Below, piece after piece: positions 1-64,000 of a stretch of 64,000 nucleotides of DNA. Both the position numbers and the translations under genes were made by a program. Position 1 is the stretch's first letter. Each line of letters starts with the position of its first letter. The DNA is from Deltaproteobacteria bacterium (lineage in GTDB: Bacteria; Desulfobacterota; Desulfuromonadia; Desulfuromonadales; BM103): assembly GCA_024279915.1 (NCBI GenBank), contig JAJRRB010000060.1:1-64000 (forward strand), given 5' to 3'. Below the pieces are notes generated by a model. The model saw only the letters and a list, made by a program, of their open reading frames with translations, was not told the DNA's origin and did no database searches.

Positions 1-2
1 AC

Positions 3-50
3 CGAAAAGGGCAGATCATTGATTCCATCAAAAAGGCTGAAAATCAATAA
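3..50 (+). CDS. C-terminal tail of a gene truncated by the window edge
   Basis: An open frame enters from the left edge and ends at TAA with the tail RKGQIIDSIKKAENQ. The composition is protein-like, but only 15 codons are visible and no family can be named. The DNA just downstream has direct repeats of the sort found at insertion-sequence ends, so this may be the end of a transposition protein. That is inference. Confidence 0.25.
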   Translation, partial: RKGQIIDSIKKAENQ

Positions 51-88
51 CCGTTGCGTCCGTTTCTTTCCCTACTTGATTGTGAGAG

Positions 89-126
89 AAACCGGACAAT
101 TCATTTGCTATTAAACCGGACAATTC
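89..126. repeat. Two perfect 14-bp direct repeats, possible IS terminus
   Basis: The 14-mer AAACCGGACAATTC occurs at 89-102 and again, unchanged, at 113-126, with start-to-start spacing of 24 bp. Repeated short motifs inside an element end are typical of IS21-like and some other insertion sequences. With the truncated frame before it, this could be the right end of an IS. No full element is in the window, so the family is not assigned. Confidence 0.35.
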
Positions 127-185
127 TATTTGTTGACAACACAAATTGTCGCAAAACACGTTGTTCAATCGCAGTACCAGATCCC

Positions 186-272
186 GGTGACACACACCGT
201 ATGTGTCACCGGAGATCGGGGACACATACGGAAGTGTCCCTCATTATGTAAACTTTTGATGATGTTGCTGTC
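186..272. repeat. REP-like double palindrome, copy 1
   Basis: Two adjacent imperfect palindromes: GGTGACACA...TGTGTCACC (186-210) and GGGGACAC...GTGTCCC (218-240). They are followed by a tail (TCATTATGTAAACTTTTGATG) that recurs almost exactly at 2122-2142. The same palindrome type is found at 2099, 2939, 6402 and 12291, so this is a dispersed repeat family. Such elements are often mobilised by REP-associated tyrosine transposases, a remnant of which lies at 2225. Confidence 0.6.
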
Positions 273-417
273 TGCTCTTGAAGAAAGGGGTCAGGTCTTC
301 GTTTGACACTTGTGAGCGGAAAAGTGGGACGTCCATGAAATAATGCGTTGCTATGAAAAAGAAAAAATCACCGTTTGACGCTTTTTATTTATTCAGGGAC
401 GTTTCTCTCTTTTTCAG

Positions 418-463
418 GGTTAAAGGGGACGTTGTTGATAGGTTAAAGGGGACGTTGTTGATA
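418..463. repeat. Perfect tandem duplication of a 23-bp unit
   Basis: The unit GGTTAAAGGGGACGTTGTTG plus ATA is present twice back to back (418-440 and 441-463) with no mismatch. A related phrase, GGGGACGTAGTTG, sits directly after the transposase remnant near 2294, so the unit is probably debris from the same REP-type mobile family. The rest of 51-541 holds no convincing gene. Confidence 0.6.
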
Positions 464-541
464 TATTGACAATCCTGCAATTGTGTTCGCGTGTGGTCAC
501 TAGGATGTGTGTCTTGCTGTGCCGGAGACAACCTGGCTACT

Positions 542-1252
542 TCATCGTTCCTCAGCCATATCTCTTGCCTTTTCCAGTCGTTCAAAAATGAAATCCTCCC
601 GGTCAATATTTCCTCCTGTGGCTGCTTGTATTGCGTAGCCGAAATCATCGTTATCGAGCAGCAGGCCAATCTGCCGAGCGATATAGTCACGGACAGATCG
701 TTTGGATGCAGCAATCTCTGTGACGATGTCTTCACGTCCATCGAACAGGTTTAGGATGTCTTCCATATCATGGCTGCCCTGAGGATCATTATTGCCGCGA
801 CCCTGATACGCCTCCATTTTTGTTGCAATGAAGTAAGTGGGCGTGAGCAGTTTTATAGTTATTGCTTCGGTCAGTTTGTAGGGTTGGGCAGATGCGAAAG
901 CCTCTGAATACCAGCGATTGCTGTAGCCCAGAATCTTTGCATCATCCGGCATGAAGTCGACTTTGAGTCCCCCAAGCCGCATGCGGCAATTGACTTTGTC
1001 TTCGTCGGATTCGGTGAATCCCCTACTTCTCAGCCGTTCCTGAAACGCGACCCATTTTGGATAGCCGACAACGTTGATAATCAGATCGACATCGTCGGTA
1101 TAGCGAACCGCTTCTTTACTGAAATCGTCGGTCAGAAGCAGTCCCGTGGTGCAGCCACCAACAAAGGCTACCTCTTTGAGCATTTCATCGCCCAGGGCTT
1201 TAGCAACGGTGATGATCATTTCTTTGAGCAGATTGTAGGTGTTGTCTATCAT
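542..1252 (-). CDS. AbiEii-type nucleotidyltransferase toxin
   Basis: A 236-residue protein of the minimal nucleotidyltransferase fold. Near residues 28-34 it has the G-G-x-T loop (FVGGCTTGL), followed by an acidic D-D-V-D-L motif near residue 54 that should bind metal, and a later DFMP acidic strand. This matches AbiEii/type IV toxins, which transfer nucleotides to RNA such as tRNA acceptor ends; activity here is inferred from family. Its start overlaps the stop of the preceding gene by 4 bp (ATGA), the usual coupled arrangement of an antitoxin-toxin pair. Phage defence or plasmid-like stabilisation is the expected role. Confidence 0.75.
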   Translation of the reverse strand: MIDNTYNLLKEMIITVAKALGDEMLKEVAFVGGCTTGLLLTDDFSKEAVRYTDDVDLIINVVGYPKWVAFQERLRSRGFTESDEDKVNCRMRLGGLKVDFMPDDAKILGYSNRWYSEAFASAQPYKLTEAITIKLLTPTYFIATKMEAYQGRGNNDPQGSHDMEDILNLFDGREDIVTEIAASKRSVRDYIARQIGLLLDNDDFGYAIQAATGGNIDREDFIFERLEKARDMAEER

Positions 1253-1797
1253 GCTCTGAGTCTTTCGGTGAGAAGTTGCTTAGCAAGTTGTGCTTCTCTG
1301 GGGCTGCCAAGACGAATGGCATCAACCAGAGCGAGATACTCGTATAGCCTTGAATCGCGTTTGACTGCATAAGGAACACTTTTAAAGAGTGGCGTGACCG
1401 ATTGACCTTTGTTTTTACCTTTAGCGTCAGGCCAAACATAAATCATCTCACCTGCCGTCATTAGTTGTCCTTCCAGGACGGGAGCTGCGAAGGCCGTCGG
1501 TATGCCTCGGGTCATTTCCGCTGGTTTGGCCGGAAAGACGTATTTAAGGCCGTAGACAATAAATTCCCTAAGGGCTTTTAGGTTGGGGCGTGGTTGGTTG
1601 GTTTTGCGCTCTTTTTTGAGCAAGCCGACAGAAATGCTGCGATTGAATGAGTTGTTGATTTCGGTTTTTCCGACACCTAATACTTCGGCAAGGCCCCTGG
1701 CCGTGTAAAGACCGGCATCGGCTGATGATGATTCTTCATTCTCCTGAACTTGTAAGCTGGCCAGCTTCAACAGGATGAGTATGTCTTGGCTTTTCAT
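1249..1797 (-). CDS. AbiEi-like winged-helix antitoxin/regulator
   Basis: A 182-residue protein whose N-terminal half (residues 1-65) looks like a winged helix, with a GLAEVLGVGKTEINNSFNRS segment as helix-turn-helix. The ATG at 1797 is chosen because GGAGG lies just upstream; the frame stays open further back, but into a palindrome that is better read as an operator. It is translationally coupled to the nucleotidyltransferase downstream, so it is the likely cognate antitoxin and autorepressor. Similarity to classical AbiEi is by position and fold impression, not by a motif I can verify. Confidence 0.65.
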   Translation of the reverse strand: MKSQDILILLKLASLQVQENEESSSADAGLYTARGLAEVLGVGKTEINNSFNRSISVGLLKKERKTNQPRPNLKALREFIVYGLKYVFPAKPAEMTRGIPTAFAAPVLEGQLMTAGEMIYVWPDAKGKNKGQSVTPLFKSVPYAVKRDSRLYEYLALVDAIRLGSPREAQLAKQLLTERLRA

Positions 1798-1808
1798 AAC
1801 ACCTCCAG

Positions 1809-1834
1809 TGTCCTTTGTCCGCGGACTGTGGACA
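1809..1834. promoter_or_regulatory. 26-bp palindromic operator before the AbiE-like pair
   Basis: The site has the symmetric pattern TGTCC-N3-GTCCGCGGAC-N3-GGACA, centred 25 bp upstream of the antitoxin start. AbiEi proteins are known to repress their own promoters by binding inverted repeats, so this is the obvious candidate binding site. Confidence 0.55.
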
Positions 1835-1864
1835 TGGTGAGCGAGGAGCTTTTGTTTGTCAAGT

Positions 1865-1896
1865 GAATTGCGGGTGAATTGCGGGGAATTGCGGGT
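1865..1896. repeat. Three short direct repeats (GAATTGCGGG)
   Basis: GAATTGCGGG occurs three times in 32 bp with spacings of 11 and 10 bp. One helical turn between copies is the spacing expected of co-operative protein binding. It lies upstream of the AbiE-like operator. Confidence 0.45.
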
Positions 1897-2093
1897 CGGA
1901 CCTGAGCAACTAGCTGATATCAAAGAGTAATAGCCTGAAAAATGGCTCAAAAAGGTCTTAGAGGTATGTTTTTAAGGGTGAAATGGATTTTAATGTAACG
2001 TTCCGGTAACACAATTGTGTCGTATCACTGGAATAAGTTCCGGGCCACTAGCGTTCGTCTTGGATCAGAATATGTTCGACCTGTTGCTTTAAG

Positions 2094-2154
2094 AGATCGG
2101 GGACACTTCCGGAAGTGTCCCTCATTATGTAAACTTTTGATGCTGTTGCTGCCC
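2094..2154. repeat. REP-like palindrome, copy 2
   Basis: Contains GGGACACTTCC/GGAAGTGTCCC as a perfect 22-bp palindrome (2100-2121). It then has the same tail as the copy at 218-272, differing at only a few positions over about 60 bp. It stands 70 bp before the transposase remnant, as REP elements commonly flank RayT genes. Confidence 0.6.
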
Positions 2155-2224
2155 GTTTATTCTTCATTTACAATGCAATCTGATTTTATTGTTTTTATGC
2201 TATGACATTTCAGGGGAGGGGATT

Positions 2225-2293
2225 ATGCCGCGCAATTCAAGAGTGGTAGCTATTGGCTATCCATATCACGTCACTCAACGCGGAACAGTTTAG
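2225..2293 (+). pseudogene. Truncated REP-associated tyrosine transposase (RayT/TnpA-REP)
   Basis: A good ribosome site (GGGGAGGGG) precedes an ATG encoding MPRNSRVVAIGYPYHVTQRG, then two codons and TAG. This is the characteristic N-terminus of Y1 (IS200-like) REP-associated transposases, which normally run on for about 200 further residues. Here the frame stops after 22 codons, and what follows is repeat debris rather than the rest of the gene. It is a non-functional relic and explains the palindromic repeats around it. Confidence 0.7.
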
Positions 2294-2371
2294 GGGACGT
2301 AGTTGCTTTATTGCTTTGATAACAAGGGGTCGTTGTTTGAACTTTCCATTACAAACACGACGTGCAAAGAG

Positions 2372-2638
2372 CTACTTATAGACTTGCCTGCGATGGTCTG
2401 CCGAGATGACCAGAATCCGCATGAAATTATCTTGTATTTCACAGAGCACTCGATAATCTCCAACCCGATATCTCCATAACTCTCCGAGAGGACCCGACAG
2501 CGCCTTGCCGCGAGTTCGAGGGTTTTCGAGAGGCGCTATTTTGTCATCCAGGTAATCAAGGATTCGTCTAGCTGCTTGTCTGTCCAGTTTGCGAAGTTGA
2601 GTCGCCGCCGTCTTGGTGTACTCAATTGTCCAAGGCAA
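2372..2638 (-). CDS. RelE/ParE-family toxin
   Basis: An 88-residue basic protein of the RelE/ParE fold. Visible family marks are the N-terminal YTKTAATQLRKLD helix, the LSGPLGELWRYRVGDYRVLCEI strand pair (L-W-R-x-R-x-G-D-Y-R) and the ending SADHRRQVYK. RelE members cut mRNA on the ribosome and ParE members poison gyrase; the ending H-R-x-x-V-Y favours RelE. Its start lies inside the end of the antitoxin gene (17-bp overlap), so the pair is co-translated. Confidence 0.85.
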   Translation of the reverse strand: MPWTIEYTKTAATQLRKLDRQAARRILDYLDDKIAPLENPRTRGKALSGPLGELWRYRVGDYRVLCEIQDNFMRILVISADHRRQVYK

Positions 2639-2849
2639 GAGATTTTCTCACGTCAGCAGAAGAAAGGATCTCTTCCTCGTCTTTGCGAACCCTTTCCAGG
2701 ATATCAGCCGCCAGGTAGTAATCTTCAAGATCCTCCATGCCGCGAGTAATCAACTCGCGAAGATAAAAAGCCTTGGTGCGTCCGGTTTTGGTCGCGAGAA
2801 AATTCAATCTTTCCTCAACCCCCGGCTCCAAACGTATAGATGTGGCCAT
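2622..2849 (-). CDS. Ribbon-helix-helix antitoxin of the RelE-like toxin
   Basis: A 75-residue protein beginning MATSIRLEPGVEERLNFLA, a beta strand plus helix typical of ribbon-helix-helix (MetJ/Arc) DNA-binding antitoxins. The acidic C-terminal half is the usual toxin-binding segment. AAGGAG lies just upstream of the ATG. It should neutralise the toxin and repress the shared promoter. Confidence 0.8.
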   Translation of the reverse strand: MATSIRLEPGVEERLNFLATKTGRTKAFYLRELITRGMEDLEDYYLAADILERVRKDEEEILSSADVRKSLALDN

Positions 2850-2861
2850 AAAGACTCCTTG

Positions 2862-2895
2862 GTGATACTTGTATTCAATGTATTCAACATATCAC
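2862..2895. promoter_or_regulatory. Probable operator of the RelE-type toxin-antitoxin pair
   Basis: Outer inverted arms GTGATA...TATCAC enclose two direct copies of TTGAATACA (read on the minus strand), immediately before the antitoxin's ribosome site. Paired short repeats of this kind are the usual binding sites of ribbon-helix-helix dimers. Confidence 0.5.
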
Positions 2896-2938
2896 GAATT
2901 TCATGGAAATGGAAATTCTTTTCCTGCCGGGAAGTATG

Positions 2939-2962
2939 GGGGACACCCCCGTAAGTGTCCCC
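2939..2962. repeat. REP-like palindrome, copy 3
   Basis: GGGGACACCCCCGTAAGTGTCCCC, with outer arms of 8 bp, lies ten bases past the end of the metallo-hydrolase gene. It belongs to the same family as the copies at 218, 2099 and 6402, and could also serve as a 3' hairpin for that transcript. Confidence 0.55.
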
Positions 2963-2972
2963 AATTTAAAGG

Positions 2973-4355
2973 TTAGTCGACGGTGATGACGAGTTGTTCC
3001 AGTTGTTTTCGTAACACTTGCTGCGCATCAGATTCGCCATGGACCAGACGAACATGCTGTGGTGTTTTGCGCATGCGCTTTATGAAGTTGACCAAGTTTC
3101 TCTGGTCAGCGTGTGCAGAGTAGCCGGAAATGGTATGGATGCGGGCGCGGATGTCGTAGCGTTTGTCGTCGAGGATGACGTAGCCACCTCGGTGACCGTA
3201 CTTTTGAATGGCTCGTCCCGGTGTGCCAGAGGCCTGGTAGCCGCTGAAGAGAATGTCGGTGCGTGGGTCGCCGATCATTGCCTTTAAGTAGTTGACGATG
3301 CGGCCGCCACTGCACATGCCCGATGCGGCAATGACGATGCAGGGCCGTGCCTTACGTTTCAAGTAGTCGACAGTGTGCAAATGGTCCTGGTGGTTGTCGA
3401 TGGTGGTTAGCTGCTCGAAAGCAAGAGGCTTACGACCACGTTTGAGTGTGCCCTTGGCTTCGGCATCCCAAAAGGGTTGCAGTTCTCGATAGAGTTTGGT
3501 GAAACGACTGGCAAGAGGTGAATCAAGAATAATTTCCAGTTCTTCCCAGGGCAGATTGCGCGCGGCAAATCTTTGTCGGTTGCGGTGGATTAATTCCTCG
3601 ATTTCGTAAAGCAATTCCTGAGTGCGGCCAATGCTGAAGGCTGGGATAAGGATGACGCCGCGATCTTGAAGCGCAAGTTCGATCATCCTTTGTAACTTTT
3701 CTTTGCGTTCTTTGCGGCTTTCGTGTTGGCGATTGCCATAGGTGCTTTCCAGTACCACCAGATCGGCTCCATAGGGTGGCTTGGGTGCAGGTAGCAGCGG
3801 GGCGTAAGGTGCACCGAGATCGCCGGAGAAAAGAATTCGTGCCGATTGGCCAGTGCTTGTTTTTATCCGACATTCCAGGTACGCGGAACCCAGTATGTGT
3901 CCGGCGGGTTGCAGACGGATTTCAAGAGAATCCTTTGCTTTGGTGTCAATGAGATGCCAATTGTTGTACTCGAGTGGGTGCAGCTGGTTTTCGATAATTT
4001 CGAGAAAGTGCCTGATTTTGCGACGTTCGCGGGTAAAACTGATTTTCAGGGCATCTTCCAGTACTGTGGGCAAAAGCATGGCCGTGGGTTGGCTGCAATA
4101 AATTGGTCCTTTGAAGCCAGCAGCCAGTAGGTAAGGCAGACGGCCAACATGATCTATGTGCACATGAGTGAGAACCAGACCACAAAGATGATCAACGGCG
4201 AAGTTGACCTCAAGCTGTTCACCGGCCTCACGACCTTGAAAGAGTCCGCAGTCGATGAGCAGGCCGCTACCTCCGCGAAGTTGGAGTTCATGGCATGATC
4301 CTGTTACGCTATGGCGCGCCCCGTGGTGGATAAGTTTGTAACCAGTTTTTGACAT
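2973..4355 (-). CDS. Beta-CASP metallo-beta-lactamase-fold RNA hydrolase
   Basis: A 460-residue protein with the metallo-beta-lactamase signature HVHIDH at residues 64-69, a GDLGAP metal ligand segment, and C-terminal beta-CASP motifs (SGMCSGGR, SGYQASGTPGR, SGYSAHADQ). This is the YSH1/CPSF-73-like bacterial family, expected to act as a zinc-dependent RNA endo- or exonuclease in the cytoplasm. The ATG at 4355 is chosen because the 53 residues that could be added in frame are AT-rich and unlike the family. It seems to be a single-gene unit. Confidence 0.85.
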   Translation of the reverse strand: MSKTGYKLIHHGARHSVTGSCHELQLRGGSGLLIDCGLFQGREAGEQLEVNFAVDHLCGLVLTHVHIDHVGRLPYLLAAGFKGPIYCSQPTAMLLPTVLEDALKISFTRERRKIRHFLEIIENQLHPLEYNNWHLIDTKAKDSLEIRLQPAGHILGSAYLECRIKTSTGQSARILFSGDLGAPYAPLLPAPKPPYGADLVVLESTYGNRQHESRKERKEKLQRMIELALQDRGVILIPAFSIGRTQELLYEIEELIHRNRQRFAARNLPWEELEIILDSPLASRFTKLYRELQPFWDAEAKGTLKRGRKPLAFEQLTTIDNHQDHLHTVDYLKRKARPCIVIAASGMCSGGRIVNYLKAMIGDPRTDILFSGYQASGTPGRAIQKYGHRGGYVILDDKRYDIRARIHTISGYSAHADQRNLVNFIKRMRKTPQHVRLVHGESDAQQVLRKQLEQLVITVD

Positions 4356-4579
4356 GGTGTGGTCCTGGATAAGCTTTTCGAGAAAAATGACGGCAACGGA
4401 ATGATTATGTTTTTTAATCGATAGAGATGTTAACTTAAAAAAATAAAATATTCTATAGTTGAGCACGCTGATATAGCGATAAATTTTTAGGCGCGTGTTT
4501 TGCAAGCAATACATATAGACGTGACTTGTGCCATTTTGTTTGAGTGTGGCAAAGCTTGTTTGTGTACAACCCCTTAGGG

Positions 4580-4607
4580 TTGATTTATTTCGATATTTCG
4601 CTATATT
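4580..4607 (+). promoter_or_regulatory. Sigma-70-like promoter of the FG-GAP gene
   Basis: TTGATT (4580-4585) and TATATT (4602-4607) are separated by 16 bp, about 100 bp before the start codon. The leader contains a short CTTGC/GGCAAG hairpin. The 350-bp gap on this side of the metallo-hydrolase otherwise shows nothing recognisable. Confidence 0.5.
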
Positions 4608-4705
4608 AGAAGAGCTTTTCAGGACGGTTGTCTTGCGTGTAAGGCAAGTCTGATCGTTTCTGATTTATGATTTACAATCGCAATGTCGGTGAAAAGGAGA
4701 AAGCC

Positions 4706-6130
4706 ATGAGTAAAAAGGCAGGTATTTGGCTGACAAGCGTCGCACTGCTTGTTCTGGCGGCTGGTCCAGCCCTCGGTCAGGAGTTTGTTGACGTTTCAAA
4801 GCAGGCGGGTGTCGCCGATGATGGGCTCGGTAAAGGTGTCGCTTTTGCTGATATCAACAACGATGGATTCGTCGACCTGTATGTCTCGAATAAGGGGGGT
4901 AGCAACAAACTCTTCCTCAATAATGGTGACGGCACTTTCAAGGATGTTACCGCCATTGCCGGAGCTGGCATCGACTCTCCAGGCTTCACCATGGGGAGTG
5001 TGTTTGGTGATTATGATAACGATGGCGACGTCGATCTTTATCTGGCCACTGGTGGCCAGTATGAAATCGAAGCTAACCGTCTTTTCTCTAACAATGGCGA
5101 CGGCACTTTCACGGATGTGACTGCTGCTGCTGGTGTCGGCCTCAAGGAGTTCACCTACTCCGCAAGTTTTGCCGATTACGACAACGACGGTGATCTTGAC
5201 CTCTACTGTGCCAACTACGGCGTCGGCGCCAAGAACGTGCTCTTTGCCAATAATGGCGATGGTACTTTCACTGACGTGACTGATGCTGCCGGTGTCGGCG
5301 ACAAGTCGTGGAGCTGGATGGGCATCTGGTCAGATATTGATAATGACGGCGATGTTGACCTCTATGTTGTCAATGGTCGTTATCCTGCCGGTGAGCCGAA
5401 CAAACTTTACGTCAATAATGGCAACGGTACTTTTGTTGAAGGTTCTGCTGCTGCTGGTGTTAATGATGGCAACTGGGGGCTCGGTGGCAGCTTTGCTGAC
5501 ATCGACAACGACGGCGACCAGGATCTTTTCGTTTCTAACTATATTGGTGGCAACACTCTGTACCTGAACGACGGCGCAGGTTCTTTCACCAAGGCCAGCC
5601 ACAAGATTGCTACTGAAGAAGAGGGCTGGGGCAAGGGTCCGACCTTCGGCGATGTCGACAATGACGGTGACCTCGATCTGTACGAGGGTGACTGCAAGCT
5701 GGCGAACCAGATGTACATGAACGATGGCAAGGGCAATTTTGTCAACGTGGCTGATGATCAGCCGCAACTGCAGTGCGCGACTGTCCGCACCAAGGGCACT
5801 GCTTTTGCCGATATCGATAACGATGGCGACCTTGACCTTTATGTGATCAACTGGGGTGCCGAGAACAAGCTTTACAAGAACACCCAGAACGATGGCAACT
5901 GGCTCAAGATTGCTGGCCTCGGTTTTGGCACCAAGGTTGCCCTCTATGATGGGGAGCAGTTGGTTGCTACCCGTGAGGTCAGGTCAGCCACTGGTTTCTG
6001 CGCCCAAGAGCCATCAGTGGTTCATTTCGGTGCCAAAGCTGGCAAGACTTATACTGCCAGGATTTTTGTACCTGGTAGTGAGGCTACAAGCCTGACGGTT
6101 AAGGCTGGTCAGTTCGTTAACGTTAAGTAA
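4706..6130 (+). CDS. Secreted FG-GAP (VCBS) repeat protein with UnbV-like C-terminus
   Basis: A 474-residue exported protein with a signal peptide (MSKKAGIWLTSVALLVLAAGPALG). At least seven repeats carry a calcium-binding loop of the type D-x-D-N-D-G-D-x-D-L-Y, the pattern of FG-GAP beta-propeller blades. The last ~70 residues resemble the ASPIC/UnbV domain of CRTAC1-like proteins. The ATG at 4706 has AAGGAGA before it and begins the signal peptide. It probably folds as a calcium-stabilised extracytoplasmic propeller; ligand unknown. The near-identical blades give internally repetitive DNA. A tiny ORF follows before the terminator. Confidence 0.8.
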   Translation: MSKKAGIWLTSVALLVLAAGPALGQEFVDVSKQAGVADDGLGKGVAFADINNDGFVDLYVSNKGGSNKLFLNNGDGTFKDVTAIAGAGIDSPGFTMGSVFGDYDNDGDVDLYLATGGQYEIEANRLFSNNGDGTFTDVTAAAGVGLKEFTYSASFADYDNDGDLDLYCANYGVGAKNVLFANNGDGTFTDVTDAAGVGDKSWSWMGIWSDIDNDGDVDLYVVNGRYPAGEPNKLYVNNGNGTFVEGSAAAGVNDGNWGLGGSFADIDNDGDQDLFVSNYIGGNTLYLNDGAGSFTKASHKIATEEEGWGKGPTFGDVDNDGDLDLYEGDCKLANQMYMNDGKGNFVNVADDQPQLQCATVRTKGTAFADIDNDGDLDLYVINWGAENKLYKNTQNDGNWLKIAGLGFGTKVALYDGEQLVATREVRSATGFCAQEPSVVHFGAKAGKTYTARIFVPGSEATSLTVKAGQFVNVK

Positions 6131-6201
6131 AGCATTCGTCAAAGATAACCATAAAACCGGGGCTTGTTCTCTGATGAACAGCTCTCACAGAGGAGGATGT
6201 T

Positions 6202-6258
6202 ATGAAAAAGTATCTGAAGCCAAGAGTTGTGGGGAGCAGTAACGTACATCCCTGCTAA
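6202..6258 (+). CDS. 18-residue peptide ORF, MKKYLKPRVVGSSNVHPC
   Basis: A short ORF with an excellent ribosome site (GAGGAGG, about 7 bases before ATG) and a stop directly before a strong terminator. It lies in the 3' region of the FG-GAP transcript. The peptide is basic at the N-terminus and ends in HPC. It has no signal peptide. The initiation site, clean end and terminator support real translation. A modified-peptide precursor is one possibility, but no maturase gene is nearby; a leader peptide or chance ORF are alternatives. Confidence 0.5.
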   Translation: MKKYLKPRVVGSSNVHPC

Positions 6259-6269
6259 AGAGACAAGAT

Positions 6270-6297
6270 AAAGAGCCGGCGAGAGCCGGCTCTTTTC
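6270..6297 (+). terminator. Rho-independent terminator of the FG-GAP/small-peptide unit
   Basis: AAAGAGCCGGC-GAGA-GCCGGCTCTTTT: an 11-bp stem with a GAGA tetraloop, followed by T-rich sequence. Confidence 0.85.
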
Positions 6298-6401
6298 TTT
6301 TGGTTAATTTTTGAAGTCAAAAGTAATAAGTAAAAAGTTTTTCACCTTTTGACCTTCCCTCAGTTTAGTGGACACCAAATTAGGCGACAAGCTTGGGAAA
6401 C

Positions 6402-6424
6402 GGGGACATACGGTATGTGTCCCC
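6402..6424. repeat. REP-like palindrome, copy 4
   Basis: GGGGACATACGGTATGTGTCCCC, an imperfect 23-bp inverted repeat of the same family as those at 218 and 2099. It stands just past the 3' end of the lipoprotein gene at 6441-7202. Confidence 0.55.
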
Positions 6425-6440
6425 ACTTCAATAAAGCTGT

Positions 6441-7202
6441 TTACTGCTTATCACCCGCCAATTCAATTCCGATATCATCAAACATCAAGCTGTTGCGATC
6501 GTGTGTTCCTTCACGGAAGAGAACGACATGAATCATGCGAGTCTCTGTTCCGGTAGTGAAGGTGAATGTGTGTTCGCCATCTGTCGATCCGGTTATGCGT
6601 TGGCCTTCGTGGCTGCCCCGGTAGTGCTGCTTGAGCAGCTCTTTTGTGTATTGGGCGGGAATCCAGAGGAATTCATTGAATTCGAGAATGCCGATTCCAG
6701 CCGAAGCGCCTTCTGCAAGCTCGGAGATGAGTTTGAAGGATACTTGGTATTCAGTCTGTGGTTCGACTGCAAGTGGTGAGAAGAAGCCCACAGAGTCGAT
6801 GGTTTTGATGCTGCGGAAAGCCCAGCCGCGACGGCCCGTGGACTGCTCTTCGACCACTCCAGTGACCTTGATCAAGTGCTCGATAAAGGTGTTCCAGTAA
6901 GGCAGGCGGTCGCTGTCATCAGCAGGGCGGAAATCTCCAGCACGGGGGAATAGCGAGAGTTGTGGTTCACCTTGAAAGTCTTCGAAGATTGGCGGTGTGG
7001 GCGGTTCCTGGTTTGTTTGTTCTGACGGAGCTCGTTCTTCAGTCTTTTCGTTCTGATCTGTAGTTGCTACGGTCTCTTTGGTCACGTCCTTGGTTTTTTG
7101 TACGGCCTGCGGCGGAGTTCCAGCAGGTTGTTGAGTCTCTTCCTGACAACCGGTGGCAAAGATCAGAGCGAGGCAAAGGGTTACAAGTATCAGTGGGCGC
7201 AT
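6441..7202 (-). CDS. Lipoprotein of unknown function
   Basis: A 253-residue protein with a lipoprotein signal (MRPLILVTLCLALIFATGC, modified Cys at 19). A Glu/Gln/Pro/Thr-rich linker (about residues 20-75) follows, then a domain of about 175 residues rich in beta strands. The latter part (YQVSFKLISEL...; HTFTFTTGTETRMIHVVLF...; FDDIGIEL) resembles carbohydrate-binding-module jelly rolls, which end in a similar acidic D-D-I strand. It should be membrane-anchored in the envelope. Divergent from the gene at 7387; no partner gene is apparent. Confidence 0.65.
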   Translation of the reverse strand: MRPLILVTLCLALIFATGCQEETQQPAGTPPQAVQKTKDVTKETVATTDQNEKTEERAPSEQTNQEPPTPPIFEDFQGEPQLSLFPRAGDFRPADDSDRLPYWNTFIEHLIKVTGVVEEQSTGRRGWAFRSIKTIDSVGFFSPLAVEPQTEYQVSFKLISELAEGASAGIGILEFNEFLWIPAQYTKELLKQHYRGSHEGQRITGSTDGEHTFTFTTGTETRMIHVVLFREGTHDRNSLMFDDIGIELAGDKQ

Positions 7203-7386
7203 GTGAGTGCCTCTATGGTTGGCAAAGTTCCCGCATTATAGGCGAGATGACATCGTGAATCCAGTGTGAACGGCTATGCAGGTTTTGCCGATAGACTGAT
7301 GATAATCCGGCAGAAATGTTGACCGATTACGTGCAGGGACGTTAGTATCAGCAGTGTATGAAATAATGTCATTTAAGGGCGTCTCT

Positions 7387-8424
7387 ATGAAAAAACGATC
7401 AAGAATTTGTTTGTTGCTGACGGGCGGCTTGTTGATGTTGTCGATCTCTGCACATGCGGCGACACTCAAAGGTAAAACGACGGTCAGTGCCGGGACAGTG
7501 TCAAATGTCAAAGTCATGGCCTATCCGGCCGAGTTGCTGACTTTCAATGAGCCTCCACCTCATGTCTCTGCGGCAACGGCAGGTGATGGGTTCTTCTCGC
7601 TGGAGTTGCCCGAAGGGCGATATTACCTGTTCGCCAAAGGTGAACAGCTGTCGGCTTATTACGGTCGGAATCCGATTACCGTGCCGGAAGAGGGCCTGGA
7701 GGATGTCAACCTGTTGATGGCTCCTGATAACCTTCCTGGCCCACTGGAGGGGACGGCTTTAGAGGCCGGGGTTGTCGGTCGCGTGAGCCTTGCTGGCGAG
7801 CCGGTGTCAAACGCAATCGTGACCGTTTATCCGGATCTCTCCAGCCAGCTGAAGGGGATGGGCCTGGGGATGGCCGCGCCGACCGATCAGCAGGGATATT
7901 TTGAACTGCCGTTGTCCTCTGGCACCTACTACCTGGTGGTCAGAGTGCGTCAAAGCGGGCAGATGGCGGGGCCGCTCAAAGCCGGCGACCTGTTTGGCTA
8001 CCTGCCCGGGAACCCGCTGACCCTCAAAGAGGGAGCTCTTTACCGTGTGCATGTCCCACTGATCGAAGTGCCCGAAAAGGTTGATCGTCATGCCTCCAGC
8101 ATGTTTGGCAACACGCTGGTTACGGGCCAGGTACTTGATCCGAAAGGACAGCCGGTTGCCGGTGTCCAGGTGTTGCTCTACGATGATTCTATGATGCTCA
8201 ACCGGCCGCTGTTTGTTTCGCAGAAAACGGGGCCAGATGGCCGCTATCAACTTTCTTTCCCCAAAGGTGGTCACTACTACCTCGCTGCCCGTAATGAACT
8301 TGGCGGGACTCCTGCCCCGGGAGAATCCTACGGTCGCTATCAAGGCTCACCTGACCATTCCATTGACATTGAGACAGGCAGGGTGCTTGAAGGGATTGAG
8401 ATCGTTGTGGATGAGGTCTATTGA
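7387..8424 (+). CDS. Exported protein with carboxypeptidase-regulatory-like repeats
   Basis: A 345-residue protein with a Sec signal (cleavage likely after SAHA). It is built of three similar domains of about 90-100 residues, each with a pattern like VSNAIVTVYP...TDQQGYFELPLSSGTYYLVVR. This is the transthyretin-like carboxypeptidase D regulatory fold, common in surface and adhesion-type proteins. The ATG at 7387 starts the signal peptide; an in-frame ATG 11 codons earlier is less likely. No catalytic domain is present, so a structural or ligand-binding envelope role is inferred. Confidence 0.7.
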   Translation: MKKRSRICLLLTGGLLMLSISAHAATLKGKTTVSAGTVSNVKVMAYPAELLTFNEPPPHVSAATAGDGFFSLELPEGRYYLFAKGEQLSAYYGRNPITVPEEGLEDVNLLMAPDNLPGPLEGTALEAGVVGRVSLAGEPVSNAIVTVYPDLSSQLKGMGLGMAAPTDQQGYFELPLSSGTYYLVVRVRQSGQMAGPLKAGDLFGYLPGNPLTLKEGALYRVHVPLIEVPEKVDRHASSMFGNTLVTGQVLDPKGQPVAGVQVLLYDDSMMLNRPLFVSQKTGPDGRYQLSFPKGGHYYLAARNELGGTPAPGESYGRYQGSPDHSIDIETGRVLEGIEIVVDEVY

Positions 8425-8556
8425 ACCCATTTGTGTGGCTGACCCTGCAGGAACTGTCAGGTCGAGTCTGAACGATTATCTCTCAATGATCTGTCGTACC
8501 TCTGTTGTCTGTTATGCTCCTCGTAACTTACTCCTTATTTTGCTATCATTCACATC

Positions 8557-9801
8557 ATGAAGTGGTTTTTACTCGTTCTCTATCTTCTGATCCTTGCCTT
8601 CCGACTCTGGCTGCGTTATCTGAATTTAAGGCATCTGCAACAGCATGGCCACGAAGTGCCCGCTGATTTTGCCGAGGCCGTTGATCAGACTCTGCTCGCC
8701 AAAACTTCGGACTATACCCTGGCCAACAGCCGGCTTGGATTGATTGAGTCCCTCTTCGGTAGTCTTTTGTTGTTGTTTTTTGTTTTTTGTGGCCTGATCA
8801 ATTGGTACGACAGCTGGATTCGCGAGTTGACTGCGTCCTTCGTTGGTCAGGGTGTACTCTTTATGCTTGGCTTGACCCTGGTCCAGGCCGTTCTTGATGT
8901 CCCTTTCAGCCTCTACCGTACTTTTGTTCTTGAAGAACGGTTTCAATTCAATACTTCAACGCCTCGAATCTGGTTCACTGATCTGCTTAAATCTTTGGGG
9001 GTCGGCTGTATCCTTTTGTCCCTGATCACGGCCGGAGCCCTCGCACTGGTACAGGCCAGCCCGAATAGCTGGTGGCTTTGGGTTTGGGGTTTTCTTGCCT
9101 TGATCACGTTACTGTTGATGTATCTGTCTCCGGTACTTATTGAACCGCTCTTCTTTAAGTTTGAACCCTTGCAAAAGGAGGAGCTGGCTGAGCGGGTCAA
9201 GGTTGTCATGGGGCAGGCCGGGTTGCAGGTTGATCGGGTGCAGCAGGTTGATGCTTCACGGCGCAGTAAACACTCGAACGCTTATTTCACCGGTATCGGC
9301 CGTGTGAAGCGCATCGTTCTGTTTGACACTCTGCTGGAACAGATGACTGATGACGAAATCATTGGAATCCTCGCGCATGAAGCTGGCCACTGGAAACTGG
9401 GCCATATCTGGAAACGTTTGCTGGTTATGGAATTGATTGCCCTGGCAGCTTGCTGGTTCGCCTGGCAGTTGCTCGCCTGGGGCGGTTTGGCCGACGTTTT
9501 TGGTCTTGGCCAACTCAGTTTTACCGCTCAAGTGGTATTGCTCGGATTTCTGGTCAGCCTTGTCAGCTTCCCCTTGACGCCGCTCTCAAGCGCACGTTCT
9601 AGACGTCATGAGTGGCAGGCGGATCAATTTGCCATTGACCTGACCGGTGAGTCTTTACCGCTGGCTCAGGCTCTGACCAAGCTCTGCAAAGAGAACCTGA
9701 GTAATCTTCATCCTCATCCTCTGTATGCCTGGTTCTACTATTCCCATCCACCAGTTGTTGCCAGAGTTTCCCGATTGTTGGACGATAATAAGAAGGGCTA
9801 G
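8557..9801 (+). CDS. M48 (Ste24/CAAX-type) membrane metalloprotease
   Basis: A 414-residue multi-spanning membrane protein. The zinc motif H-E-A-G-H-W-K-L-G-H (HExxH) lies near residue 273, with the third ligand expected in the later RHEWQADQFA segment. The N-terminal domain, ending in PFSLYRTFVLEERFQFN, is the classical Ste24 peptidase N-terminal region. In bacteria such enzymes act in membrane-protein quality control. The MFS gene starts 5 bp after the stop, so the two are co-transcribed. Confidence 0.85.
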   Translation: MKWFLLVLYLLILAFRLWLRYLNLRHLQQHGHEVPADFAEAVDQTLLAKTSDYTLANSRLGLIESLFGSLLLLFFVFCGLINWYDSWIRELTASFVGQGVLFMLGLTLVQAVLDVPFSLYRTFVLEERFQFNTSTPRIWFTDLLKSLGVGCILLSLITAGALALVQASPNSWWLWVWGFLALITLLLMYLSPVLIEPLFFKFEPLQKEELAERVKVVMGQAGLQVDRVQQVDASRRSKHSNAYFTGIGRVKRIVLFDTLLEQMTDDEIIGILAHEAGHWKLGHIWKRLLVMELIALAACWFAWQLLAWGGLADVFGLGQLSFTAQVVLLGFLVSLVSFPLTPLSSARSRRHEWQADQFAIDLTGESLPLAQALTKLCKENLSNLHPHPLYAWFYYSHPPVVARVSRLLDDNKKG

Positions 9802-9805
9802 TTCT

Positions 9806-10966
9806 ATGGCTGCAATTCTCTTTACCACAATCCTGGCACTTTCTGCCCTTTATGTCCCGCAACCGTTATTGCCGGTTCTGTCCGTAGAGTTCGGTGTGGC
9901 CCGGGAAACCGCTGCCCTGCTGACGACCATCACCTTTATTCCCTTAAGTCTTGCACCACTTTTTTACGGTGTCTTGCTGGAAACGGTTTCAGCACTACGG
10001 ATGCTGCGTTTGGCTGTGTTACTTCTGGCATTAACCGAGGGTTTGATGTTCTTCATCGAACCATTTGCCGGATTAATGGCGTTGCGATTGGTTCAGGGTT
10101 TGTTGATACCAGCGATGCTGACGTCGCTGATGACTTATATCTCTCAGATTACAGCAAAGAGTGATATCGCACGTGCCATGGCCTGGTACATAGCTGCGAC
10201 AATTCTTGGTGGCTTTGCTGGACGAGCTTTCTCGGGCTTGATTGCCAGCCTGCTGCACTGGCGATTCAGTTTCCTCTTCCTTGGTTTTGCCTTGCTTGTC
10301 GCCTGGTTCTGGCTGGGCCGAATTGCTGATGCAGGTTCTGTGCGGGTTGCACGCCCAAATTTCAAGGCTATTGGCGAAGTCCTGACTGATCCCATGGTGC
10401 GGACTGCCTATGCCATGGTTTTCTGTTTCTTCCTGGCTTTTGCTGCCATGATGAATTACCTGCCGTTTCGTCTGACGGAGTTGAGCCCCAATGCCGATGA
10501 ATTTCGTATTGGCCTGGCTTATTCCGGTTACCTTATGGGCATCGTCGTTTCACTGAATGCGGTGCGTATCCATAAACGTTGTGGTGGCGCAGAGCGGGCA
10601 ATGATTGGCGGCCTGGTCTTCTTTATTCTGGCACTGCTCGTGATGGCTGTTCCGCAAGTTGCAGCTCTGGTTTGCGGTATGTTCTTGCTCTGTGGTGCCT
10701 CGTTCTTAACCCATGCCACAGCCACTGGTTATTTAAACCGTCACACGTCTCAATACAAGGGTGTGGTGAATGGCCTGTATGTCGCTTTCTACTATGGCGG
10801 TGGTGCCGTTGGTTCTTATTTGCCCGGCTATGTATATAAAGGCTTTGGCTGGAGTGGTTTTATCGCGGTGCTCATTGCTGTTCTGGTGGTTGCACTGCTG
10901 CTGGCGGTGCACTTGTCGCGTATAGCTGCGTTGTTACGTGCGGATTTGAATGCCGCTGACCAGTGA
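9806..10966 (+). CDS. MFS transporter
   Basis: A 386-residue transporter with about 12 hydrophobic segments and the single-domain MFS layout of small-molecule efflux proteins (AraJ/YgaY-like impression from the N-terminal [20 protein letters not shown] segment). The ATG at 9806 follows AGAAGGG and the stop of the protease gene. A longer frame exists but would overlap that gene by about 80 bp. Substrate cannot be told from sequence. Confidence 0.8.
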
Positions 10967-11070
10967 AGCCTGGCCTGTTCCCGTCTGTAATTTGTCTGTT
11001 TGTATTGACACTGGTACAATGCGTGGTTATGTTTACCAGCTCATTCTATTACTCAAAGAGAGGATTATGT

Positions 11071-11784
11071 ATGTACTACAGATTGCTTCCCGTAATGTTG
11101 TTGATGTTGATTGTCGGTTGTGCTGCCGAAGAAGCCAAAGTTACCCAGGAGCTGAAGTTGGACACACCAAAGAGTCGTATCAGCTATACGATTGGTGTGA
11201 ATATTAGACAAGACTTTAAAACCCAGAAGATGGATGTCGATACTGATGTTCTCCTGATGGGTCTGAACGATAGCTTGGCAGGGAAGGAATTACGCCTCAC
11301 CGACGAAGAGATGGTTGCTGAAATCCAGACTTTTCAGCAGGAAATGCAAGTTAAAATGACTGCTGAGATGGAAAAGATGGTGGCAAAGAATCAGACAGAA
11401 GGAGAAGCTTTCCTTGCCGAGAATGCTCAACAGGAAGATGTGGTGGTCACCGAGAGTGGTCTTCAGTACAAAGTCATTGAAATCGGCGAGGGTGACTCAC
11501 CGGGCGCAGCAGATGTGGCCACTGTGCATTATCGTGGCACTCTCATCGACGGCACCCAGTTTGACAGCTCTTACGATCGTGGCCAGCCAGCAACCTTTCC
11601 GGTCGGTGGTGTCATTGCTGGCTGGACCGAGGCTCTGCAGATGATGAAGCCTGGCGCAAAATGGCAGCGTGTCATTCCCGCCGAACTCGCTTACGGTGAG
11701 CGTGGTGCTGGTCAGGATATCGGCCCCAACGCAACCCTGGTCTTCGATGTCGAGTTGATAAGTGTGGAAAAAGGGGGAAGCTGA
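11071..11784 (+). CDS. FKBP-type peptidyl-prolyl isomerase, lipoprotein (Mip-like)
   Basis: A 237-residue lipoprotein ([17 protein letters not shown], Cys 17) with an N-terminal helical dimerisation domain ([16 protein letters not shown]...). The C-terminal FKBP domain shows [40 protein letters not shown] and [13 protein letters not shown]. It should catalyse proline isomerisation in secreted proteins on the outer-membrane side. The ATG at 11071 is supported by AGAGAGG and by the lipoprotein signal. It overlaps the next isomerase gene by one base. Confidence 0.88.
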
Positions 11785-12227
11785 TGAGTGACCAGAAGGA
11801 ACGTGCCGTTGCTGCTGGTGATCAGATCCGGGTGAATTATGTCGGCTGTTTTGAGGATGGCTCTACCTTCGATTCTTCAGAAGGACACGAGCCTCTGGAG
11901 TTCACGGTTGGTGCTGAGCAGGTGATTGCCGGATTTGACCAGGCTGTGGTCGGTATGAAACCGGGCGAGAGCTGTAAAGTTGGGATTGTTCCAGAAGATG
12001 GTTATGGAGCCCATGTGCCGGAGATGATTGCAGAAGTGGAACGGCACCTGATCCCAGACAGTGAAAAGCTGGTGCTCGGAAGTATGCTTGAAGTCAGTAT
12101 GGAAGATGGCCAGACCCTGGAGGTTCAAGTGGTTGAGCTCTCTGATGCAGCGGTGACCCTCGATGGTAATCATCCGCTGGCGGGCAAAGATCTGCACTTC
12201 GAGATTGAGGTTCTGGAATTCTCCTGA
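11784..12227 (+). CDS. SlyD-like FKBP peptidyl-prolyl isomerase
   Basis: A 147-residue cytoplasmic protein with the SlyD-type FKBP fold: VNYVGCFEDGSTFDSS, FTVGAEQVIAGFDQAVVGMKPGE and the inserted chaperone flap (residues ~70-120), ending NHPLAGKDLHFEIEVLEFS. It lacks the His/Cys-rich metal tail of E. coli SlyD. Start and stop overlap the upstream Mip-like gene (TGATG), so the two are translated together: one isomerase for the periplasm and one for the cytoplasm. Confidence 0.88.
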   Translation: MSDQKERAVAAGDQIRVNYVGCFEDGSTFDSSEGHEPLEFTVGAEQVIAGFDQAVVGMKPGESCKVGIVPEDGYGAHVPEMIAEVERHLIPDSEKLVLGSMLEVSMEDGQTLEVQVVELSDAAVTLDGNHPLAGKDLHFEIEVLEFS

Positions 12228-12246
12228 TCGAATTGTTAAATGAACG

Positions 12247-12272
12247 AGGCCGCCTTTTGGGCGGCCTTTTTT
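12247..12272 (+). terminator. Terminator of the double-FKBP operon
   Basis: AGGCCGCC-TTTTG-GGCGGCCT followed by a T run. Confidence 0.85.
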
Positions 12273-12290
12273 CGTTGTGCAGAGCAATAA

Positions 12291-12323
12291 TCACGGTGAC
12301 ACAATGTCATTGTGTCACCGTGA
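12291..12323. repeat. Perfect 33-bp inverted repeat, GGTGACACA type
   Basis: A 16-bp arm starting TCACGGTGACACAATG and its exact complement flank a single T. It shares the GGTGACACA core with the repeat at 186-210. It lies between two converging genes, so it may double as a transcript-end structure, but it has no T run. Confidence 0.6.
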
Positions 12324-12341
12324 TTGTCACCAAATAGTGAG

Positions 12342-13247
12342 TCAGTCAGGATTCAGTTCGGTTCCGCAATATTTACAGTAGAGTGCGTCATAACTGTGCT
12401 TTTCTGCGCCGCAATCTGGGCAGGCCTGGGTTGAAACTTTCCCTGTGATTGGTGATATCAGCTCTGCTGTGACAATCCCCGTCGGTACGGCAATCACTCC
12501 ATAGCCCATGATCATTATGACGCTGGCAACTGCGCGACCGAGTGGCGATTGTGGTGAGATGTCACCATAACCAACTGTCGTCAAGGTGGTGATGGCCCAG
12601 TAACATGAAATGCCGATAGAGGTGAAGCCGCCTTCATCGCCTTCGATGAGATAGAGCAGTGAGCCGAAAATCAAAACCAGGGTTAGAATCACAAAGAGAA
12701 AAATTGAAATTTTACGTAGGCTGGTACGCATTGCTTTGAGTAGAACTTCGGTTTCGTTTAGATACTGTGCCAGCTTGAGGATCCTGAAAATTCTCAGCAG
12801 GCGCAACACCCTGATGATCATCAGGTACTGTGACCCAGGAATGAGCAGACTGATATAGGTCGGTAGGACAGAGACAAGATCGACGACACCATAGAAGCTG
12901 CGCATGTATTGTGCTGGGCGTCCAAGTGAAATAATTCTTAACAGATATTCAAGGCTGAAGAGCAGCGTGAAAAACCATTCGATGATGTAGAGTGTTCGTC
13001 CATGCTGTGCCCTGATCTCGGCGACACTGTCAAACATGACGGTAATGACACTCAAGATGATGGCAACAATCAGCAGGATGTCGAAGAATTTACCCGCAGG
13101 GGTGTCGGCCTCGAAGATGATTTCGTGTAGGCGTAGCCGCCAGGCCGCCGGTTTACGGTCGTTCTTTGGCTGGGGCTTCGGGAATCTCTTGGAACGGGGG
13201 TTGCGCTCACGTCGGTGGTCTCTCCGAATGATTGGTAAAGTACGCAA
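12342..13247 (-). CDS. Voltage-gated-type K+ channel with zinc-ribbon tail
   Basis: A ~301-residue six-helix channel. S4-like arginines are present (IIRVLRLLRIFRILKLAQYL) and the selectivity filter is TTVGYGD, so potassium is the expected ion. After the last helix it ends in a zinc ribbon, CPDCGAEKHSYDALYCKYCG, an unusual add-on that may sense metal or redox state or mediate assembly. The start is unclear: no ATG is well placed, and TTG at 13247 is the best candidate, with a basic N-terminal tail of ~40 residues. Confidence 0.82.
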   Translation of the reverse strand: MRTLPIIRRDHRRERNPRSKRFPKPQPKNDRKPAAWRLRLHEIIFEADTPAGKFFDILLIVAIILSVITVMFDSVAEIRAQHGRTLYIIEWFFTLLFSLEYLLRIISLGRPAQYMRSFYGVVDLVSVLPTYISLLIPGSQYLMIIRVLRLLRIFRILKLAQYLNETEVLLKAMRTSLRKISIFLFVILTLVLIFGSLLYLIEGDEGGFTSIGISCYWAITTLTTVGYGDISPQSPLGRAVASVIMIMGYGVIAVPTGIVTAELISPITGKVSTQACPDCGAEKHSYDALYCKYCGTELNPD

Positions 13248-13355
13248 GCATTCTGCCAGTTGCTGGCTCAGCGGTCAACTTTCGATCGATTCTGTGTCGA
13301 TCGATTCTGCTATGTCTGTCGGTATTCTTTGTGCTACCCGCCGTGGGCCTTTTAG

Positions 13356-13393
13356 CAGCAAAAAGGCCCTCGATATCGAGAGCCTTTTTGCTG
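13356..13393. terminator. Terminator, usable in both directions
   Basis: CAGCAAAAAGGCCCTC-GATATC-GAGAGCCTTTTTGCTG; the stem is flanked by A and T runs. It follows superoxide reductase on the minus strand. Confidence 0.75.
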
Positions 13394-13406
13394 TAACGGT
13401 AACGTA

Positions 13407-13787
13407 TCAGTTTTTTGCAGACCAGAGGCCGTGCAGGTTGCAGTGCTCACGAGCAGTGACTTGTTGGGCGACAACCGGGAAGGTGGCTTCCGGAGCTTCG
13501 CCTGGCTGCAGGTTCTGACGATAAACTTTACCATCGGCAATCAATTCGATCCATTCGATGGAGTGTTCGTCAAGCATAGGATGAGCAACGCTACCGACCT
13601 TGACGGTGATATTGTCGGCATTGATTTCAATGACTGGCACGTGCTTCTCCTGGGCGGCGTCAGTTGTGTTCTCGGTGTGTTGCACCATCTTCTGGTTGCA
13701 ACAGAACAGGGCACCAGGGCCACCATGCACAAGTTCAACAATATTGCCGCACTGATCACATTTGTAGACATCATTTAATTGAGGCAT
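13407..13787 (-). CDS. dfx: Desulfoferrodoxin (superoxide reductase)
   Basis: A 126-residue two-domain protein. The desulforedoxin centre (C-D-Q-C at 10-13 and the C-C pair at 29-30) binds the FeS4 site. The catalytic Fe site uses His/Cys ligands visible as [21 protein letters not shown] and CNLHG. It reduces superoxide to peroxide without making oxygen, the standard protection of strict anaerobes. AAAGGAG precedes the ATG. Both domains are intact, so it is the 2Fe type. Confidence 0.95.
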
Positions 13788-13891
13788 TGTTCTTTCTCCT
13801 TTGTTGGTTAGCCGTTGCTTGAGTGATTCAAAATGGAATTGAGAGTGGGCACAGGACGGGTGGCAGCGGCTGCCGATGTGCCTTTAAGCGA

Positions 13892-13916
13892 CATGTCTCC
13901 TCCTTGGGGAGACATG
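13892..13916. promoter_or_regulatory. Hairpin/palindrome in the superoxide reductase leader
   Basis: CATGTCTCC-TCCTTGG-GGAGACATG: nine-bp arms about 110 bp upstream of the dfx start. It could be an operator or a leader hairpin. The rest of 13788-14064 shows an AT-rich stretch but no gene. Confidence 0.35.
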
Positions 13917-14064
13917 AACAGTCATTGTCCAGTCGGGATTATATCATAATGTAAACGTCCTGCAATTCGTAACCAAATAGGTTGTTTAACCAAGCGTTTG
14001 TGAACTATCAGGAGGCGGTTTGATTGATAGAGGAGGATGAAATGTTTCGTATGGAACTGAAATA

Positions 14065-14092
14065 AAAAAGCCCCCCATTTGGGAGGCTTTTG
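14065..14092 (-). terminator. Terminator of the cytochrome c7 gene
   Basis: Read on the minus strand: AAAAGCCTCCC-AAAT-GGGGGGCTTTTTT. Confidence 0.8.
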
Positions 14093-14116
14093 GGGTGTTG
14101 TACTAAAAGGTGTACT

Positions 14117-14383
14117 TTATTTCTTGTGACAGTCGTTGCACTTGGTGGGACCGCCATCCTTTTTGTGACAACTTTTACAGGTATCTTTATGAGCAGATTT
14201 TTTGTCGACTTCAATTTTGGCAGGAGTGCCCTCATGGCAGGCGGCACAGTCCATCTTCTCCCCATGGGCTTTGTGATCGAAGGTCACGGCGCCTTTTTTG
14301 CTCTCATAAGTCACTGTGTCTACAGCATAAGCCCGGGTGAAGGTGAAGGCGACCAGCATCACAGCAATAATCAGTTTTTTCAT
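14117..14383 (-). CDS. Periplasmic triheme cytochrome c7 (PpcA-like)
   Basis: An 88-residue precursor; cleavage after AYA leaves about 68 residues. It has three haem motifs, CAACH, CKSCH and CNDCH, and distal histidines in TFDHKAHG and KSAHKDT. Overall pattern and ending GGPTKCNDCHKK match the Geobacter PpcA family, which shuttles electrons across the periplasm during metal or electrode reduction. GAGGAGAG precedes the ATG at 14383. Single-gene transcript with its own terminator. Confidence 0.92.
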   Translation of the reverse strand: MKKLIIAVMLVAFTFTRAYAVDTVTYESKKGAVTFDHKAHGEKMDCAACHEGTPAKIEVDKKSAHKDTCKSCHKKDGGPTKCNDCHKK

Positions 14384-14590
14384 GTCTCTCTCCTCAGTGG
14401 TTAACGTTCGATAATAAATAGTGGTTAATCTAGATAATTTAAAGTCGTAGGTCAAGATTTTTTTCTTGGAGTTGTTGCTAAGCTGCTTTTAATTATTAAC
14501 GGGGATGTTATAATCCTCAAACATGAGCCGGGTGGCTGGCTTTACGGTAAGGGTTTTGTTGAATCTGATGTTCTTCTGGGGAGTAGAATC

Positions 14591-14836
14591 ATGATGCGTT
14601 TGGTTTTGGTTTGTTCTTTTCTGTTTTTACTGGTGGGATGTGCCTCTCGTTGGGAGCATGCGACCAAGCGTACTTCTGAGTTTTTTACAGATGACAGAAA
14701 TTGCCAGTCAGAGACAGGCAGCGCTTCCCGGGCAATAGATCCAGGTGGCGAGCGGGTGAGCTACGAAAGCTGCATGTGGCAGAAAGGTTGGCATAAGAAA
14801 CAGAGTATCTGGTTCTTTGATCCAAGTGAACAATAG
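14591..14836 (+). CDS. Small lipoprotein
   Basis: An 81-residue protein with lipobox LLVGC (Cys 17) and a soluble part of about 65 residues with two further cysteines (NCQSETG, ESCMWQKGWH). The pattern resembles small envelope lipoproteins of unknown function. It is bounded by a terminator shared with the opposite gene. Confidence 0.7.
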   Translation: MMRLVLVCSFLFLLVGCASRWEHATKRTSEFFTDDRNCQSETGSASRAIDPGGERVSYESCMWQKGWHKKQSIWFFDPSEQ

Positions 14837-14858
14837 CTAAAGAATGACATGTTGATGA

Positions 14859-14890
14859 GAGAAGGGCCGGCAAATTTGCCGGCCCTTCTC
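14859..14890. terminator. Bidirectional terminator
   Basis: A perfect 32-bp palindrome, GAGAAGGGCCGGCAAA and its complement, placed between the converging lipoprotein and DUF294 genes. There is no long T run. Confidence 0.7.
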
Positions 14891-14898
14891 ATTTCAGG

Positions 14899-16356
14899 TC
14901 AACGGGAAATGGAATCGAGTCGGTAATGGTCGCGAATAAAGCGCAGGAGATGATTGACGCCCCGTAACGCTTCGCGAAGTTGTTTTTGCGCTTTATGCGG
15001 TAGCCGTTGTGGGTCAATGGCGTTTCCTGGTTTATTACCAGCAGCCAGATCGCTCAATTGACGTTGCAGTCGGAAGTTGACCAGTTGGCTGAAGGAATCG
15101 CAGAGCATTTCGCTGTTTTGAGGAGAGAGAACACCCATCTGTCCGAGTTTCTCAAGCTTGTCCCAGGTTGTCCCTTCATCGACATTGTTTTCCAGTGCAA
15201 GCAAGCTGGCCCCTTCCGTCAATGCAAAGATGCCTGATTTTTTTAAATCAACTTTGCCTCGGTTAGCTCCCCTGCGCTCTACTTTGATGCGGCCAAACAT
15301 TCCCAGAGGTGCCGGAAATCTGACGATATTCTTGGCGACATAAGGGAAAAAGAGCATATTCCTCTGGGTCGTCGCATAGATGAAGTCATGCAGCGTTTTT
15401 TCAAAAGAAATGTCACCATGAATTGTACGAAAATCCTGAAACATGCCGAAGTTGACCATGTGCTCTCCGGTGGGAACGGAGATCCATCGTTCAAGGAGCT
15501 GCCGCCATTCGGTTATGCTGTGTCGCCATTGTGGGTTGCTTGCCATCGTGTTGCCTGGGCAGCGTGGGATGCCGACAAACTCAAGTGCATCGATCAGTAT
15601 GTCTGCGAAACGAGCACAATCGTCTAACTCTGCGGGGGAAATGTCATCGGCGTAGACCATGGCGCTGTCTTGGTCGGTACGTAAAGTTTGCTCCTCACGC
15701 CCCTCACTGCCGAGTGCCAGGAAGGCCGCCTTGGCAGGAAGAGTGATGCCTTCAAGCTTCTCCATGAGAGTGATGATGCGTTGTGTGAAACCATTGTTGA
15801 AGTGGGCAATCAGGTGGACCAGACTTCTGGTGTCGGCTCCTGCGGTCATCGCACTTCTTACCATATCGATAATGCGGGCGTTGATCTCTTTGAGCTCATC
15901 AATCGATTCGGCAGCCTCCATCTCCTGAGTCAGGTAAAGGGGGCTGCGGGTTTGCTGGCTGAGAAGGTCAATGGCATTAATAACGCCAACCAGTTTCTGC
16001 TTCTCGTTGATAACGGCCAGATGATGAATGTTGTTCTTAGCCATTTTAAAAATGGCTTCAAAGACATAGGCCTGATGCCGAACGGTTATTACACCCGCAT
16101 GCATGATGTCACAAACTTTATGTCCTGCTAGGTTCTCACCTGCGGTAGCGATCAGGTCGCGTAAGTCGCGTACAGAGAGAATGCCAACGGGGTTCTCTTC
16201 TTCAGTAACCACAAGTCCGGCAATATTTTGATCGGACATCAGGCGGGCAGCTTTAATAACACTGATGTCAGGGGCACAAGTGATTGCGGGCGTACGGCAT
16301 ACACTCTCAATGTGTAAGAAGAAAAAACTCTCTTCGTTGAAGCGGCTGTTTGGCAT
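14899..16356 (-). CDS. CBS-pair / DUF294 putative nucleotidyltransferase
   Basis: A 485-residue cytoplasmic protein. Two CBS domains (about residues 15-135) are followed by a DUF294 nucleotidyltransferase-like domain with GSEGREEQTLRTDQDSAMVY, where the G-S and D-x-D residues are those of the nucleotidyltransferase fold, and a helical C-terminal domain. The ATG at 16356 has GGAG upstream; 45 extra in-frame codons look non-coding. CBS domains sense adenylates. Genes of this family are habitually next to DUF4212/SSS acetate-type symporters, as here, suggesting control of uptake. GlnD-like modification activity is inference. Confidence 0.82.
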   Translation of the reverse strand: MPNSRFNEESFFFLHIESVCRTPAITCAPDISVIKAARLMSDQNIAGLVVTEEENPVGILSVRDLRDLIATAGENLAGHKVCDIMHAGVITVRHQAYVFEAIFKMAKNNIHHLAVINEKQKLVGVINAIDLLSQQTRSPLYLTQEMEAAESIDELKEINARIIDMVRSAMTAGADTRSLVHLIAHFNNGFTQRIITLMEKLEGITLPAKAAFLALGSEGREEQTLRTDQDSAMVYADDISPAELDDCARFADILIDALEFVGIPRCPGNTMASNPQWRHSITEWRQLLERWISVPTGEHMVNFGMFQDFRTIHGDISFEKTLHDFIYATTQRNMLFFPYVAKNIVRFPAPLGMFGRIKVERRGANRGKVDLKKSGIFALTEGASLLALENNVDEGTTWDKLEKLGQMGVLSPQNSEMLCDSFSQLVNFRLQRQLSDLAAGNKPGNAIDPQRLPHKAQKQLREALRGVNHLLRFIRDHYRLDSISR

Positions 16357-16947
16357 AAAAACTCCGAAAATAAAACAGGTAAAATCTGCGCCATTGTCCA
16401 CGTTTTTGAGGTTTGATGCAACCGTTCGTTGTTGCCAGCAGGGCCAGTAAATATGGCAATGTTGTAAACAAAACGGCACATTCACTACCAAACGTGTGTT
16501 TTGCTGCTATACTTGTTATAAGTTGAAATAGACTGTTTGAAAGGTGCTGATTTTACGTGTCTTTGGATTGGTGTTACGCGAAAACGAAACAACGTTATAT
16601 TTTTCTGTTGACTCAGATGCGAGACTCAAGCTATCTTCTCCCTCAACCTCTCTATATTGGGGTTTTTAACGGCTAAAGAAAAAGAACAGTGGTTAAATTA
16701 CGAGTTATAAGGTCTTTAATAAAGTTTTTTACCGGTTTTTGGGGCCGACCAAAGTCCCTGATATCAAACGCAGTAACTGGATGATTAAAACTTTGTCTCT
16801 AAATCGCCGTTTCAGGGCCTTTGGGAGACCAAAACGCATCGGAGTTATTCCCAGTATCTTCCGGGCGAGTCAAGGAGGTGGTTAGGGAGCTGTAAGTTTG
16901 GCACTACTTAATTATAGTTTTTTTTACTAACCTGAAGGAGGTTATTC
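16357..16947. other. 590-bp divergent intergenic region
   Basis: Holds the promoters of the DUF294 gene (leftward) and the symporter operon (rightward). The part nearest the symporter genes is not obviously coding and ends in AAGGAGG for the DUF4212 gene. A TTGACT/TATCTT promoter is marked separately; I see no known riboswitch. Confidence 0.5.
16608..16637 (+). promoter_or_regulatory. Possible promoter of the symporter operon
   Basis: TTGACT (16608-16613) and TATCTT (16632-16637) with an 18-bp spacer, reading toward the symporter genes. The resulting leader would be about 300 nt. Confidence 0.3.
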
Positions 16948-17202
16948 ATGGACACAAGCGGAGAAGCATATTGGAAAGCAACACTGACGTTGATAGCCCA
17001 AGTACTGGCTGTCTGGTTTTTCGTCTCATTCGGTTGTGGCATCTTGTTCGCTGATGCTCTCAACAGCTTTAGCCTGGGTGGTTATCCACTGGGGTTCTGG
17101 TTTGCGCAGCAGGGATCGATGTATGTTTTCGTCATCCTCATCTTCGTCTATAAGCATCTTATGGGCAAACTCGACGAAAAATTTGATGTTCACGAAGAAT
17201 AA
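16948..17202 (+). CDS. DUF4212 small subunit of a sodium/solute symporter
   Basis: An 84-residue protein with two membrane helices (residues ~10-35 and ~50-72) and the sequence YPLGFWFAQQGSMYVFVILIFVY typical of DUF4212. AAGGAGG lies before the ATG. Members are always found directly upstream of an SSS-family symporter, here 12 bp away, and are thought to form its small subunit. Confidence 0.9.
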   Translation: MDTSGEAYWKATLTLIAQVLAVWFFVSFGCGILFADALNSFSLGGYPLGFWFAQQGSMYVFVILIFVYKHLMGKLDEKFDVHEE

Positions 17203-17214
17203 AGGAGCTATTAG

Positions 17215-19011
17215 ATGTCACTTCAAACTATGACCTATCTTGTTGTCGGCGCTACCTTTGCTTTATACATAGGTATCGCTATCTGGGCCCGCGCTGGTAG
17301 TACCAGTGAATTCTATGTTGCCGGTGGCGGCGTGCCTCCCGTCCTGAACGGTATGGCAACCGGTGCTGACTGGATGTCCGCAGCATCATTTATCTCGATG
17401 GCCGGCCTGATCGCCAATATGGGCTACGGCGGCGGTCTCTTCCTTATGGGTTGGACGGGTGGTTACGTTCTTCTGGCGATGCTGCTGGCACCTTACTTGC
17501 GTAAGTTTGGTAAGTTCACCGTGCCTCAGTTTGTCGGTGATCGTTATTATTCCAAGACTGCAAGTGTCGTGGCTGTAATGTGTCTGCTCGCCGCTTCCCT
17601 CACCTACATCATTGGTCAAATGACCGGTGTTGGTGTTGCATTCTCTCGTTTCCTGGGCGTTTCCAACTCAACAGGTGTATTTATCGGTATGGGTATTGTT
17701 TTCATGTACGCGGTTTTCGGCGGCATGAAAGGTATCACCTACACCCAGGTCGCTCAGTACTGCGTCCTGATCCTCGCATACACGATTCCTGCAATCTTTA
17801 TTTCAATGCAGCTGACCGGTAACCCTCTACCACAGCTTGGTCTGGGCGGCGGCTTTGTCGGTACAGACATGACACTGCTTGGTAAGCTTGATCAGGTCGT
17901 AATGGACCTCGGCTTCCCTCAGTACACCACGATGACTCGTATCAGCACGCTGAACATGTTCGTCTACACCATGTCACTGATGATCGGTACTGCTGGCCTG
18001 CCACACGTTATCATGCGTTTCTTTACGGTTCCCAAGGTTAAGGATGCACGCTCTTCCGCTGGTTGGGCACTCGTTTTCATCGCGATCCTCTACACCACGG
18101 CTCCTGGCGTTGCTGCTATGGCTCGCCTGAACCTGCATGCTTCTGTTAACACCGCTGTTATCTCTGGTGGCGATCTTTTCGCAGAATCTTCCAGTATCAA
18201 GTACGATGAGCGTCCTGACTGGATGAAGCGTTGGGAAGTTACTGGCCTGCTCAAGTTCGAAGACAAGAACGGCGACGGTCGTATCCAGTACTACAATGGT
18301 AAGAATCCTCCTGCTGCTGCTGTAGCTGCTGGCTGGAAAGGTAACGAGCTGTCAGTTAACCGTGACATCATGGTTCTTGCTAACCCGGAAGTTGCCAATC
18401 TGCCTAACTGGGTTATTGCTCTGGTTGCTGCTGGTGGTCTGGCTGCTGCACTTTCGACTGCTGCTGGTCTGCTTCTGGCGATCTCTTCGGCGATCTCTCA
18501 TGACCTTTTCAAGAACATCTTTATGCCTGACATGAGTGAGAAGAACGAGCTGATGACTGGTAAGATTGCCATGGCATGCTCCATTGTGGTCGCTGGTTAT
18601 CTCGGTCTCAATCCTCCGGACTTCGCAGCTGGTACCGTGGCAATCGCTTTCGGTCTCGCTGCTAGCTCGATCTTCCCTGCTCTGATGATGGGTATCTTCA
18701 ACAAGAAGATGAACAAAGAAGGTGCGATGGCAGGTATGTGCGCTGGTATCGGCGTCACCATGTTCTACGTCTTTGCCCATAAAGGGATCTTCTTCATCAA
18801 AGGAACCTCGTTCCTCGGCATGTTTGGTGGCAAGGCTAACTTCTGCATGGGTATTGAGCCGAATGCTTTCGGTGCAATCGGTGCCCTGGTTAACTTTGGT
18901 ACTGCCTATGTGGTCAGCAAGTTTACTCCTGCATGTCCTGATCACATTACTGCAATGGTCGAGAACGTACGTATCCCACGCGGATCCAAGGCCGTTGATG
19001 GTACTCATTAA
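17215..19011 (+). CDS. Sodium/solute symporter (acetate permease-like, SSS family)
   Basis: A 598-residue, roughly 13-helix transporter. Family marks include GADWMSAASFISMAG, the GQMTGVGVAFSRFLGV helix and the late GGLAAALSTAAGLLLAISSAISHD segment. A hydrophilic insert (about residues 320-390) is characteristic of the large VC_2705-type subgroup that pairs with DUF4212. Acetate or a similar monocarboxylate is the expected substrate, in line with an acetate oxidiser. Codon use is strongly biased and repeat-poor, suggesting high expression. A terminator follows at once. Confidence 0.88.
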   Translation: MSLQTMTYLVVGATFALYIGIAIWARAGSTSEFYVAGGGVPPVLNGMATGADWMSAASFISMAGLIANMGYGGGLFLMGWTGGYVLLAMLLAPYLRKFGKFTVPQFVGDRYYSKTASVVAVMCLLAASLTYIIGQMTGVGVAFSRFLGVSNSTGVFIGMGIVFMYAVFGGMKGITYTQVAQYCVLILAYTIPAIFISMQLTGNPLPQLGLGGGFVGTDMTLLGKLDQVVMDLGFPQYTTMTRISTLNMFVYTMSLMIGTAGLPHVIMRFFTVPKVKDARSSAGWALVFIAILYTTAPGVAAMARLNLHASVNTAVISGGDLFAESSSIKYDERPDWMKRWEVTGLLKFEDKNGDGRIQYYNGKNPPAAAVAAGWKGNELSVNRDIMVLANPEVANLPNWVIALVAAGGLAAALSTAAGLLLAISSAISHDLFKNIFMPDMSEKNELMTGKIAMACSIVVAGYLGLNPPDFAAGTVAIAFGLAASSIFPALMMGIFNKKMNKEGAMAGMCAGIGVTMFYVFAHKGIFFIKGTSFLGMFGGKANFCMGIEPNAFGAIGALVNFGTAYVVSKFTPACPDHITAMVENVRIPRGSKAVDGTH

Positions 19012-19057
19012 TACTAAGTTTTAGTGTGAATTAGATTGGGCAATTGCCTGATCATTT

Positions 19058-19089
19058 AACCCCGCCAGCCAGTCTGGCGGGGTTTTTTT
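19058..19089 (+). terminator. Terminator of the symporter operon
   Basis: AACCCCGCCAG-CCAGT-CTGGCGGGGTT followed by TTTTT. Confidence 0.9.
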
Positions 19090-19320
19090 ACAAAGATTCT
19101 GGTAACGACTCAACACAACAAAAAAGATGTTATTCCCGAGGGTGTAATCGGGAATTCAGACTTTAAAGACGTGAATCCAAGATAGAACCATTCGAGGATG
19201 ACAGACGTTTGTATTAACCGCTCAGATTTACAGATTTTGATTGCTTGCCCCTGCATCCTCAGGTACAAAAGAGTGCGAATTTATTTATGTTCTTCGACAA
19301 CAGATTCACGGGAGTATTGA

Positions 19321-19710
19321 ATGGTTTTTGATATAAGTATCGCTATCTCATTGATGTTGTTCATCGCAATGTTTCCCATGGCTTTTATCTGGCTGCGACG
19401 GGCATGGCGGATTTTCATCAAACATAATTATTCTGAAGTTGCCTTGAAACGTGGTGAGGGGCCACCAAATCCAAAAAAATGGGCTCCTGCAACTGGAATT
19501 ATCAACCTGGCAGCAGGTGGTACGGCTCTTGTGACCATCATCGGCGTTTTGCTGACCTTTGCTGGTTTCCCTAATATATTTTCCCCTTACAAAACCTGGA
19601 GTTCTATTGCCGGTGTGACGCTCTGGGCGAAAATCTTTGCTGATTTTATCGTCAGTAGGCAGGCACATCCGTTTGAGCTCGGCAGAAAGAAAAAGAAAGA
19701 GACGGAGTGA
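19321..19710 (+). CDS. Small membrane protein of unknown function
   Basis: A 129-residue protein with three likely membrane segments (about residues 6-28, 58-82 and 90-110) and a basic C-terminus (GRKKKKETE). No family recognised. Its stop codon touches the glyoxalase-like gene, so they share a transcript. The 310 bp before it contain only the symporter terminator. Confidence 0.65.
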   Translation: MVFDISIAISLMLFIAMFPMAFIWLRRAWRIFIKHNYSEVALKRGEGPPNPKKWAPATGIINLAAGGTALVTIIGVLLTFAGFPNIFSPYKTWSSIAGVTLWAKIFADFIVSRQAHPFELGRKKKKETE

Positions 19711-19712
19711 CC

Positions 19713-20093
19713 ATGGCTTACCAGATGATTCATTCCTGTATCCGGGTTATGGATTTGGAGAAATCGGAGAAGTTTTATCAGGAGGCTCTTGGCTTTGAAG
19801 TCTTTCGTCGCAAGAAGTTTCCTGAATACAAGTTTGAACTGAGTTATCTACGTTCTTCTGGTAGTGATTTTGAACTTGAATTGACCTGGAACTACGATCA
19901 GACTGCGCCATATGAGTTGGGTAATGGTTATTCGCATCTGGCCGTCGGTGTTGCTGATCTTGAGGCTTCACATAAGCAACATGTAGAGATGGGGCTTGAG
20001 CCAAAGCCACTTAAGGGGTTGCCTGGGCAAGGAGCACGCTTTTATTTCCTTACCGACCCAGATGGCTACCTGGTTGAGGTGGTAAAAGTCTGA
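19713..20093 (+). CDS. Glyoxalase I-like VOC protein
   Basis: A 126-residue protein of two beta-alpha-beta-beta-beta modules. It aligns by eye with lactoylglutathione lyase: metal ligands H (MIHSCIRV), E (FELELTWNY), H (YSHLAVGV) and E (GYLVEVV) fall where GloA has them. It would isomerise the hemithioacetal of methylglyoxal, or a related thiol adduct. ATG at 19713 is favoured (GGAG 5 bases upstream); a GTG at 19707 overlapping the previous stop is the alternative. Confidence 0.8.
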   Translation: MAYQMIHSCIRVMDLEKSEKFYQEALGFEVFRRKKFPEYKFELSYLRSSGSDFELELTWNYDQTAPYELGNGYSHLAVGVADLEASHKQHVEMGLEPKPLKGLPGQGARFYFLTDPDGYLVEVVKV

Positions 20094-20117
20094 TTTCTCC
20101 TTTTTCTGATTCATAAT

Positions 20118-20157
20118 AAAAAAGCAGGTCTTGTCGATTGACAAGACCTGCTTTTTT
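20118..20157. terminator. Bidirectional terminator
   Basis: AAAAAAGCAGGTCTTGTC-GATT-GACAAGACCTGCTTTTTT. It serves the glyoxalase gene on one strand and the tRNA gene on the other. Confidence 0.88.
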
Positions 20158-20158
20158 G

Positions 20159-20234
20159 TGGAGCCGTTGATCCGAATCGAACGGACGACCTGCTCATTAC
20201 GAGTGAGCTGCTCTACCGACTGAGCTACAACGGC
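20159..20234 (-). tRNA. tRNA-Thr (anticodon CGT)
   Basis: A complete cloverleaf on the minus strand: acceptor GCCGTTG/CAACGGC, D arm TAGCTCAGTCGGTAGAGC, anticodon arm GCTCA-CTCGTAA-TGAGC, TTCGATTC T-loop region, and an encoded CCA end. The anticodon CGT reads ACG codons. A terminator follows directly. Confidence 0.97.
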
Positions 20235-20403
20235 AAACTTTACCAATGCTCAGGTATTTAACATAAATGCGTTCAGATAATTAACATAAACCCCCTTCAC
20301 TTTCAATCAAATTGCACGTCGCGCTTATCAGAACATGCAATGAAAACAGCGTCCAACTGTAGGTTATAGCTCATTCGAAAATGCAGTCATTGTTGGATCT
20401 ACG

Positions 20404-21558
20404 TTAATCCCCTAATGCCTGTTCAAGGTCAGCGATGATGTCTTCAACTGACTCCGTGCCAACAGAAAGGCGCAACAGGCTTTCACAGATGCCGAGACGT
20501 AGTCGTTCGGCTTCCGGAATATCACCGTGAGTCTGTATCGCTGGCAGTGTCATAAGCGATTCTACGCCACCAAGACTCTCGGCAAATGAAATCAAACGTA
20601 GGCGCTTGAGAACTGCTCTGGCCAGTTCATCACTCTCAACCCGAAAAGAAAGCATCCCGCCAAAACCCTTTGCCTGCTTGCATGAGAGTTCGTGGCCGGG
20701 ATGACTTTTAAGGCCGGGATAGTAGATATCTGTTACTTTGGGATGTTGTTCCAGCCAGCTTGCGACAAGCATAGCGCTCAGGCAGTGACGATCAATACGC
20801 AGTGTCAGGGTCTTGAGGCTGCGGAGTAGCAGCCAGCAATCAAATGGTGGCAGAACTGCTCCGGTCGAATTCTGCAGAAAATAAAGTTGATCACCTAACT
20901 CCTCCTCACGAGCCACCAGAACGCCAGCGCAGAGGTCATTGTGGCCCCCAAGGTACTTAGTGGCACTGTAGATGACGACATCAGCTCCGAATTCACAGGG
21001 GCGCTGCAATACAGGGCTCAGAAAGGTGTTGTCGACAGCAAAGAGCAGTTTGCGTTCACGACAGAGTTGACCCAGAGCGGCAAGATCAGAGATGCCGAGC
21101 AAGGGGTTGCCAGGAGTTTCTACCAGCAGGGCTCTCGTATTCTTGGTAATTGCTTCTGCTACAGCAGTTGTGTTTGTCGTGTCTACATAAGTGACCTTGA
21201 GTCCAAAATTAGCAAAGATCTGGTCAAGAACACGGTAAGTTCCGCCATAGAGATCCTCGCTGACGACCATATGGTCACCTTGAGTGAAGTGCAGAAAAAA
21301 GGTGGTCAATGCTGCCATTCCTGACGAGAAAGCCAGACCGCGAGCACCTCCTTCAAGTTCTGCCAGACCCTTTTCCAGGATCTCTCTGGTTGGGTTGATT
21401 GAGCGGGTGTAATCATAGCCGGTTGATTCGCCGACGCCCGGGTGACGATATGTGGCACTTAGATGAATTGGCGGGCTGATGGCTCCGGTCCGTTCATCGG
21501 TGCCGACACCAAGTTGGACCAGGTGGGTTTCCAGAGAATACTTTTGTTCTGATTTCAT
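20404..21558 (-). CDS. Transsulfuration PLP enzyme (cystathionine gamma-synthase/lyase family)
   Basis: A 384-residue Cys/Met-metabolism PLP enzyme. The lysine that binds PLP is in SATKYLGGHND, and the family segments SSGMAALTTF, VETPGNPLLG and SLGGVESL are present. It could make cystathionine, cleave it, or act as methionine gamma-lyase; sequence alone does not decide. The start at 21558 has GAGGAGG and is fixed by the SAM-I riboswitch upstream, which occupies the longer open frame. Control by SAM points to methionine synthesis, and the gene lies just downstream of cysteine synthase. Confidence 0.85.
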   Translation of the reverse strand: MKSEQKYSLETHLVQLGVGTDERTGAISPPIHLSATYRHPGVGESTGYDYTRSINPTREILEKGLAELEGGARGLAFSSGMAALTTFFLHFTQGDHMVVSEDLYGGTYRVLDQIFANFGLKVTYVDTTNTTAVAEAITKNTRALLVETPGNPLLGISDLAALGQLCRERKLLFAVDNTFLSPVLQRPCEFGADVVIYSATKYLGGHNDLCAGVLVAREEELGDQLYFLQNSTGAVLPPFDCWLLLRSLKTLTLRIDRHCLSAMLVASWLEQHPKVTDIYYPGLKSHPGHELSCKQAKGFGGMLSFRVESDELARAVLKRLRLISFAESLGGVESLMTLPAIQTHGDIPEAERLRLGICESLLRLSVGTESVEDIIADLEQALGD

Positions 21559-21590
21559 TTGACCTCCTCGACTGGTGAGAAGGGAATAGG

Positions 21591-21620
21591 AAACCCCCTC
21601 TCGGATTCTTGAGAAGGGGC
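21591..21620 (-). terminator. Expression-platform terminator of the SAM riboswitch
   Basis: On the minus strand CCCCTTCTC pairs with GAGAGGGGG across an 8-base loop (nine pairs, one G-U), followed by TTT. It lies between the aptamer and the ribosome site. Confidence 0.6.
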
Positions 21621-21660
21621 CTGGAGAGACAATTAGTAACAGTTCTCTGAGCTCCGTCCC

Positions 21661-21782
21661 CATCTTCCCCCGGAAATCCGGAGCAGGAATTAGCACCTGT
21701 CATGCGCCTTCGCATAAAGCTATGGCACATCGGTTGCTGTGGCTTCGCAGGGCCTGTCCCTCCACCACTCTTGATAAAGACG
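21661..21782 (-). promoter_or_regulatory. SAM-I (S-box) riboswitch
   Basis: The minus strand carries the S-box consensus: CTTTATCAAGAGTGGTGGAG, GGGACAGGCCCTGCGAAGCC, CAGCAACC and GGTGCTAATTCCTGC. Outer P1 is CGTCTT at the 5' end with AAGATG at the 3' end. With SAM bound, transcription of the downstream transsulfuration gene should end at the terminator at 21591-21620. Confidence 0.93.
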
Positions 21783-21892
21783 CTGCTGTTAAGCAACTAT
21801 GTGACTATAGAGATAGAGAATCATAAGGCAAAAGTCAACTAAAAAGGTAGTGTATGGCTTTTGTTAACTCATCCCTTCTCTGTAGAAAGATC

Positions 21893-22849
21893 TTAGACAA
21901 TCCCCTCGTAAAGAACGCTGGTAAGGTAACGTTCTCCAGAATCAGGTAAAATTGCGACAATAGTTTTGCCCTTGAATTCTGGCAGCACTGCCAGTCTTAC
22001 TGCAACCGCTGCCGCTGCACCGCAGGAGATGCCGGAGAGGATGCCTTCTTCTCTGGCTAGACGGCGGGCGTATTCAATAGACTCGTCGTTACTGACCTGC
22101 TCAACGCGGTCAACCAGTGCCAGATCGAGATTCTCAGGAATAAAACCAGCACCGATGCCTTGAATCTTGTGCGGACCGGGTTGTAAAGCCTCGCCTGCAA
22201 GCTTTTGAGTGATTACAGGACTATCCTCTGGCTCCACAGCCACAGAAAGAATCTGTTTGCCACGGACTTCTTTGAAATAGCGTGAAACCCCGGTAATTGT
22301 ACCGCCAGTACCGACCCCTGAGATGAGAACATCGACATTGCCATCGGTGTCGTCCCAGATCTCAGGTCCGGTGGTTTTGAGGTGAATCGCAGGGTTGGCC
22401 GGATTATTGAACTGGTGCGGAAGAAAATAACGGTCAGGGTCGCTTGCAGCAATAGCTTCCGCTTCTGCGATCGCACCGCCCATCCCTTTGGCCCCTGGTG
22501 TCAAGATCAGATTGGCGCCCAAAGCTTTGAGAACCTTGCGGCGCTCAAGGCTCATCGTTTCTGGCATAGTCAGAGTGATCGGGATACCGCGTGCTGCAGC
22601 AACAAAAGCGAGAGCGATCCCGGTATTGCCACTGGTCGGCTCAATCAGTTCCCGTCCGGGCCCAAGTAGCCCTTTCTCTTCGGCGTCCCAGATCATTGAG
22701 GCACCGATGCGACACTTGACTGAATAGGCTGGATTGCGTCCCTCTATTTTCCCAAGGATCGTGGCACCCCCCTCTGCGCCGATACGGTTCAGTCGCACCA
22801 AAGGCGTGCGTCCAATTGAAAGTGAATTGTCTGTGTATATCTGGCTCAT
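21893..22849 (-). CDS. cysK: Cysteine synthase A
   Basis: A 318-residue fold-type II PLP enzyme making cysteine from O-acetylserine and sulfide. The PLP lysine is in [11 protein letters not shown], and the substrate loop [10 protein letters not shown] and the GTGGTITG phosphate cup are present. AAGGAG precedes the ATG at 22849. The end [19 protein letters not shown] is the usual CysK ending, whose final residues bind serine acetyltransferase. The SAM riboswitch lies between it and the next gene, so cysK itself is not under that switch. Confidence 0.93.
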
Positions 22850-23021
22850 AGTAAACTCCTTGCTAAACTTAATGCACATATTCAACCGGCCTATGTAGAG
22901 GCTACTAAAGCAGACATAAAAGGTCAAGTACATAACAGCATAAAAAAGTCGAGCACCGTACAAAGTGTCGCACACAGTTTAAATATATTATGAGGTTTTC
23001 TTCAGGAGGAAGTGCCAGATG

Positions 23022-23060
23022 AAAAAGACCTTTGCCAGATTGATGGCAAAGGTCTTTCTA
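23022..23060 (-). terminator. Terminator of the small zinc-ribbon gene
   Basis: AAAGACCTTTGCCA-GATTGA-TGGCAAAGGTCTTT, a 14-bp perfect stem. It stands 25 bp beyond the small minus-strand gene. Confidence 0.7.
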
Positions 23061-23084
23061 AATTTCGATGTGGTCGATAGATGG

Positions 23085-23252
23085 TTAGTGGCGTGTGTGA
23101 CACTTGGCGCAGGGGAATGTGTCAATATCCTGAGTGTTGTAATTACACTCTTCGCACGACATCTCAAAGTCTCCCCATACTGGTTTGGTAAAGCTTGGGA
23201 TCCTTTGGGAGAGTTGTTTTTTGTTCAGTTTTTTGTCTGGAGTCTTTTGCAT
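23085..23252 (-). CDS. Small protein with two CxxC pairs
   Basis: A 55-residue protein, start ATG with GGAG upstream. The first half is Lys/Gln-rich and the end has CEEC and CAKCHTRH. Although CAKCH fits a haem motif, there is no signal peptide, so a zinc ribbon in the cytoplasm is more likely. No family recognised. A plus-strand ORF with a good ribosome site covers the same DNA but contains the terminator stem and looks like a shadow. Confidence 0.55.
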   Translation of the reverse strand: MQKTPDKKLNKKQLSQRIPSFTKPVWGDFEMSCEECNYNTQDIDTFPCAKCHTRH

Positions 23253-23408
23253 GGCTATCTCCTTTCCGTAAAAAAACATTACATTAGATATATTCTATCT
23301 GAAGTACCTAAATTATCAAGCTTTTTTGGTTTTGTTAAGGATTGCTAAAGAAATAGCCTGTTTGCCTGGGGAAAATATAGCTGCGCTAAAAAAAACTTTA
23401 GATCTTTT

Positions 23409-23505
23409 GGACACGGATAAGAATCTGATTTACACGGATCAAGCAAAATCTAAGGCTTTATGTTCCTGTCTCTAAATCCGTGTTCATCCGTGTAATCCGT
23501 GTCCC
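23409..23505. repeat. Inverted ATCCGTGT-type dispersed repeat
   Basis: The left arm (23409-23440, GGACACGGAT...TACACGGAT) is an inverted version of the right arm (23475-23505, ATCCGTGTTCATCCGTGT...ATCCGTGTCC). Inside each arm ATCCGTGT is itself repeated. The 338-bp gap 23253-23590 holds nothing else of note. Confidence 0.6.
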
Positions 23506-23590
23506 GTTTTTTTCTTTGTATTGTTTGAGAGATAGGGAGCGTGAAGTGGGGTGTGGAAGACTGTTTTGAATAAGGTTGATAAGGGTACAT

Positions 23591-24316
23591 TTAACCGCCA
23601 AGGTAGGCCTTTTTAACCTCTGGATTCCCCAACAATTCCTCACTGGTCCCCTCGGCAACAATATTGCCAGTATCAAGAACATAACCTCGGTGGGCTAAGT
23701 GGAGGGCCAGGTTTGCATTTTGCTCAACGAGAAGAATGGTCATTCCTTCTTCATTCAACTGCTTGAGCTTACGGAACAACTCGTACTTTAACACTGGCGC
23801 CAGGCCCATCGAGGGTTCATCGAGGAGCAGAAACTTACAGCCGGTCATCAGTGCACGCCCGACCGCCAGCATCTGCTGTTCACCACCAGAGAGTGATTCA
23901 CTCCGCTGTTTACGACGTTCCTTTAAGCGCGGAAATAGATCAAAAATCCGCTCATATTCTGCATCCAGGTCGGCATCCTTCTCGCGGGCATAAGTCGCTA
24001 TCTTTAAATTTTCCATAACCGTCAGGTTACCGAAAATCCGCCGTCCTTCAGGAGAGAGAGCCAGGTGCAGTTCTTTGACCACATCGCTTGGCTTGGTCTT
24101 GAGGATCGACTCACCCTGAAACTTGATATCCCCGGCAATAACACGCGGAGCTTCAGGCGGAGGCAAGCGGGTAATGGTGTGAAGACTGGTGGTCTTTCCG
24201 GCACCGTTGGCACCGATCAGGGTCACGATTTCGCCCTCATTCACATGAAAGCTGATCCCGTGCAAAGCCTGGATATTACCGTATTTAACTTCGAGATTTT
24301 CGACTTGCAGAAGCAT
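23591..24316 (-). CDS. livF: Branched-chain amino-acid ABC transporter ATPase LivF
   Basis: A 241-residue ATPase with Walker A GANGAGKTT, signature LSGGEQQ, Walker B FLLLDEPSMGLAP and switch His replaced in the VEQN context typical of LivF. It energises uptake through LivHM together with LivG. Its start touches the LivG stop by one base. It is last in livJHMGF. Confidence 0.93.
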   Translation of the reverse strand: MLLQVENLEVKYGNIQALHGISFHVNEGEIVTLIGANGAGKTTSLHTITRLPPPEAPRVIAGDIKFQGESILKTKPSDVVKELHLALSPEGRRIFGNLTVMENLKIATYAREKDADLDAEYERIFDLFPRLKERRKQRSESLSGGEQQMLAVGRALMTGCKFLLLDEPSMGLAPVLKYELFRKLKQLNEEGMTILLVEQNANLALHLAHRGYVLDTGNIVAEGTSEELLGNPEVKKAYLGG

Positions 24317-25116
24317 CAGATATTATCATCTCCCAGGTAGGCGGTGATGACCGCGGGATGGTTGCGGATCTGCTCCGGGTTGCCATCGGTTATGGTTTCA
24401 CCGAAGTCGATCACCTTGATCTGCGTGGCTAGTTCCATCATAACGTCCATGTGGTGCTCAATCATCCAAATGGTCACGTCAAAGGTATCGTGGATCCAGC
24501 GTATCAGCCGAATCAGATCTTTCGCGTCGGCCGAGTTGAGCCCGGCGGCTGGTTCGTCGAGCAGCAGCAGTTTCGGGTGGCTCGATAGCGCGCGGGCTAT
24601 CTCCAGCTTGCGCTGGGTGCCGTAGGGCAGGTTCTTCGGTAGCTCTTCAGCGTAGCGTTTCAGATCGAAGACGTCGAGCAGTTCTTCGGCCTCTTTGGTG
24701 ATCTGCTCCTCTCTCGCCTGATAGCGTTTGCTGCGGGCAATGGCATGGAAAAAACCGTAGCCGAGTTGATTGTGCTGTGCGACGCGGATATTATCCAGCA
24801 CCGTCATGTCGTTCCAGAGGCGGATGTTTTGAAAGGTGCGGGCCACACCCAGGGCGGTGACCTTGTGTGGTCTGAGTTCGGCGGTAGGGTTGCCGTCGAC
24901 AAGAATCTGCCCCTCGGTCGGCTGATAGAAGCCACTGACCAGGTTAAAGACCGTCGTTTTGCCAGCGCCGTTGGGACCGATCAGTCCGCAGAGCTCTCCC
25001 GGCATCAGTGTGACATTGAAGTCTTTGAGCGCTGTCAGACCGCCGAAGCGCTGGGTCAAGCCGCGTACTTCAAGGACTGGCGTCGGTTCCGTTTGTATTT
25101 GTGTCTGTGCCATCAT
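24316..25116 (-). CDS. livG: Branched-chain amino-acid ABC transporter ATPase LivG
   Basis: A 266-residue ATPase with Walker A GPNGAGKTT, a signature region reading NLPYGTQRKLEIARAL, Walker B LLLLDEPAAGLN and MIEHHMDVMMEL, as in LivG. Two ATGs in a row (25116, 25113) allow either start. It overlaps livM by 4 bp. Confidence 0.93.
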   Translation of the reverse strand: MMAQTQIQTEPTPVLEVRGLTQRFGGLTALKDFNVTLMPGELCGLIGPNGAGKTTVFNLVSGFYQPTEGQILVDGNPTAELRPHKVTALGVARTFQNIRLWNDMTVLDNIRVAQHNQLGYGFFHAIARSKRYQAREEQITKEAEELLDVFDLKRYAEELPKNLPYGTQRKLEIARALSSHPKLLLLDEPAAGLNSADAKDLIRLIRWIHDTFDVTIWMIEHHMDVMMELATQIKVIDFGETITDGNPEQIRNHPAVITAYLGDDNI

Positions 25117-26183
25117 TTAAACCTGTAAAATTTCTTCAGTTTGGGGAAGACATCTCCCAATTCCCGATTGCCCATGATTCCTTCGGAGCGGAACTGCATC
25201 ACAATGATCAGTAGCAGCGGGATCATAACCCACTTGATGACGCCTGCTGAAGGTTCCCAGTCGGGAAACATAAAGGTGATCGGTGAGAGCAGGCCATCGA
25301 CGATCGCTTGGGAGCGGAGCACTTCTAGCAAGCCGGTGAAAATGATGGCGGAAATGACGGCGCCGGACAGAGAGCCCATGCCGCCGAGATAGACCATTAC
25401 CAGAGCCTCAGTCGATTTGAGGATATTGAAGGACTGCGGGTTCACGTAGCCGATGATGTGTGCGTAAAGACCGCCCGCACACCCCGCCAGGCCGGCGGCG
25501 AGCATGAAGTTGATGATCTTGATCTTGTTGGTGTTGACGCTCATGATCTCGGCCGCCACTTCGTCCTGACAGATGGCGTTGACGCCCTTGCCATAGGTGG
25601 AGGAGATGAAGCGTCGGATTACCCAGACCGAAAAGACGGTGAAGTTGATTACCCAGAAAAGCATCCAGGGGCCATCAAAGATATCGACCATTGCCCAGAC
25701 GGTACCCTTCATCCCCTGAAAACCGCGCGAGCCGCCGACGAAGTCCATGTTCTCTATGGCCGAGATGATCATGTAGTTGACGGCGATGGAAATGATAGCC
25801 AGGTAGTCGTCACGGGTTTTGAAGGATGGAACCGAAATCAGCAGCGAGGATACAGCGGCCACCGCTCCACCGATCAGCAGGATGATGGGAAAAACGAACA
25901 GTACTGAGGCGGCCGGCAGCAGCGGATCGCCGAACTTAGTGCCGAAACATAACACCGACAGGACCGACGAAATATAGGCACCAATGCACATGAAAGCCGC
26001 GTGGCCACAGGTGAATTCGCCCATATTGCCGTTGACCAGGTTCAAACTGGTGGACATCATGATGTTGATGCCGATGGTCATGACGACAATTTGGATGTAG
26101 CCATCAATGATGCGGAAATGAGCGGCGAACAGTAGCCCGATAGCGAAGACGACCAGCAGGATGTTGAGAGAGTATTTTTTCAT
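25113..26183 (-). CDS. livM: Branched-chain amino-acid ABC permease LivM
   Basis: A 356-residue permease of about nine helices, with NLVNGNMGEFTCGHAAFMCIGAY near the N-terminus and the GGMGSLSGAV cytoplasmic loop that docks on the ATPases. The ATG at 26183 with GGGAG upstream is preferred to a TTG five codons earlier. Confidence 0.92.
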   Translation of the reverse strand: MKKYSLNILLVVFAIGLLFAAHFRIIDGYIQIVVMTIGINIMMSTSLNLVNGNMGEFTCGHAAFMCIGAYISSVLSVLCFGTKFGDPLLPAASVLFVFPIILLIGGAVAAVSSLLISVPSFKTRDDYLAIISIAVNYMIISAIENMDFVGGSRGFQGMKGTVWAMVDIFDGPWMLFWVINFTVFSVWVIRRFISSTYGKGVNAICQDEVAAEIMSVNTNKIKIINFMLAAGLAGCAGGLYAHIIGYVNPQSFNILKSTEALVMVYLGGMGSLSGAVISAIIFTGLLEVLRSQAIVDGLLSPITFMFPDWEPSAGVIKWVMIPLLLIIVMQFRSEGIMGNRELGDVFPKLKKFYRFK

Positions 26184-26199
26184 ATCTTTATCTCCCAAC

Positions 26200-27111
26200 C
26201 TATATCTTGGTCGACTGAGGAATGCCGAACAGCCCGGAGGGCTTCATCCACAGAATCAGTAGCAGGATGGTGAAGGCGAACAGGTCTCGGTAGGTCGAGG
26301 GGAAGACCGTGACTACGCCCACCTCGATGAAGCCGAGCAGGAAGCCGCCGACAAACGCCCCCTTGATGTCACCGATGCCGCCAACCACTGCGGCGATAAC
26401 AGCCTTCCAGCCGATCAGCATCCCCATAAACGGCTCCAGGACTGGGTAGCTCATGGCGAACAGCAGCCCGGCCAGACCGGCAAACCCTGAGCCGAGGACA
26501 AAGGTGACGACGATGATGCTGTCAATGGGGATACCCATCAGCGGGATTGCGAATTTATCATAAGAGATGGCCCGCATCGCCATACCGACCCGCGTACGGG
26601 TCACCACCCACTGCAGAAACAGGAAGACCAGAATGGCGGTCACGATGACCATAACTTTGAGGTTGGTCATGGTGACGCCGCCAAAGTGCCAGATCTGTTT
26701 TTCTATCAACTCTGGGAACTTCAAGCGGCTGGCGCCGAGCAAGGCCAGGTTCGAGTACTCAAGGACCAGGCCGGCCATCAGCGCAGTGATGACCACGTAG
26801 AGCCGGTGTGCGCCTTTGCGCCGCAGGGGCCGGTAGGCGATCCGCTCCAGGGTCACGCCGACTAGCGAGGTCAGAACCATGGTCAGGGGCACAGTGATGA
26901 CGAAGGCCATCATTGGGGAGAACCCGACGATTGGGCCGATAAGGAAACTGGCCACGAAAAAGGAGATGTAGGCTCCGACCATGAAGATATCGCCATGGGC
27001 GAAGTTGATCAGACGCAGCACCCCGTAAACCAAGGTGTAGCCTAGAGCAATGAGAGCGTAAAAGCTCCCCCATTGCAGGGCATTCAGGATATTCTGAATA
27101 ATGAAATCCAC
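26200..27111 (-). CDS. livH: Branched-chain amino-acid ABC permease LivH
   Basis: A 303-residue permease with YALIALGYTLVYGVLRLINFAHGDIFM at the N-terminus and VVGGIGDIKGAFVGG as docking loop. The start is GTG at 27111, with AAGGAAG at suitable distance; this matches the family's usual N-terminus. Confidence 0.92.
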   Translation of the reverse strand: MDFIIQNILNALQWGSFYALIALGYTLVYGVLRLINFAHGDIFMVGAYISFFVASFLIGPIVGFSPMMAFVITVPLTMVLTSLVGVTLERIAYRPLRRKGAHRLYVVITALMAGLVLEYSNLALLGASRLKFPELIEKQIWHFGGVTMTNLKVMVIVTAILVFLFLQWVVTRTRVGMAMRAISYDKFAIPLMGIPIDSIIVVTFVLGSGFAGLAGLLFAMSYPVLEPFMGMLIGWKAVIAAVVGGIGDIKGAFVGGFLLGFIEVGVVTVFPSTYRDLFAFTILLLILWMKPSGLFGIPQSTKI

Positions 27112-27176
27112 AGAAATTCTTCCTTAAAAACGTTGGAGTTGCATGGTCGCCGGTGGCAACTTAATTTAGGCACAGC

Positions 27177-27208
27177 AAAGCGGGGATCCAAAGACCCCCG
27201 CTTTTTCG
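27177..27208 (-). terminator. Hairpin between livJ and livH
   Basis: AAAGCGGGG/CCCCGCTTT stem followed on the minus strand by sequence with few T residues. It probably protects the livJ message end and lowers expression of the membrane genes, as is common after binding-protein genes. Confidence 0.6.
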
Positions 27209-27227
27209 AGCTATGCTACATGGAGTG

Positions 27228-28387
27228 TTATGGGCAAACTGATTCCTCGAAGACAAAGGTTCCTTCGTCGGAGACTTTAACTATAACAGCGCACTTGATC
27301 GGGTCGCCCTGCTCATTAAACTTGGACGAGCCGGGGACGCCGTCAAAAGACTTGATGGCAGCCAGACCATCGCGGATGGCGGTGCGCATCTTGCGTGGGT
27401 TGGAATCAACCATGCCGGCGTTCTTGATCCCTTCCACCATCAGACCGATGGAATCCCAGGTCAGGGCAGCGTAGTCAGCTGGTTCTGCACCGTATTTTGC
27501 CTTGTATCGGTCGATGACAACCTTGGTCGCACCCGTGGCACCGGCTGCAGCGTAATGGGTTGAGAAGTACTGTCCGTAGCACTGCTCGCCACAGAGTTTG
27601 ACCAGGTCTGGGGTGCCCCAGGCATCGGAACCCATGAACGGGCCCTTGTAACCGAGATCACGCGCCTGCGGTATGATCAGGGCGACCTGGTTGTAGTTTT
27701 CCGGTACAAAGATGAAGTCAGGTTTGGCGGCAATGATGGTGGTCAGCTGGGCGGAGAAATCCTGGTCCTTGGTGCCATTCGACTCGTAGGCTACGACCGG
27801 GCCGAGACCCTTGGCTTCCCATGCAGATTTAAATACTTCTGCCAAACCGACAGAATAATCGTTAGCGACGTCGAAGAGTACCGCTGCGGTCTTGGCACCG
27901 AACTTTTTGGCTGCAAAGTCGGCTACTACTGGCCCCTGGAAGGGGTCGAGGAAGGCAGCGCGGAAAACCCAGGGACGGTCCAGGGTGGTATTAGGATTGG
28001 TCGACCAGGGGCTGATCATCGGTGTACGGTTTTCGTTAGCGGTACCGCCGCCAGGAACTGCTTGCTTGGAGGAGTTGGGGCCGATAATCGCCACGACCTC
28101 TTCCTGCTCGATCAGTTTGAGGGCAGCGTTGACTGCCGAGTCAGCTTTAGACTCGTTGTCCATGTAGATGAACTCAAGCATGTACTTCTTGCCGCCAACC
28201 TCGAGGCCACCGGCGCCGTTGATATCTGCGAGATACATTTCAGCGGCGTTTTGGAGCCTTCCCCAACTTCCGGGATGTCTCCGGTCATCGGGATATTGAA
28301 GCCGCTCTTGATGGTGTCTGCAGCGAGTGCTGGAGTCGCCATCAGGGCGACCAGGGACAATGCAACCAGAAATTTCAATGTCTTCAT
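27228..28387 (-). CDS. livJ: Branched-chain amino-acid binding protein LivJ, frameshifted
   Basis: A periplasmic Leu/Ile/Val-type binding protein. Start ATG at 28387 (GGAGGAG upstream) opens a signal peptide, MKTLKFLVALSLVALMATPALA, and the mature ADTIKSGFNIPMTGDIPEVGEGSK. The rest, NAAEMYLADINGAGG onward, continues in another frame. Adding one base to the run of four A at 28249-28252 restores a normal reading frame of about 386 residues. The whole liv operon is otherwise intact, so this is either a sequencing error or a very recent lesion. Confidence 0.85.
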
Positions 28388-28578
28388 TTGTCTCCTCCGT
28401 GGGGTTGTTATGAACAATAGACGCAATGTGCCACGCTATGTGGCACATCGACGGTAAATAATACCATTTGCTCTATAAAACCAGACATTTAAGTACAACA
28501 GCCAGAGGTGTATTTGTCAAGCGACTTTCCCCTCTTTTTAACTATTTGTTTTTTCTCAGTATTTGATTATTACAACCT

Positions 28579-30747
28579 TTAGTATTTTATTTTCACAAAG
28601 GGCGACTTAAACGAAGCACTGAGAGCCTCTTCGAGAGTATGTATCCCCTGGGCTTCCAGTAACGGGATAAGTCTCAGTAGAATTTCGGCAGTGACCAGTG
28701 CGTCTCCTAAGGCCGTATGTCGCCCGACGATCGTGATATTAAAGCGTTCGGCAATGTCATCCAGAGAATGACCTTCCTGATTCGGATGCACTATGGAAGA
28801 AAGCAGTAGTGTGTCGAGGACCGGATTGTCGAAGTGCAGCCCGATGGCATCCTCTTTCAGTTGCAGAAAACGCATGTCGAACGCGGCATTGTGGGCAACC
28901 AGTACAGAGTCGGCTACAAAGGCATGAAAACTTGGTAGAACCTGGGTAATCACCGGCTGTGATGTTAACAGCTCGGGGTCGATACCGTGAATTTCGACAG
29001 AAGATTTTGGTACCGATCTTTGCGGGTTGACCAGTTGGTCGATGCATTCATTGTGCAGCAATCGGTTGTTTACAATCCGCACCGCACCGAGTTGAATGAT
29101 TTCGTCTCCCTCGGAGGGGTTGAGCCCGGTGGTCTCGGTGTCGAAGGCCACATAGGTCAGTTTACGCAGAGGCTCCTTGCCAAGGGCCTCCTGTCCGAGT
29201 TGATGAAAGAGGTCGAACTCATAGGAGACGGGACGAGGTGCAACTGAAGAATGTAAATCTGCCGGTTCCTCGTCCAATGCGGTTGGCAGGGTTATTCTGA
29301 TGCCATCACAGAAAGCTCCCTCGGTCTCTGTAATCGTGATGTCGCCACCGTGTTTGGTGATAATGGTTTGTGGAGAGTCTGTTGTGCCGTCGCTATCCTT
29401 GAAGAGTGGGGTTTGTTGCCAGTCACGCAGAGTCTGGCTGGTGACGCTATGATCTGCCCAGTTTAAAGCGAGTGTGGCCAATGGCCCGTCGTCGCTACCA
29501 ATCTGTAGCAGAATCGCTGCGATGCCATATTCGACTTTCAGGAACCCAGCCAGGTTGGTAACCAACTGTACGACGGCATAGCTGTCTATCTTCAGCCAAA
29601 TACTTTTATTCGTACTTGCTTCAGTCTGTATGGCAAAACGTTTGTCGAGACTATTCGTGATCAGTTCCATGAAGGTGTCAGCCAGCACATTTTCGCGATT
29701 TCCATAGGCGAGACGATGTTCGCTGTAGAGATTTCTGGCCAACGCCAGATGCTCTTCAAGTTCGCTGGTGATCTGAGCGGCGGATCGGAGATGCTGATTA
29801 CAGGCGTCTTGTCTGGTGGTTTGCATCTCGCAGATGAAGTCGACCCTTTGGTGCATTTTGCCCAGCGCATCCTGGACAGCATCGACCATGCCTTGCAGCA
29901 ACTTATCACGTTCGCTGTCGGCATCTATTTCACCAGTGATATCTTCCAGAGAGAGAACGAAACCGGAAATAACTCGGGCTTCCTCATCGTTACTGGTGAC
30001 CGGCGCCATGTTGACACGAATAAAGCGCGTACCACACAGCTTGGTTGTCAAGCCGAGTGCAGGTTTCACCTGGTCCTTGGCAAACGCGTGGTTCATCACC
30101 TCCAGGGCATGAACCAGAGGGTCTCGCTCCAGAACACCGAATATCGACCGGCCCAGGCCGATGGTTCCACTTTCCTCTTGATCTCCCTCCGTTGGTTGCA
30201 GCATCTCCCGTCCCAGGTGGTTGTAAAGCAGGATTTTGCCATCCTTGTTGCAGACCACTACCCCGCAGGGCAGCTCTGACATCAGGGCTGCAAACCGGTT
30301 GCGCTCCTCCTTGAGGGCCATGTTGGATTGGCGAACTTTGCCATCAACTTCACTTTGCAGTGCCTGGAAGGCATCGGCAGATTCGTTGATAACCTTAGCC
30401 AGCATCGCTAGTTCGCGAGCACCTTCGGTGGTGATGCGATAGTCCGGGTTGGCGGCGGTGATCAGGCGGGTCTGCTCAGCCATGCGCAGGACTGGTATGA
30501 TGTAGTAGCGAAAGAGCAGGCTGATCATGGTGCAAATGAAGGCGACCAGAACGATTGAGCCGATAAAAGGAAAGGGGACCAGTTTATTGAAGAGTTTTGC
30601 AATAATAGCCTGATCATCGGGTGCAAGATTCAAGTAAGCCCCGGCAAAACTACCGAAGATGACGGTAAATATGACAGCGATAATACCGATTAGAAAAATC
30701 CAGTATTTGACTGCAGGTGACAGGTTGTCTGTAAAGCGATTCAGCAA
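28579..30747 (-). CDS. Membrane PAS sensor fused to a DEDDh 3'-5' exonuclease
   Basis: A 722-residue fusion. Two membrane helices (14-37, 60-83) are followed by a HAMP-like stretch, a PAS domain (about 150-270) and a kinase-like helical and ATPase-like region (about 280-495) lacking clear phospho-acceptor His and G boxes. Last is a DnaQ-type exonuclease (530-700) with FDTETTG (D536, E538), HNAAFD (D624) and HTALGD (H677, D682), so the four metal ligands and the His are present. Start TTG at 30747 with GGAG upstream. Exonuclease genes of this kind often accompany DUF294 and acetate symporters; here those are 12 kb away. Signal and target unknown. Confidence 0.8.
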   Translation of the reverse strand: MLNRFTDNLSPAVKYWIFLIGIIAVIFTVIFGSFAGAYLNLAPDDQAIIAKLFNKLVPFPFIGSIVLVAFICTMISLLFRYYIIPVLRMAEQTRLITAANPDYRITTEGARELAMLAKVINESADAFQALQSEVDGKVRQSNMALKEERNRFAALMSELPCGVVVCNKDGKILLYNHLGREMLQPTEGDQEESGTIGLGRSIFGVLERDPLVHALEVMNHAFAKDQVKPALGLTTKLCGTRFIRVNMAPVTSNDEEARVISGFVLSLEDITGEIDADSERDKLLQGMVDAVQDALGKMHQRVDFICEMQTTRQDACNQHLRSAAQITSELEEHLALARNLYSEHRLAYGNRENVLADTFMELITNSLDKRFAIQTEASTNKSIWLKIDSYAVVQLVTNLAGFLKVEYGIAAILLQIGSDDGPLATLALNWADHSVTSQTLRDWQQTPLFKDSDGTTDSPQTIITKHGGDITITETEGAFCDGIRITLPTALDEEPADLHSSVAPRPVSYEFDLFHQLGQEALGKEPLRKLTYVAFDTETTGLNPSEGDEIIQLGAVRIVNNRLLHNECIDQLVNPQRSVPKSSVEIHGIDPELLTSQPVITQVLPSFHAFVADSVLVAHNAAFDMRFLQLKEDAIGLHFDNPVLDTLLLSSIVHPNQEGHSLDDIAERFNITIVGRHTALGDALVTAEILLRLIPLLEAQGIHTLEEALSASFKSPFVKIKY

Positions 30748-30816
30748 GGCAGGCTCCAGCGTACAGAAGGAATCATAGTATTGTTAAGGTATAGTATGCG
30801 CTATATGCGCTCAGGT

Positions 30817-31839
30817 TCAACTTGGTGATCCGTTTTTTGTTACTGTTTTCTGCAGGATAGCGATCAGTTCTGCAGTTTCCTGGTCTGGATTGTAACGATC
30901 CGGGTCTGGGCAGGAAATCTGTTGGCGTCTCTCCGGCTTAAGCAGTTGCAGGGCATACCGAGTGAACTCCGACTTATTGCTATACAGCAGGCCGTTGCTA
31001 TTGTGTCTGACCACTGCGGCATTACCGGGAATCTGCCGGGCGAGAATTGGCAGGCCTATGGTTGCCGCCTCCAGCAAGGCGTTGGCGAGACCTTCCGCCT
31101 GAGAGTTATTGAGAATAACATCAGCACCACGCATGGCGCTTGCCATGGCTTCTGGTGCGATGGAGCCAAGATAGCTGGACCATGGTCTTTTCTCAATGGC
31201 GTCAAGGACACGTTTAGCGTAACCCTCGTCGAGGATGGGGCCACAAAAGGCAAGATGGAAGATCGAACTTTCCATCGCCACTTGGTCGAACATCACCAGC
31301 AGTTCCAGAACCCCTTTGACCGGTCGCAAGCCGGCCGGGCAGAGAAAGAGTGTTTGTGCCTTATTAAGAGAATGTACGCCTCGTAGATCGTAGCTCGCTG
31401 TGCCCAATACGATTCCAGGCGTTAACTCGTCCAAGTTCGTTGTTAATTCCGGATGGACGGCCTTGAGCTCGGCAACGATTAATGGGTTCTGCAGAATGAC
31501 GAACGCGGCATGATGCATGATCGTGAGGATGATCTCAACCTGCTCAGGGTCGTCCAGCCCATGATTGACATCGGTGCCGGTGAGAAGTACCACGTAGGGA
31601 ATCTTCAGATCGCTTGCTGCTGCCAGCCATGGTTTCCCGGACCGGTATGCGTGTAGCAGAATCGTTACATCGGGAGCGAAGTCAAGCAATTGCTGCCTGA
31701 AAACGCCGTCTGTTTGCAGCTTGGCATCATGCAGAGCGACCTGATGGCCATGCTTTTTCAGGCCATGCTGAAACCTGTGGGCAGTCACCCAGTTGCCGCT
31801 GATGCGGTCCTGTCTAGGAATGACGATCAGGATGCGCAT
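30817..31839 (-). CDS. Family 4-type glycosyltransferase
   Basis: A 340-residue GT-B glycosyltransferase. The N-terminal MRILIVIPRQD and the C-terminal donor-site region ILNNSQAEGLANALLEAATIGLPILARQIPGNAAVV, with the E-G-x-x-x-x-x-x-E pattern, mark the GT4/GT1 type. The start ATG lies 13 bp inside the end of the deacetylase gene, so both are translated from one message. The sugar and acceptor are unknown; the pairing suggests a glycolipid or polysaccharide product. Confidence 0.78.
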   Translation of the reverse strand: MRILIVIPRQDRISGNWVTAHRFQHGLKKHGHQVALHDAKLQTDGVFRQQLLDFAPDVTILLHAYRSGKPWLAAASDLKIPYVVLLTGTDVNHGLDDPEQVEIILTIMHHAAFVILQNPLIVAELKAVHPELTTNLDELTPGIVLGTASYDLRGVHSLNKAQTLFLCPAGLRPVKGVLELLVMFDQVAMESSIFHLAFCGPILDEGYAKRVLDAIEKRPWSSYLGSIAPEAMASAMRGADVILNNSQAEGLANALLEAATIGLPILARQIPGNAAVVRHNSNGLLYSNKSEFTRYALQLLKPERRQQISCPDPDRYNPDQETAELIAILQKTVTKNGSPS

Positions 31840-32657
31840 GGCAGGTTTCCAAAAGTGCACAGGCGAATATTACGTCGTGCAATGACTTCTTTCGCCTCTA
31901 CTGAGAGAAGAGCCTGCAATTCTATCTGACGCTGTGGTCCGTCAAATGATCCTCCCTGCTCGAAAGGGTAGCCCGGATGAGTCATCAGTTCCCAGAAGCC
32001 TTCACTGAGACTCTCGAGAAGGTTGCAGAGGCGGTTGGTGTCCAGACGGTTCAAGAATGGCATACCCCAGAGGCCGTCTGGAGTTTTGAATCCGGCGTCG
32101 ATAATTGTTGTATGCGCATTCCGACCGAGGCGACGGTAGAGGGTCAACTCCTCTCCCAGGGATCCGTTCAGGTCTTGTTCGACTGGTTCTGTAGGCAAGG
32201 TGGTACGCATAGCACAAATATCGTATTCCAGGGCCAGCTCAGTTATCATGGTTGTCAGGCAAGGGAAAAGCTGACAGTGCTGATGGCTGTCGAGGTGGCC
32301 GGGTTGCAGGCCGTTGTCAAAAAGACGTTCAATTTGGGCCGCAAGCTCATTACGAATAGCAGTGCGATCGCAAGCTCCGGCAGCAAGGCATTGACGTAGC
32401 TTTTGTTTGCCCGGCAGCAGACCATCATCGGTCAAGCCTTTGATTTGCCCCGTTAAGGTTGAACCGTCTGCCAGGTTCAGGTGCACGCCGACCGGAATGC
32501 TCGAATCCTTGACCTGTTCGACAGCCGTAATAAATGATGGTCCATTAGCAAGCAGGGAAGTACTGGTGACAATGCCATGCTTGAAAGCCTCCAGAATTCC
32601 CCGGTCACGATCTGTGTTGCTACCGAGATCGTCAGCATTAATAATTAATGAAATCAT
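31827..32657 (-). CDS. ChbG/HpnK-family (YdjC) deacetylase
   Basis: A 276-residue YdjC-fold protein. Metal and catalytic residues are visible as INADDLG near the N-terminus, VGVHLNL, HLDSHQH and THPGYP. The family removes acetyl groups from N-acetylated sugars; HpnK members act on hopanoid head groups. Next to a glycosyltransferase it probably forms a transfer-then-deacetylate pair. It is divergent from the MFS gene. Confidence 0.82.
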   Translation of the reverse strand: MISLIINADDLGSNTDRDRGILEAFKHGIVTSTSLLANGPSFITAVEQVKDSSIPVGVHLNLADGSTLTGQIKGLTDDGLLPGKQKLRQCLAAGACDRTAIRNELAAQIERLFDNGLQPGHLDSHQHCQLFPCLTTMITELALEYDICAMRTTLPTEPVEQDLNGSLGEELTLYRRLGRNAHTTIIDAGFKTPDGLWGMPFLNRLDTNRLCNLLESLSEGFWELMTHPGYPFEQGGSFDGPQRQIELQALLSVEAKEVIARRNIRLCTFGNLPCAS

Positions 32658-32735
32658 GGGGTGTATAGTAAAGCAGGTTGGCTTTCAGGGCAATTCTCTT
32701 GGTGAAACAGAACCGTCAGGGTAACATTCGAAGCT

Positions 32736-33986
32736 ATGCAACAATCAAATCAATCACATCCTCCAATTTCAGCAAAAGGACTGCATTACGGCTGGGTAGT
32801 TGTACTCGTCGGAACTCTGACGATCTTCGCCTGTCTCGGTCTTGCGCGATTCGCCTTCGGTATGCTTCTGCCATCGATGCGTGAGGCGTTAGGCATGTCA
32901 TACGATGAGATGGGCTTCCTTGGCACAGGTAATTTTGCCGGGTACCTGACAGCTGTCGGTATGGCCCCTTTTCTATTGCGCCGTTTCAGTCCACGACAAC
33001 TGATCGCCTCTGGTTTGTCTCTCATTGCCCTCTGTATGTTTGGTATTGCGGTGAGCGACGGTTACCTGTTGATTCTATTGCTTTACACCTGTGTTGGTAT
33101 CGGTAGCGGCTTTGCCAATATCCCGATTATGGTGCTTGTCTCCTATTGGTTCCGGCGTGAAAAACGTGGTCAGGCAGCAGGGTTGATTGTTGTTGGCAGC
33201 GGCTTCGCCATTATCTTCTCAGGGTTTATCATTCCTGTTCTCAATGAGAGCTTCGAGCAGAATGGTTGGCGTATCGGTTGGGGGCTGCTGGCTCTGATCG
33301 TTCTGCTGGTTGCCATGATTGCAGCGATATTGATTCGTAATGATCCTGCTGAAAAAGGACTGGAGCCGGTTGGCCAGGCACAGGAGGTTGAGTATGATCC
33401 CTCGGCGAGCAAAGGGCAACTCAGCCCGGTGCGGATTTTGACTCACCTTGGGGTCTTGTACTTCATCTTCGGTGCCACCTACGTTATTTATGGCACCTTC
33501 ATCGTCACCACCATGGTCGAAGAATACGCTTTTGCCGAAGTTAGCGCCGGTCGCTTCTGGTCCTGGGTTGGATTCTTCAGCCTCTTCTCCGGGACTCTCT
33601 TCGGTTTGCTCTCCGACAAGCTCGGTCGTAAGGGCGGCTTGATGATCGTTTTCGGTGTGCAGACTCTGGCTTATCTGCTGGCTGGCTCAGGCTTGGGGAC
33701 TATGGCAATGTTCGCTTCAGTCGTACTGTCTGGTGTCGCAGTCTTCGCTATTCCGGCTATCATGGCGGCAGCGGTGGGTGATTACCTGGGCAAGGCGCGT
33801 GCAGCGGCTGCTTTTTCAATCATCACTTTTTGCTTTGCTCTCGGTCAAACCATTGGCCCGGCAGTAGCCGGTATGGTTGCTGAATCAACCGGCACATTCA
33901 CCGGCAGTTATCTGGCCTCTGCGGTTTTAACAGGGTTTGCAGTGATCTGGGCGAGGTTTCTGCCGGAACCTCTGCAAGTAAGCTGA
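32736..33986 (+). CDS. MFS transporter, YbfB/YjiJ type
   Basis: A 416-residue 12-helix transporter whose N-terminus (GWVVVLVGTLTIFACLGLARFAFGMLLPSMREALGM) is typical of the YbfB/YjiJ group. A hydrophilic loop of about 35 residues separates the halves. Substrate unknown. The ribosome site is weak. A strong terminator follows. Confidence 0.82.
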   Translation: MQQSNQSHPPISAKGLHYGWVVVLVGTLTIFACLGLARFAFGMLLPSMREALGMSYDEMGFLGTGNFAGYLTAVGMAPFLLRRFSPRQLIASGLSLIALCMFGIAVSDGYLLILLLYTCVGIGSGFANIPIMVLVSYWFRREKRGQAAGLIVVGSGFAIIFSGFIIPVLNESFEQNGWRIGWGLLALIVLLVAMIAAILIRNDPAEKGLEPVGQAQEVEYDPSASKGQLSPVRILTHLGVLYFIFGATYVIYGTFIVTTMVEEYAFAEVSAGRFWSWVGFFSLFSGTLFGLLSDKLGRKGGLMIVFGVQTLAYLLAGSGLGTMAMFASVVLSGVAVFAIPAIMAAAVGDYLGKARAAAAFSIITFCFALGQTIGPAVAGMVAESTGTFTGSYLASAVLTGFAVIWARFLPEPLQVS

Positions 33987-34055
33987 TTTTTCTTGTGAAT
34001 TCTTAGTGCTGCAAAGAACGGATAATCGGAAGAAACATAATTGAAAGTTTTGAAC

Positions 34056-34090
34056 AAAAATATGGGCCGGGGAAATCCCTGGCCCATTTT
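34056..34090. terminator. Bidirectional terminator
   Basis: AAAATATGGGCCGGGG and the near-complement CCCTGGCCCATTTTG, with A and T runs at the two sides. It lies between converging genes. Confidence 0.8.
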
Positions 34091-34154
34091 GTAACGATAT
34101 TAAGTTGTTGCTGTAGCCTTAGGAAACTGTCAACCCTGAAAGTCTGACGGGCTG

Positions 34155-35015
34155 CTAGAACCTGAATGTTGTTCGAATGGTTGCTGTTTGGGTAGAGCCT
34201 TCTCCCTCGCTATTGCCAAAAGCATAGCCACCCTTGATTTCCACCATGTTCCCTATAGGGATAATCAGTTCGGGAACGGCCTGTATAATCTGACGTTTAT
34301 TGAAGTCGGTGCTGTATAACACTTCGAAGGCTGGCTTAATGAAGCCCTCGGCATTGTGAACTGCCGCTCCACTCAGGTTCATCAGGTAAAATTCAGTACC
34401 GTTATCGCTCGGGTTGAGATCGTCCGTGTCAAAGTAATACCGACCATCCAGGCTCGCCTGCAGACGGATATCGCGATTTTCTCTGGCGTTGTCAATGTTG
34501 AAGCCGAAACGGATCAACTGACCACGGTGGTTGTACTTGTCACTTATACTTGTGTCCAAGGCCTCGGTGCGGCGACCATAACCAAGGTAGGCGGAGGTGT
34601 TGACCGGACACTTGTCAGCAGTGCTGATTTCTCTTTGCAGGACCACATTCGCAAAGTCAAAGACCCCTCCATTACCATCAATATCAATGTCCTGCTGGGT
34701 TTTGATGCTCCATGCGTCACCATCCGTGTAGAAAGGGATTTCGAGACGGACTTCCCAGCGGTTGTTTGTGCCGAAGGGGATAATAACTTCAGCCGTTGTG
34801 GTGTAGCCATCAAAATCTTCAGCTTCTTCAATGCGTATGTTTCTGAAATTGTCGTAAGTCAAGTTGGCAGTTAGCCGCTGCGCGTTGCGAGCATTCCGAG
34901 TGTAAATTGGTTCCAGTTCGTAAAGGTTTTGTCGTGCTTTTCTGCCGCTATTGTCAGCGAAAGCAACTGTTGCAAAACAGAGAATACACACGAGAAATGA
35001 TGAAAGACATTTCAT
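34155..35015 (-). CDS. Outer-membrane beta-barrel-like protein
   Basis: A 286-residue precursor with a signal peptide ending VAFA. The mature part alternates polar and hydrophobic residues in many strands and ends in TIRTTFRF, a terminal aromatic typical of barrels folded by BamA. ATG at 35015 has GGAG 10 bases before it. Function unknown; it resembles small MetA-pathway/transporter-type barrels only in outline. Confidence 0.7.
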   Translation of the reverse strand: MKCLSSFLVCILCFATVAFADNSGRKARQNLYELEPIYTRNARNAQRLTANLTYDNFRNIRIEEAEDFDGYTTTAEVIIPFGTNNRWEVRLEIPFYTDGDAWSIKTQQDIDIDGNGGVFDFANVVLQREISTADKCPVNTSAYLGYGRRTEALDTSISDKYNHRGQLIRFGFNIDNARENRDIRLQASLDGRYYFDTDDLNPSDNGTEFYLMNLSGAAVHNAEGFIKPAFEVLYSTDFNKRQIIQAVPELIIPIGNMVEIKGGYAFGNSEGEGSTQTATIRTTFRF

Positions 35016-35242
35016 TTTCGACAAACTCCATTTGTTGGGATGTGACTAAGTGTTGCAGCTGGAGGGGTACGACGTGTGTCTCAGAATCGCTCCACTGCCC
35101 GAAATCTGATTCTATTGATTCATGAGCATTTCAAGCCCACGTCAATCTAATGTCAAATTCAAAATAATGCAATTGATTTGTAAGTGTATGTAATGAAAGA
35201 TTTTATTTGCTGTTGTTGGGTTGTGCTGGTATGCCGGAGGGA

Positions 35243-35430
35243 ACAAAAAAAAGGGGTCTTATAACATCAAGACCCCGGAGGCAACTCATTGTGGACAACG
35301 AGAAAGTGGTGGTTCTGTTAGCCAGACAATGCCTTGTCCCAGAGTGGTAATGCCGCTTGAACAGGTCAGGATCCTCTTCAGGGGCTCTGGGTGGCAATGT
35401 TCAATTGCCTAGCTCACTTTACGCTTTATT
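35243..35430 (-). ncRNA. Candidate structured RNA ending in an intrinsic terminator
   Basis: The minus strand between the histidine kinase and the outer-membrane protein shows nested helices: GGCAAT/ATTGCC, CCCAGAG/CTCTGGG with TGCC/GGCA outside it, and a final GGGGTCTT...AAGACCCC followed by eight T. No ORF here is convincing. It may be a small RNA, a long 3' region of the kinase message, or a leader that attenuates the outer-membrane gene 230 bp further on. It matches no riboswitch or 6S consensus I can recall. Confidence 0.35.
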
Positions 35431-35513
35431 AGCGTGTTGTGATTGACACTCTAAAGGATTGGGTGTGACAGGAGTGTAGAAAGAATGTGAAAAAAACGTG
35501 AAAACGTATTGAT

Positions 35514-36779
35514 TTATTTTTTGAGAATTACGGTAAAACAGCAGCCAACCGGTTTGTTGTCACTTACGACAATCTCCCATTGTTCCCGCTCACAAATGCG
35601 TTGAACCAGAGACAAACCGAGTCCCATGCCATGCCTGTTTCTATCTTCTGATTCGCCACGGTAAAAAGGTTTAAAGATCGATTGCTTTTCTGAGGAGGGA
35701 ATTCCGGGGCCTGTATCACAAATTTCAAAACCTGTGGAGCTGGCGATCAGGGTTATTCCGCCTTCTTTCGTATGATGAATTGCATTACGTATCAAGTTGT
35801 TGAGTACCGTTCTCAGCATGGGTACTGGAAACAGCTCACCCAGATTGTTCTGATTTGCGGTTTGATCCTCCAAAGCAAAAGAAATCCCCTTCGTTTCTGA
35901 TAGTCGTTGCCATTCATTGAGGTCTTCCTGGATGATACTAGAAAGGGTCGCACGTTTCTGCTCGGTCTCACGACCACTAGCCAGGGTTAGAAAAGCATCT
36001 ACCAATTCCTGGATCTCCCTGGCAGCCTTGCTGATGGTGTTGATCCGTTGCCGGGAAAAGTCATCGAGCTGATCTTTTTCGACGAGCAGATCACAGGAGC
36101 TTTTAATGACCATCAGAGGAGTACGAAGCTCGTGGCTGACATCACTGGTGAACAGAGTCTCTCGCAGTAAGGATTGCTGGAGCATGCTGATGGTTCGATC
36201 AAAGGCTTGCGCTAAGTGACCCACTTCATCGTTGACGTAACCGGAGGACAATGGCGGGGCATCGAGCAGCAATTTCTCGCGATTGTGTACCTGTTGGGTC
36301 AGCCGCCGCACGGGGGCGATAACTTTTCTGGACATCATGATACCGAGAATCATTGAGGAGATGACGCAAAGAAAAAAACCGGCGACGACAGTGATTTCCA
36401 ATATATTCTCATGACGCTCGAAAGTGGTCTGCTCCTGGACAAGGTAAAATGGCGTCTCCTTGTCCTGTCGCATCATGACGTGGAAGGAACTCTGCTCGAA
36501 TTCCACTTCGTTAAAGCCGGGTTCCAGATCTTGCAGGTAGTACGGAAGATTTTCTGTGCCGCTGTAGAACTGGGTGCCCAGGTCAAGTTGCGAGCTCTGA
36601 CCTTGCTTATAATCGACCAGGAGTTCCGGGAACTTCCTGTTAAATTCGGCGGTGATCAGGTCCTCTTTGACGATGTCGATTGCGGCCATGATACCGAAAC
36701 TGAAGAGTCCGCTCACCACGGTCGTTAACACCACGAATGAAATGAGAATCCTTTGTGACAGGGGGGATTTAAATTTCAT
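35514..36779 (-). CDS. Sensor histidine kinase
   Basis: A 421-residue membrane kinase with helices at about 10-33 and 125-150, a sensing domain of about 90 residues between them, HAMP (151-203), the phospho-acceptor H216 in SHELRTPL, and an ATPase with NLIRNAIHHTKEGG, DTGPGIP and GMGLGLSL. It overlaps the response regulator by 11 bp. The signal is unknown. Confidence 0.92.
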   Translation of the reverse strand: MKFKSPLSQRILISFVVLTTVVSGLFSFGIMAAIDIVKEDLITAEFNRKFPELLVDYKQGQSSQLDLGTQFYSGTENLPYYLQDLEPGFNEVEFEQSSFHVMMRQDKETPFYLVQEQTTFERHENILEITVVAGFFLCVISSMILGIMMSRKVIAPVRRLTQQVHNREKLLLDAPPLSSGYVNDEVGHLAQAFDRTISMLQQSLLRETLFTSDVSHELRTPLMVIKSSCDLLVEKDQLDDFSRQRINTISKAAREIQELVDAFLTLASGRETEQKRATLSSIIQEDLNEWQRLSETKGISFALEDQTANQNNLGELFPVPMLRTVLNNLIRNAIHHTKEGGITLIASSTGFEICDTGPGIPSSEKQSIFKPFYRGESEDRNRHGMGLGLSLVQRICEREQWEIVVSDNKPVGCCFTVILKK

Positions 36780-37452
36780 TTGCTGAAACTTTCAGGCAGA
36801 AGCCAATGCCATGCACAGTGTGCAGCAGTGCAGAATTGAATGGTTTATCGATCGCCTGCCGCAAGATGTGAATATGGCTGCGCAGACTGTCGCTTCCCGG
36901 CAGGTCTTCTCCCCAGAGAAGTTCTTCAAGAACTTCACGTCTGACCAGATGAGGACTGCTCTTCATCAGTTTTTCCAGCAATTTGAGGCCGATGGGGCTG
37001 AGCTTTAAGTCTTTTCCTTCTCGGGTGACTTCCAGATTGTTCATATCGTAGGAGAGGCCACCGATCTCCAAGATGTTTTGCAGACCGGCTTGTCCACGAC
37101 GTAGAACGGCTTCTATCCGAGCGTGTAGCTCTGGAAGGGAGAAGGGTTTGACGAGGTAGTCGTCAGCTCCAGCCTGGAACCCGGCCAGTTTGTCATCGAC
37201 ACTGTCTCTGGCTGTAAGCATGATGATCGGTGTGCTGATTTGCGCATCTTGACGAAGTCTCTTACAGAGGGTGATGCCATCCATACCCGGTAGCATGAGA
37301 TCAAGGATGATCAGGTCAAAGGATTGGGTCACCGCGAGGTGGAGGCCGCCCAGACCATCGTAGGCACAGTCGACCAAGTAGCCTTTCAACTCCAGGTAGT
37401 CGGCAATGTTTTGCAGAATTTCAGGTTGATCTTCGATAATCAGTATGCGCAT
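36769..37452 (-). CDS. OmpR-family response regulator
   Basis: A 227-residue regulator with a receiver domain (phospho-acceptor D51 in LIILDLMLPG, later Lys in YLVKPFS) and a winged-helix DNA-binding domain ending LLHTVHGIGFCL. It is the cognate partner of the kinase encoded directly after it. Targets are not evident; the outer-membrane protein gene downstream is a candidate. Confidence 0.93.
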   Translation of the reverse strand: MRILIIEDQPEILQNIADYLELKGYLVDCAYDGLGGLHLAVTQSFDLIILDLMLPGMDGITLCKRLRQDAQISTPIIMLTARDSVDDKLAGFQAGADDYLVKPFSLPELHARIEAVLRRGQAGLQNILEIGGLSYDMNNLEVTREGKDLKLSPIGLKLLEKLMKSSPHLVRREVLEELLWGEDLPGSDSLRSHIHILRQAIDKPFNSALLHTVHGIGFCLKVSANEI

Positions 37453-37544
37453 TCGGAAGCATTCCCCGGGGGCTGGGTTGCTGAGTCGTGATATTTAAGT
37501 CTCCTACCAATCTGCCAACTCTGACCGTTGATCCGTTGTGTGGC

Positions 37545-39023
37545 TCAGTACGCGAAAGGCTCCAGGCGCACCTTGGGCAGCAGGCTCGGCGAGTCGGTCA
37601 AATATTCGTCGACACAGCGGGCGACTTCGCGTCCCTCGCTGATTGCCCAGACCACCAGGCTCTGGCCCCGTCGGCAGTCGCCGGCAGCAAACACGCCATC
37701 GACCGAGCTCATGCGAGTCTTGGAGTCAGTCTTGATGTTGGAACGCAGGTCCGATTCGCAACCGCACTGTTCGAGCAGTTCCGAGCGTGGTCCAAGATAA
37801 CCCATAGCCAGAAGCACAAGGTCGCATTTCCAGATCTGTTCACTTCCGGCGACTCTCTCAGGGCGGCCGTCTACCCATTCGACCTTGACGGTTTCGAGGC
37901 CGGAGACTGTTTTGTCTCTGCCTAGAAAGCGGGTGGTCATGATCTCGTAAAAGACATCTCCACCCATAACTTGCATCTCCTCAACCGAGGTACTGACACG
38001 CATGATACGTGACCATTGTGGCCAGGGGTTGTCGACATCGCGTGCTCCCGGTGGTCGATCGAGAAGCTCAAAGTTGACGACACTGGTCGCTCCCTGACGC
38101 ATTGATGTGCCGATACAGTCCGAACCGGTGTCACCACCACCAATGACAATAACTTTTTTGCCTTTGGCACTAATCGCCTGCTTTTTAGGGTGCAGAGCAG
38201 AGACATCGCTGTCTCCCCAGTTGGCGCGATTCTGCTGTGGTAAAAACTCCATCGCAAAGTGAATACCGCCCAGATCTCGTCCTTCAACAGGAAGGTCACG
38301 CGGTTCTTCGGCGCCTGTGGCGATGACAACCGCATCGAAGGATGACTTGATTTCGGCAAAGCTCACATCCTTGCTGACTTCGCAGGAATATCGGAATTCA
38401 ACCCCCTCTGCAACAAGCTGGTCGATGCGACGTTGCACCTTCTCTTTGCGCAACTTGTAATGAGGAATGCCGTACATCACAAGGCCACCGGCGCGGTCGG
38501 CCTTTTCAATGACGGTGACGCGATGCCCGGCGCGGTTAAGTTGCTGGGCACAGGCCAGACCAGCAGGGCCACTGCCGATTACGGCAACGGTTTTGTCGCT
38601 GCGCAGGGTTGGCGGCTGAGGGACAATCCAGCCTTCCTCAAAACCCTTGTCAACGATTGACACTTCGTGCAGCTTGATTGTTACCGCCGGTTCATTGATG
38701 CCGAGGACGCATGAGGTTTCGCACGGCGCCGGACAGACCAGGCCGGTAAACTCGGGGAAGTTATTGGTCGCGTGCAGGGCGCGCAGGGCCTGCTTCCACT
38801 TGCCGCGGTGGACCAGATCGTTCCATTCCGGGATCAGATTGCCCAACGGACAACCACTCATGCAGAAAGGGACACCGCAGTCCATGCAACGAGAGGCCTG
38901 GGTCTTGACCTTCTCCTCACTGGGGTAGTTATAGTGTTCGTCATGATGTTGCAGACGCGCATTGACCCTTTGCAAGGTCTTGTCGCGACGGCCATGTTTT
39001 ATAAATCCGCGTGGATCACCCAT
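37545..39023 (-). CDS. gltD: Glutamate synthase small subunit
   Basis: A 492-residue protein. N-terminal cysteines ([17 protein letters not shown]; later CPAPCETSC) bind two 4Fe-4S clusters. The FAD site is [13 protein letters not shown] and the NADPH site is GGGDTGSD. It passes electrons from NAD(P)H to the large subunit in making glutamate from glutamine and 2-oxoglutarate. GGAG precedes the ATG; the start overlaps the end of gltB by 8 bp. Confidence 0.95.
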
Positions 39024-41970
39024 GGGCGGTCTCCTTTTTCTGCAAAGCCTTGGTCGCCCGTTCGGTCAGCACCCGGCGGTATTCACGGGGGAAGACACGG
39101 ACGAAACGAGGCAGATAAGATTCCCAGTCTTCGAGGATCTCAGCCGCGCGTGGCGAGCCGGTCAGCTGGTGGTGTCGGTTGATAATCTCCTGCAACCACT
39201 GGGCATCATCGTCCTCGGCGTCCATCTGTTCAAGGTCGATCATCGCCGGGTTACAGCGGCGGCGGAAGCGATTGTCTCCATCCAGAACGTAAGCAAATCC
39301 TCCCGACATGCCCGCAGCAAAATTGCGCCCGGTGCGACCTAAACAGATCATGCGACCGCCGGTCATGTATTCACAGCCATGGTCCCCGGTTCCCTCGACA
39401 ACCGCGGTAACACCTGAATTACGCACGCAGAAGCGTTCTCCGGCTTTGCCAGCGAAGTAGACTTCACCTCCAGTAGCTCCGTAGAGCACGGTGTTACCGA
39501 CAATCGAGTTCTCATGCCAGATGAAGGTGGATGCGGGGTCGGGGCGGATGATAATCCGTCCACCAGCCATCCCTTTGCCGACGTAGTCATTGGCTTCGCC
39601 GATCAGTTTCAGGTCAATGCCCGGGGCCAGGAAGGCTCCGAAACTCTGACCAGCGATGCCGGTCAGGTTGATGTTGATGGTGCCTTCAGCAAGACCTTCA
39701 CTGCCGTGTTGCATAGCAACCTGGCCTGAGAGCATGGTGCCAAAGGTGCGGTTGGAGTTACGGATCGGCAACTCAATCGAGACCTTCTCCTTGTGTTGCA
39801 GGGCCGGTGCTGCGAGTTGGATCAGCTGATTGTCCAGCTGTTTATCCAGGCCGTGCTCCTGCCCTTGAATACGTCGGGTGGCAACCTTGGCATCAACCTT
39901 GGGTTTGGTTAAAATCCCTGAGAAGTCGAGTCCCTGGCTCTTCCAGTGCTTGATAGCCGTGTCCATTTCCAGGTACTGCGTCTGGCCGATCAACTCGTCC
40001 AGAGTACGCACACCAAGCTCTGCCATCAGTTCACGCACCTCTTCGGCGAGGAAGGTGAAGTAGTTGACCACGTGCTCGGGTTTACCGGTGAACTTGGCGC
40101 GCAGGGCCTTGTCCTGGGTGGCAACACCGACCGGGCAGGTATTGAGATGACACTTGCGCATCATGATGCAGCCGACGGTGATCAGGGCTACGGTGGCAAA
40201 AGCATATTCTTCAGCACCGAGCAGGGCGGCAATGATCACATCTCGTCCGGTGCGTAGCTGTCCGTCTGTTTGAACAATGATGCGGCCTCGTAAGTCGTTG
40301 AGTACCAGCGTCTGCTGCGTCTCTGCCAGGCCGATTTCCCAGGGGATGCCAGCGTGCTTGATCGAAGAGGCTGGCGAGGCGCCGGTGCCGCCGTCGTGGC
40401 CGGCGATGATGACGCGTTCGGCATGCCCTTTGCTGACCCCGGCAGCGACGGTGCCGACGCCGACTTCGCTCACCAGTTTGACGGTGATGTCAGCCTTGGG
40501 GTTGCAGTTTTTCAAATCGAAAATCAACTGGGCCAGATCCTCAATCGAGTAGATGTCATGGTGAGGTGGTGGCGAGATCAAGGTGACTCCGGGGACGCTG
40601 AAGCGCAGTTCGCCGATGTACTCGCTGACTTTATGACCAGGCAGCTGTCCGCCTTCGCCGGGCTTGGCACCCTGGGCGATCTTGATCTGCAGTTCGTCCG
40701 CGTTAACCAAATAGTGAGGAGTGACCCCGAAGCGCCCTGATGCCACCTGTTTGATGGCACTGCGACGCAGGTCGCCGTTGGCGTCCGGGGTGAAACGACG
40801 TGAGTCTTCACCACCTTCGCCGGTATTCGATTTACCGCCAAGGCGGTTCATGGCGATGGCCAGGGTTTCGTGCGCCTCGCTGGAAATCGAGCCAAGGCTC
40901 ATTGCACCGGTACAGAAACGTTTTACGATATCGCTGACAGGTTCAACCTCATCCAGGGGAATCGCCTGGTTCTGCCTCTTGAATTTGAACAGCCCACGCA
41001 GAGTACATAGCTGCTCGCTCTGATTATCGACCAGGGTCGAATAGCGTCTGAAGTCGTCGCGGTTGCCGGAACGTACGGCATGCTGCAGCTGGGCGATGAC
41101 TTCCGGACTCATCAGGTGCATTTCACCCTCACGACGCCAGGAATATTCAGAGCCACGATCCAGGTCACGGTTGGGGTCCACCTGCTCGGCGTAAGCATCA
41201 TGGGGGCGCATCAAACTCTCGATCTCGATCTCTTTAAGTCCTGCTCCGCCGATGCGGCTGGCGGTGCCGGGGAAATATTTAGCAGTAAACTCCTGGTCCA
41301 ATCCAACGATCTCAAAAATCTGGGCGCTGCAGTAACTCTGCAGGGTGCTGATCCCCATTTTGGAGAAGACCTTGAGTAGTCCCTTGCCAATCGCCTTTAT
41401 ATAGTTTTTGGTGTACCGATAGACGATATCGGTCTCTTCGTCAGCCTGGTCGTTGCCATCCTGACCGACAAGCAGCCCCTGGTTGACCATATCCTGCAAG
41501 GTCTGGAAAGCGAGGTAGGGGTTGATCGCTGTTGCGCCGTAACCAACCAGCAGGGCAAAGTGATGGACTTCGCGTGCTTCGCCGGTCTCAACGATGAGTG
41601 AGCATTGGCTGCGCTTGCCAGCCCGGATCAGATGATGATGTATTCCGGAAAGGGCCAACAGGGCCGGGATAGGAGCTTTCTCGGCGCAGACTCCACGATC
41701 CGACAGGACCAGAAGAGTACGGCCGGCATCGATAGCTGCCTCGGCCTCGGCAAAAAGACCCTCCAGACGTTGTCCCAAAGATCCGGGACCCTGTTTCGCA
41801 TCGAAGAGGATGCTCAGGGTAGTGCCGCGGAAGCCGTCAATGTCACTGTGCCGTAACTGTTCAAGCACATCGTCGGTAATGACTGGCTGGTCGAGTTCCA
41901 GCATACGACAATGCTCCGGACCAGGCTGAAGGATGTTGCGTGCCGGACCCAGATACTGGGTCAAACTCAT
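39016..41970 (-). CDS. gltB: Glutamate synthase large subunit, central and C-terminal part
   Basis: 984 residues comprising part of the central domain, the FMN domain with the 3Fe-4S ligands (CHLNTCPVGVATQ) and the GxGxG beta-helix (…GMSGGFAYVLDGDNRF). The frame directly before its ATG reads CCTCTGCGT-TAA-GAGGTCGTC-ATG in the same register. A normal GltB reads NPPIDPLREELVMSLT there, so the TAA stands where Glu is usual. AAGAGG before the ATG could start this part as a separate protein. Either a nonsense lesion or a real split subunit. Confidence 0.88.
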   Translation of the reverse strand: MSLTQYLGPARNILQPGPEHCRMLELDQPVITDDVLEQLRHSDIDGFRGTTLSILFDAKQGPGSLGQRLEGLFAEAEAAIDAGRTLLVLSDRGVCAEKAPIPALLALSGIHHHLIRAGKRSQCSLIVETGEAREVHHFALLVGYGATAINPYLAFQTLQDMVNQGLLVGQDGNDQADEETDIVYRYTKNYIKAIGKGLLKVFSKMGISTLQSYCSAQIFEIVGLDQEFTAKYFPGTASRIGGAGLKEIEIESLMRPHDAYAEQVDPNRDLDRGSEYSWRREGEMHLMSPEVIAQLQHAVRSGNRDDFRRYSTLVDNQSEQLCTLRGLFKFKRQNQAIPLDEVEPVSDIVKRFCTGAMSLGSISSEAHETLAIAMNRLGGKSNTGEGGEDSRRFTPDANGDLRRSAIKQVASGRFGVTPHYLVNADELQIKIAQGAKPGEGGQLPGHKVSEYIGELRFSVPGVTLISPPPHHDIYSIEDLAQLIFDLKNCNPKADITVKLVSEVGVGTVAAGVSKGHAERVIIAGHDGGTGASPASSIKHAGIPWEIGLAETQQTLVLNDLRGRIIVQTDGQLRTGRDVIIAALLGAEEYAFATVALITVGCIMMRKCHLNTCPVGVATQDKALRAKFTGKPEHVVNYFTFLAEEVRELMAELGVRTLDELIGQTQYLEMDTAIKHWKSQGLDFSGILTKPKVDAKVATRRIQGQEHGLDKQLDNQLIQLAAPALQHKEKVSIELPIRNSNRTFGTMLSGQVAMQHGSEGLAEGTININLTGIAGQSFGAFLAPGIDLKLIGEANDYVGKGMAGGRIIIRPDPASTFIWHENSIVGNTVLYGATGGEVYFAGKAGERFCVRNSGVTAVVEGTGDHGCEYMTGGRMICLGRTGRNFAAGMSGGFAYVLDGDNRFRRRCNPAMIDLEQMDAEDDDAQWLQEIINRHHQLTGSPRAAEILEDWESYLPRFVRVFPREYRRVLTERATKALQKKETAHG

Positions 41971-41979
41971 GACGACCTC

Positions 41980-42945
41980 TTAACGCAGAGGATCAATCGG
42001 CGGATTGGTGATCTGGGCGAAGAGCTGACTGAAGTACCAGTAGAGCAGTTTGCTGTGCTTCGACAGGACCGCAGCAGGGGTGTCGGTGCCCATGGAACCA
42101 ACCGGCTCCTGGCCATAGACTGCCATTGGCGCCATGATCGTCCGCATCTCTTCCAGGGTATAACCAAAGCTGCCCTGTTTGCGTCGTAGTTTCTTGAGGC
42201 CAGATGCTCGCTTGGTGGCCGGGGCAGGCAGGTCATCAAGTTGGATCAGATGCTCTCGTACCCAGGAAGCATAGGGTTGGGCTGCTGCCAGCTCTCCTTT
42301 GATTTCGTGATCTTCTTTGAATTCACCGGTTTCAACATCGACCAGAATCATTTTTCCGGGGGCCAGACGCTCCTTGCGCAGGATTTTCTCAGGGGCAATG
42401 TCCAGCACTCCTGCTTCTGAGGCGTAAATGATCTCATCGTCGCTGGTGATCCAGTAGCGGGCTGGACGCAGACCGTTCCGGTCGAGGATCGCGACAACTT
42501 GCTTGCCGTCACAGGCGACAATGTTGGCCGGGCCATCCCAGGGCTCCATCATGGTCGCATGGTATTCGAAAAAACCTTTGACCTCGGGACGCAAGTGGGC
42601 TTTGGAGGCCCAGGCTTCGGGGATCATCATTGCCAGTGAGTGGGTCAGACTGCGACCGGTGGCAAGCAGAAGTTCGAGCGCATTATCGAGACAGGCGGTG
42701 TCAGAGCTGCCTTCGATGATAATCGGATCCAGGTCCCTGATTGCATCCCCCAACTCGGGAGACTCAAGCAGAGCTGTCCGGGCGCGCATACGGTTGATGT
42801 TGCCGCGCAGGGTGTTGATCTCACCATTGTGGGCTACATAGCGAAAAGGTTGGGCCAGATCCCAGGTCGGGAAGGTGTTGGTGCTGTAGCGCTGGTGTAC
42901 AAAGGCAATCGCGCTGACGAGACGTTCATCATCCAGTTCCGGGAA
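41980..42945 (-). CDS. gltB: Glutamate synthase large subunit, middle part
   Basis: Residues from PELDDERLVSAIAFVHQRYS through GEINTLRGNINRMRARTALL to NPPIDPLR. It contains the glutamine-binding segment of the amidotransferase domain and the start of the central domain. There is no start codon at its true beginning: the frame is joined to the N-terminal part by a one-base shift at 42944-42947. The first ATG in frame is at 42789. It ends in the TAA that precedes the C-terminal part. Confidence 0.8.
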   Translation of the reverse strand, partial: FPELDDERLVSAIAFVHQRYSTNTFPTWDLAQPFRYVAHNGEINTLRGNINRMRARTALLESPELGDAIRDLDPIIIEGSSDTACLDNALELLLATGRSLTHSLAMMIPEAWASKAHLRPEVKGFFEYHATMMEPWDGPANIVACDGKQVVAILDRNGLRPARYWITSDDEIIYASEAGVLDIAPEKILRKERLAPGKMILVDVETGEFKEDHEIKGELAAAQPYASWVREHLIQLDDLPAPATKRASGLKKLRRKQGSFGYTLEEMRTIMAPMAVYGQEPVGSMGTDTPAAVLSKHSKLLYWYFSQLFAQITNPPIDPLR

Positions 42946-43580
42946 AAGGTGCCCAGCTGTTCAGAGAGCAGCATGCCTTTGTAGAGGATGGTGCGACTGG
43001 AGAGTGAACAGACATAGAACATTTCATTACCAGCAAGCTTGTTATTGCTGATCGTTCTTTCGGCGCGTTTGCGGGCCAGGTAGAGCATCAGTTCAAGCTT
43101 GTGAACTTCGACTTCGTCTCGACCGACAAAGATCTGCATCACATATGGCTCAACAGAACGGGCGTTGCGACCGATGGTGCTGCTATCCGTTTTGATCTCG
43201 CGCCAACCGAGAACACTGCAACCGACGCCAGTCAATTCTCGATCCAAAGCAACGATGCACGCTTCACGGCAGCTTCTTTCCTGAGGTAAAAATACGATGC
43301 CAGCGCCGAATTCACCTGCCGTTGGCAGGTTAAAATCACAGACCTCGCGATAGTAGGCATCAGGCATCTGGATCATCAAGCCTGCACCATCACCGTCGAA
43401 AGGATCGGCACCCACAGCACCACGATGAGTCAGGTTGCAGAGGATTTCGATGCCACGTTTGACGATACTATGACTTTTGCGGCCTTTGATGTTGGCTATG
43501 AAACCGACGCCACAGTTATCGTGTTCGTTGGCTGGATCGTAGAGGCCCTGGGCGGGCGGCATACCTATATGTGTTGTCAT
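42834..43580 (-). CDS. gltB: Glutamate synthase large subunit, N-terminal part (frameshifted)
   Basis: The N-terminal glutaminase domain. After a propeptide of about 22 residues the nucleophile Cys follows in NEHDN-CGVGFIANIKG, as in all GltB. Normal sequence runs to LLSEQLGTF; then a run of four T (coding strand) should be five, and the frame drifts into a false tail ending near 42834. ATG at 43580 has AAGGACC upstream. With gltD behind it the operon is gltB-gltD. Confidence 0.82.
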   Translation of the reverse strand: MTTHIGMPPAQGLYDPANEHDNCGVGFIANIKGRKSHSIVKRGIEILCNLTHRGAVGADPFDGDGAGLMIQMPDAYYREVCDFNLPTAGEFGAGIVFLPQERSCREACIVALDRELTGVGCSVLGWREIKTDSSTIGRNARSVEPYVMQIFVGRDEVEVHKLELMLYLARKRAERTISNNKLAGNEMFYVCSLSSRTILYKGMLLSEQLGTFSRNWMMNVSSARLPLYTSATAPTPSRPGIWPNLFAM

Positions 43581-43811
43581 GGTTGGTCCTTGTCGTTGGC
43601 AACGGAAAAGCACGGTACATTGAATCAATAGCTCAATTAAGATGTGCTCAATTATAATGGGCAATTGCGAACTATAAAGTCTACAACGAACTTTGTCCAA
43701 AATAAAACGAGTTTTGGCAGGCAGAGGTGCTCTGGAGGTCTATTCCGAATTGTAACTTATAGAGTTTATAGTAGGCTTTCGCAATAGACGGTGCAAAGAT
43801 ACGAACATTCA

Positions 43812-43862
43812 AGGGCGGTATCTTTTTAGTTCCGTTCGTTTACGCCATTAACCGCCCTGGAG
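43812..43862 (+). promoter_or_regulatory. Stem that abuts the ribosome site of the ZIP transporter
   Basis: AGGGCGGT (43812-43819) is the exact complement of ACCGCCCT (43851-43858), with a 31-nt loop. The last base of the stem is the first of the TGGAG ribosome site. Folding could limit initiation and might respond to metal or a protein. Confidence 0.35.
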
Positions 43863-43870
43863 TCATATAA

Positions 43871-44686
43871 ATGATCGATTTCATCCAACAATTCAATCCT
43901 GTTACCCAGGCCTTGTTTGCGACTCTTTTCACTTGGGGAGTGACTGCTGCGGGTGCGGCTTTGGTCTTTTCCAAAAAAGAGATTAACCCAAAACATCTCG
44001 ATTGCATGCTCGGTTTTGCTGCAGGTGTGATGATTGCTGCCAGCTTCTGGTCATTACTTGCGCCCGGCATAGAGATGGCGGAACAGATGGGGCAAACCCC
44101 ATGGCTGACCGCCGTGATCGGCTTCATGAGCGGTGGCATTTTTATGCGTTTGGCTGATAAATTCCTGCCACACCTTCACCCTGGTTTGAGAATGGATCAA
44201 AAAGAGGGTGTCAAAACCTCGTGGCAACGCAGTACTCTGCTGGTTCTGGCGATCACCTTGCACAATATTCCTGAAGGTCTGGCAGTCGGTGTTGCCTTTG
44301 GCGCTGTCGCATCTGGCCTGCCTTCGGCCACCATCGGTGGAGCAATCGCGTTAGCTATCGGTATCGGTATCCAGAACTTTCCTGAAGGAGCAGCCGTTTC
44401 AATGCCATTAAGAAGGGAAGGCATGAGTCAAAAGAAGAGCTTTCTGATGGGGCAGGCATCTGGCATGGTTGAGCCGGTTGCCGGGGTGATTGGCGCCGTT
44501 TTTGTTCTTATGATGCAGCCGATTCTTCCCTACGCACTCTGTTTTGCTGCCGGGGCGATGATTTTTGTCGTGGTAGAAGAGCTGATCCCTGAATCTCAGC
44601 GAGTTCAGAAAAATATTGATGTGGTCACCATGTCAACTATGGTCGGTTTTTCGGTGATGATGATTCTTGATGTGGCATTGGGGTGA
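43871..44686 (+). CDS. ZIP-family divalent metal transporter
   Basis: A 271-residue, eight-helix transporter of the GufA/ZupT type. Helix IV has [10 protein letters not shown] and helix [13 protein letters not shown], the pair that forms the binuclear metal site. It should import zinc, iron or manganese. It is divergent from gltB and begins the metal-handling half of the window. Confidence 0.9.
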
Positions 44687-44766
44687 GATCTTCTTCAGCT
44701 GAAGTTATTTAAAGATAGCGAGTCCCCGTTCCTTGAGCGTTGTTCATTAGATAGGCCGATCGGCTG

Positions 44767-45471
44767 CTAAAACCAAATACGAACCCCGAAAACCAACTGA
44801 ACATCGTCAGTGTCTTCTCCCTCTTCACGGGCATAATCAGCGGTGTTGCCGTATAGACGAGTCCAGTTCACACCGATATAAGGGGCGAATTCACGACGTA
44901 TCTCATAGCGCAGACGCAAACCGGCTTCAATATCAGAAAAACCTGATCCGACTCCGGTGTCCGGGTCATTCTTGCCGTGGAGGTTCAGTTCGATCTCGGG
45001 AGTCAGGATCAGTTTCTGGGTCAGCATAACCTCATATTCTGCTTGCAGGCGTGCTGCGGTGCGACCGGCGCTGCCAAGAAACAGCGCGGCATCAATGTCA
45101 AAGAAATAGGGTGCCAACCCTTTAATACCAAAGGCTGCCCAGTCACGATCAGGATCCGGGCGGATGTCGCGCCGCCAGCCGAATTGCAGATCCCAGAAAG
45201 GTGCGATGGCACGCCTGTAAAGCAGTTGCAACTCCATCTCTTCAACACGGTTGTCTATATACTCGCCATCCGTCTTGATCCAGAACTTATGCAAATCTTT
45301 ACCGATCCAGCCTTCGGCATCCCAGACCAGTGGGTTGTCGCCGTCAGTATCACGGATTTCGAGTTGATCGATAACCAGCATCGTCAGCAGAGGGTCATCG
45401 TTCATGCCACCGGCCAACGAAAACCCCGGAGACAGCAGAATCAATATAAATAGCAGAATACCTTTTCTCAT
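44767..45471 (-). CDS. copB: Copper resistance outer-membrane protein CopB
   Basis: A 234-residue precursor with a signal peptide ending SLAGG. The mature barrel has WDAEGWIGKDLHKFWIKTDGE, PFWDLQFGWRRDIRPDPDRDW and an ending VFGVRIWF, the hallmarks of the CopB/PcoB family. It lacks the Met/His-rich N-terminal repeat of Pseudomonas CopB. It follows copA by 200 bp and probably acts with it in copper sequestration at the outer membrane. Confidence 0.9.
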   Translation of the reverse strand: MRKGILLFILILLSPGFSLAGGMNDDPLLTMLVIDQLEIRDTDGDNPLVWDAEGWIGKDLHKFWIKTDGEYIDNRVEEMELQLLYRRAIAPFWDLQFGWRRDIRPDPDRDWAAFGIKGLAPYFFDIDAALFLGSAGRTAARLQAEYEVMLTQKLILTPEIELNLHGKNDPDTGVGSGFSDIEAGLRLRYEIRREFAPYIGVNWTRLYGNTADYAREEGEDTDDVQLVFGVRIWF

Positions 45472-45500
45472 GACCTAAAGCCTCCGACAGCACCTAACTC

Positions 45501-45529
45501 GTGTCCATCCGGAAACTCCGGATGGACAC
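45501..45529. repeat. Palindrome in the copA-copB gap
   Basis: GTGTCCATCCGGA-AAC-TCCGGATGGACAC: perfect 13-bp arms. It resembles the GTGTCC-type repeats at the left end of the window, and may serve as an intercistronic hairpin. Confidence 0.55.
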
Positions 45530-45675
45530 AATTGCAGTTTTCGATTTGGAAACCAGCAATTTTTCGCAAGGTCAAGGGAATCAAGCATTTGAGCGGAGGC
45601 GTAGCACTTTACGCCGCACAATCAAATGTGCAGATTGACGCAGAGATTGCGGAAAGGGCCGTTTACGGACGAAAA

Positions 45676-47502
45676 CTAACTCACAACAACTTTACGGAAC
45701 ATCCCCGGCATGTGATAGAGCAAGTGGCAATGGTAGGCCCACCCGCCCATTGCATCGGCGGTCACCAAATAGCTTATTTTGCTGCCCGGCTGCACGATCA
45801 CTGTATGCTTGCGTGGAATCTGCAGACCGTCCCCAGTCTCCAGCTCACTCCACATGCCATGCAGGTGCATCGGGTGATTCATCATCGTATCGTTGACAAA
45901 AGTAATCCGCAGCCGTTCACCATATTTGAAACGTAAGGGTTCGGCATCAGCATATTTGACGCCGTTGATCGACCACATGTAACGGGCCATGTTGCCGGTC
46001 AGATGCAGTTGGATCTCCCGCCCGGGCTCGCGTGGATCTGAAGTCTGGTATAGATTCCGCAGGTCGGCATAGCTGAGCACCCGACGACCGTTATTGCGCA
46101 AGCCGACACCGGGGTCATCCAGCCGAAACTGTGGGTGCTCTGCCCGCGCATCGACATGAGGACCGAACTCCGTGGCCGCATGGACGATCTCGGCATTGCT
46201 GCCATGGCCAGCTTGGCCACTCATATCCTTTTCGAACAAATCATCCATGGAGTCGTTGCTGCCGGACATGTCGTGGTTCATGCCTTTCATCTTGCCCATG
46301 CCGTTCATGTCGCCTGACAAACCGTGGTTCATACCCTCCATGGAGCTCATATCCATCCCCATATCCTGATGGCTCAGAATCGGATAGGGATCAAACTCGG
46401 GCACCTCCACAGTCAGAGATGAATCAGGAGTCAGGGTGCCACGGGCATAACCGGTGCGATCCAGTGCCTGGGCAAAGATGCAATAAGCCCGATCATCTTT
46501 AGGCGCGACAACCACATCATAGGTTTCAGCAACGCCGATGCGGAATTCATCAACTGTAACCGGTTCGATATTCTGACCGTCGGCAGCAACCACAGTCATT
46601 GTCAACCCGGGGATGCGAACATCGAAAAAACTCATGGCCGAACCGTTGATGATCCGCAGACGAATCTTTTCGTCACGCTTGAATAGTCCGGTCCAGCCAT
46701 CGGCCGGGGTCTGCCCGTTCATGAGGAATGTATAGGTATAGCCGGTCACATCGGAAAGATCCCGGTCGCTCATACGCATCTGGTTCCACATGCTGCGCTC
46801 AGACCAGGTACGGGCCAGCCCTTTCTGCTGGATATCACGGGTCAGATCACCGACAGTACGTTCGGCGAAATTGTAATAACCGCTGGATTTCTTGAGCTTT
46901 GCATAAATTGTGTCGGGATTTTCATCCGACCAGTCCGAGAGCATAACGACATAGTCGCGATCATAACTGAAGGGTTCCGGTTCGCGCGGCTCAACAATCA
47001 GCGGCCCGTAGAGTCCGGTCTGCTCCTGGAACCCTGAATGACTGTGATACCAGTAGGTTCCGCTCTGCTTTAACTCGAACTGGTAACGGAAGGTTTCGCC
47101 GGGAGCAATGCCATCGAAACTGATGTCAGGCACACCGTCCATTCCGGTCGGCAGCAGAATACCATGCCAGTGGATCGAACTTGACTCCGCCAGATGGTTG
47201 GTAACCTTAAGGGTGACCCGATCGCCTTCCCGCCAACGCAGAATCGGGCCGGGAACAGAACCGTTCACAGCCGTCGCCATACGCTCCCGGCCGGTATAAT
47301 TGACAGCCTGTGGCGCAATGGTCAGATTAAAATCTTTACCGCTCAGGGTAGGCTGCCCTGCAGAGGAACCTGTGGCCGCCAACAAACGTACCGGAGACAA
47401 TCCCATCCCGAGAAGAACGCCACCCATCGCCACTCCTTTAACAAACTGGCGGCGCGACATACAAATCTCATCAAGATTCAAAAGCTTCTTTTCTTGTCCC
47501 AT
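45676..47502 (-). CDS. copA: CopA-type multicopper oxidase
   Basis: A 608-residue periplasmic oxidase with a twin-arginine signal (SRRQFVKGVAMGG). Copper ligands are visible as HWHG, HSH, HPMHLHG and HCHLLYHMPGM (type 1, 2 and 3 sites). Between them is a Met/His-rich segment (MDMSSMEGMNHGLSG and similar, residues ~375-430) as in PcoA, which binds Cu(I). It should oxidise Cu(I) and limit its toxicity. AAAGG precedes the ATG at 47502. Confidence 0.93.
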   Translation of the reverse strand: MGQEKKLLNLDEICMSRRQFVKGVAMGGVLLGMGLSPVRLLAATGSSAGQPTLSGKDFNLTIAPQAVNYTGRERMATAVNGSVPGPILRWREGDRVTLKVTNHLAESSSIHWHGILLPTGMDGVPDISFDGIAPGETFRYQFELKQSGTYWYHSHSGFQEQTGLYGPLIVEPREPEPFSYDRDYVVMLSDWSDENPDTIYAKLKKSSGYYNFAERTVGDLTRDIQQKGLARTWSERSMWNQMRMSDRDLSDVTGYTYTFLMNGQTPADGWTGLFKRDEKIRLRIINGSAMSFFDVRIPGLTMTVVAADGQNIEPVTVDEFRIGVAETYDVVVAPKDDRAYCIFAQALDRTGYARGTLTPDSSLTVEVPEFDPYPILSHQDMGMDMSSMEGMNHGLSGDMNGMGKMKGMNHDMSGSNDSMDDLFEKDMSGQAGHGSNAEIVHAATEFGPHVDARAEHPQFRLDDPGVGLRNNGRRVLSYADLRNLYQTSDPREPGREIQLHLTGNMARYMWSINGVKYADAEPLRFKYGERLRITFVNDTMMNHPMHLHGMWSELETGDGLQIPRKHTVIVQPGSKISYLVTADAMGGWAYHCHLLYHMPGMFRKVVVS

Positions 47503-47574
47503 GGGCGGCCTTTTGCATTTTTTTTCTAATCACTGAGTTATTAAGACTGAATGGATAGTAATGTAACCTCTGTT

Positions 47575-48069
47575 CTACTGAGCACCTTGCTGCAACTGAA
47601 GAATGTGATTAACCAGATTCCAGCGTTGCACAGGAGTAAATTGCGTAAAGGCCGGCATCCCGGTGCTTCCTGTGCCGTTACCGATAATCCAGTATTTATC
47701 CCCCGGGCCATAAGTGGCGCTATGCTTAATATCGAGGAAGTTGGCCGGTGGAGTCTTCAAGGCAGCGGCCGCAGGACCCTTGCCATTGCCTTTTTCGCCG
47801 TGACAGACGCTGCAATTCTGTAAAAACAGTTTGCTACCCAGTTGCAAGGAGTCCTCATCGGGCAGAACCGGAGTTCGTTCCATGATCTGATATTCTTCGG
47901 GAACACCTTCCTTCGCTGCCATCATCGACTGCATATGTTCAGACATTTTTTTTTCGGGATGATGACCCTTGCCGTTCGCCAAGACAAAAGTACTGGTTAC
48001 AATCAGCACGAGGGTAAGAGAGGTGATTAAAAGACAGGTAAATTGGCATTTTTTAAAGTGTGAATTCAT
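47575..48069 (-). CDS. Exported monohaem cytochrome c
   Basis: A 164-residue precursor with an N-terminal signal or anchor helix (about residues 10-32), a His/Met-rich stretch (HHPEKKMSEHMQSMM) and one haem site CSVCHGEKGNGKG. The axial Met is probably in GMPAFTQF. It lies directly upstream of copA and may accept electrons from the copper oxidase or carry copper through its Met/His stretch. Both roles are inference. Confidence 0.85.
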   Translation of the reverse strand: MNSHFKKCQFTCLLITSLTLVLIVTSTFVLANGKGHHPEKKMSEHMQSMMAAKEGVPEEYQIMERTPVLPDEDSLQLGSKLFLQNCSVCHGEKGNGKGPAAAALKTPPANFLDIKHSATYGPGDKYWIIGNGTGSTGMPAFTQFTPVQRWNLVNHILQLQQGAQ

Positions 48070-48108
48070 TAATTTTCTCCTTCACTTTTGGTAGATAAAT
48101 TGAAACGG

Positions 48109-48402
48109 CTATTCTTTATTCTGAACATTTTCCTTCTCATATTGAGACAGTTGATTTTCGAGCCTTTCCACAAGTTTTTCCGCTTTTTCTTTTTTGTTTT
48201 TATTCAAGAGCCATAATCCAAGGAGAAGGCCCGCCAACGCGCCAACAAGAGCAAAAGGCAAGCCCATCACCATCATCGAACCACGCTCTTTGAAAATCTT
48301 ATATATGTAAATCGCATACGGATGGAGCAGACCATAACCAAGAACAGCACCGACAATTGAGGTAATCCACAACCGGCTGGAAGAGTTTTTTACTTCCATC
48401 AT
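48109..48402 (-). CDS. Small membrane protein heading the cop cluster
   Basis: A 97-residue protein with two membrane helices (about 12-34 and 44-66) and a charged coiled-coil tail (KKEKAEKLVERLENQLSQYEKE). No family recognised. It is 40 bp upstream of the cytochrome gene and so is probably the first gene of the cop operon. Confidence 0.65.
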   Translation of the reverse strand: MMEVKNSSSRLWITSIVGAVLGYGLLHPYAIYIYKIFKERGSMMVMGLPFALVGALAGLLLGLWLLNKNKKEKAEKLVERLENQLSQYEKENVQNKE

Positions 48403-48561
48403 ACAACCTTAGTAGTATTATTTTGAAAGTCAAGAAACTACAAAAAGGGGTGGGGTAATCAGTAACAGAGAGGTTGTCAGGTGGGCTTATACTCGTTATA
48501 GTCTCTCAAATAGATGAATTTACAGTGATGATTATTTATTACAACGCAACGGAGCGAACTT

Positions 48562-49104
48562 ATGAGCACAGAGATCAAAAATGCCCTTCTGCAGCTGATC
48601 GATACGGTGAACAACAAACCGCAGCTCGCCTCTTCTGTGTTCCGGGCCTCATCCTTTTCGGATCAGGACAACCTCGCAATCCGTTCGCAAATCCGTGGCT
48701 TTACAACCACAATGGATGAACCCCTGGCATTGGGCGGCACCGATTCCGGTCCCAACCCCGTAGAAATGCTGCTTGCGGCTCTGGGCAGCTGCCAGGAAAT
48801 TGTCTATCGGGCTTATGCGTCGATTATGGGACTGAAAATCGAACGGATCGAGGTACACGCCAAAGGCTATCTGGATCTACGCGGACTGCTGAATCTGGCA
48901 GATGTGCCTTCCGGCTTTTCTCAGGTTTCTTTCACAGCCAGAATCATTTCCGACGAACCGGAAGAGAAAATCCGGCAACTGACTGAGTTGGTGGAAAAAC
49001 ACTGCCCGGTGATGGACAGCCTGATGCGGGAAATCTCTGTAAGCGGTAAGGTCGAAGTGCAAAGAACCACAGCGCCGACTGAAACGCCCAAGGTGGTTCT
49101 TTAA
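48562..49104 (+). CDS. OsmC-family peroxidase-like protein
   Basis: A 180-residue OsmC/Ohr-fold protein. The two cysteines expected for peroxide reduction are in LLAALGSCQEIVYR and VEKHCPVMDSL. GGAG precedes the ATG. It probably reduces organic peroxides with a thiol donor. It is divergent from the cop cluster, consistent with joint oxidative/metal stress protection. Confidence 0.87.
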   Translation: MSTEIKNALLQLIDTVNNKPQLASSVFRASSFSDQDNLAIRSQIRGFTTTMDEPLALGGTDSGPNPVEMLLAALGSCQEIVYRAYASIMGLKIERIEVHAKGYLDLRGLLNLADVPSGFSQVSFTARIISDEPEEKIRQLTELVEKHCPVMDSLMREISVSGKVEVQRTTAPTETPKVVL

Positions 49105-49220
49105 CCTGAGGCAGTAAGTTGCTGGCTGATTCAGATTCAACTCTACCGGTGACACACCGTCGGTCGAGCCGGTCACTCGAACCCATTATCTGCTCCCCGA
49201 GTCCATCGGAGGTTGAACTC

Positions 49221-51152
49221 ATGAGGATTCGACATAAACTTCTGACTCTGCTGTTGTTTTTCGCCGTAGTTCCTCTGCTGCTCAGCATCGCCATCAGTCA
49301 TACCTTCTTCTATCGTACCGGCTTACACCTGGCCGAAGAGACCGAGCGGGAGCTCTCCGACCAAGCCCACGCCATCCTCCAGAAACTCGTTGACAGTTTC
49401 CAGCAGCTTCAGGAACGCGACCACCGGATGATGGAAATCGCCTTGACCCTCCAGGCCGATATTGGGCTTACGACCGCTGCCAGTCCTTCCAACTCGGCCC
49501 CATCTCCTCCACTGGCCTATGCCGCCGTTCAGCAATATCGGCCCGGAATGGTTTCACACCAGATCACTATTCTCGAAACCGGCGGTTCTTCTTGCTACCC
49601 GCCGCATGGTGAGTGCCTAGGAAGCGGCGACCCGAGGCTGGTTTCCTGGTACCAGAAAACACGAGAGCTGCAGACACAAACCCGTACCCTCACGTTCGAT
49701 CCCACCGATGACGAACCGGTGATTATTGTCGCCAGACCTCTGACAGAAGTGGGCGGTCGCTTTACCGGAGTAACCGCCCTCGTCCGTCCGGTCAACGCTA
49801 TGTTCGCCGACCTGCATCTGTCAAAAAACTGGTTCGGGTCAGCCAGGGAAATGCTGGTCGTGATAGACCAGGATAAAGAACGGGGTACGGGCGGTCTGCG
49901 CATTCTAACCATCCGCGAAGCGGGGAGTTCTACAAGTCTTTGGCGGGATCTTTCTCCACAGGCGCTGCTGCAGCCGGACACCCCGCAAGAGGCCCACCTG
50001 CTGCTGCAGCGGATCAGTGTTGGGCAGGGCGGGTCGCTCGAGTTGAGCTTTCAGGGGATTAAAACCCACTGGATTTTCGGAGCCGACACCGGAGGTGAAC
50101 CCTTTGCCCTTATTCTGGTCCCCCATTCACAGGTCAACGCCCAGGCAATCTCTGCTAAAGAACATGTGGTGGCCAACACCTTCCGCGGGTTAAAAATCTC
50201 CGCAGTGCTGCTTGCAGGCGCCATCGCCGCAGTTTTTTTTACCGCAGTGCTTGCTTCTAAAAAAGTCACACGCCCCCTGATCCAGTTGGCGAAGGCCGCT
50301 GGACGTCTGACTGACGGCGACTATCGGACAGAGGTTGAAATCAGCACTGGAGACGAGGTTGAAGAGCTTGGCCAGGTTTTCAATCAACTGGGTCCGGCGC
50401 TCGCCGAGCGCGAACGCATGGCCAGTTCTCTAGCTCTGGCCGGGGACATCCAGCGCCATCTGCTGCCACAGGCGCAACCACAGGTTAAAGGCTTCGAGAT
50501 CTTCGGTGGTGCCCTGCCTTGCGATGAAATCGGCGGCGACTACTACGATTTCATCCCTCTGGGAGGCGGCCACCGCCTGGCTTTGGCCGTGGGGGATGTT
50601 TCGGGGCACGGGGCCGGGGCGGCACTGCTGATGGCCGGAGCCAGAGGGGTGCTACGCTCACACGCCCTCCACCGGGGCTTCGGTCTGTCCCGATTGTTTG
50701 CAGCCATGAATGAGCATCTCTGCCGGGATACCGCCGACGAACAGTTCATGACCCTGTTTTACGGGGTTCTGAACGACCGCGACCGCACATTACGTTGGTG
50801 CTCTGCAGGGCACGGGCCTCTTTTCCTTTATAGTTGCCGTGAGAAAAACATCATCGAACTCGGCAGCACCGGACTACCTCTGGGGATCATTGCCGAGGAA
50901 ACGTGGGAGGAAGGTGACCCGGTCGTTTTTGAGGACGGTGACATCCTGCTGGTTGGAACCGACGGTATCTGGGAGGTATGCAATAGTGCCGGTGAGATTC
51001 TGGGTACTGAACGGCTCAAGTCTCATCTTTGTTCTCATGCGGCTGAACCGGCTGCGCAGATCCATGCCTCAATCATGGCGTTAGTGAGAAGTTTCCGGGA
51101 AGATAACCGTCAGGAGGATGATATTACCCTGAGCGTGGTCAAGGCAGTTTGA
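49221..51152 (+). CDS. Membrane sensor with PP2C-type (SpoIIE/RsbU) phosphatase
   Basis: A 643-residue protein with membrane helices at about 8-28 and 324-346, an extracytoplasmic sensor of about 295 residues, HAMP (347-398) and a SpoIIE phosphatase (405-643). The latter has metal-binding residues in IGGDYYDF, DVSGHGAGAALLM and LLVGTDGIWE. The ATG at 49221 has GGAGG. Such proteins dephosphorylate anti-sigma-factor antagonists; no partner anti-sigma gene is seen here. Confidence 0.9.
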   Translation: MRIRHKLLTLLLFFAVVPLLLSIAISHTFFYRTGLHLAEETERELSDQAHAILQKLVDSFQQLQERDHRMMEIALTLQADIGLTTAASPSNSAPSPPLAYAAVQQYRPGMVSHQITILETGGSSCYPPHGECLGSGDPRLVSWYQKTRELQTQTRTLTFDPTDDEPVIIVARPLTEVGGRFTGVTALVRPVNAMFADLHLSKNWFGSAREMLVVIDQDKERGTGGLRILTIREAGSSTSLWRDLSPQALLQPDTPQEAHLLLQRISVGQGGSLELSFQGIKTHWIFGADTGGEPFALILVPHSQVNAQAISAKEHVVANTFRGLKISAVLLAGAIAAVFFTAVLASKKVTRPLIQLAKAAGRLTDGDYRTEVEISTGDEVEELGQVFNQLGPALAERERMASSLALAGDIQRHLLPQAQPQVKGFEIFGGALPCDEIGGDYYDFIPLGGGHRLALAVGDVSGHGAGAALLMAGARGVLRSHALHRGFGLSRLFAAMNEHLCRDTADEQFMTLFYGVLNDRDRTLRWCSAGHGPLFLYSCREKNIIELGSTGLPLGIIAEETWEEGDPVVFEDGDILLVGTDGIWEVCNSAGEILGTERLKSHLCSHAAEPAAQIHASIMALVRSFREDNRQEDDITLSVVKAV

Positions 51153-51420
51153 GGCAGTGATTTCATCATAGCGTGTCTCCTTGAAGTATTCTTGACCGCT
51201 ATCTTTTGTTTGCTATTAGTAGCAAATAGCTATTATGTCGCATCGTTTCTCTTTAGTTCTCTGCCACTTATGTTTTGCATGTCCCAGCTTAAGCATAACC
51301 CATTTCCAGCGCATTGTGCGCGGCAAGGATCTTGCATAAATAATAAAGTAGGTGTTATGCCACAATTAATAACCTTTGTGTTTACAGCATATTAAGAAGC
51401 TTGTAATTTGCAAGAAGCAT

Positions 51421-51464
51421 TAAATTGTGGGATATCATACATGGAAGTGTGGACTATTGTGACG
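51421..51464 (+). promoter_or_regulatory. Shared upstream motif, copy 1
   Basis: TAAATTGTGGGATATCATAC, then ATGGAAGTGTGGACTATTGTG and ACG. The same layout recurs at 60433-60476 with about 30 of 44 bases identical. A TATCAT box falls inside and a TGTGGA half-site follows it. It lies 100 bp before the 90-residue exported protein. The rest of 51153-51563 shows no gene. Confidence 0.5.
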
Positions 51465-51563
51465 CCGAGAGGATCCAGAATCGGCTCAACAGACCGGTCA
51501 CACAAGCATTGATGAAAATGTTGACTTGGTAATGACCGGAAACCCTAAAAAGAGGAGGTTCCG

Positions 51564-51836
51564 ATGAAAAAGTCAATCTTGACGTTGATAGTATTGGGGC
51601 TATTTGCTGCATCGCCGGTATTAGCAGGTGACCATACTCATGGTTTGGATGCCAGCGCCTTAGGTCACGTACATGCCTGTTCTCAACAGAGTGAAACGAT
51701 TAACACAAAAATCCAACGGATACAGAGTGAAATTGAGAAAGGCGACACAACTTACAGTGCCAAGGGGTTGCAGGACCTGGAAGCTAAACTGAAGGAAATT
51801 AATGACATGTTGAACTCAGACGTGTTGAAGCACTAA
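51564..51836 (+). CDS. Small periplasmic protein with His-rich N-terminus
   Basis: A 90-residue precursor, signal peptide ending VLAG. The mature N-terminus is His-rich (DHTHGLDASALGHVHACSQQ) and the rest is one or two amphipathic helices (IQRIQSEIEKGDTTYSAKGLQDLEAKLKEIN). GAGGAGG precedes the ATG. The His cluster and Cys suggest metal binding; the shared upstream motif links it to the genes at 60602 and 61917. Family unknown. Confidence 0.65.
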   Translation: MKKSILTLIVLGLFAASPVLAGDHTHGLDASALGHVHACSQQSETINTKIQRIQSEIEKGDTTYSAKGLQDLEAKLKEINDMLNSDVLKH

Positions 51837-52022
51837 ATATGTAGTAGCCACGATTTGATCTGACAGTTGCCAACTTTACGGAGGTGTCTGTCAGGTCAAG
51901 TTTAAGCTATAAGGTTTTTTCTTCCAGATGCTCTTGCCGCTTTCAAGTGTTTAAGTTGGTGGTCTGTTCAAATGTGGTCGGCGACTTTTACAACTTGACA
52001 GGGCTTACGCGATCACTACGCG

Positions 52023-52560
52023 TCATCTCGTCAGATTGATGTCGTCGTACCATGCCCTTGCTTTACCCTGTGTATTATCTGTATCAGTCATAATCGAGAT
52101 AACCGCTTTTTGCGGAGGATCTTCCCCAAAAGCCTGTCGATAGTCCTCAATTATGTTGCGCTGAACGTCAACCCACTCTCCAACTCTTTCCTGTCCACTC
52201 TCAACTGCAATCATCATAGAATTCGCAGTGTATGGGCTTGGTTGGATTTCTCCTTTGGGCAATTTATTTGCCCAAATAAGATTAAGGTTAGTTGTTTTAG
52301 GGAAAAACCAGTGTGGAAAGGTTACATAAATCCGCGCAGCATAGTCATCCGTAGATCTATTTTTTGCATCGCCATTCTCAACAGTATTCTCAATCTTCCG
52401 GCGCCAGGACACTACCGGATATTGAGTCACATCAAACTCACGCTCAAAAATGAGACCGGAAGCTGTTCAATTACTGGTCGCTTGTAAAACATTTCCGCCA
52501 TTGTCATTAACAACGGAATAGATTGTGACGCCCTGGAAAAACTTGGTTGTCCAAGATCGA
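52023..52560 (-). pseudogene. Remnant of a DUF3047-type protein
   Basis: The frame reads WTTKFFQGVTIYSVVNDNGG, then NVLQATSN, an in-frame TGA (52467-52469), and TASGLIFEREFDVTQYPVVSWRRKI to KARAWYDDINLTR. This is the DUF3047 pattern (W..F.G.T.Y; SASGL; P.L.W.W; D.DNT; A.A..D) without its N-terminal signal part. A TAG closes the frame just upstream. The intact lower two thirds could still be read from an internal ATG at 52430, but the protein is broken. Confidence 0.6.
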
Positions 52561-52722
52561 TGGATATTCTACATAAAGGTTAAGGAAATTCTACAATTTC
52601 ATGACTGTCTTCTTCCAAAACGCCTGAAAACTGATGATTTATGGTTGGCGCTACTTTTGCACATACTAACATTTAAGGGAATGTCGCATATAAGTGATCG
52701 ACCATCAGAAAGGAGAAAACCA

Positions 52723-52932
52723 ATGATGATTCGTATAAACCATCCGGATGGCCGCTTCGACCTGGTTAAAGCATCGCGTCTTGATCGTCTGATTCAGACA
52801 GAACAGATCAGTCGCTTCAAACGTAATAGCGGCTGGGTCGTTATCGGCAGAGACCCCGTTCGCAATCAAAGCAACAGGGCGTTTCATTTTGGTGCCGAGC
52901 GAAGGGACCCGGAGATGCCGGGCCTTTGCTAA
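52723..52932 (+). CDS. Small conserved-looking protein of unknown function
   Basis: A 69-residue basic protein (MMIRINHPDGRFDLVKASRL...), with AAAGGAG before the ATG. The mid-part FKRNSGWVVIGRDPVR alternates strand-like residues. I have an impression of similar short proteins in Geobacter relatives, but cannot name a family. Confidence 0.6.
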   Translation: MMIRINHPDGRFDLVKASRLDRLIQTEQISRFKRNSGWVVIGRDPVRNQSNRAFHFGAERRDPEMPGLC

Positions 52933-53152
52933 ACGAAGCGAACCTTTGGCTGTCGCATTTTCTAAAGCAGACGGCTTTCAGAGTAATGTGCTCTTTCTTT
53001 AAGCTATACGATCTAGCTTGGGAAACAAGGAGGATCGTTCTCTTTGCGAGACTCGATTCCCATGCGCCATCACAAAAGGTAATATCTTGCCGCTAGTGGC
53101 AGAGATTAACCCCAAGAGCGTGATTAAATATCCCGCGGAAATAACGGTCATT

Positions 53153-53464
53153 ATGAATCTTCATTCTATAAACTGTCTCGGTTGTGGTGCCGCAGTCAAC
53201 AGCAAGTTCAAACTTTGCTCGAGGTGTTGCCAACTGACGGGCGTGGAGAAGCCTCCCTGTGGTTCAGGACATAGGAAGAACCACTCCAAGTTGGATCTTC
53301 CTACAAAAACAAACAGTTTGGCACGTTCAGAAAACAAGCTTTTCATGACCACCTTTTTCTGTCTGAGTTTCAGTGCCACAATCATTCTATTGTGTCTGAC
53401 AACACTCTTTCTGAAGACGCTTGAACCGCATCATCTCAGGCTTCTTGCGGATTGTTTCCTCTGA
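53153..53464 (+). CDS. Small zinc-ribbon/membrane protein
   Basis: A 103-residue ORF with an N-terminal CLGCGAAVNSKFKLCSRC pattern (double-zinc-ribbon-like half), a basic linker and a C-terminal membrane helix (about residues 66-90). The ribosome site is weak. Function unknown. An N-terminally longer reading is possible but unlike coding sequence. Confidence 0.45.
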   Translation: MNLHSINCLGCGAAVNSKFKLCSRCCQLTGVEKPPCGSGHRKNHSKLDLPTKTNSLARSENKLFMTTFFCLSFSATIILLCLTTLFLKTLEPHHLRLLADCFL

Positions 53465-53523
53465 TAAATGGGTTCTCTTTGCCTCTAGACCTCCCGAAAG
53501 CACATCAACAATGGATGATCAAA

Positions 53524-56500
53524 TTAATCCTTTCGCCGCTCCTGGAATTGCAGTACCAGACTGTATATAACCGGCAGTACCAGCAAGTTCAAAATCAGCA
53601 CAGTCAGCATCCCGCCCAGCATGGGCGCTGCAATACGATGGGTGACATCGGAACCAGTGCCACTGCTGAGCATGATTGGTATTAATCCGGCCATGGTTGA
53701 CACCGCTGTCATAACCACTGGGCGCACCCGTAGCGATGTGGCAGACTGTGTTGCGTCTCTGATCTCAGCCCCGCTCAATCGCCCCTTAGCAACAGCACGA
53801 CGTTTGGCAATCTCCAGGTCTATAAAGCTTAAAACCAGCACTCCAATTTCAGCAGCCATACCGGCCAGAGCAATAAAGCCCACCGCCACTGCCACGGAAA
53901 TATTGTAGCCATAACCGTAAACCAGCCAGATTCCACCAATCAAGCCGAAGGGGATGGACATCATCACCACAATCGGCTCTGTGATATTGCGAAAATTCAG
54001 ATAAAGCAGCAGAAAAATAATCAACAGAGTCGCCGGCACCACAATCCGCAGACGCTGGGCTGCCCGTTCCATATACTCAAACTGCCCTGACCAGGTAAGG
54101 GTATAACCTGATGGAATGGTCACCTGTTGAGCCAGTGTTTCTTTGGCTTTGGCCACAAAACCGCCAATATCCGAGGTACTGATGTCAACATAGATCCAGG
54201 CATTGGGCCTGGCATCTTCACTTTTAATGACCGGCGGTCCGCGCCTGAGTTCCAGGTTCGCCACCTGGGCCATGGGAATCTGTGTGCCGGTGGGGGTGGT
54301 GATCAACACCCGTTGCATGGCCTCCATATTGTCCCGCAGCTCTCTGGGATAACGCAAATTCACCGGATAACGCTCCAGACCCTCAACGGTTGTGGTGATA
54401 TTCATGCCGCCCATGGCACTTTGAATAACGTCCTGCACATCGCCCACGGTCAAGCCATAACGGGAAGCCTCTTCCCGATCAATATCAAAATCCAGGTAAT
54501 AACCGCCCACAGCCCGGTCGCCAAAAGCGGAGGTGGTTTCCGGTAGCGTTTTCATGGCCTGCTCGATATTTTCCGACAACTCCTGCAATACATTCAAGTC
54601 CGGCCCGGAAACCTTGATACCAACAGGCGTTTTAATACCGGTGGACAGCATATCGATTCTGGTCTTAATGGGCATGGTCCAAGCATTGGCCACCCCTGGG
54701 AAGTTGATGGCCTTGTCCATTTCAGCCATCAACTCCTTGGTGCTTTTCTGCGGATCAGGCCACATATCTCTCTTTTTTAGTCGGATTGTCGTCTCGAGCA
54801 TTGACAGAGGTGCTGCATCCGTGGCGGTCTCCGCCCGGCCAATTTTACCGAAAACAAGATGCACCTCCGGAAAGCTAGAGAGAATTTTGTCGGTCTGCTT
54901 TACAAGCTCTTTAGCCTTGGTAATTGAGATACCGGGAAAAGTTGTCGGCATGTAGAGAATGTCGCCTTCGTCCAGAGGCGGCATAAACTCACTGCCGAGT
55001 CTGTTCAGAGGCACAATGGTAACAGCTAACAGACTGATAGCTATGATGACGGTGAGCCAACGCCAACGCATGGCAAGCTTCAAGAGCGGGGTATGCATAA
55101 AGTGTAACAGGCGATTAACGGGGTTTTTATGTTCGGCGATAATTTTCCCCCGCACAAGATAGCCCATCATCACCGGAACCAGAGTAACCGCCAGAATAGC
55201 TGAGGCGGCCATGGCATAGGTTGCGGTAAAGGCCAGGGGACTGAACAAGCGGCCCTCCTGAGCCTGCATGGTGAAAATAGGTAGAAATGATACGGTAATA
55301 ACCAACAGGGAGAAAAACAGGGCAGGCCCCACCTCGCGTGATGATTCACCGATCGTCTGCCAGCGTTCATCGATGGTCAGGACAGCACCCTTGTCAGTCT
55401 CCGCCTGTTCAAGATGTTTATGGGCGTTCTCCACCATAACAATGGCGCCATCGACCATAGTGCCGATGGTAATGGCAATCCCTCCCAGAGACATGATGTT
55501 GGCATTCAAGCCCTGCCAGCGCATGACAATAAAGGCCATCAATATGCCCAATGGCAAGGTAATAATCGCGACAAAAGCAGAACGGGCGTGGAGCAAAAAA
55601 AGGATAACCACGAGGCTGACGATTAACAACTCAAGTAGGAGTGATTCATTGAGGCTGTCCACCGCCCGCTCAATCAGGTCGCCGCGATCATATACCGTGA
55701 CAATCTCCACCCCTTCAGGAAGCCCGGACTTAAGCTCTTCCAGCTTGGCGCGCACATTCTGGATGGTGGCCAGGGCATTTTCGCCAAAACGCATGATCAC
55801 CACCCCACCGGCAACCTCGCCATCGCCGTTAAGGTCAACAATCCCACGTCGCAGTTCAGGGCCGATCTGCACGTTGGCTATATCCCGGATGCGGATCGGC
55901 GTACCATTTGTGTCAACGCCCACCGGGATGGTATTTAAGTCCGCCAAAGACTTGATATAGCCCAAGCCCCTTACCATATATTCGGTTTCAGACATTTCAA
56001 CCAAACGGCCGCCAACATCCTGGTTGGAACGTTTAATCGCCATCTTCACCTTGGCCAGGGGAATGTTGTAGGCCGTCAGGACGTTGGGATCACCCTCGAC
56101 CTGGTACTGTTTGACATAGCCGCCCACCGAAGCAACCTCTGCGACCCCTTGCACGGTTTGCAGGGGATAACGCAGATACCAGTCTTGCAGAGAGCGGAGT
56201 TGCGCCAGGTCATGTTTGCCGGTTTTGTCGATCAGGGCATACTCGTAAATCCAGCCCACCCCGGTGGCATCCGGGCCTAAGGTCGGGGTCACCTCAGCAG
56301 GCAATCGACCGCTGACATAATTCAACGATTCCAGCACCCGGGAACGAGCCCAGTACATATCGGTACCATCTTCAAAAATGATATAAACAAAGGAGAGACC
56401 GAAAAACGAATAACCCCGCACAACTTTTGTATTCGGCACCGCCAGCATTGCGGTGGTGAGGGGGTAGGTGACCTGATCTTCCACCACCTGTGGTGATTGA

Positions 56501-56664
56501 CCGGCATATGGTGTGAAAATAATGACCTGCACATCCGACAGGTCAGGGATGGCATCTAAGGGCATGCCTTTGTAGGCCCAGAGGCCTGCCGCAGCGATAA
56601 TCGCTGTGGCTATCAGAACCATGAATCTGTCTCGCAGCGAGCTGTTGATAATGGCATTAATCAT
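53524..56664 (-). CDS. cusA: CusA-type copper/silver RND efflux pump
   Basis: A 1046-residue RND pump with 12 membrane helices and two large periplasmic loops. The helix IV motif [26 protein letters not shown] is that of CusA rather than CzcA (which has a D-F-G...D-G pattern). This points to Cu(I)/Ag(I) as substrates. It overlaps the adaptor gene by 4 bp (ATGA) and is last in the operon. Confidence 0.92.
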   Translation of the reverse strand: [1046 protein letters not shown]

Positions 56665-57980
56665 TTTGCAGCTCCATTACCTGCTTCACCCTGTGCTTTT
56701 TTCTGATTAAGAGATTTCATCATTTTGGCGGTTGCTTCGCGCAGTTTTGACTCGGAATCAATCAGGAACTGAGCCGAAGTAACAACGGTTTCTCCCTCTT
56801 TAAGTCCAGAGAGAATGATGATGTTGCCATTTGACTCCATGCCCAAAGTAACCTGACGTGGCTCAAACTTGCCCGGACTGCTGACCACAAAGACCTGTTC
56901 GGTTTTGCCGGAACGGATAATAGCCTCAGAGGGAATAACCACGACATGCTCCTGAGTTCCCGCGGCAATCGTAACATCAGCAAACATTTTCGGTCTCAGG
57001 AGCAGCTTCGGGTTATCGAAAATCAGGCGAACTTTTATAGTCCGCGTCTTTGCTTCAGCGTAGGGGTAAATGTACGAAACCTGACCTTTGAAAACTTTTC
57101 CTGGGATGGCGGCCAGAGTCATCTCCACCTGGTCACCAAGGCTGACCCAGGGCAGCTCATACTCATAGATGTTGGCATAAACCCAGACCTTGGAGAGGTC
57201 AGCAATCATATAAAGTTCGGTTTTCGGAGTAACATACTGACCCTGCCTTGCGCCTATTTTAGTCACCACACCGGTAAATGGAGAATGGATGTGCAAAACC
57301 TTTTTAACTGTTCGGGTTTTCTCCAGTTCACGAACCTGGTGGGGTGGCACATCGAGAAGATGCAAACGCTCCAAAGAGCTTTTAAGCAGATTTTTAGCAC
57401 CAATCCGCACATCCTCATCGGTACTGTTTTCCAGAGTCTTTAAATTGTTTAAGGCGAGCAGGTACTCCTGCTGGGAGGTGACCAGTTGCGGGGAGTAGAT
57501 ACCCAGCAAAAGAGTGCCAGACTTAACCAGCTCTCCGGTTTTATCGACAAACAGTTTTTCTATCCATCCTTCAGTTTTCGGATGCAGACGAGCCATACGT
57601 TCTTCGTTATAATCAACTCGTCCAACCGCCCTGATACTCCGGCTTAAAGAGGTTCTTTTGGCAACAGCCGTTCGCACGCCGATATTTTGCACCATCACCG
57701 AATCGATTCTTACCGTGCCGTCAGGATCTTTTTTTGAACTCCCGGTATCCGCGTAAACCGGGACATAATCCATGCCCATAGCATCTTTAGCGGGAACAGG
57801 TGAAGTGATAGCAGGGTCCATGGGGCTTCTATAGAATAGCGGTTCGGACTTCTCTGGGGTAATCTCACCCATCGCCTGCATGGATTCGATTTGTCCCGGC
57901 CCCAGTTTCGTGGCCGCCATATAACCCAGCCCGGCACCAAGCCCTATCAAAATGATCGCTATGACAATATGTTTACTCAT
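56661..57980 (-). CDS. cusB: CusB-type periplasmic adaptor
   Basis: A 439-residue membrane-fusion protein with an N-terminal anchor helix. Its heavy-metal-binding segment (YRSPMDPAITSPVPAKDAMGMDYVPVY, about residues 48-75) is followed by the lipoyl/hairpin and barrel domains. The Met-containing segment is where CusB takes up Cu(I). GAGGAGA precedes the ATG at 57980. It joins the pump and the outer-membrane channel. Confidence 0.92.
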   Translation of the reverse strand: MSKHIVIAIILIGLGAGLGYMAATKLGPGQIESMQAMGEITPEKSEPLFYRSPMDPAITSPVPAKDAMGMDYVPVYADTGSSKKDPDGTVRIDSVMVQNIGVRTAVAKRTSLSRSIRAVGRVDYNEERMARLHPKTEGWIEKLFVDKTGELVKSGTLLLGIYSPQLVTSQQEYLLALNNLKTLENSTDEDVRIGAKNLLKSSLERLHLLDVPPHQVRELEKTRTVKKVLHIHSPFTGVVTKIGARQGQYVTPKTELYMIADLSKVWVYANIYEYELPWVSLGDQVEMTLAAIPGKVFKGQVSYIYPYAEAKTRTIKVRLIFDNPKLLLRPKMFADVTIAAGTQEHVVVIPSEAIIRSGKTEQVFVVSSPGKFEPRQVTLGMESNGNIIILSGLKEGETVVTSAQFLIDSESKLREATAKMMKSLNQKKAQGEAGNGAAK

Positions 57981-59316
57981 AGATCTTCTCCTCGCCAACC
58001 GCTGCTGCCAGTCGAGCCAAGGCCTGATTTGCTTCACTTAAAGATTGCCAATAGCGGTTTTCATAACTCAGCAAGGTGATCTGACTACGTATCAGGTTAA
58101 GGAAATCTACTTTGTTAACCTGGTAACCGGACAGCATTGAATCAACCGTCTGGCGAGCTTGCGGGATAATCCCACTTTCCACCAACAGGAACTGCTCCTT
58201 TGAACGCTTAAAATCTGCAGCAGCTTCTGAAATCTGCATCAGAACTCCGTTCAGAGTGTCCTGTTGATTGTAAATCTTCTGCTGCAGTTCACTGCTCTTT
58301 TGCGCCACAGCCTTGTCTTGCTTACGTGCGCTGAAAACCGGCAGATTCATGCTGAGCTTCACTGAGAGAAAATCACTGCGATTGCCACCAACAGATGGTG
58401 GGTTGTCACCCTGGCGCACTCCGTAAAAAGCCCCCACCTTGAAATCAGGATAGAGGTCTTTTTTGGCTAAACTCAGAAGAGACTTGGCTCCCGCTACTTC
58501 ATTGCGCAACTGACGTAGCAAGGGACGGCTCTTTTCAGCCTTCCGGTAGAGTAGGGTTTCATCGGCAATCGCTGGAAGTTTGGTTGGCACTTGGGCGGGG
58601 AGGGAAATCTCTATGTTGGCGTGCCGGTCTATCAGCCTGTTTAACCGAGCGACTATTTTACTTCTGAGGCCAATCAGCTTAATTTTCTGATCATGCAGTT
58701 TCGAGAGTTCCAACTGGGCCAGTAAAACATCCTGTTGCAGGCCTTTTCCGACTTCATACTTAATACTGGCAATCTGAATAAGTTGGCGAAACAATTCCCG
58801 GTTTCTTTCAACAATTTCCAGGGCGTGATCCAGAGAATAAATCTGCCACCATCGGGTCTTTACATTCTGCACCAAACGTAAACGGGCCTCATCAACATTA
58901 TCTGCCGCCGCTTTGGCTGCGAAAGAGCTGGCCTCTTCGCGGAGAGCCAGTTTACCTGGGAACGGCAAGGCCTGAGTCAGACCGAACTGCATCTGGGTCA
59001 TGGCCTCTTGAGACATATCAAACGAATCCGTAGGCATATTCAAAGCGTTGAAACTAATAACAGGGTCCGGCAGGGTGCCGACCTGGGAGGGGATGGCAGC
59101 CATAGCCTCGGAACGGGCTAAAATCTCGTCAAGATTGGGGTTGTCTTGAATTGCTAAATCGACAGTTGCTTGCAAGGTTAAATGCTTTTCTGCCTTTGCT
59201 TCTGCCTGACGAACCCAGGCGGGGGGAAAAGTCACAAGCACCAGAAGAACAAGCACCACTGTTTGCCGGGAGATATTTAGTGAAAAGTTGTGAGGCTCTA
59301 AAAGATGATGTCTCAT
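57973..59316 (-). CDS. cusC: CusC-type TolC-family outer-membrane channel
   Basis: A 447-residue precursor with a signal peptide ending AEA and two repeats of long helices typical of TolC channels (NPNLDEILARSEAMAAIP...; LGLIQSQITLLSYENRYWQSLSEANQALARL-type ending). GGGAG precedes the ATG. Its end overlaps cusB by 8 bp. Confidence 0.9.
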   Translation of the reverse strand: MRHHLLEPHNFSLNISRQTVVLVLLVLVTFPPAWVRQAEAKAEKHLTLQATVDLAIQDNPNLDEILARSEAMAAIPSQVGTLPDPVISFNALNMPTDSFDMSQEAMTQMQFGLTQALPFPGKLALREEASSFAAKAAADNVDEARLRLVQNVKTRWWQIYSLDHALEIVERNRELFRQLIQIASIKYEVGKGLQQDVLLAQLELSKLHDQKIKLIGLRSKIVARLNRLIDRHANIEISLPAQVPTKLPAIADETLLYRKAEKSRPLLRQLRNEVAGAKSLLSLAKKDLYPDFKVGAFYGVRQGDNPPSVGGNRSDFLSVKLSMNLPVFSARKQDKAVAQKSSELQQKIYNQQDTLNGVLMQISEAAADFKRSKEQFLLVESGIIPQARQTVDSMLSGYQVNKVDFLNLIRSQITLLSYENRYWQSLSEANQALARLAAAVGEEKIYE

Positions 59317-59545
59317 TTTTTATTCTCCCACACGACAGTCTGTAATCTTCAGGAAATGATAACAACCGAGAATTGAGACCAGCGACATACTGTGGACAAC
59401 TCATCAACATTATTAACAACTACCGGAAGAAGTGTAACAGGTATTGGGTCGATAGCCATTCGGTATAGAGACTATGAAACAACCCTGTCGACAAGCCTCT
59501 GATTGGGATTAAGAACTCAACAATGCATTCTCCCTGATTTTGGCA

Positions 59546-59779
59546 TCAATGGCACTTGGGTGGTTTGCCTCCATAACTATTTTCGTTTGCCCGCGCAATC
59601 TTTTCCAGGAACCTGGCAAAAATTCCTTTTTTTGCCGTTGGCTTGTTGATACCAATCTGCCTTGCATAGGATTTTTGACATAGTTCCGAGCAGAAATAAA
59701 AGGTCTCATGCTCGGTGAGAATCATATATCTCGCTTTTTCTTTAGAGACTTCCATGCCGCAGACAGGATCCTTCATCAT
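59546..59779 (-). CDS. YHS-domain metal-binding protein
   Basis: A 77-residue protein. The YHS domain (KDPVCGMEVSKEKA...FYFCSELCQKSY) carries Cys residues for metal binding, as found in the N-termini of some copper ATPases. GGAGG lies before the ATG at 59779. A basic tail and KPPKCH end follow. In front of cusCBA it may hand copper to or from the system, or sense it. Confidence 0.8.
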   Translation of the reverse strand: MMKDPVCGMEVSKEKARYMILTEHETFYFCSELCQKSYARQIGINKPTAKKGIFARFLEKIARANENSYGGKPPKCH

Positions 59780-59869
59780 AACGCTCACCTCCTCTGGATC
59801 AGTCGTGTTGTAAAGAAATTTTTTCTGTTCGTATTCAGTAGCCGGCTATTGGTAGCGTCAAGACGCTTA

Positions 59870-60223
59870 CTACTTCTTGTACAAGTCCGCAATTTTTGGG
59901 CCTCTTTCCCGGGTTCTGATTTTATACACCTCTTCTACATCAGACACAAAAATCAGGCCGTCGCCAGAACTTCCGGTATGGGCGCTGTCCAAAATAGTGT
60001 TGACATATGTCTCCAGGTCTTCTTTATCACAGACCAACTCGATCTTGGTTACCTCATAATACTTTTTGGTAAGATCGACTTCACAGAGCGTAAAACGGGA
60101 ACTGAAATCGTACCCAACGGGATGAACTGAGACTACGGTAGTTCCGGACGCACCTTTATCTTTCAAGGCCTCAACGGTTTGGTTCAGATGACTGGTTCTG
60201 ATGTAGGCTTTAATCTCTTTCAT
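59870..60223 (-). CDS. P-II-like regulatory protein of the metal-associated group
   Basis: A 117-residue P-II/GlnB-fold protein. It lacks the conserved T-loop uridylylation Tyr context of GlnB. A published group of P-II homologues (PII-NG) is encoded with CusABC-type metal pumps, and the present order, P-II, YHS, cusC, cusB, cusA, is that arrangement. AAGGAG precedes the ATG. It probably gauges metal or nucleotide state for the pump. Confidence 0.82.
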   Translation of the reverse strand: MKEIKAYIRTSHLNQTVEALKDKGASGTTVVSVHPVGYDFSSRFTLCEVDLTKKYYEVTKIELVCDKEDLETYVNTILDSAHTGSSGDGLIFVSDVEEVYKIRTRERGPKIADLYKK

Positions 60224-60432
60224 TTTGTTATCTCCTTGTCGTTTTATTTTCCTGACGAATACATTTCGCATGATCCAGCTCAAAGCCAACCAAACTTCAG
60301 CACCCTTAACTGTTTGGCAAGTAGTTCACCAAAATCAACTATGCCTCATTTAATCTGATCGCAAATATCGCGCCACAACAAAAACCTGTGTATTTACTTT
60401 ATGTTAATAGCCAGGGTCTCTGCGAATAACAA

Positions 60433-60476
60433 TAAATTGTAGGATATTATACGCCACGAATGTGGAATATCGTGAC
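60433..60476. promoter_or_regulatory. Shared upstream motif, copy 2
   Basis: TAAATTGTAGGATATTATAC, GCCACGAATGTGGAATATCG and TGAC. Contains CCAC/GTGG arms and the TATTAT box; aligned with 51421-51464. It sits between the P-II operon (leftward) and the IPT/TIG gene (rightward) and could serve both. Confidence 0.5.
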
Positions 60477-60601
60477 GAACCAGGCTTTGTCGGTTTTTCA
60501 TGTTTTGGCTGCGTTATGTAGATTTTCGGTTAGACTTTAACTAATGGCAGGAACCTTGAGATAGCGAAGTTTTACCATAAGAGGAGACGAAGACGGAGAC
60601 G

Positions 60602-61519
60602 ATGATGAAAAAGCTTCTATGGGCAACATTTGCATTTTTATTGTTGATAACCGGACAAACCCACGCCCTGGAAATCACTTCACTCGCGCCAACGCGCGGT
60701 ACCCCCGGAACACTGGTGGCAATTGGTGGCGGCCCCTTTTCATCACAGACCCAGCCTTTTCTGGGCGAGCAGTATGTTGCCCCTCGAATCACCCTGAAAA
60801 ACCACATTGAATTCACAGTTCCCTTTTTACCGCCGGGCAGTTATGCCCTGACAGTCCAGGACGACACCATGGTTGCAGCGCAGGCCTATCAATTCGAGGT
60901 AATGGCCCCGACCCCCCAGATAACCAATATAGATCCACGCATCCTCGACGCCTGTCTCATAGGTTCCAGAAACCGGCTAGAGGTCAATGGCCGCAATTTT
61001 TTGCCGGGTGCGTCCCTGCTGATTAACGAAAATATGGTGCCAGGCGAGGTTGTCAGCTCAACCCTTATTGAGGCTCAACTGCCGGAACTCCAGCAACCAG
61101 GCGGGTACGGCATTTCGATTCGTAACCCGGACGGGGCAAAGTCTCTCCCCCACTCTCTCTGGGTCAATAGCACCCCGGAAATCGACAGCGTTGAACGGGG
61201 TGCCGACTTTGTGAATTATTACGAAGTGATCATTCGTGGCAAGAATTTCCTGTTCAACTCTACCCTTGTGGTCAAAGAGCCTGAGGGTAACGCACCGGGA
61301 CAGACATATAAGCAACTCTCCTTCGTTCCCCGAAGCAGTGCCGCCTCACACCAGAGGTTGGATACTGTCGCTCCGCAAAGGAACAGATTGATCTATGTTG
61401 ATTGCCAGACCTTGATCTACCATCGTTACCCCACATCTTTTCAGGACAAGGATCTGAGGCTGCAAATCTTCAATCCGGATGGTCGCAAGACGAACCGGTA
61501 TGATGTGGCTTTGCCATAA
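60602..61519 (+). CDS. Exported IPT/TIG-domain protein
   Basis: A 305-residue precursor, signal peptide ending THA. Three immunoglobulin-like IPT/TIG units follow, each opening with a phrase like ITSLAPTRGTPGTLVAIGG, ITNIDPRILDACLIG or IDSVERGADFVNYYEVIIRGKNF. GGAGACG precedes the ATG. A surface or periplasmic scaffold role is inferred; position beside the cus operon suggests a link to metal stress. Confidence 0.75.
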   Translation: MMKKLLWATFAFLLLITGQTHALEITSLAPTRGTPGTLVAIGGGPFSSQTQPFLGEQYVAPRITLKNHIEFTVPFLPPGSYALTVQDDTMVAAQAYQFEVMAPTPQITNIDPRILDACLIGSRNRLEVNGRNFLPGASLLINENMVPGEVVSSTLIEAQLPELQQPGGYGISIRNPDGAKSLPHSLWVNSTPEIDSVERGADFVNYYEVIIRGKNFLFNSTLVVKEPEGNAPGQTYKQLSFVPRSSAASHQRLDTVAPQRNRLIYVDCQTLIYHRYPTSFQDKDLRLQIFNPDGRKTNRYDVALP

Positions 61520-61650
61520 ATTAAGAGACCTGACTGCTCAATTCTTCTTCAACGCGACGCCATCCCCCACCTCATAAATAGCAACGTCTGACCATCCCGC
61601 CTTCATTGTTTCCGGCCGGCAGACAGAACATCGGTGCGTAACATTAAGCT

Positions 61651-61683
61651 GAATATTAATCCACAAAATGCTGTGGAATATTC
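61651..61683. promoter_or_regulatory. Shared upstream motif, copy 3 (palindrome)
   Basis: GAATATTAATCCACA, AAATGC, TGTGGAATATTC: near-perfect arms. The right half equals the TGTGGAATAT of the copy at 60433-60476. It lies 230 bp before the next start codon. The rest of 61520-61916 is AT-rich without a gene. Confidence 0.5.
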
Positions 61684-61916
61684 TACTCACAGGCCAAGAC
61701 TACCTCTCTACGTAGAAACATACAAATAAAAACTTGAGTGTTTACAAGAACATAAGGCGTATACGCGGAGTTGGCACGATATCTGTACAGTAAGTAATGC
61801 AAAATCACACAATCAATTATTTATTAACGAGAGGATTCATCTCACATAAGAACATTAATTCGATTTGCTCCCAAGCTGGAGCTAGAGTCTAACCTTCAAC
61901 ACAAAAGGAGATTGTC

Positions 61917-62342
61917 ATGTTAAAAAAAGAACTTACCACCGCTATCTTGGTTGCTTTCTTAAGTTTGGGTCTGGTTGCAACCGCAATGGCCGGCGAAGTT
62001 GTCTACAACGGTTCTGAGGCCGGTTCAGATGAATTCAGTTTTGACGCTCAGAATGGTAACATCGATGTGGTCAAGAACCACGTCTACGACGAAGAAGCTC
62101 TCGCAAAAGTCGGCACCGAAGCGGGTAACTGGGAATATCGCTATGATGCTCCGGAAACCAAGGCAGATATAACCGCAAGGAATTATAATTACGACCAGGA
62201 GTCGTTGGCCTCAATCGGTACTGAAGCAGGGAACGATGGGTTCAGCTTTGATGCCACGGAAACGCGCAGCTATGGATCAGCTCCCAATGAAGCAGTGGCA
62301 GATGAAAGCAAAGTCAGAGATGCTGTGTGCAAAGGATGCTGA
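61917..62342 (+). CDS. Exported protein with GTEAGN repeats
   Basis: A 141-residue precursor, signal peptide ending AMA. Three degenerate repeats of about 35-40 residues carry (S/T)EAG(S/N)-x(4-5)-Y/F-D-A followed by an acidic stretch (GSEAGSDEFSFDA, GTEAGNWEYRYDA, GTEAGNDGFSFDA). It is strongly acidic and ends in CKGC. AAAGGAG precedes the ATG. Metal or calcium binding is possible. No family recognised. Confidence 0.7.
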   Translation: MLKKELTTAILVAFLSLGLVATAMAGEVVYNGSEAGSDEFSFDAQNGNIDVVKNHVYDEEALAKVGTEAGNWEYRYDAPETKADITARNYNYDQESLASIGTEAGNDGFSFDATETRSYGSAPNEAVADESKVRDAVCKGC

Positions 62343-62417
62343 TTGCAAACGAAGCTGATTGCAAACGAAGCTGATTGCAAACGAAGCTGATTGCAAACGA
62401 AGCTGATTGCAAACGAA
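62338..62417. repeat. Five tandem 16-bp repeats over a stop codon
   Basis: GCTGATTGCAAACGAA is repeated five times without mismatch, then breaks off after GCTGAT. The first copy contains the TGA of the preceding gene. The unit resembles the gene's own last codons (TGCAAAGGATGCTGA), so it may have arisen by local slippage. The 16-bp period is not a codon multiple. Confidence 0.8.
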
Positions 62418-62428
62418 GCTGATCACGC

Positions 62429-62467
62429 AAAACCGCCCCCTCGGCAAGAGCCGGGGGGGCGGTTTTT
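62429..62467 (+). terminator. Terminator after the repeat array
   Basis: AAAACCGCCCCC and GGGGGGCGGTTTTT enclose a small CGGC/GCCG inner stem. Confidence 0.88.
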
Positions 62468-62503
62468 GTGAGGATGGGTAGCGGAAGCTTTACATCTGCC
62501 TAA

Positions 62504-62662
62504 GAGCCTGTCCGACAATCCATGATCGGCTGCAAACCCAGCTGTATGATCCATCTTTCAGCTCCTTTTCGACCAATAGCTACGGCTATTACTCTCAAAC
62601 GAGCCAAAATCTGGTCTCAAACTTCCGAATTTTCGCTTCGACCCTTATTATCGGACAGACTC
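62504..62662. mobile_element. 159-bp MITE-like element with terminal inverted repeats
   Basis: GAGCCTGTCCGACAAT at the left end and the complement of GAGTCTGTCCGATAAT at the right end (14 of 16 bases agree) bracket a sequence with no ORF. The right end abuts the stop codon of the barrel gene on the minus strand. This is the form of a non-autonomous transposon; no flanking duplication is obvious. Confidence 0.5.
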
Positions 62663-63535
62663 CTAGAAATTGATCGTACCGGAGACACCGACCATGTAGT
62701 CAGCGCTGCCATCACTTAATCCTTTGCCAACATAACCACCAATACGGCCATATTGTGAAGTCCAGTAATTGACATTTAATTCCACAGCCAGGGCACTGTC
62801 ACCATCATCGAAGGCAGCAGTCGCCCCGGTGAGATCGACGCCGTAAGAGAGTTTCTCTGTCAGGGAATAGCTGGCCGACATCAGGTAGGTCCAATAGTCA
62901 TCCGGCTTGTAGTCTGAAGTAGTGCCGGGGATAACGTACATGGCTTCGGCATAAGTGAACCAGTCACCAAAGCCCTTGCCAAGGCTCATGCCGCCACCAA
63001 AATCGAAGGCACCCGTACCCAGGCCCTTGTCTTCATCACCTGTCGGCATTTTGAGATAGACCAGCGGTCTGAGCATGGGGGCGGTCGCTGTTTCTTGAAA
63101 CAGAATGTAACCCGCCGTCAAAGAACTATCGCCAAGGCCTTTTTGCGAAGCATTTGAGATGACTGTCTCGTCACTCATGCCGCCAGAGTCACCCATGCCT
63201 CCAGAGTCACCCATGCCTGACTCGTGCCGAGGAAAGCGATTGCCACCGAGAATAACGGTCGAGTCGTTGTCCTGATAGAGATAGGGAATAACCAGCGAAA
63301 AATCGAGCCTGTCGTTGGGGACATAGCCAATGGTCAAGGGAATTCGAATGCTTTCGGTATCCACACTGGTTCCATAATCACCGCTGGCAAAGTCAAAACC
63401 GAGGCTCACAGAAAAGGGCGTTGCCGGTGCCGCCAGGACCGTGGCTGCCTGGCAGAAGAACAAGCCTGCGGCCAACAGCAGGCCGCCCCAGATCTTCACG
63501 CTGTTCATTTTCTCAGTACTGTTCAAGCTCTTCAT
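62663..63535 (-). CDS. Outer-membrane transporter-like beta-barrel protein
   Basis: A 290-residue precursor; the hydrophobic signal core (IWGGLLLAAGLFFCQAATVLAA) is preceded by a polar 15-residue stretch. Mature strands and an ending GTINF fit a barrel. The family impression is the transporter/MetA-degradation-type barrel. A short repeat, GMGDSGGMGDSGGMSD, lies in an exposed loop (about residue 115). ATG at 63535 has GGAG; an ATG at 63550 has none. Confidence 0.75.
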   Translation of the reverse strand: MKSLNSTEKMNSVKIWGGLLLAAGLFFCQAATVLAAPATPFSVSLGFDFASGDYGTSVDTESIRIPLTIGYVPNDRLDFSLVIPYLYQDNDSTVILGGNRFPRHESGMGDSGGMGDSGGMSDETVISNASQKGLGDSSLTAGYILFQETATAPMLRPLVYLKMPTGDEDKGLGTGAFDFGGGMSLGKGFGDWFTYAEAMYVIPGTTSDYKPDDYWTYLMSASYSLTEKLSYGVDLTGATAAFDDGDSALAVELNVNYWTSQYGRIGGYVGKGLSDGSADYMVGVSGTINF

Positions 63536-63620
63536 TATGCGTTTCTCCATTTGGGTAAAGCTCGGGCAGTCGCCGGTCGGCGACTGCCCGTAGGTATACA
63601 ATAACTGGGTGATGCTCGGG

Positions 63621-64000
63621 TTATAAATCGCTCGAAGATTCTACCGGCGCTGTGGTAGTTTCATAATGAGTACCAGTTCTGTCCTGTACACGGTTCTGGT
63701 TCCTGTCCTGGGTGTGATCCTGGTTCATGTTCCGGTTCTGGTTCATGTCCTGGGTATGATCCTGGTTCATGTTCCGGTTCTGGTTCATGTCCTGGGTATG
63801 ATCCTGGTTCATGTTCCGGTTCTGGTTCATGTCCTGGGTGTGATTCTGGTTCATGTCACGGTTCTGGTTCTGGTTCTGGTTCATGTCATGATTTTGATTC
63901 TGGTTCATGCTTCGGTTCTGATTCATGCTCTGGCTGTGATTCGTATTAGCACTGGACCCACCCGACATGGTGCGGTTCATACTGCTATGCCCTTGAGAAA
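63621..64000 (-). CDS. Met/Asn/Gln/His-rich tandem-repeat protein, 5' end beyond the window
   Basis: At least 126 residues are visible. The body is built of the 14-residue unit MNQNRNMNQDHTQD, repeated three times exactly and several more times with variation. The frame is open through the right edge (…SQGHSSMNRTMSGG), so the true start and any signal peptide lie outside; an internal ATG is at 63980. Met and His density suggests Cu(I)/Ag(I) binding, as in other Met-rich periplasmic proteins. That is inference from composition and location. Confidence 0.6.
   Translation of the reverse strand, partial: SQGHSSMNRTMSGGSSANTNHSQSMNQNRSMNQNQNHDMNQNQNQNRDMNQNHTQDMNQNRNMNQDHTQDMNQNRNMNQDHTQDMNQNRNMNQDHTQDRNQNRVQDRTGTHYETTTAPVESSSDL
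63719..63844. repeat. Three 42-bp tandem repeats inside the Met/Asn/Gln-rich gene
   Basis: Period 42 bp (63719-63760, 63761-63802, 63803-63844), nearly identical at DNA level, so recently amplified. Shorter, more diverged units continue to about 63940. Confidence 0.85.

Follow-up and report, generated by a model that had tools for sequence, protein, structure and literature searches.

Membrane sensors are known to deliver their output as kinases, phosphatases, chemotaxis signals, or nucleotide cyclases and phosphodiesterases. The pseudokinase fold of the eukaryotic Pan2-Pan3 deadenylase is unrelated to the histidine-kinase fold. What this deadenylase shares with the protein described here, according to the available part of the source, is a pseudokinase that works with an exonuclease; the two are separate, eukaryotic proteins, and the likeness is an analogy only (PMC4158885). 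DivL of Caulobacter likewise combines a PAS domain with a dead DHp-CA module and has a receiver partner, which in our case is indicated by gene order only; the partner of DivL is the receiver DivK, whereas the gene in our window has no adjoining receiver, and the accessible text on DivL mentions no nuclease (PMC4211667). WalK/VicK-type kinases share two membrane helices, a HAMP-like stretch, a PAS domain, and the order and fold of DHp and CA, but in the window protein the catalytic boxes are lost and a C-terminal exonuclease is added. This exonuclease has the fold and all five ligands of DnaQ and PolC (PF00929) and is 28-34% identical to their structures; there, however, it is part of a polymerase, while here it would be the output of a membrane sensor. 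In Pseudomonas putida, growth on pyruvate is influenced by a short exonuclease gene that adjoins one for a CBS-domain protein (PMC9927547), and this RNase_T/CBS pair, PP_0353/PP_0354, belongs to the MxtR/ErdR (CrbS/CrbR) regulon, which concerns acetate and pyruvate (PMC9927547, PMC8402216). The pairing recalls the one described below, although the exonuclease and DUF294 genes of the window are not adjacent and the available portions of both papers mention no membrane sensor or pseudokinase for PP_0353; its phenotype can only be called suggestive here, the P. putida exonuclease being a protein of its own. Another member of the CrbS/R regulon, Pflu5625, carries cAMP-binding, CBS and nucleotidyltransferase domains according to the part of the source available (PMC5715377). 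In open-licence PMC papers we found no description of a PAS/HAMP/pseudokinase-DEDDh fusion, an absence that is weak evidence.

The gene under study lies in a window of 64,000 nucleotides, the whole stretch of DNA analysed (Table 1). The first-pass annotation had placed it correctly at 28579-30747 and gave no strand; it is encoded on the minus strand, where the interval is an uninterrupted reading frame with a GGAG 6 nt upstream of the TTG start. On the plus strand the same register is broken by stops, and the longest reading frame inside is 187 aa. AlphaFold2 modelled the full protein with a pLDDT of 82.4 and a pTM of 0.55, laying out two helices, a PAS fold, a helical hairpin, an alpha/beta domain and the exonuclease, the last two separated by a low-confidence linker (residues 496-512). 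Together, alignments and model show a predicted membrane sensor, a dead kinase module and a DEDDh exonuclease joined by a flexible linker, and the membrane-anchored PAS sensor fused to a DEDDh exonuclease that had been proposed initially is thereby upheld. The HAMP match in the window protein is weak (Pfam E 0.094, residues 85-127) and becomes significant in a relative from the same order, L112 (E 2.7e-7). The Pfam PAS match (PF00989, residues 151-264) falls just below the Pfam cut-off; the same family was found in 15 of 30 family members at E 0.01.

Table 1. Features of the exonuclease gene, its predicted protein domains and its neighbours in the window.
Feature	Coordinates	Strand	Remarks
Membrane PAS / pseudo-histidine-kinase / DEDDh exonuclease gene	28579..30747	-	722 aa, TTG start
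First membrane helix, residues 11-39	30631..30717	-	AlphaFold2 helix; hydrophobic by eye in aligned relatives; membrane placement inferred
Second membrane helix, about residues 60-82, then HAMP-like stretch	30502..30570	-	AlphaFold2 helix 58-99
PAS domain, residues 151-270	29938..30297	-	PF00989 E 2.2e-4; AlphaFold2 fold
Pseudo-DHp helical hairpin, residues 271-346	29710..29937	-	phospho-acceptor His replaced by Asp289
Pseudo-CA (HATPase-like) domain, residues 352-489	29281..29694	-	N-box Asn, G1 Asp, G2 glycines lost
DEDDh 3'-5' exonuclease domain, residues 520-713	28609..29190	-	ligands D536, E538, D624, H677, D682
Glycosyltransferase	30817..31860	-	69 bp upstream of exonuclease gene, same strand
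YdjC-like gene	31827..32657	-	overlaps glycosyltransferase
LivK-H-M-G-F type ABC transporter genes	23591..28448	-	directly downstream; livK by Pfam, rest by eye
CBS-DUF294 putative nucleotidyltransferase	14899..16491	-	about 12 kb from exonuclease gene
DUF4212 small subunit + SSS symporter	16948..19011	+	about 10 kb from exonuclease gene

The exonuclease domain matches RNase_T (PF00929) at residues 533-690 with an E value of 6.7e-36, and its closest folds are PolC (Z 25.3, 1.7 Å over 191 residues) and DnaQ (Z 21.8). All five metal ligands, whose presence the first-pass annotation had asserted, are intact in 99/99 rows of an alignment made up of the window protein, 70 rows from genome contigs and 28 from relatives; ten contig reading frames below 640 aa and the partial L017 were omitted, and three proteins are doubled (L031/L005, L032/L007, L033/L009). 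The ligands are also complete in 7/7 further homologues. In the six of seven close comparisons for which it was computable, dN/dS of the domain is 0.035-0.09. On sequence and model, the domain is of the PolC/DnaQ-like DEDDh type with an intact active site, and is predicted to hydrolyse in the 3'-5' direction.

By structure comparison, the middle region has the DHp-CA fold of sensor histidine kinases: folded alone, it resembles histidine-kinase catalytic domains, with PrrB at Z 15.0 and 2.6 Å over 130 residues. Its catalytic boxes are a different matter. The column of the phospho-acceptor His holds Glu or Asp in 73 of 82 rows and His in none, with a gap in one row; the ATP-binding Asp of the G1 box is replaced by a Trp (Trp430) in all 82, and the N-box Asn and G2 glycines are absent from the CA-like domain. 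A HMMER alignment to YycG/WalK places Glu opposite the phospho-acceptor His and Trp opposite the G1 Asp. Pfam matches neither HATPase nor HisKA in the window protein, and at E 0.01 HATPase_c appears in 0/30 and HisKA in 1/30 family members. Because no row keeps the phospho-acceptor His and the invariant Trp stands in for the ATP-binding Asp throughout, the middle region is a predicted pseudokinase, as the initial description of a kinase-like region without catalytic boxes had it; an intact kinase is ruled out by the lost boxes and the missing Pfam HATPase.

The architecture is far beyond chance, since co-linear full-length copies occur in 34 of 58 genomes of the window's order, its own genome counted (35 of 58 with a further copy that a contig end truncates). 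Members are found in Alpha-, Beta- and Gammaproteobacteria and in the window's phylum, with a few other phyla by MAG titles, and named records include Rhodobacter capsulatus DSM 1710, Azonexus hydrophilus and a Pseudomonas strain, among others. For the neighbourhoods we used the best 80 of 440 confirmed loci, a set biased towards the window's relatives, in which three are repeats of genomes fetched otherwise and several end early at contig ends; neighbouring reading frames were called mechanically and some start sites are wrong. The family's most constant neighbour, overlooked in the first-pass annotation, is a receiver gene, frequently accompanied by a histidine kinase. Among 75 testable loci, 55 have it immediately upstream, and 46 of these 55 receivers can be considered stand-alone because their stop-to-stop frames are shorter than 200 aa; the remaining nine have longer frames, two above 1,000 aa, and may be fusions. 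Of the 55 receiver loci, 36 also have a kinase core on the same strand no more than 5 kb away, and the other 19 have none within that distance. The same pattern holds in a phylum sample chosen without regard to neighbours, where five loci outside the window's order have the receiver upstream in 5/5 and a kinase beside the locus in 4/5. The kinase ahead of the receiver often has a transporter-like (SLC5-type) sensor part: 37 of the best 80 of 440 loci by a bit-score rule, and 36 when recounted more strictly, requiring the N-terminal part to lie no further than 5 kb away. The SLC5 label is based on similarity: a Pfam match to SSF is present in the N-terminal part of L128 (4.1e-6) and absent from that of L049, which is ~52% identical to the former, and a direct BLAST comparison of the L049 part with the SSS protein encoded next to it yields E 4e-7.

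The window's own lineage departs from this arrangement. Among the loci of its order whose surroundings were read, a stand-alone receiver adjoins the gene in L112 only; others have none, the window's own gene among them, or have a separate kinase-regulator pair further off, as in L119 and L123 (about 0.6-1.2 kb) and in L031-L033 (3.8-6.1 kb). No clear receiver orthologue was found in its genome, nor did a cognate receiver stand out among 39 receiver matches, the best-scoring being 45% identical. An SLC5-type kinase as input in this genome is likewise ruled out, the SLC5-type protein L128 carrying SpoIIE and not a kinase. In this lineage, where the receiver is missing from the locus, the input is therefore probably provided by the PAS domain or by a partner encoded elsewhere.

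We propose, at roughly even credence, that the family consists of signal-gated, membrane-anchored 3'-5' exonucleases driven through a kinase, a receiver and the pseudokinase in turn. The histidine kinase would phosphorylate the receiver, which would dock on the dead kinase module in the manner of DivK~P and DivL; docking together with the PAS ligand would switch the exonuclease at the membrane. More weakly, in organic-acid clusters the exonuclease might oppose the DUF294 enzyme or trim transcripts for the uptake and activation of short-chain acids.

The association with SSS symporters and DUF294 is real in the family and finds no support in the window. DUF294 occurs within 10 kb in 53, SSS in 50 and DUF4212 in 29 of the best 80 of 440 loci, compared with 2-4 for metB, cysK and gltD and 12-13 for the common ABC ATPases LivG and LivF; the counts of SSS and of acetyl-CoA synthetase (22) take in distant family members. 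These clusters of DUF294 and SSS with the exonuclease gene span several classes, and in the window's order L111 and L112 have it together with DUF294 and SSS/DUF4212. The link to acetate symporters and DUF294 proteins made in the first-pass annotation thus stands for the family and for these two relatives and is not supported for this window, and neither is its further idea that the three may form one nucleotide-based control of acetate uptake here: metB, cysK and the whole Liv operon separate the exonuclease gene from the DUF294/DUF4212/SSS genes (14899-19011), and a single operon is ruled out by this gene order, with 10-12 kb in between. The gene instead comes after the YdjC and glycosyltransferase genes, the latter in the same order in L124, and Liv-like genes also adjoin it in L119 and L124. 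In G001, G002 and G006, all of the window's genus, 14-20 kb separates the exonuclease locus from the DUF294/SSS locus, which may be plain synteny; between families of the order the surroundings vary. The refuting conditions named in the first-pass annotation gave a mixed answer: no intact kinase was found, and co-occurrence across genomes of the order says little. Presence of the exonuclease is associated with that of DUF294 (Fisher p 0.02) and DUF4212 (p 0.03), uncorrected for shared ancestry, and several genomes lacking DUF294 or DUF4212 belong to the same families; with DUF294-family matches in 57/58 and DUF4212 in 52/58 genomes of the order, against 35/58 for the exonuclease, presence and absence is nearly uninformative as proof of one system.

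It is possible, if doubtful, that a phospho-receiver read by the dead membrane kinase switches the attached exonuclease and that, in acid clusters, cleavage undoes the work of DUF294. Unlikely, in our view, is a writer/eraser pair in which DUF294 either nucleotidylates a protein or produces a small oligonucleotide, the product curbing the uptake of short-chain acids, and the DEDDh enzyme takes this product away while the sensor tunes its removal. The frequency of DUF294 near the gene, the separate short DEDDh exonucleases that directly adjoin DUF294 genes in L132 and L133, and PP_0353, which follows PP_0354 and apparently shares an operon with it according to the part of the paper available (PMC9927547), are consistent with it, as is Pflu5625, predicted to nucleotidylate according to the accessible text (PMC5715377), the DUF294 label being ours. 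However, where the exonuclease is missing in the order (23 genomes), 19 still have DUF294; in the phylum sample DUF294 was found nearby in only one of five loci; and the short exonuclease-like neighbour in L049 has no Pfam match and, by eye, no DxE motif, for which reason it was rejected as a second active nuclease. A membrane RNase that converts the signal into decay of specific mRNAs (transporter, TCA and acid-activation genes) appears rather improbable: the authors of the PP_0353 work suggest such a role in the part of their paper available (PMC9927547), and RNase T and the ERI-type RNases also have DEDDh folds, but the nearest relatives by sequence and fold are the DNA polymerase exonucleases PolC and DnaQ, and Pfam finds no RNA-binding domain in the window protein. 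That same likeness to PolC and DnaQ, and neighbours that vary within the order, would suit a DNA maintenance enzyme tethered at the membrane amid incidental neighbours, a very improbable case given that receivers upstream in 55/75 loci and DUF294/SSS clusters across classes are hard to call incidental. An ordinary, still active sensor kinase with a nuclease fused on would explain the retained DHp-CA fold but can practically be dismissed, with the phospho-acceptor His missing in 82/82 rows, the G1 Asp, N-box Asn and G2 glycines lost, and the Pfam kinase families all but missing from the 30 members.

A conserved sensor family with a DEDDh exonuclease as output would add a mode of signalling. If the switch by phospho-receiver and pseudokinase is true, it would count as another form of output for two-component systems, and an environmental signal would lead directly to the cleavage of nucleotides or nucleic acids at the membrane. 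The family would also offer a direct handle on why the Pseudomonas regulon for acetate and pyruvate includes an exonuclease and a CBS/nucleotidyltransferase-type protein.

The gene runs from 30747 down to 28579 on the minus strand (722 codons), its TTG start preceded by GGAG at a distance of 6 nt, and stops interrupt the plus strand when it is read in the same register. In Pfam, its product gives an RNase_T exonuclease match at residues 533-690 (E 6.7e-36), a PAS fold at 151-264 slightly under the cut-off, a weak HAMP match and no match to a histidine-kinase domain. An AlphaFold2 model built with an 82-row alignment (mean pLDDT 82.4, pTM 0.55) shows the parts listed below; hydrophobicity and architecture suggest that the first two helices lie in the membrane.

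Parts of the window protein in the AlphaFold2 model
Feature	Residues	Source
N-terminal helices	11-39 and 58-99	AlphaFold2
Long helix (the PAS domain comes after it)	111-157	AlphaFold2
Helical hairpin	271-307/313-346	AlphaFold2
Alpha/beta domain	352-489	AlphaFold2
Linker, low-confidence	496-512	AlphaFold2
Exonuclease domain	520-713	AlphaFold2

Folded separately, the middle region resembles the DHp-CA structures of histidine kinases, matching an integrative WalK model (E 3.4e-10) and the ATP-binding domain of PrrB (Z 15.0, 2.6 A over 130 residues). A 77-row profile of the region, searched against the PDB on sequence alone, recovers histidine kinases with E values between 3e-7 and 9e-7; in its alignment to the YycG (WalK) chain the catalytic boxes line up. 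The column of the phospho-acceptor histidine holds glutamate in 45 and aspartate in 28 of 82 rows and histidine in none, the G1 aspartate position is taken by an invariant Trp430 (82/82 rows), and in this alignment and its column counts the N-box asparagine and the G2 glycines are missing. In six more distant homologues the tryptophan is not conserved, and the G1 aspartate and the phospho-acceptor histidine are likewise missing. Of 30 members searched with Pfam at E 0.01, none matched HATPase_c and one matched HisKA; a check of the middle region for an intact kinase found none. With dN/dS at 0.13-0.31 in the CA part (6/7 comparisons) and 0.08-0.28 in the hairpin (7/7 comparisons), the middle region is a moderately constrained pseudokinase.

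The C-terminal part falls among the PolC-, DnaQ- and DinG-type exonucleases of NCBIfam. All five DEDDh ligands (D536, E538, D624, H677, D682) are kept in 99/99 aligned sequences, a set that draws on the best 80 of 440 confirmed relatives, omits 10 of the 80 GTDB-contig ORFs (<640 aa) and the partial L017, and holds three proteins twice; the same ligands are seen in seven additional homologues. Structural superposition of the domain gives Z 25.3 with PolC (1.7 A over 191 residues at 29% identity) and Z 21.8 with E. coli DnaQ, and the domain's dN/dS between the window and close relatives is 0.035-0.09 (6/7 comparisons, one being saturated). Invariant ligands, a PolC/DnaQ fold and low dN/dS together make catalytic activity very likely. 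The first-pass annotation had proposed a membrane sensor joined to a kinase-like region without catalytic boxes and an intact exonuclease; this proposal holds up, on firmer ground than a sequence-only reading could provide. The domains are individually known; the open-licence papers searched yielded no description of them joined to a dead kinase and accompanied by a receiver partner, which is weak evidence of absence.

A full-length copy is present in 34 of 58 genomes of the window's order, its own included, with one further copy cut at a contig end, and 7 of the 148 genomes of a phylum sample, again including its own, match with an E value no higher than 1e-40. Scanning GTDB contigs confirmed 440 relatives, the best 80 of which were retained. 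An 82-sequence tree places the copies of the order in a single supported group (24 rows, SH-aLRT 100), which also includes one MAG row labelled Myxococcota; other groups comprise Beta- plus most Gammaproteobacteria, and Alphaproteobacteria, with some class labels scattered.

The nearest partner, which the first-pass annotation overlooked, is a receiver gene. It is the most constant neighbour among the best 80 of 440, lying upstream in 55 of the 75 loci with enough upstream sequence, the criterion being that no more than 360 bp separate the end of its match from the first matched residue of the exonuclease. Its stop-to-stop frame is below 200 aa in 46 of the 55 loci and longer in nine (>1,000 aa in L060 and L077), in which the receiver may be fused to a kinase. 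A kinase core lies within 5 kb on the same strand in 36 of the 55; none was found within that distance and strand in the other 19, mostly Alphaproteobacteria. Among the 20 receiver-less loci, eight belong to the window's kind (L031-L034, L038, L062, L067, L089) and 12 do not; a clear cognate receiver was not found in the window's own genome. Five phylum-sample loci chosen without regard to neighbours have the receiver upstream in 5/5, an adjoining histidine kinase in 4/5 and DUF294 in 1/5. At L139 the receiver ends 810 bp ahead of the first matched residue (query residue 82), the exonuclease start being unclear. Within the window's order, a kinase-regulator pair stands just upstream at L119 and L123, with other genes intervening. 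In four alphaproteobacterial loci (L091, L103, L107, L110), inspection by eye shows a conserved protein of ~190 aa with one membrane helix in the DUF294-receiver interval, some 350-900 bp ahead of the exonuclease.

The first-pass annotation had also suggested that the exonuclease, DUF294 and DUF4212/SSS symporter genes may form one control of acetate uptake; the clustering of these genes is borne out for the family and not for the window, and the acetate reading would likewise concern the family. In flanks of up to 10 kb at the best 80 of 440 loci, Azonexus protein queries found DUF294 at 53, SSS at 50, DUF4212 at 29 and acetyl-CoA synthetase-like genes at 22; window-protein queries gave 54, 47 and 30 for the first three, against 4 for metB, 2 each for cysK and gltD, and 13 and 12 for the common ABC ATPases LivF and LivG. 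The Azonexus locus L049 reads, on one strand throughout, acetate-CoA ligase, a small protein, an SLC5-type histidine kinase (so labelled by similarity only), receiver, PAS exonuclease, a cNMP/CBS/DUF294 protein, a short exonuclease-like protein, SSS and a DUF4212-like protein. The short protein (14010-14672) resembles short exonucleases, has no Pfam match and has lost its DxE motif by eye. Other genomes of the order carry a short DEDDh exonuclease as a gene of its own immediately after a DUF294 gene (L132 6560-9172, L133 6498-9085), an independent form of the exonuclease-DUF294 pairing; another short DEDDh-type gene lies beside an acyl-CoA synthetase-like gene of ~622 aa (L134 9800-10519, L136 7234-7938).

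In the window itself, YdjC and glycosyltransferase genes precede the exonuclease gene and livKHMGF comes after; liv genes also adjoin it in L119 and L124. A distance of 10-12 kb, which includes metB and cysK, separates it from DUF294, DUF4212 and SSS. Other families of the order have neighbours that are purC- and selD-like by eye, or unrelated genes. Two genomes of the order retain the exonuclease-DUF294-SSS link: L111 has the three side by side, and L112 has, in a row, DUF4212, SSS, a 911-aa PAS exonuclease, an SLC5-type GAF kinase and DUF294, the exonuclease being immediately preceded by a receiver. Across the order, strong DUF294 matches occur in 35/35 genomes with the exonuclease vs 19/23 without, and DUF4212 in 34/35 vs 18/23 (shared ancestry uncorrected); presence or absence hardly discriminates. 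The own genome's SLC5-type protein bears a SpoIIE phosphatase domain (L128, G000:C21, 1186-5402: transporter-like sensor, GAF and SpoIIE fused), followed by STAS and RsbW-like genes; in other genomes a sensor part like this one is joined to a histidine kinase. By eye, livK (27228-28448) looks frameshifted, the signal peptide being encoded in another frame than the mature protein (ORFs 28112-28426 and 27228-28448). At 39016-43700 an apparent glutamate synthase large subunit is spread over three consecutive ORFs, as if by small indels or assembly errors.

Finally, we would like to place this architecture into a signalling context. Gene order and fold suggest that the receiver would dock on the dead kinase and control the nuclease, the signal most likely passing from a kinase to the stand-alone receiver and then through the dead kinase module to the exonuclease attached to it. 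This direction is proposed because, in the account of Caulobacter in PMC4211667, phosphorylated DivK is read by the pseudo-histidine kinase DivL. A link to short-chain acids is suggested by the neighbours and by Pseudomonas data. PP_0353 (RNase_T) and PP_0354 (CBS domain) are listed as members of the MxtR/ErdR regulon; in the growth data reported there, PP_0353 loss impairs growth on pyruvate, not on 20 mM acetate, and the authors suggest mRNA degradation for PP_0353 (PMC9927547). ErdR is reported to bind the PP_0354 promoter (PMC8402216). PA3232-PA3235 are given as up about 16-fold in growth on propionate, and PA3233-PA3235 as down 2-fold after propionate addition to cells (PMC9765439). Pflu5625, which combines cAMP-binding, CBS and nucleotidyltransferase domains, is described as part of the CrbS/R regulon and predicted to nucleotidylate proteins, its mutant reportedly showing no phenotype (PMC5715377). 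Candidate substrates of the exonuclease would be a nucleotidylated protein, a small oligonucleotide or RNA.
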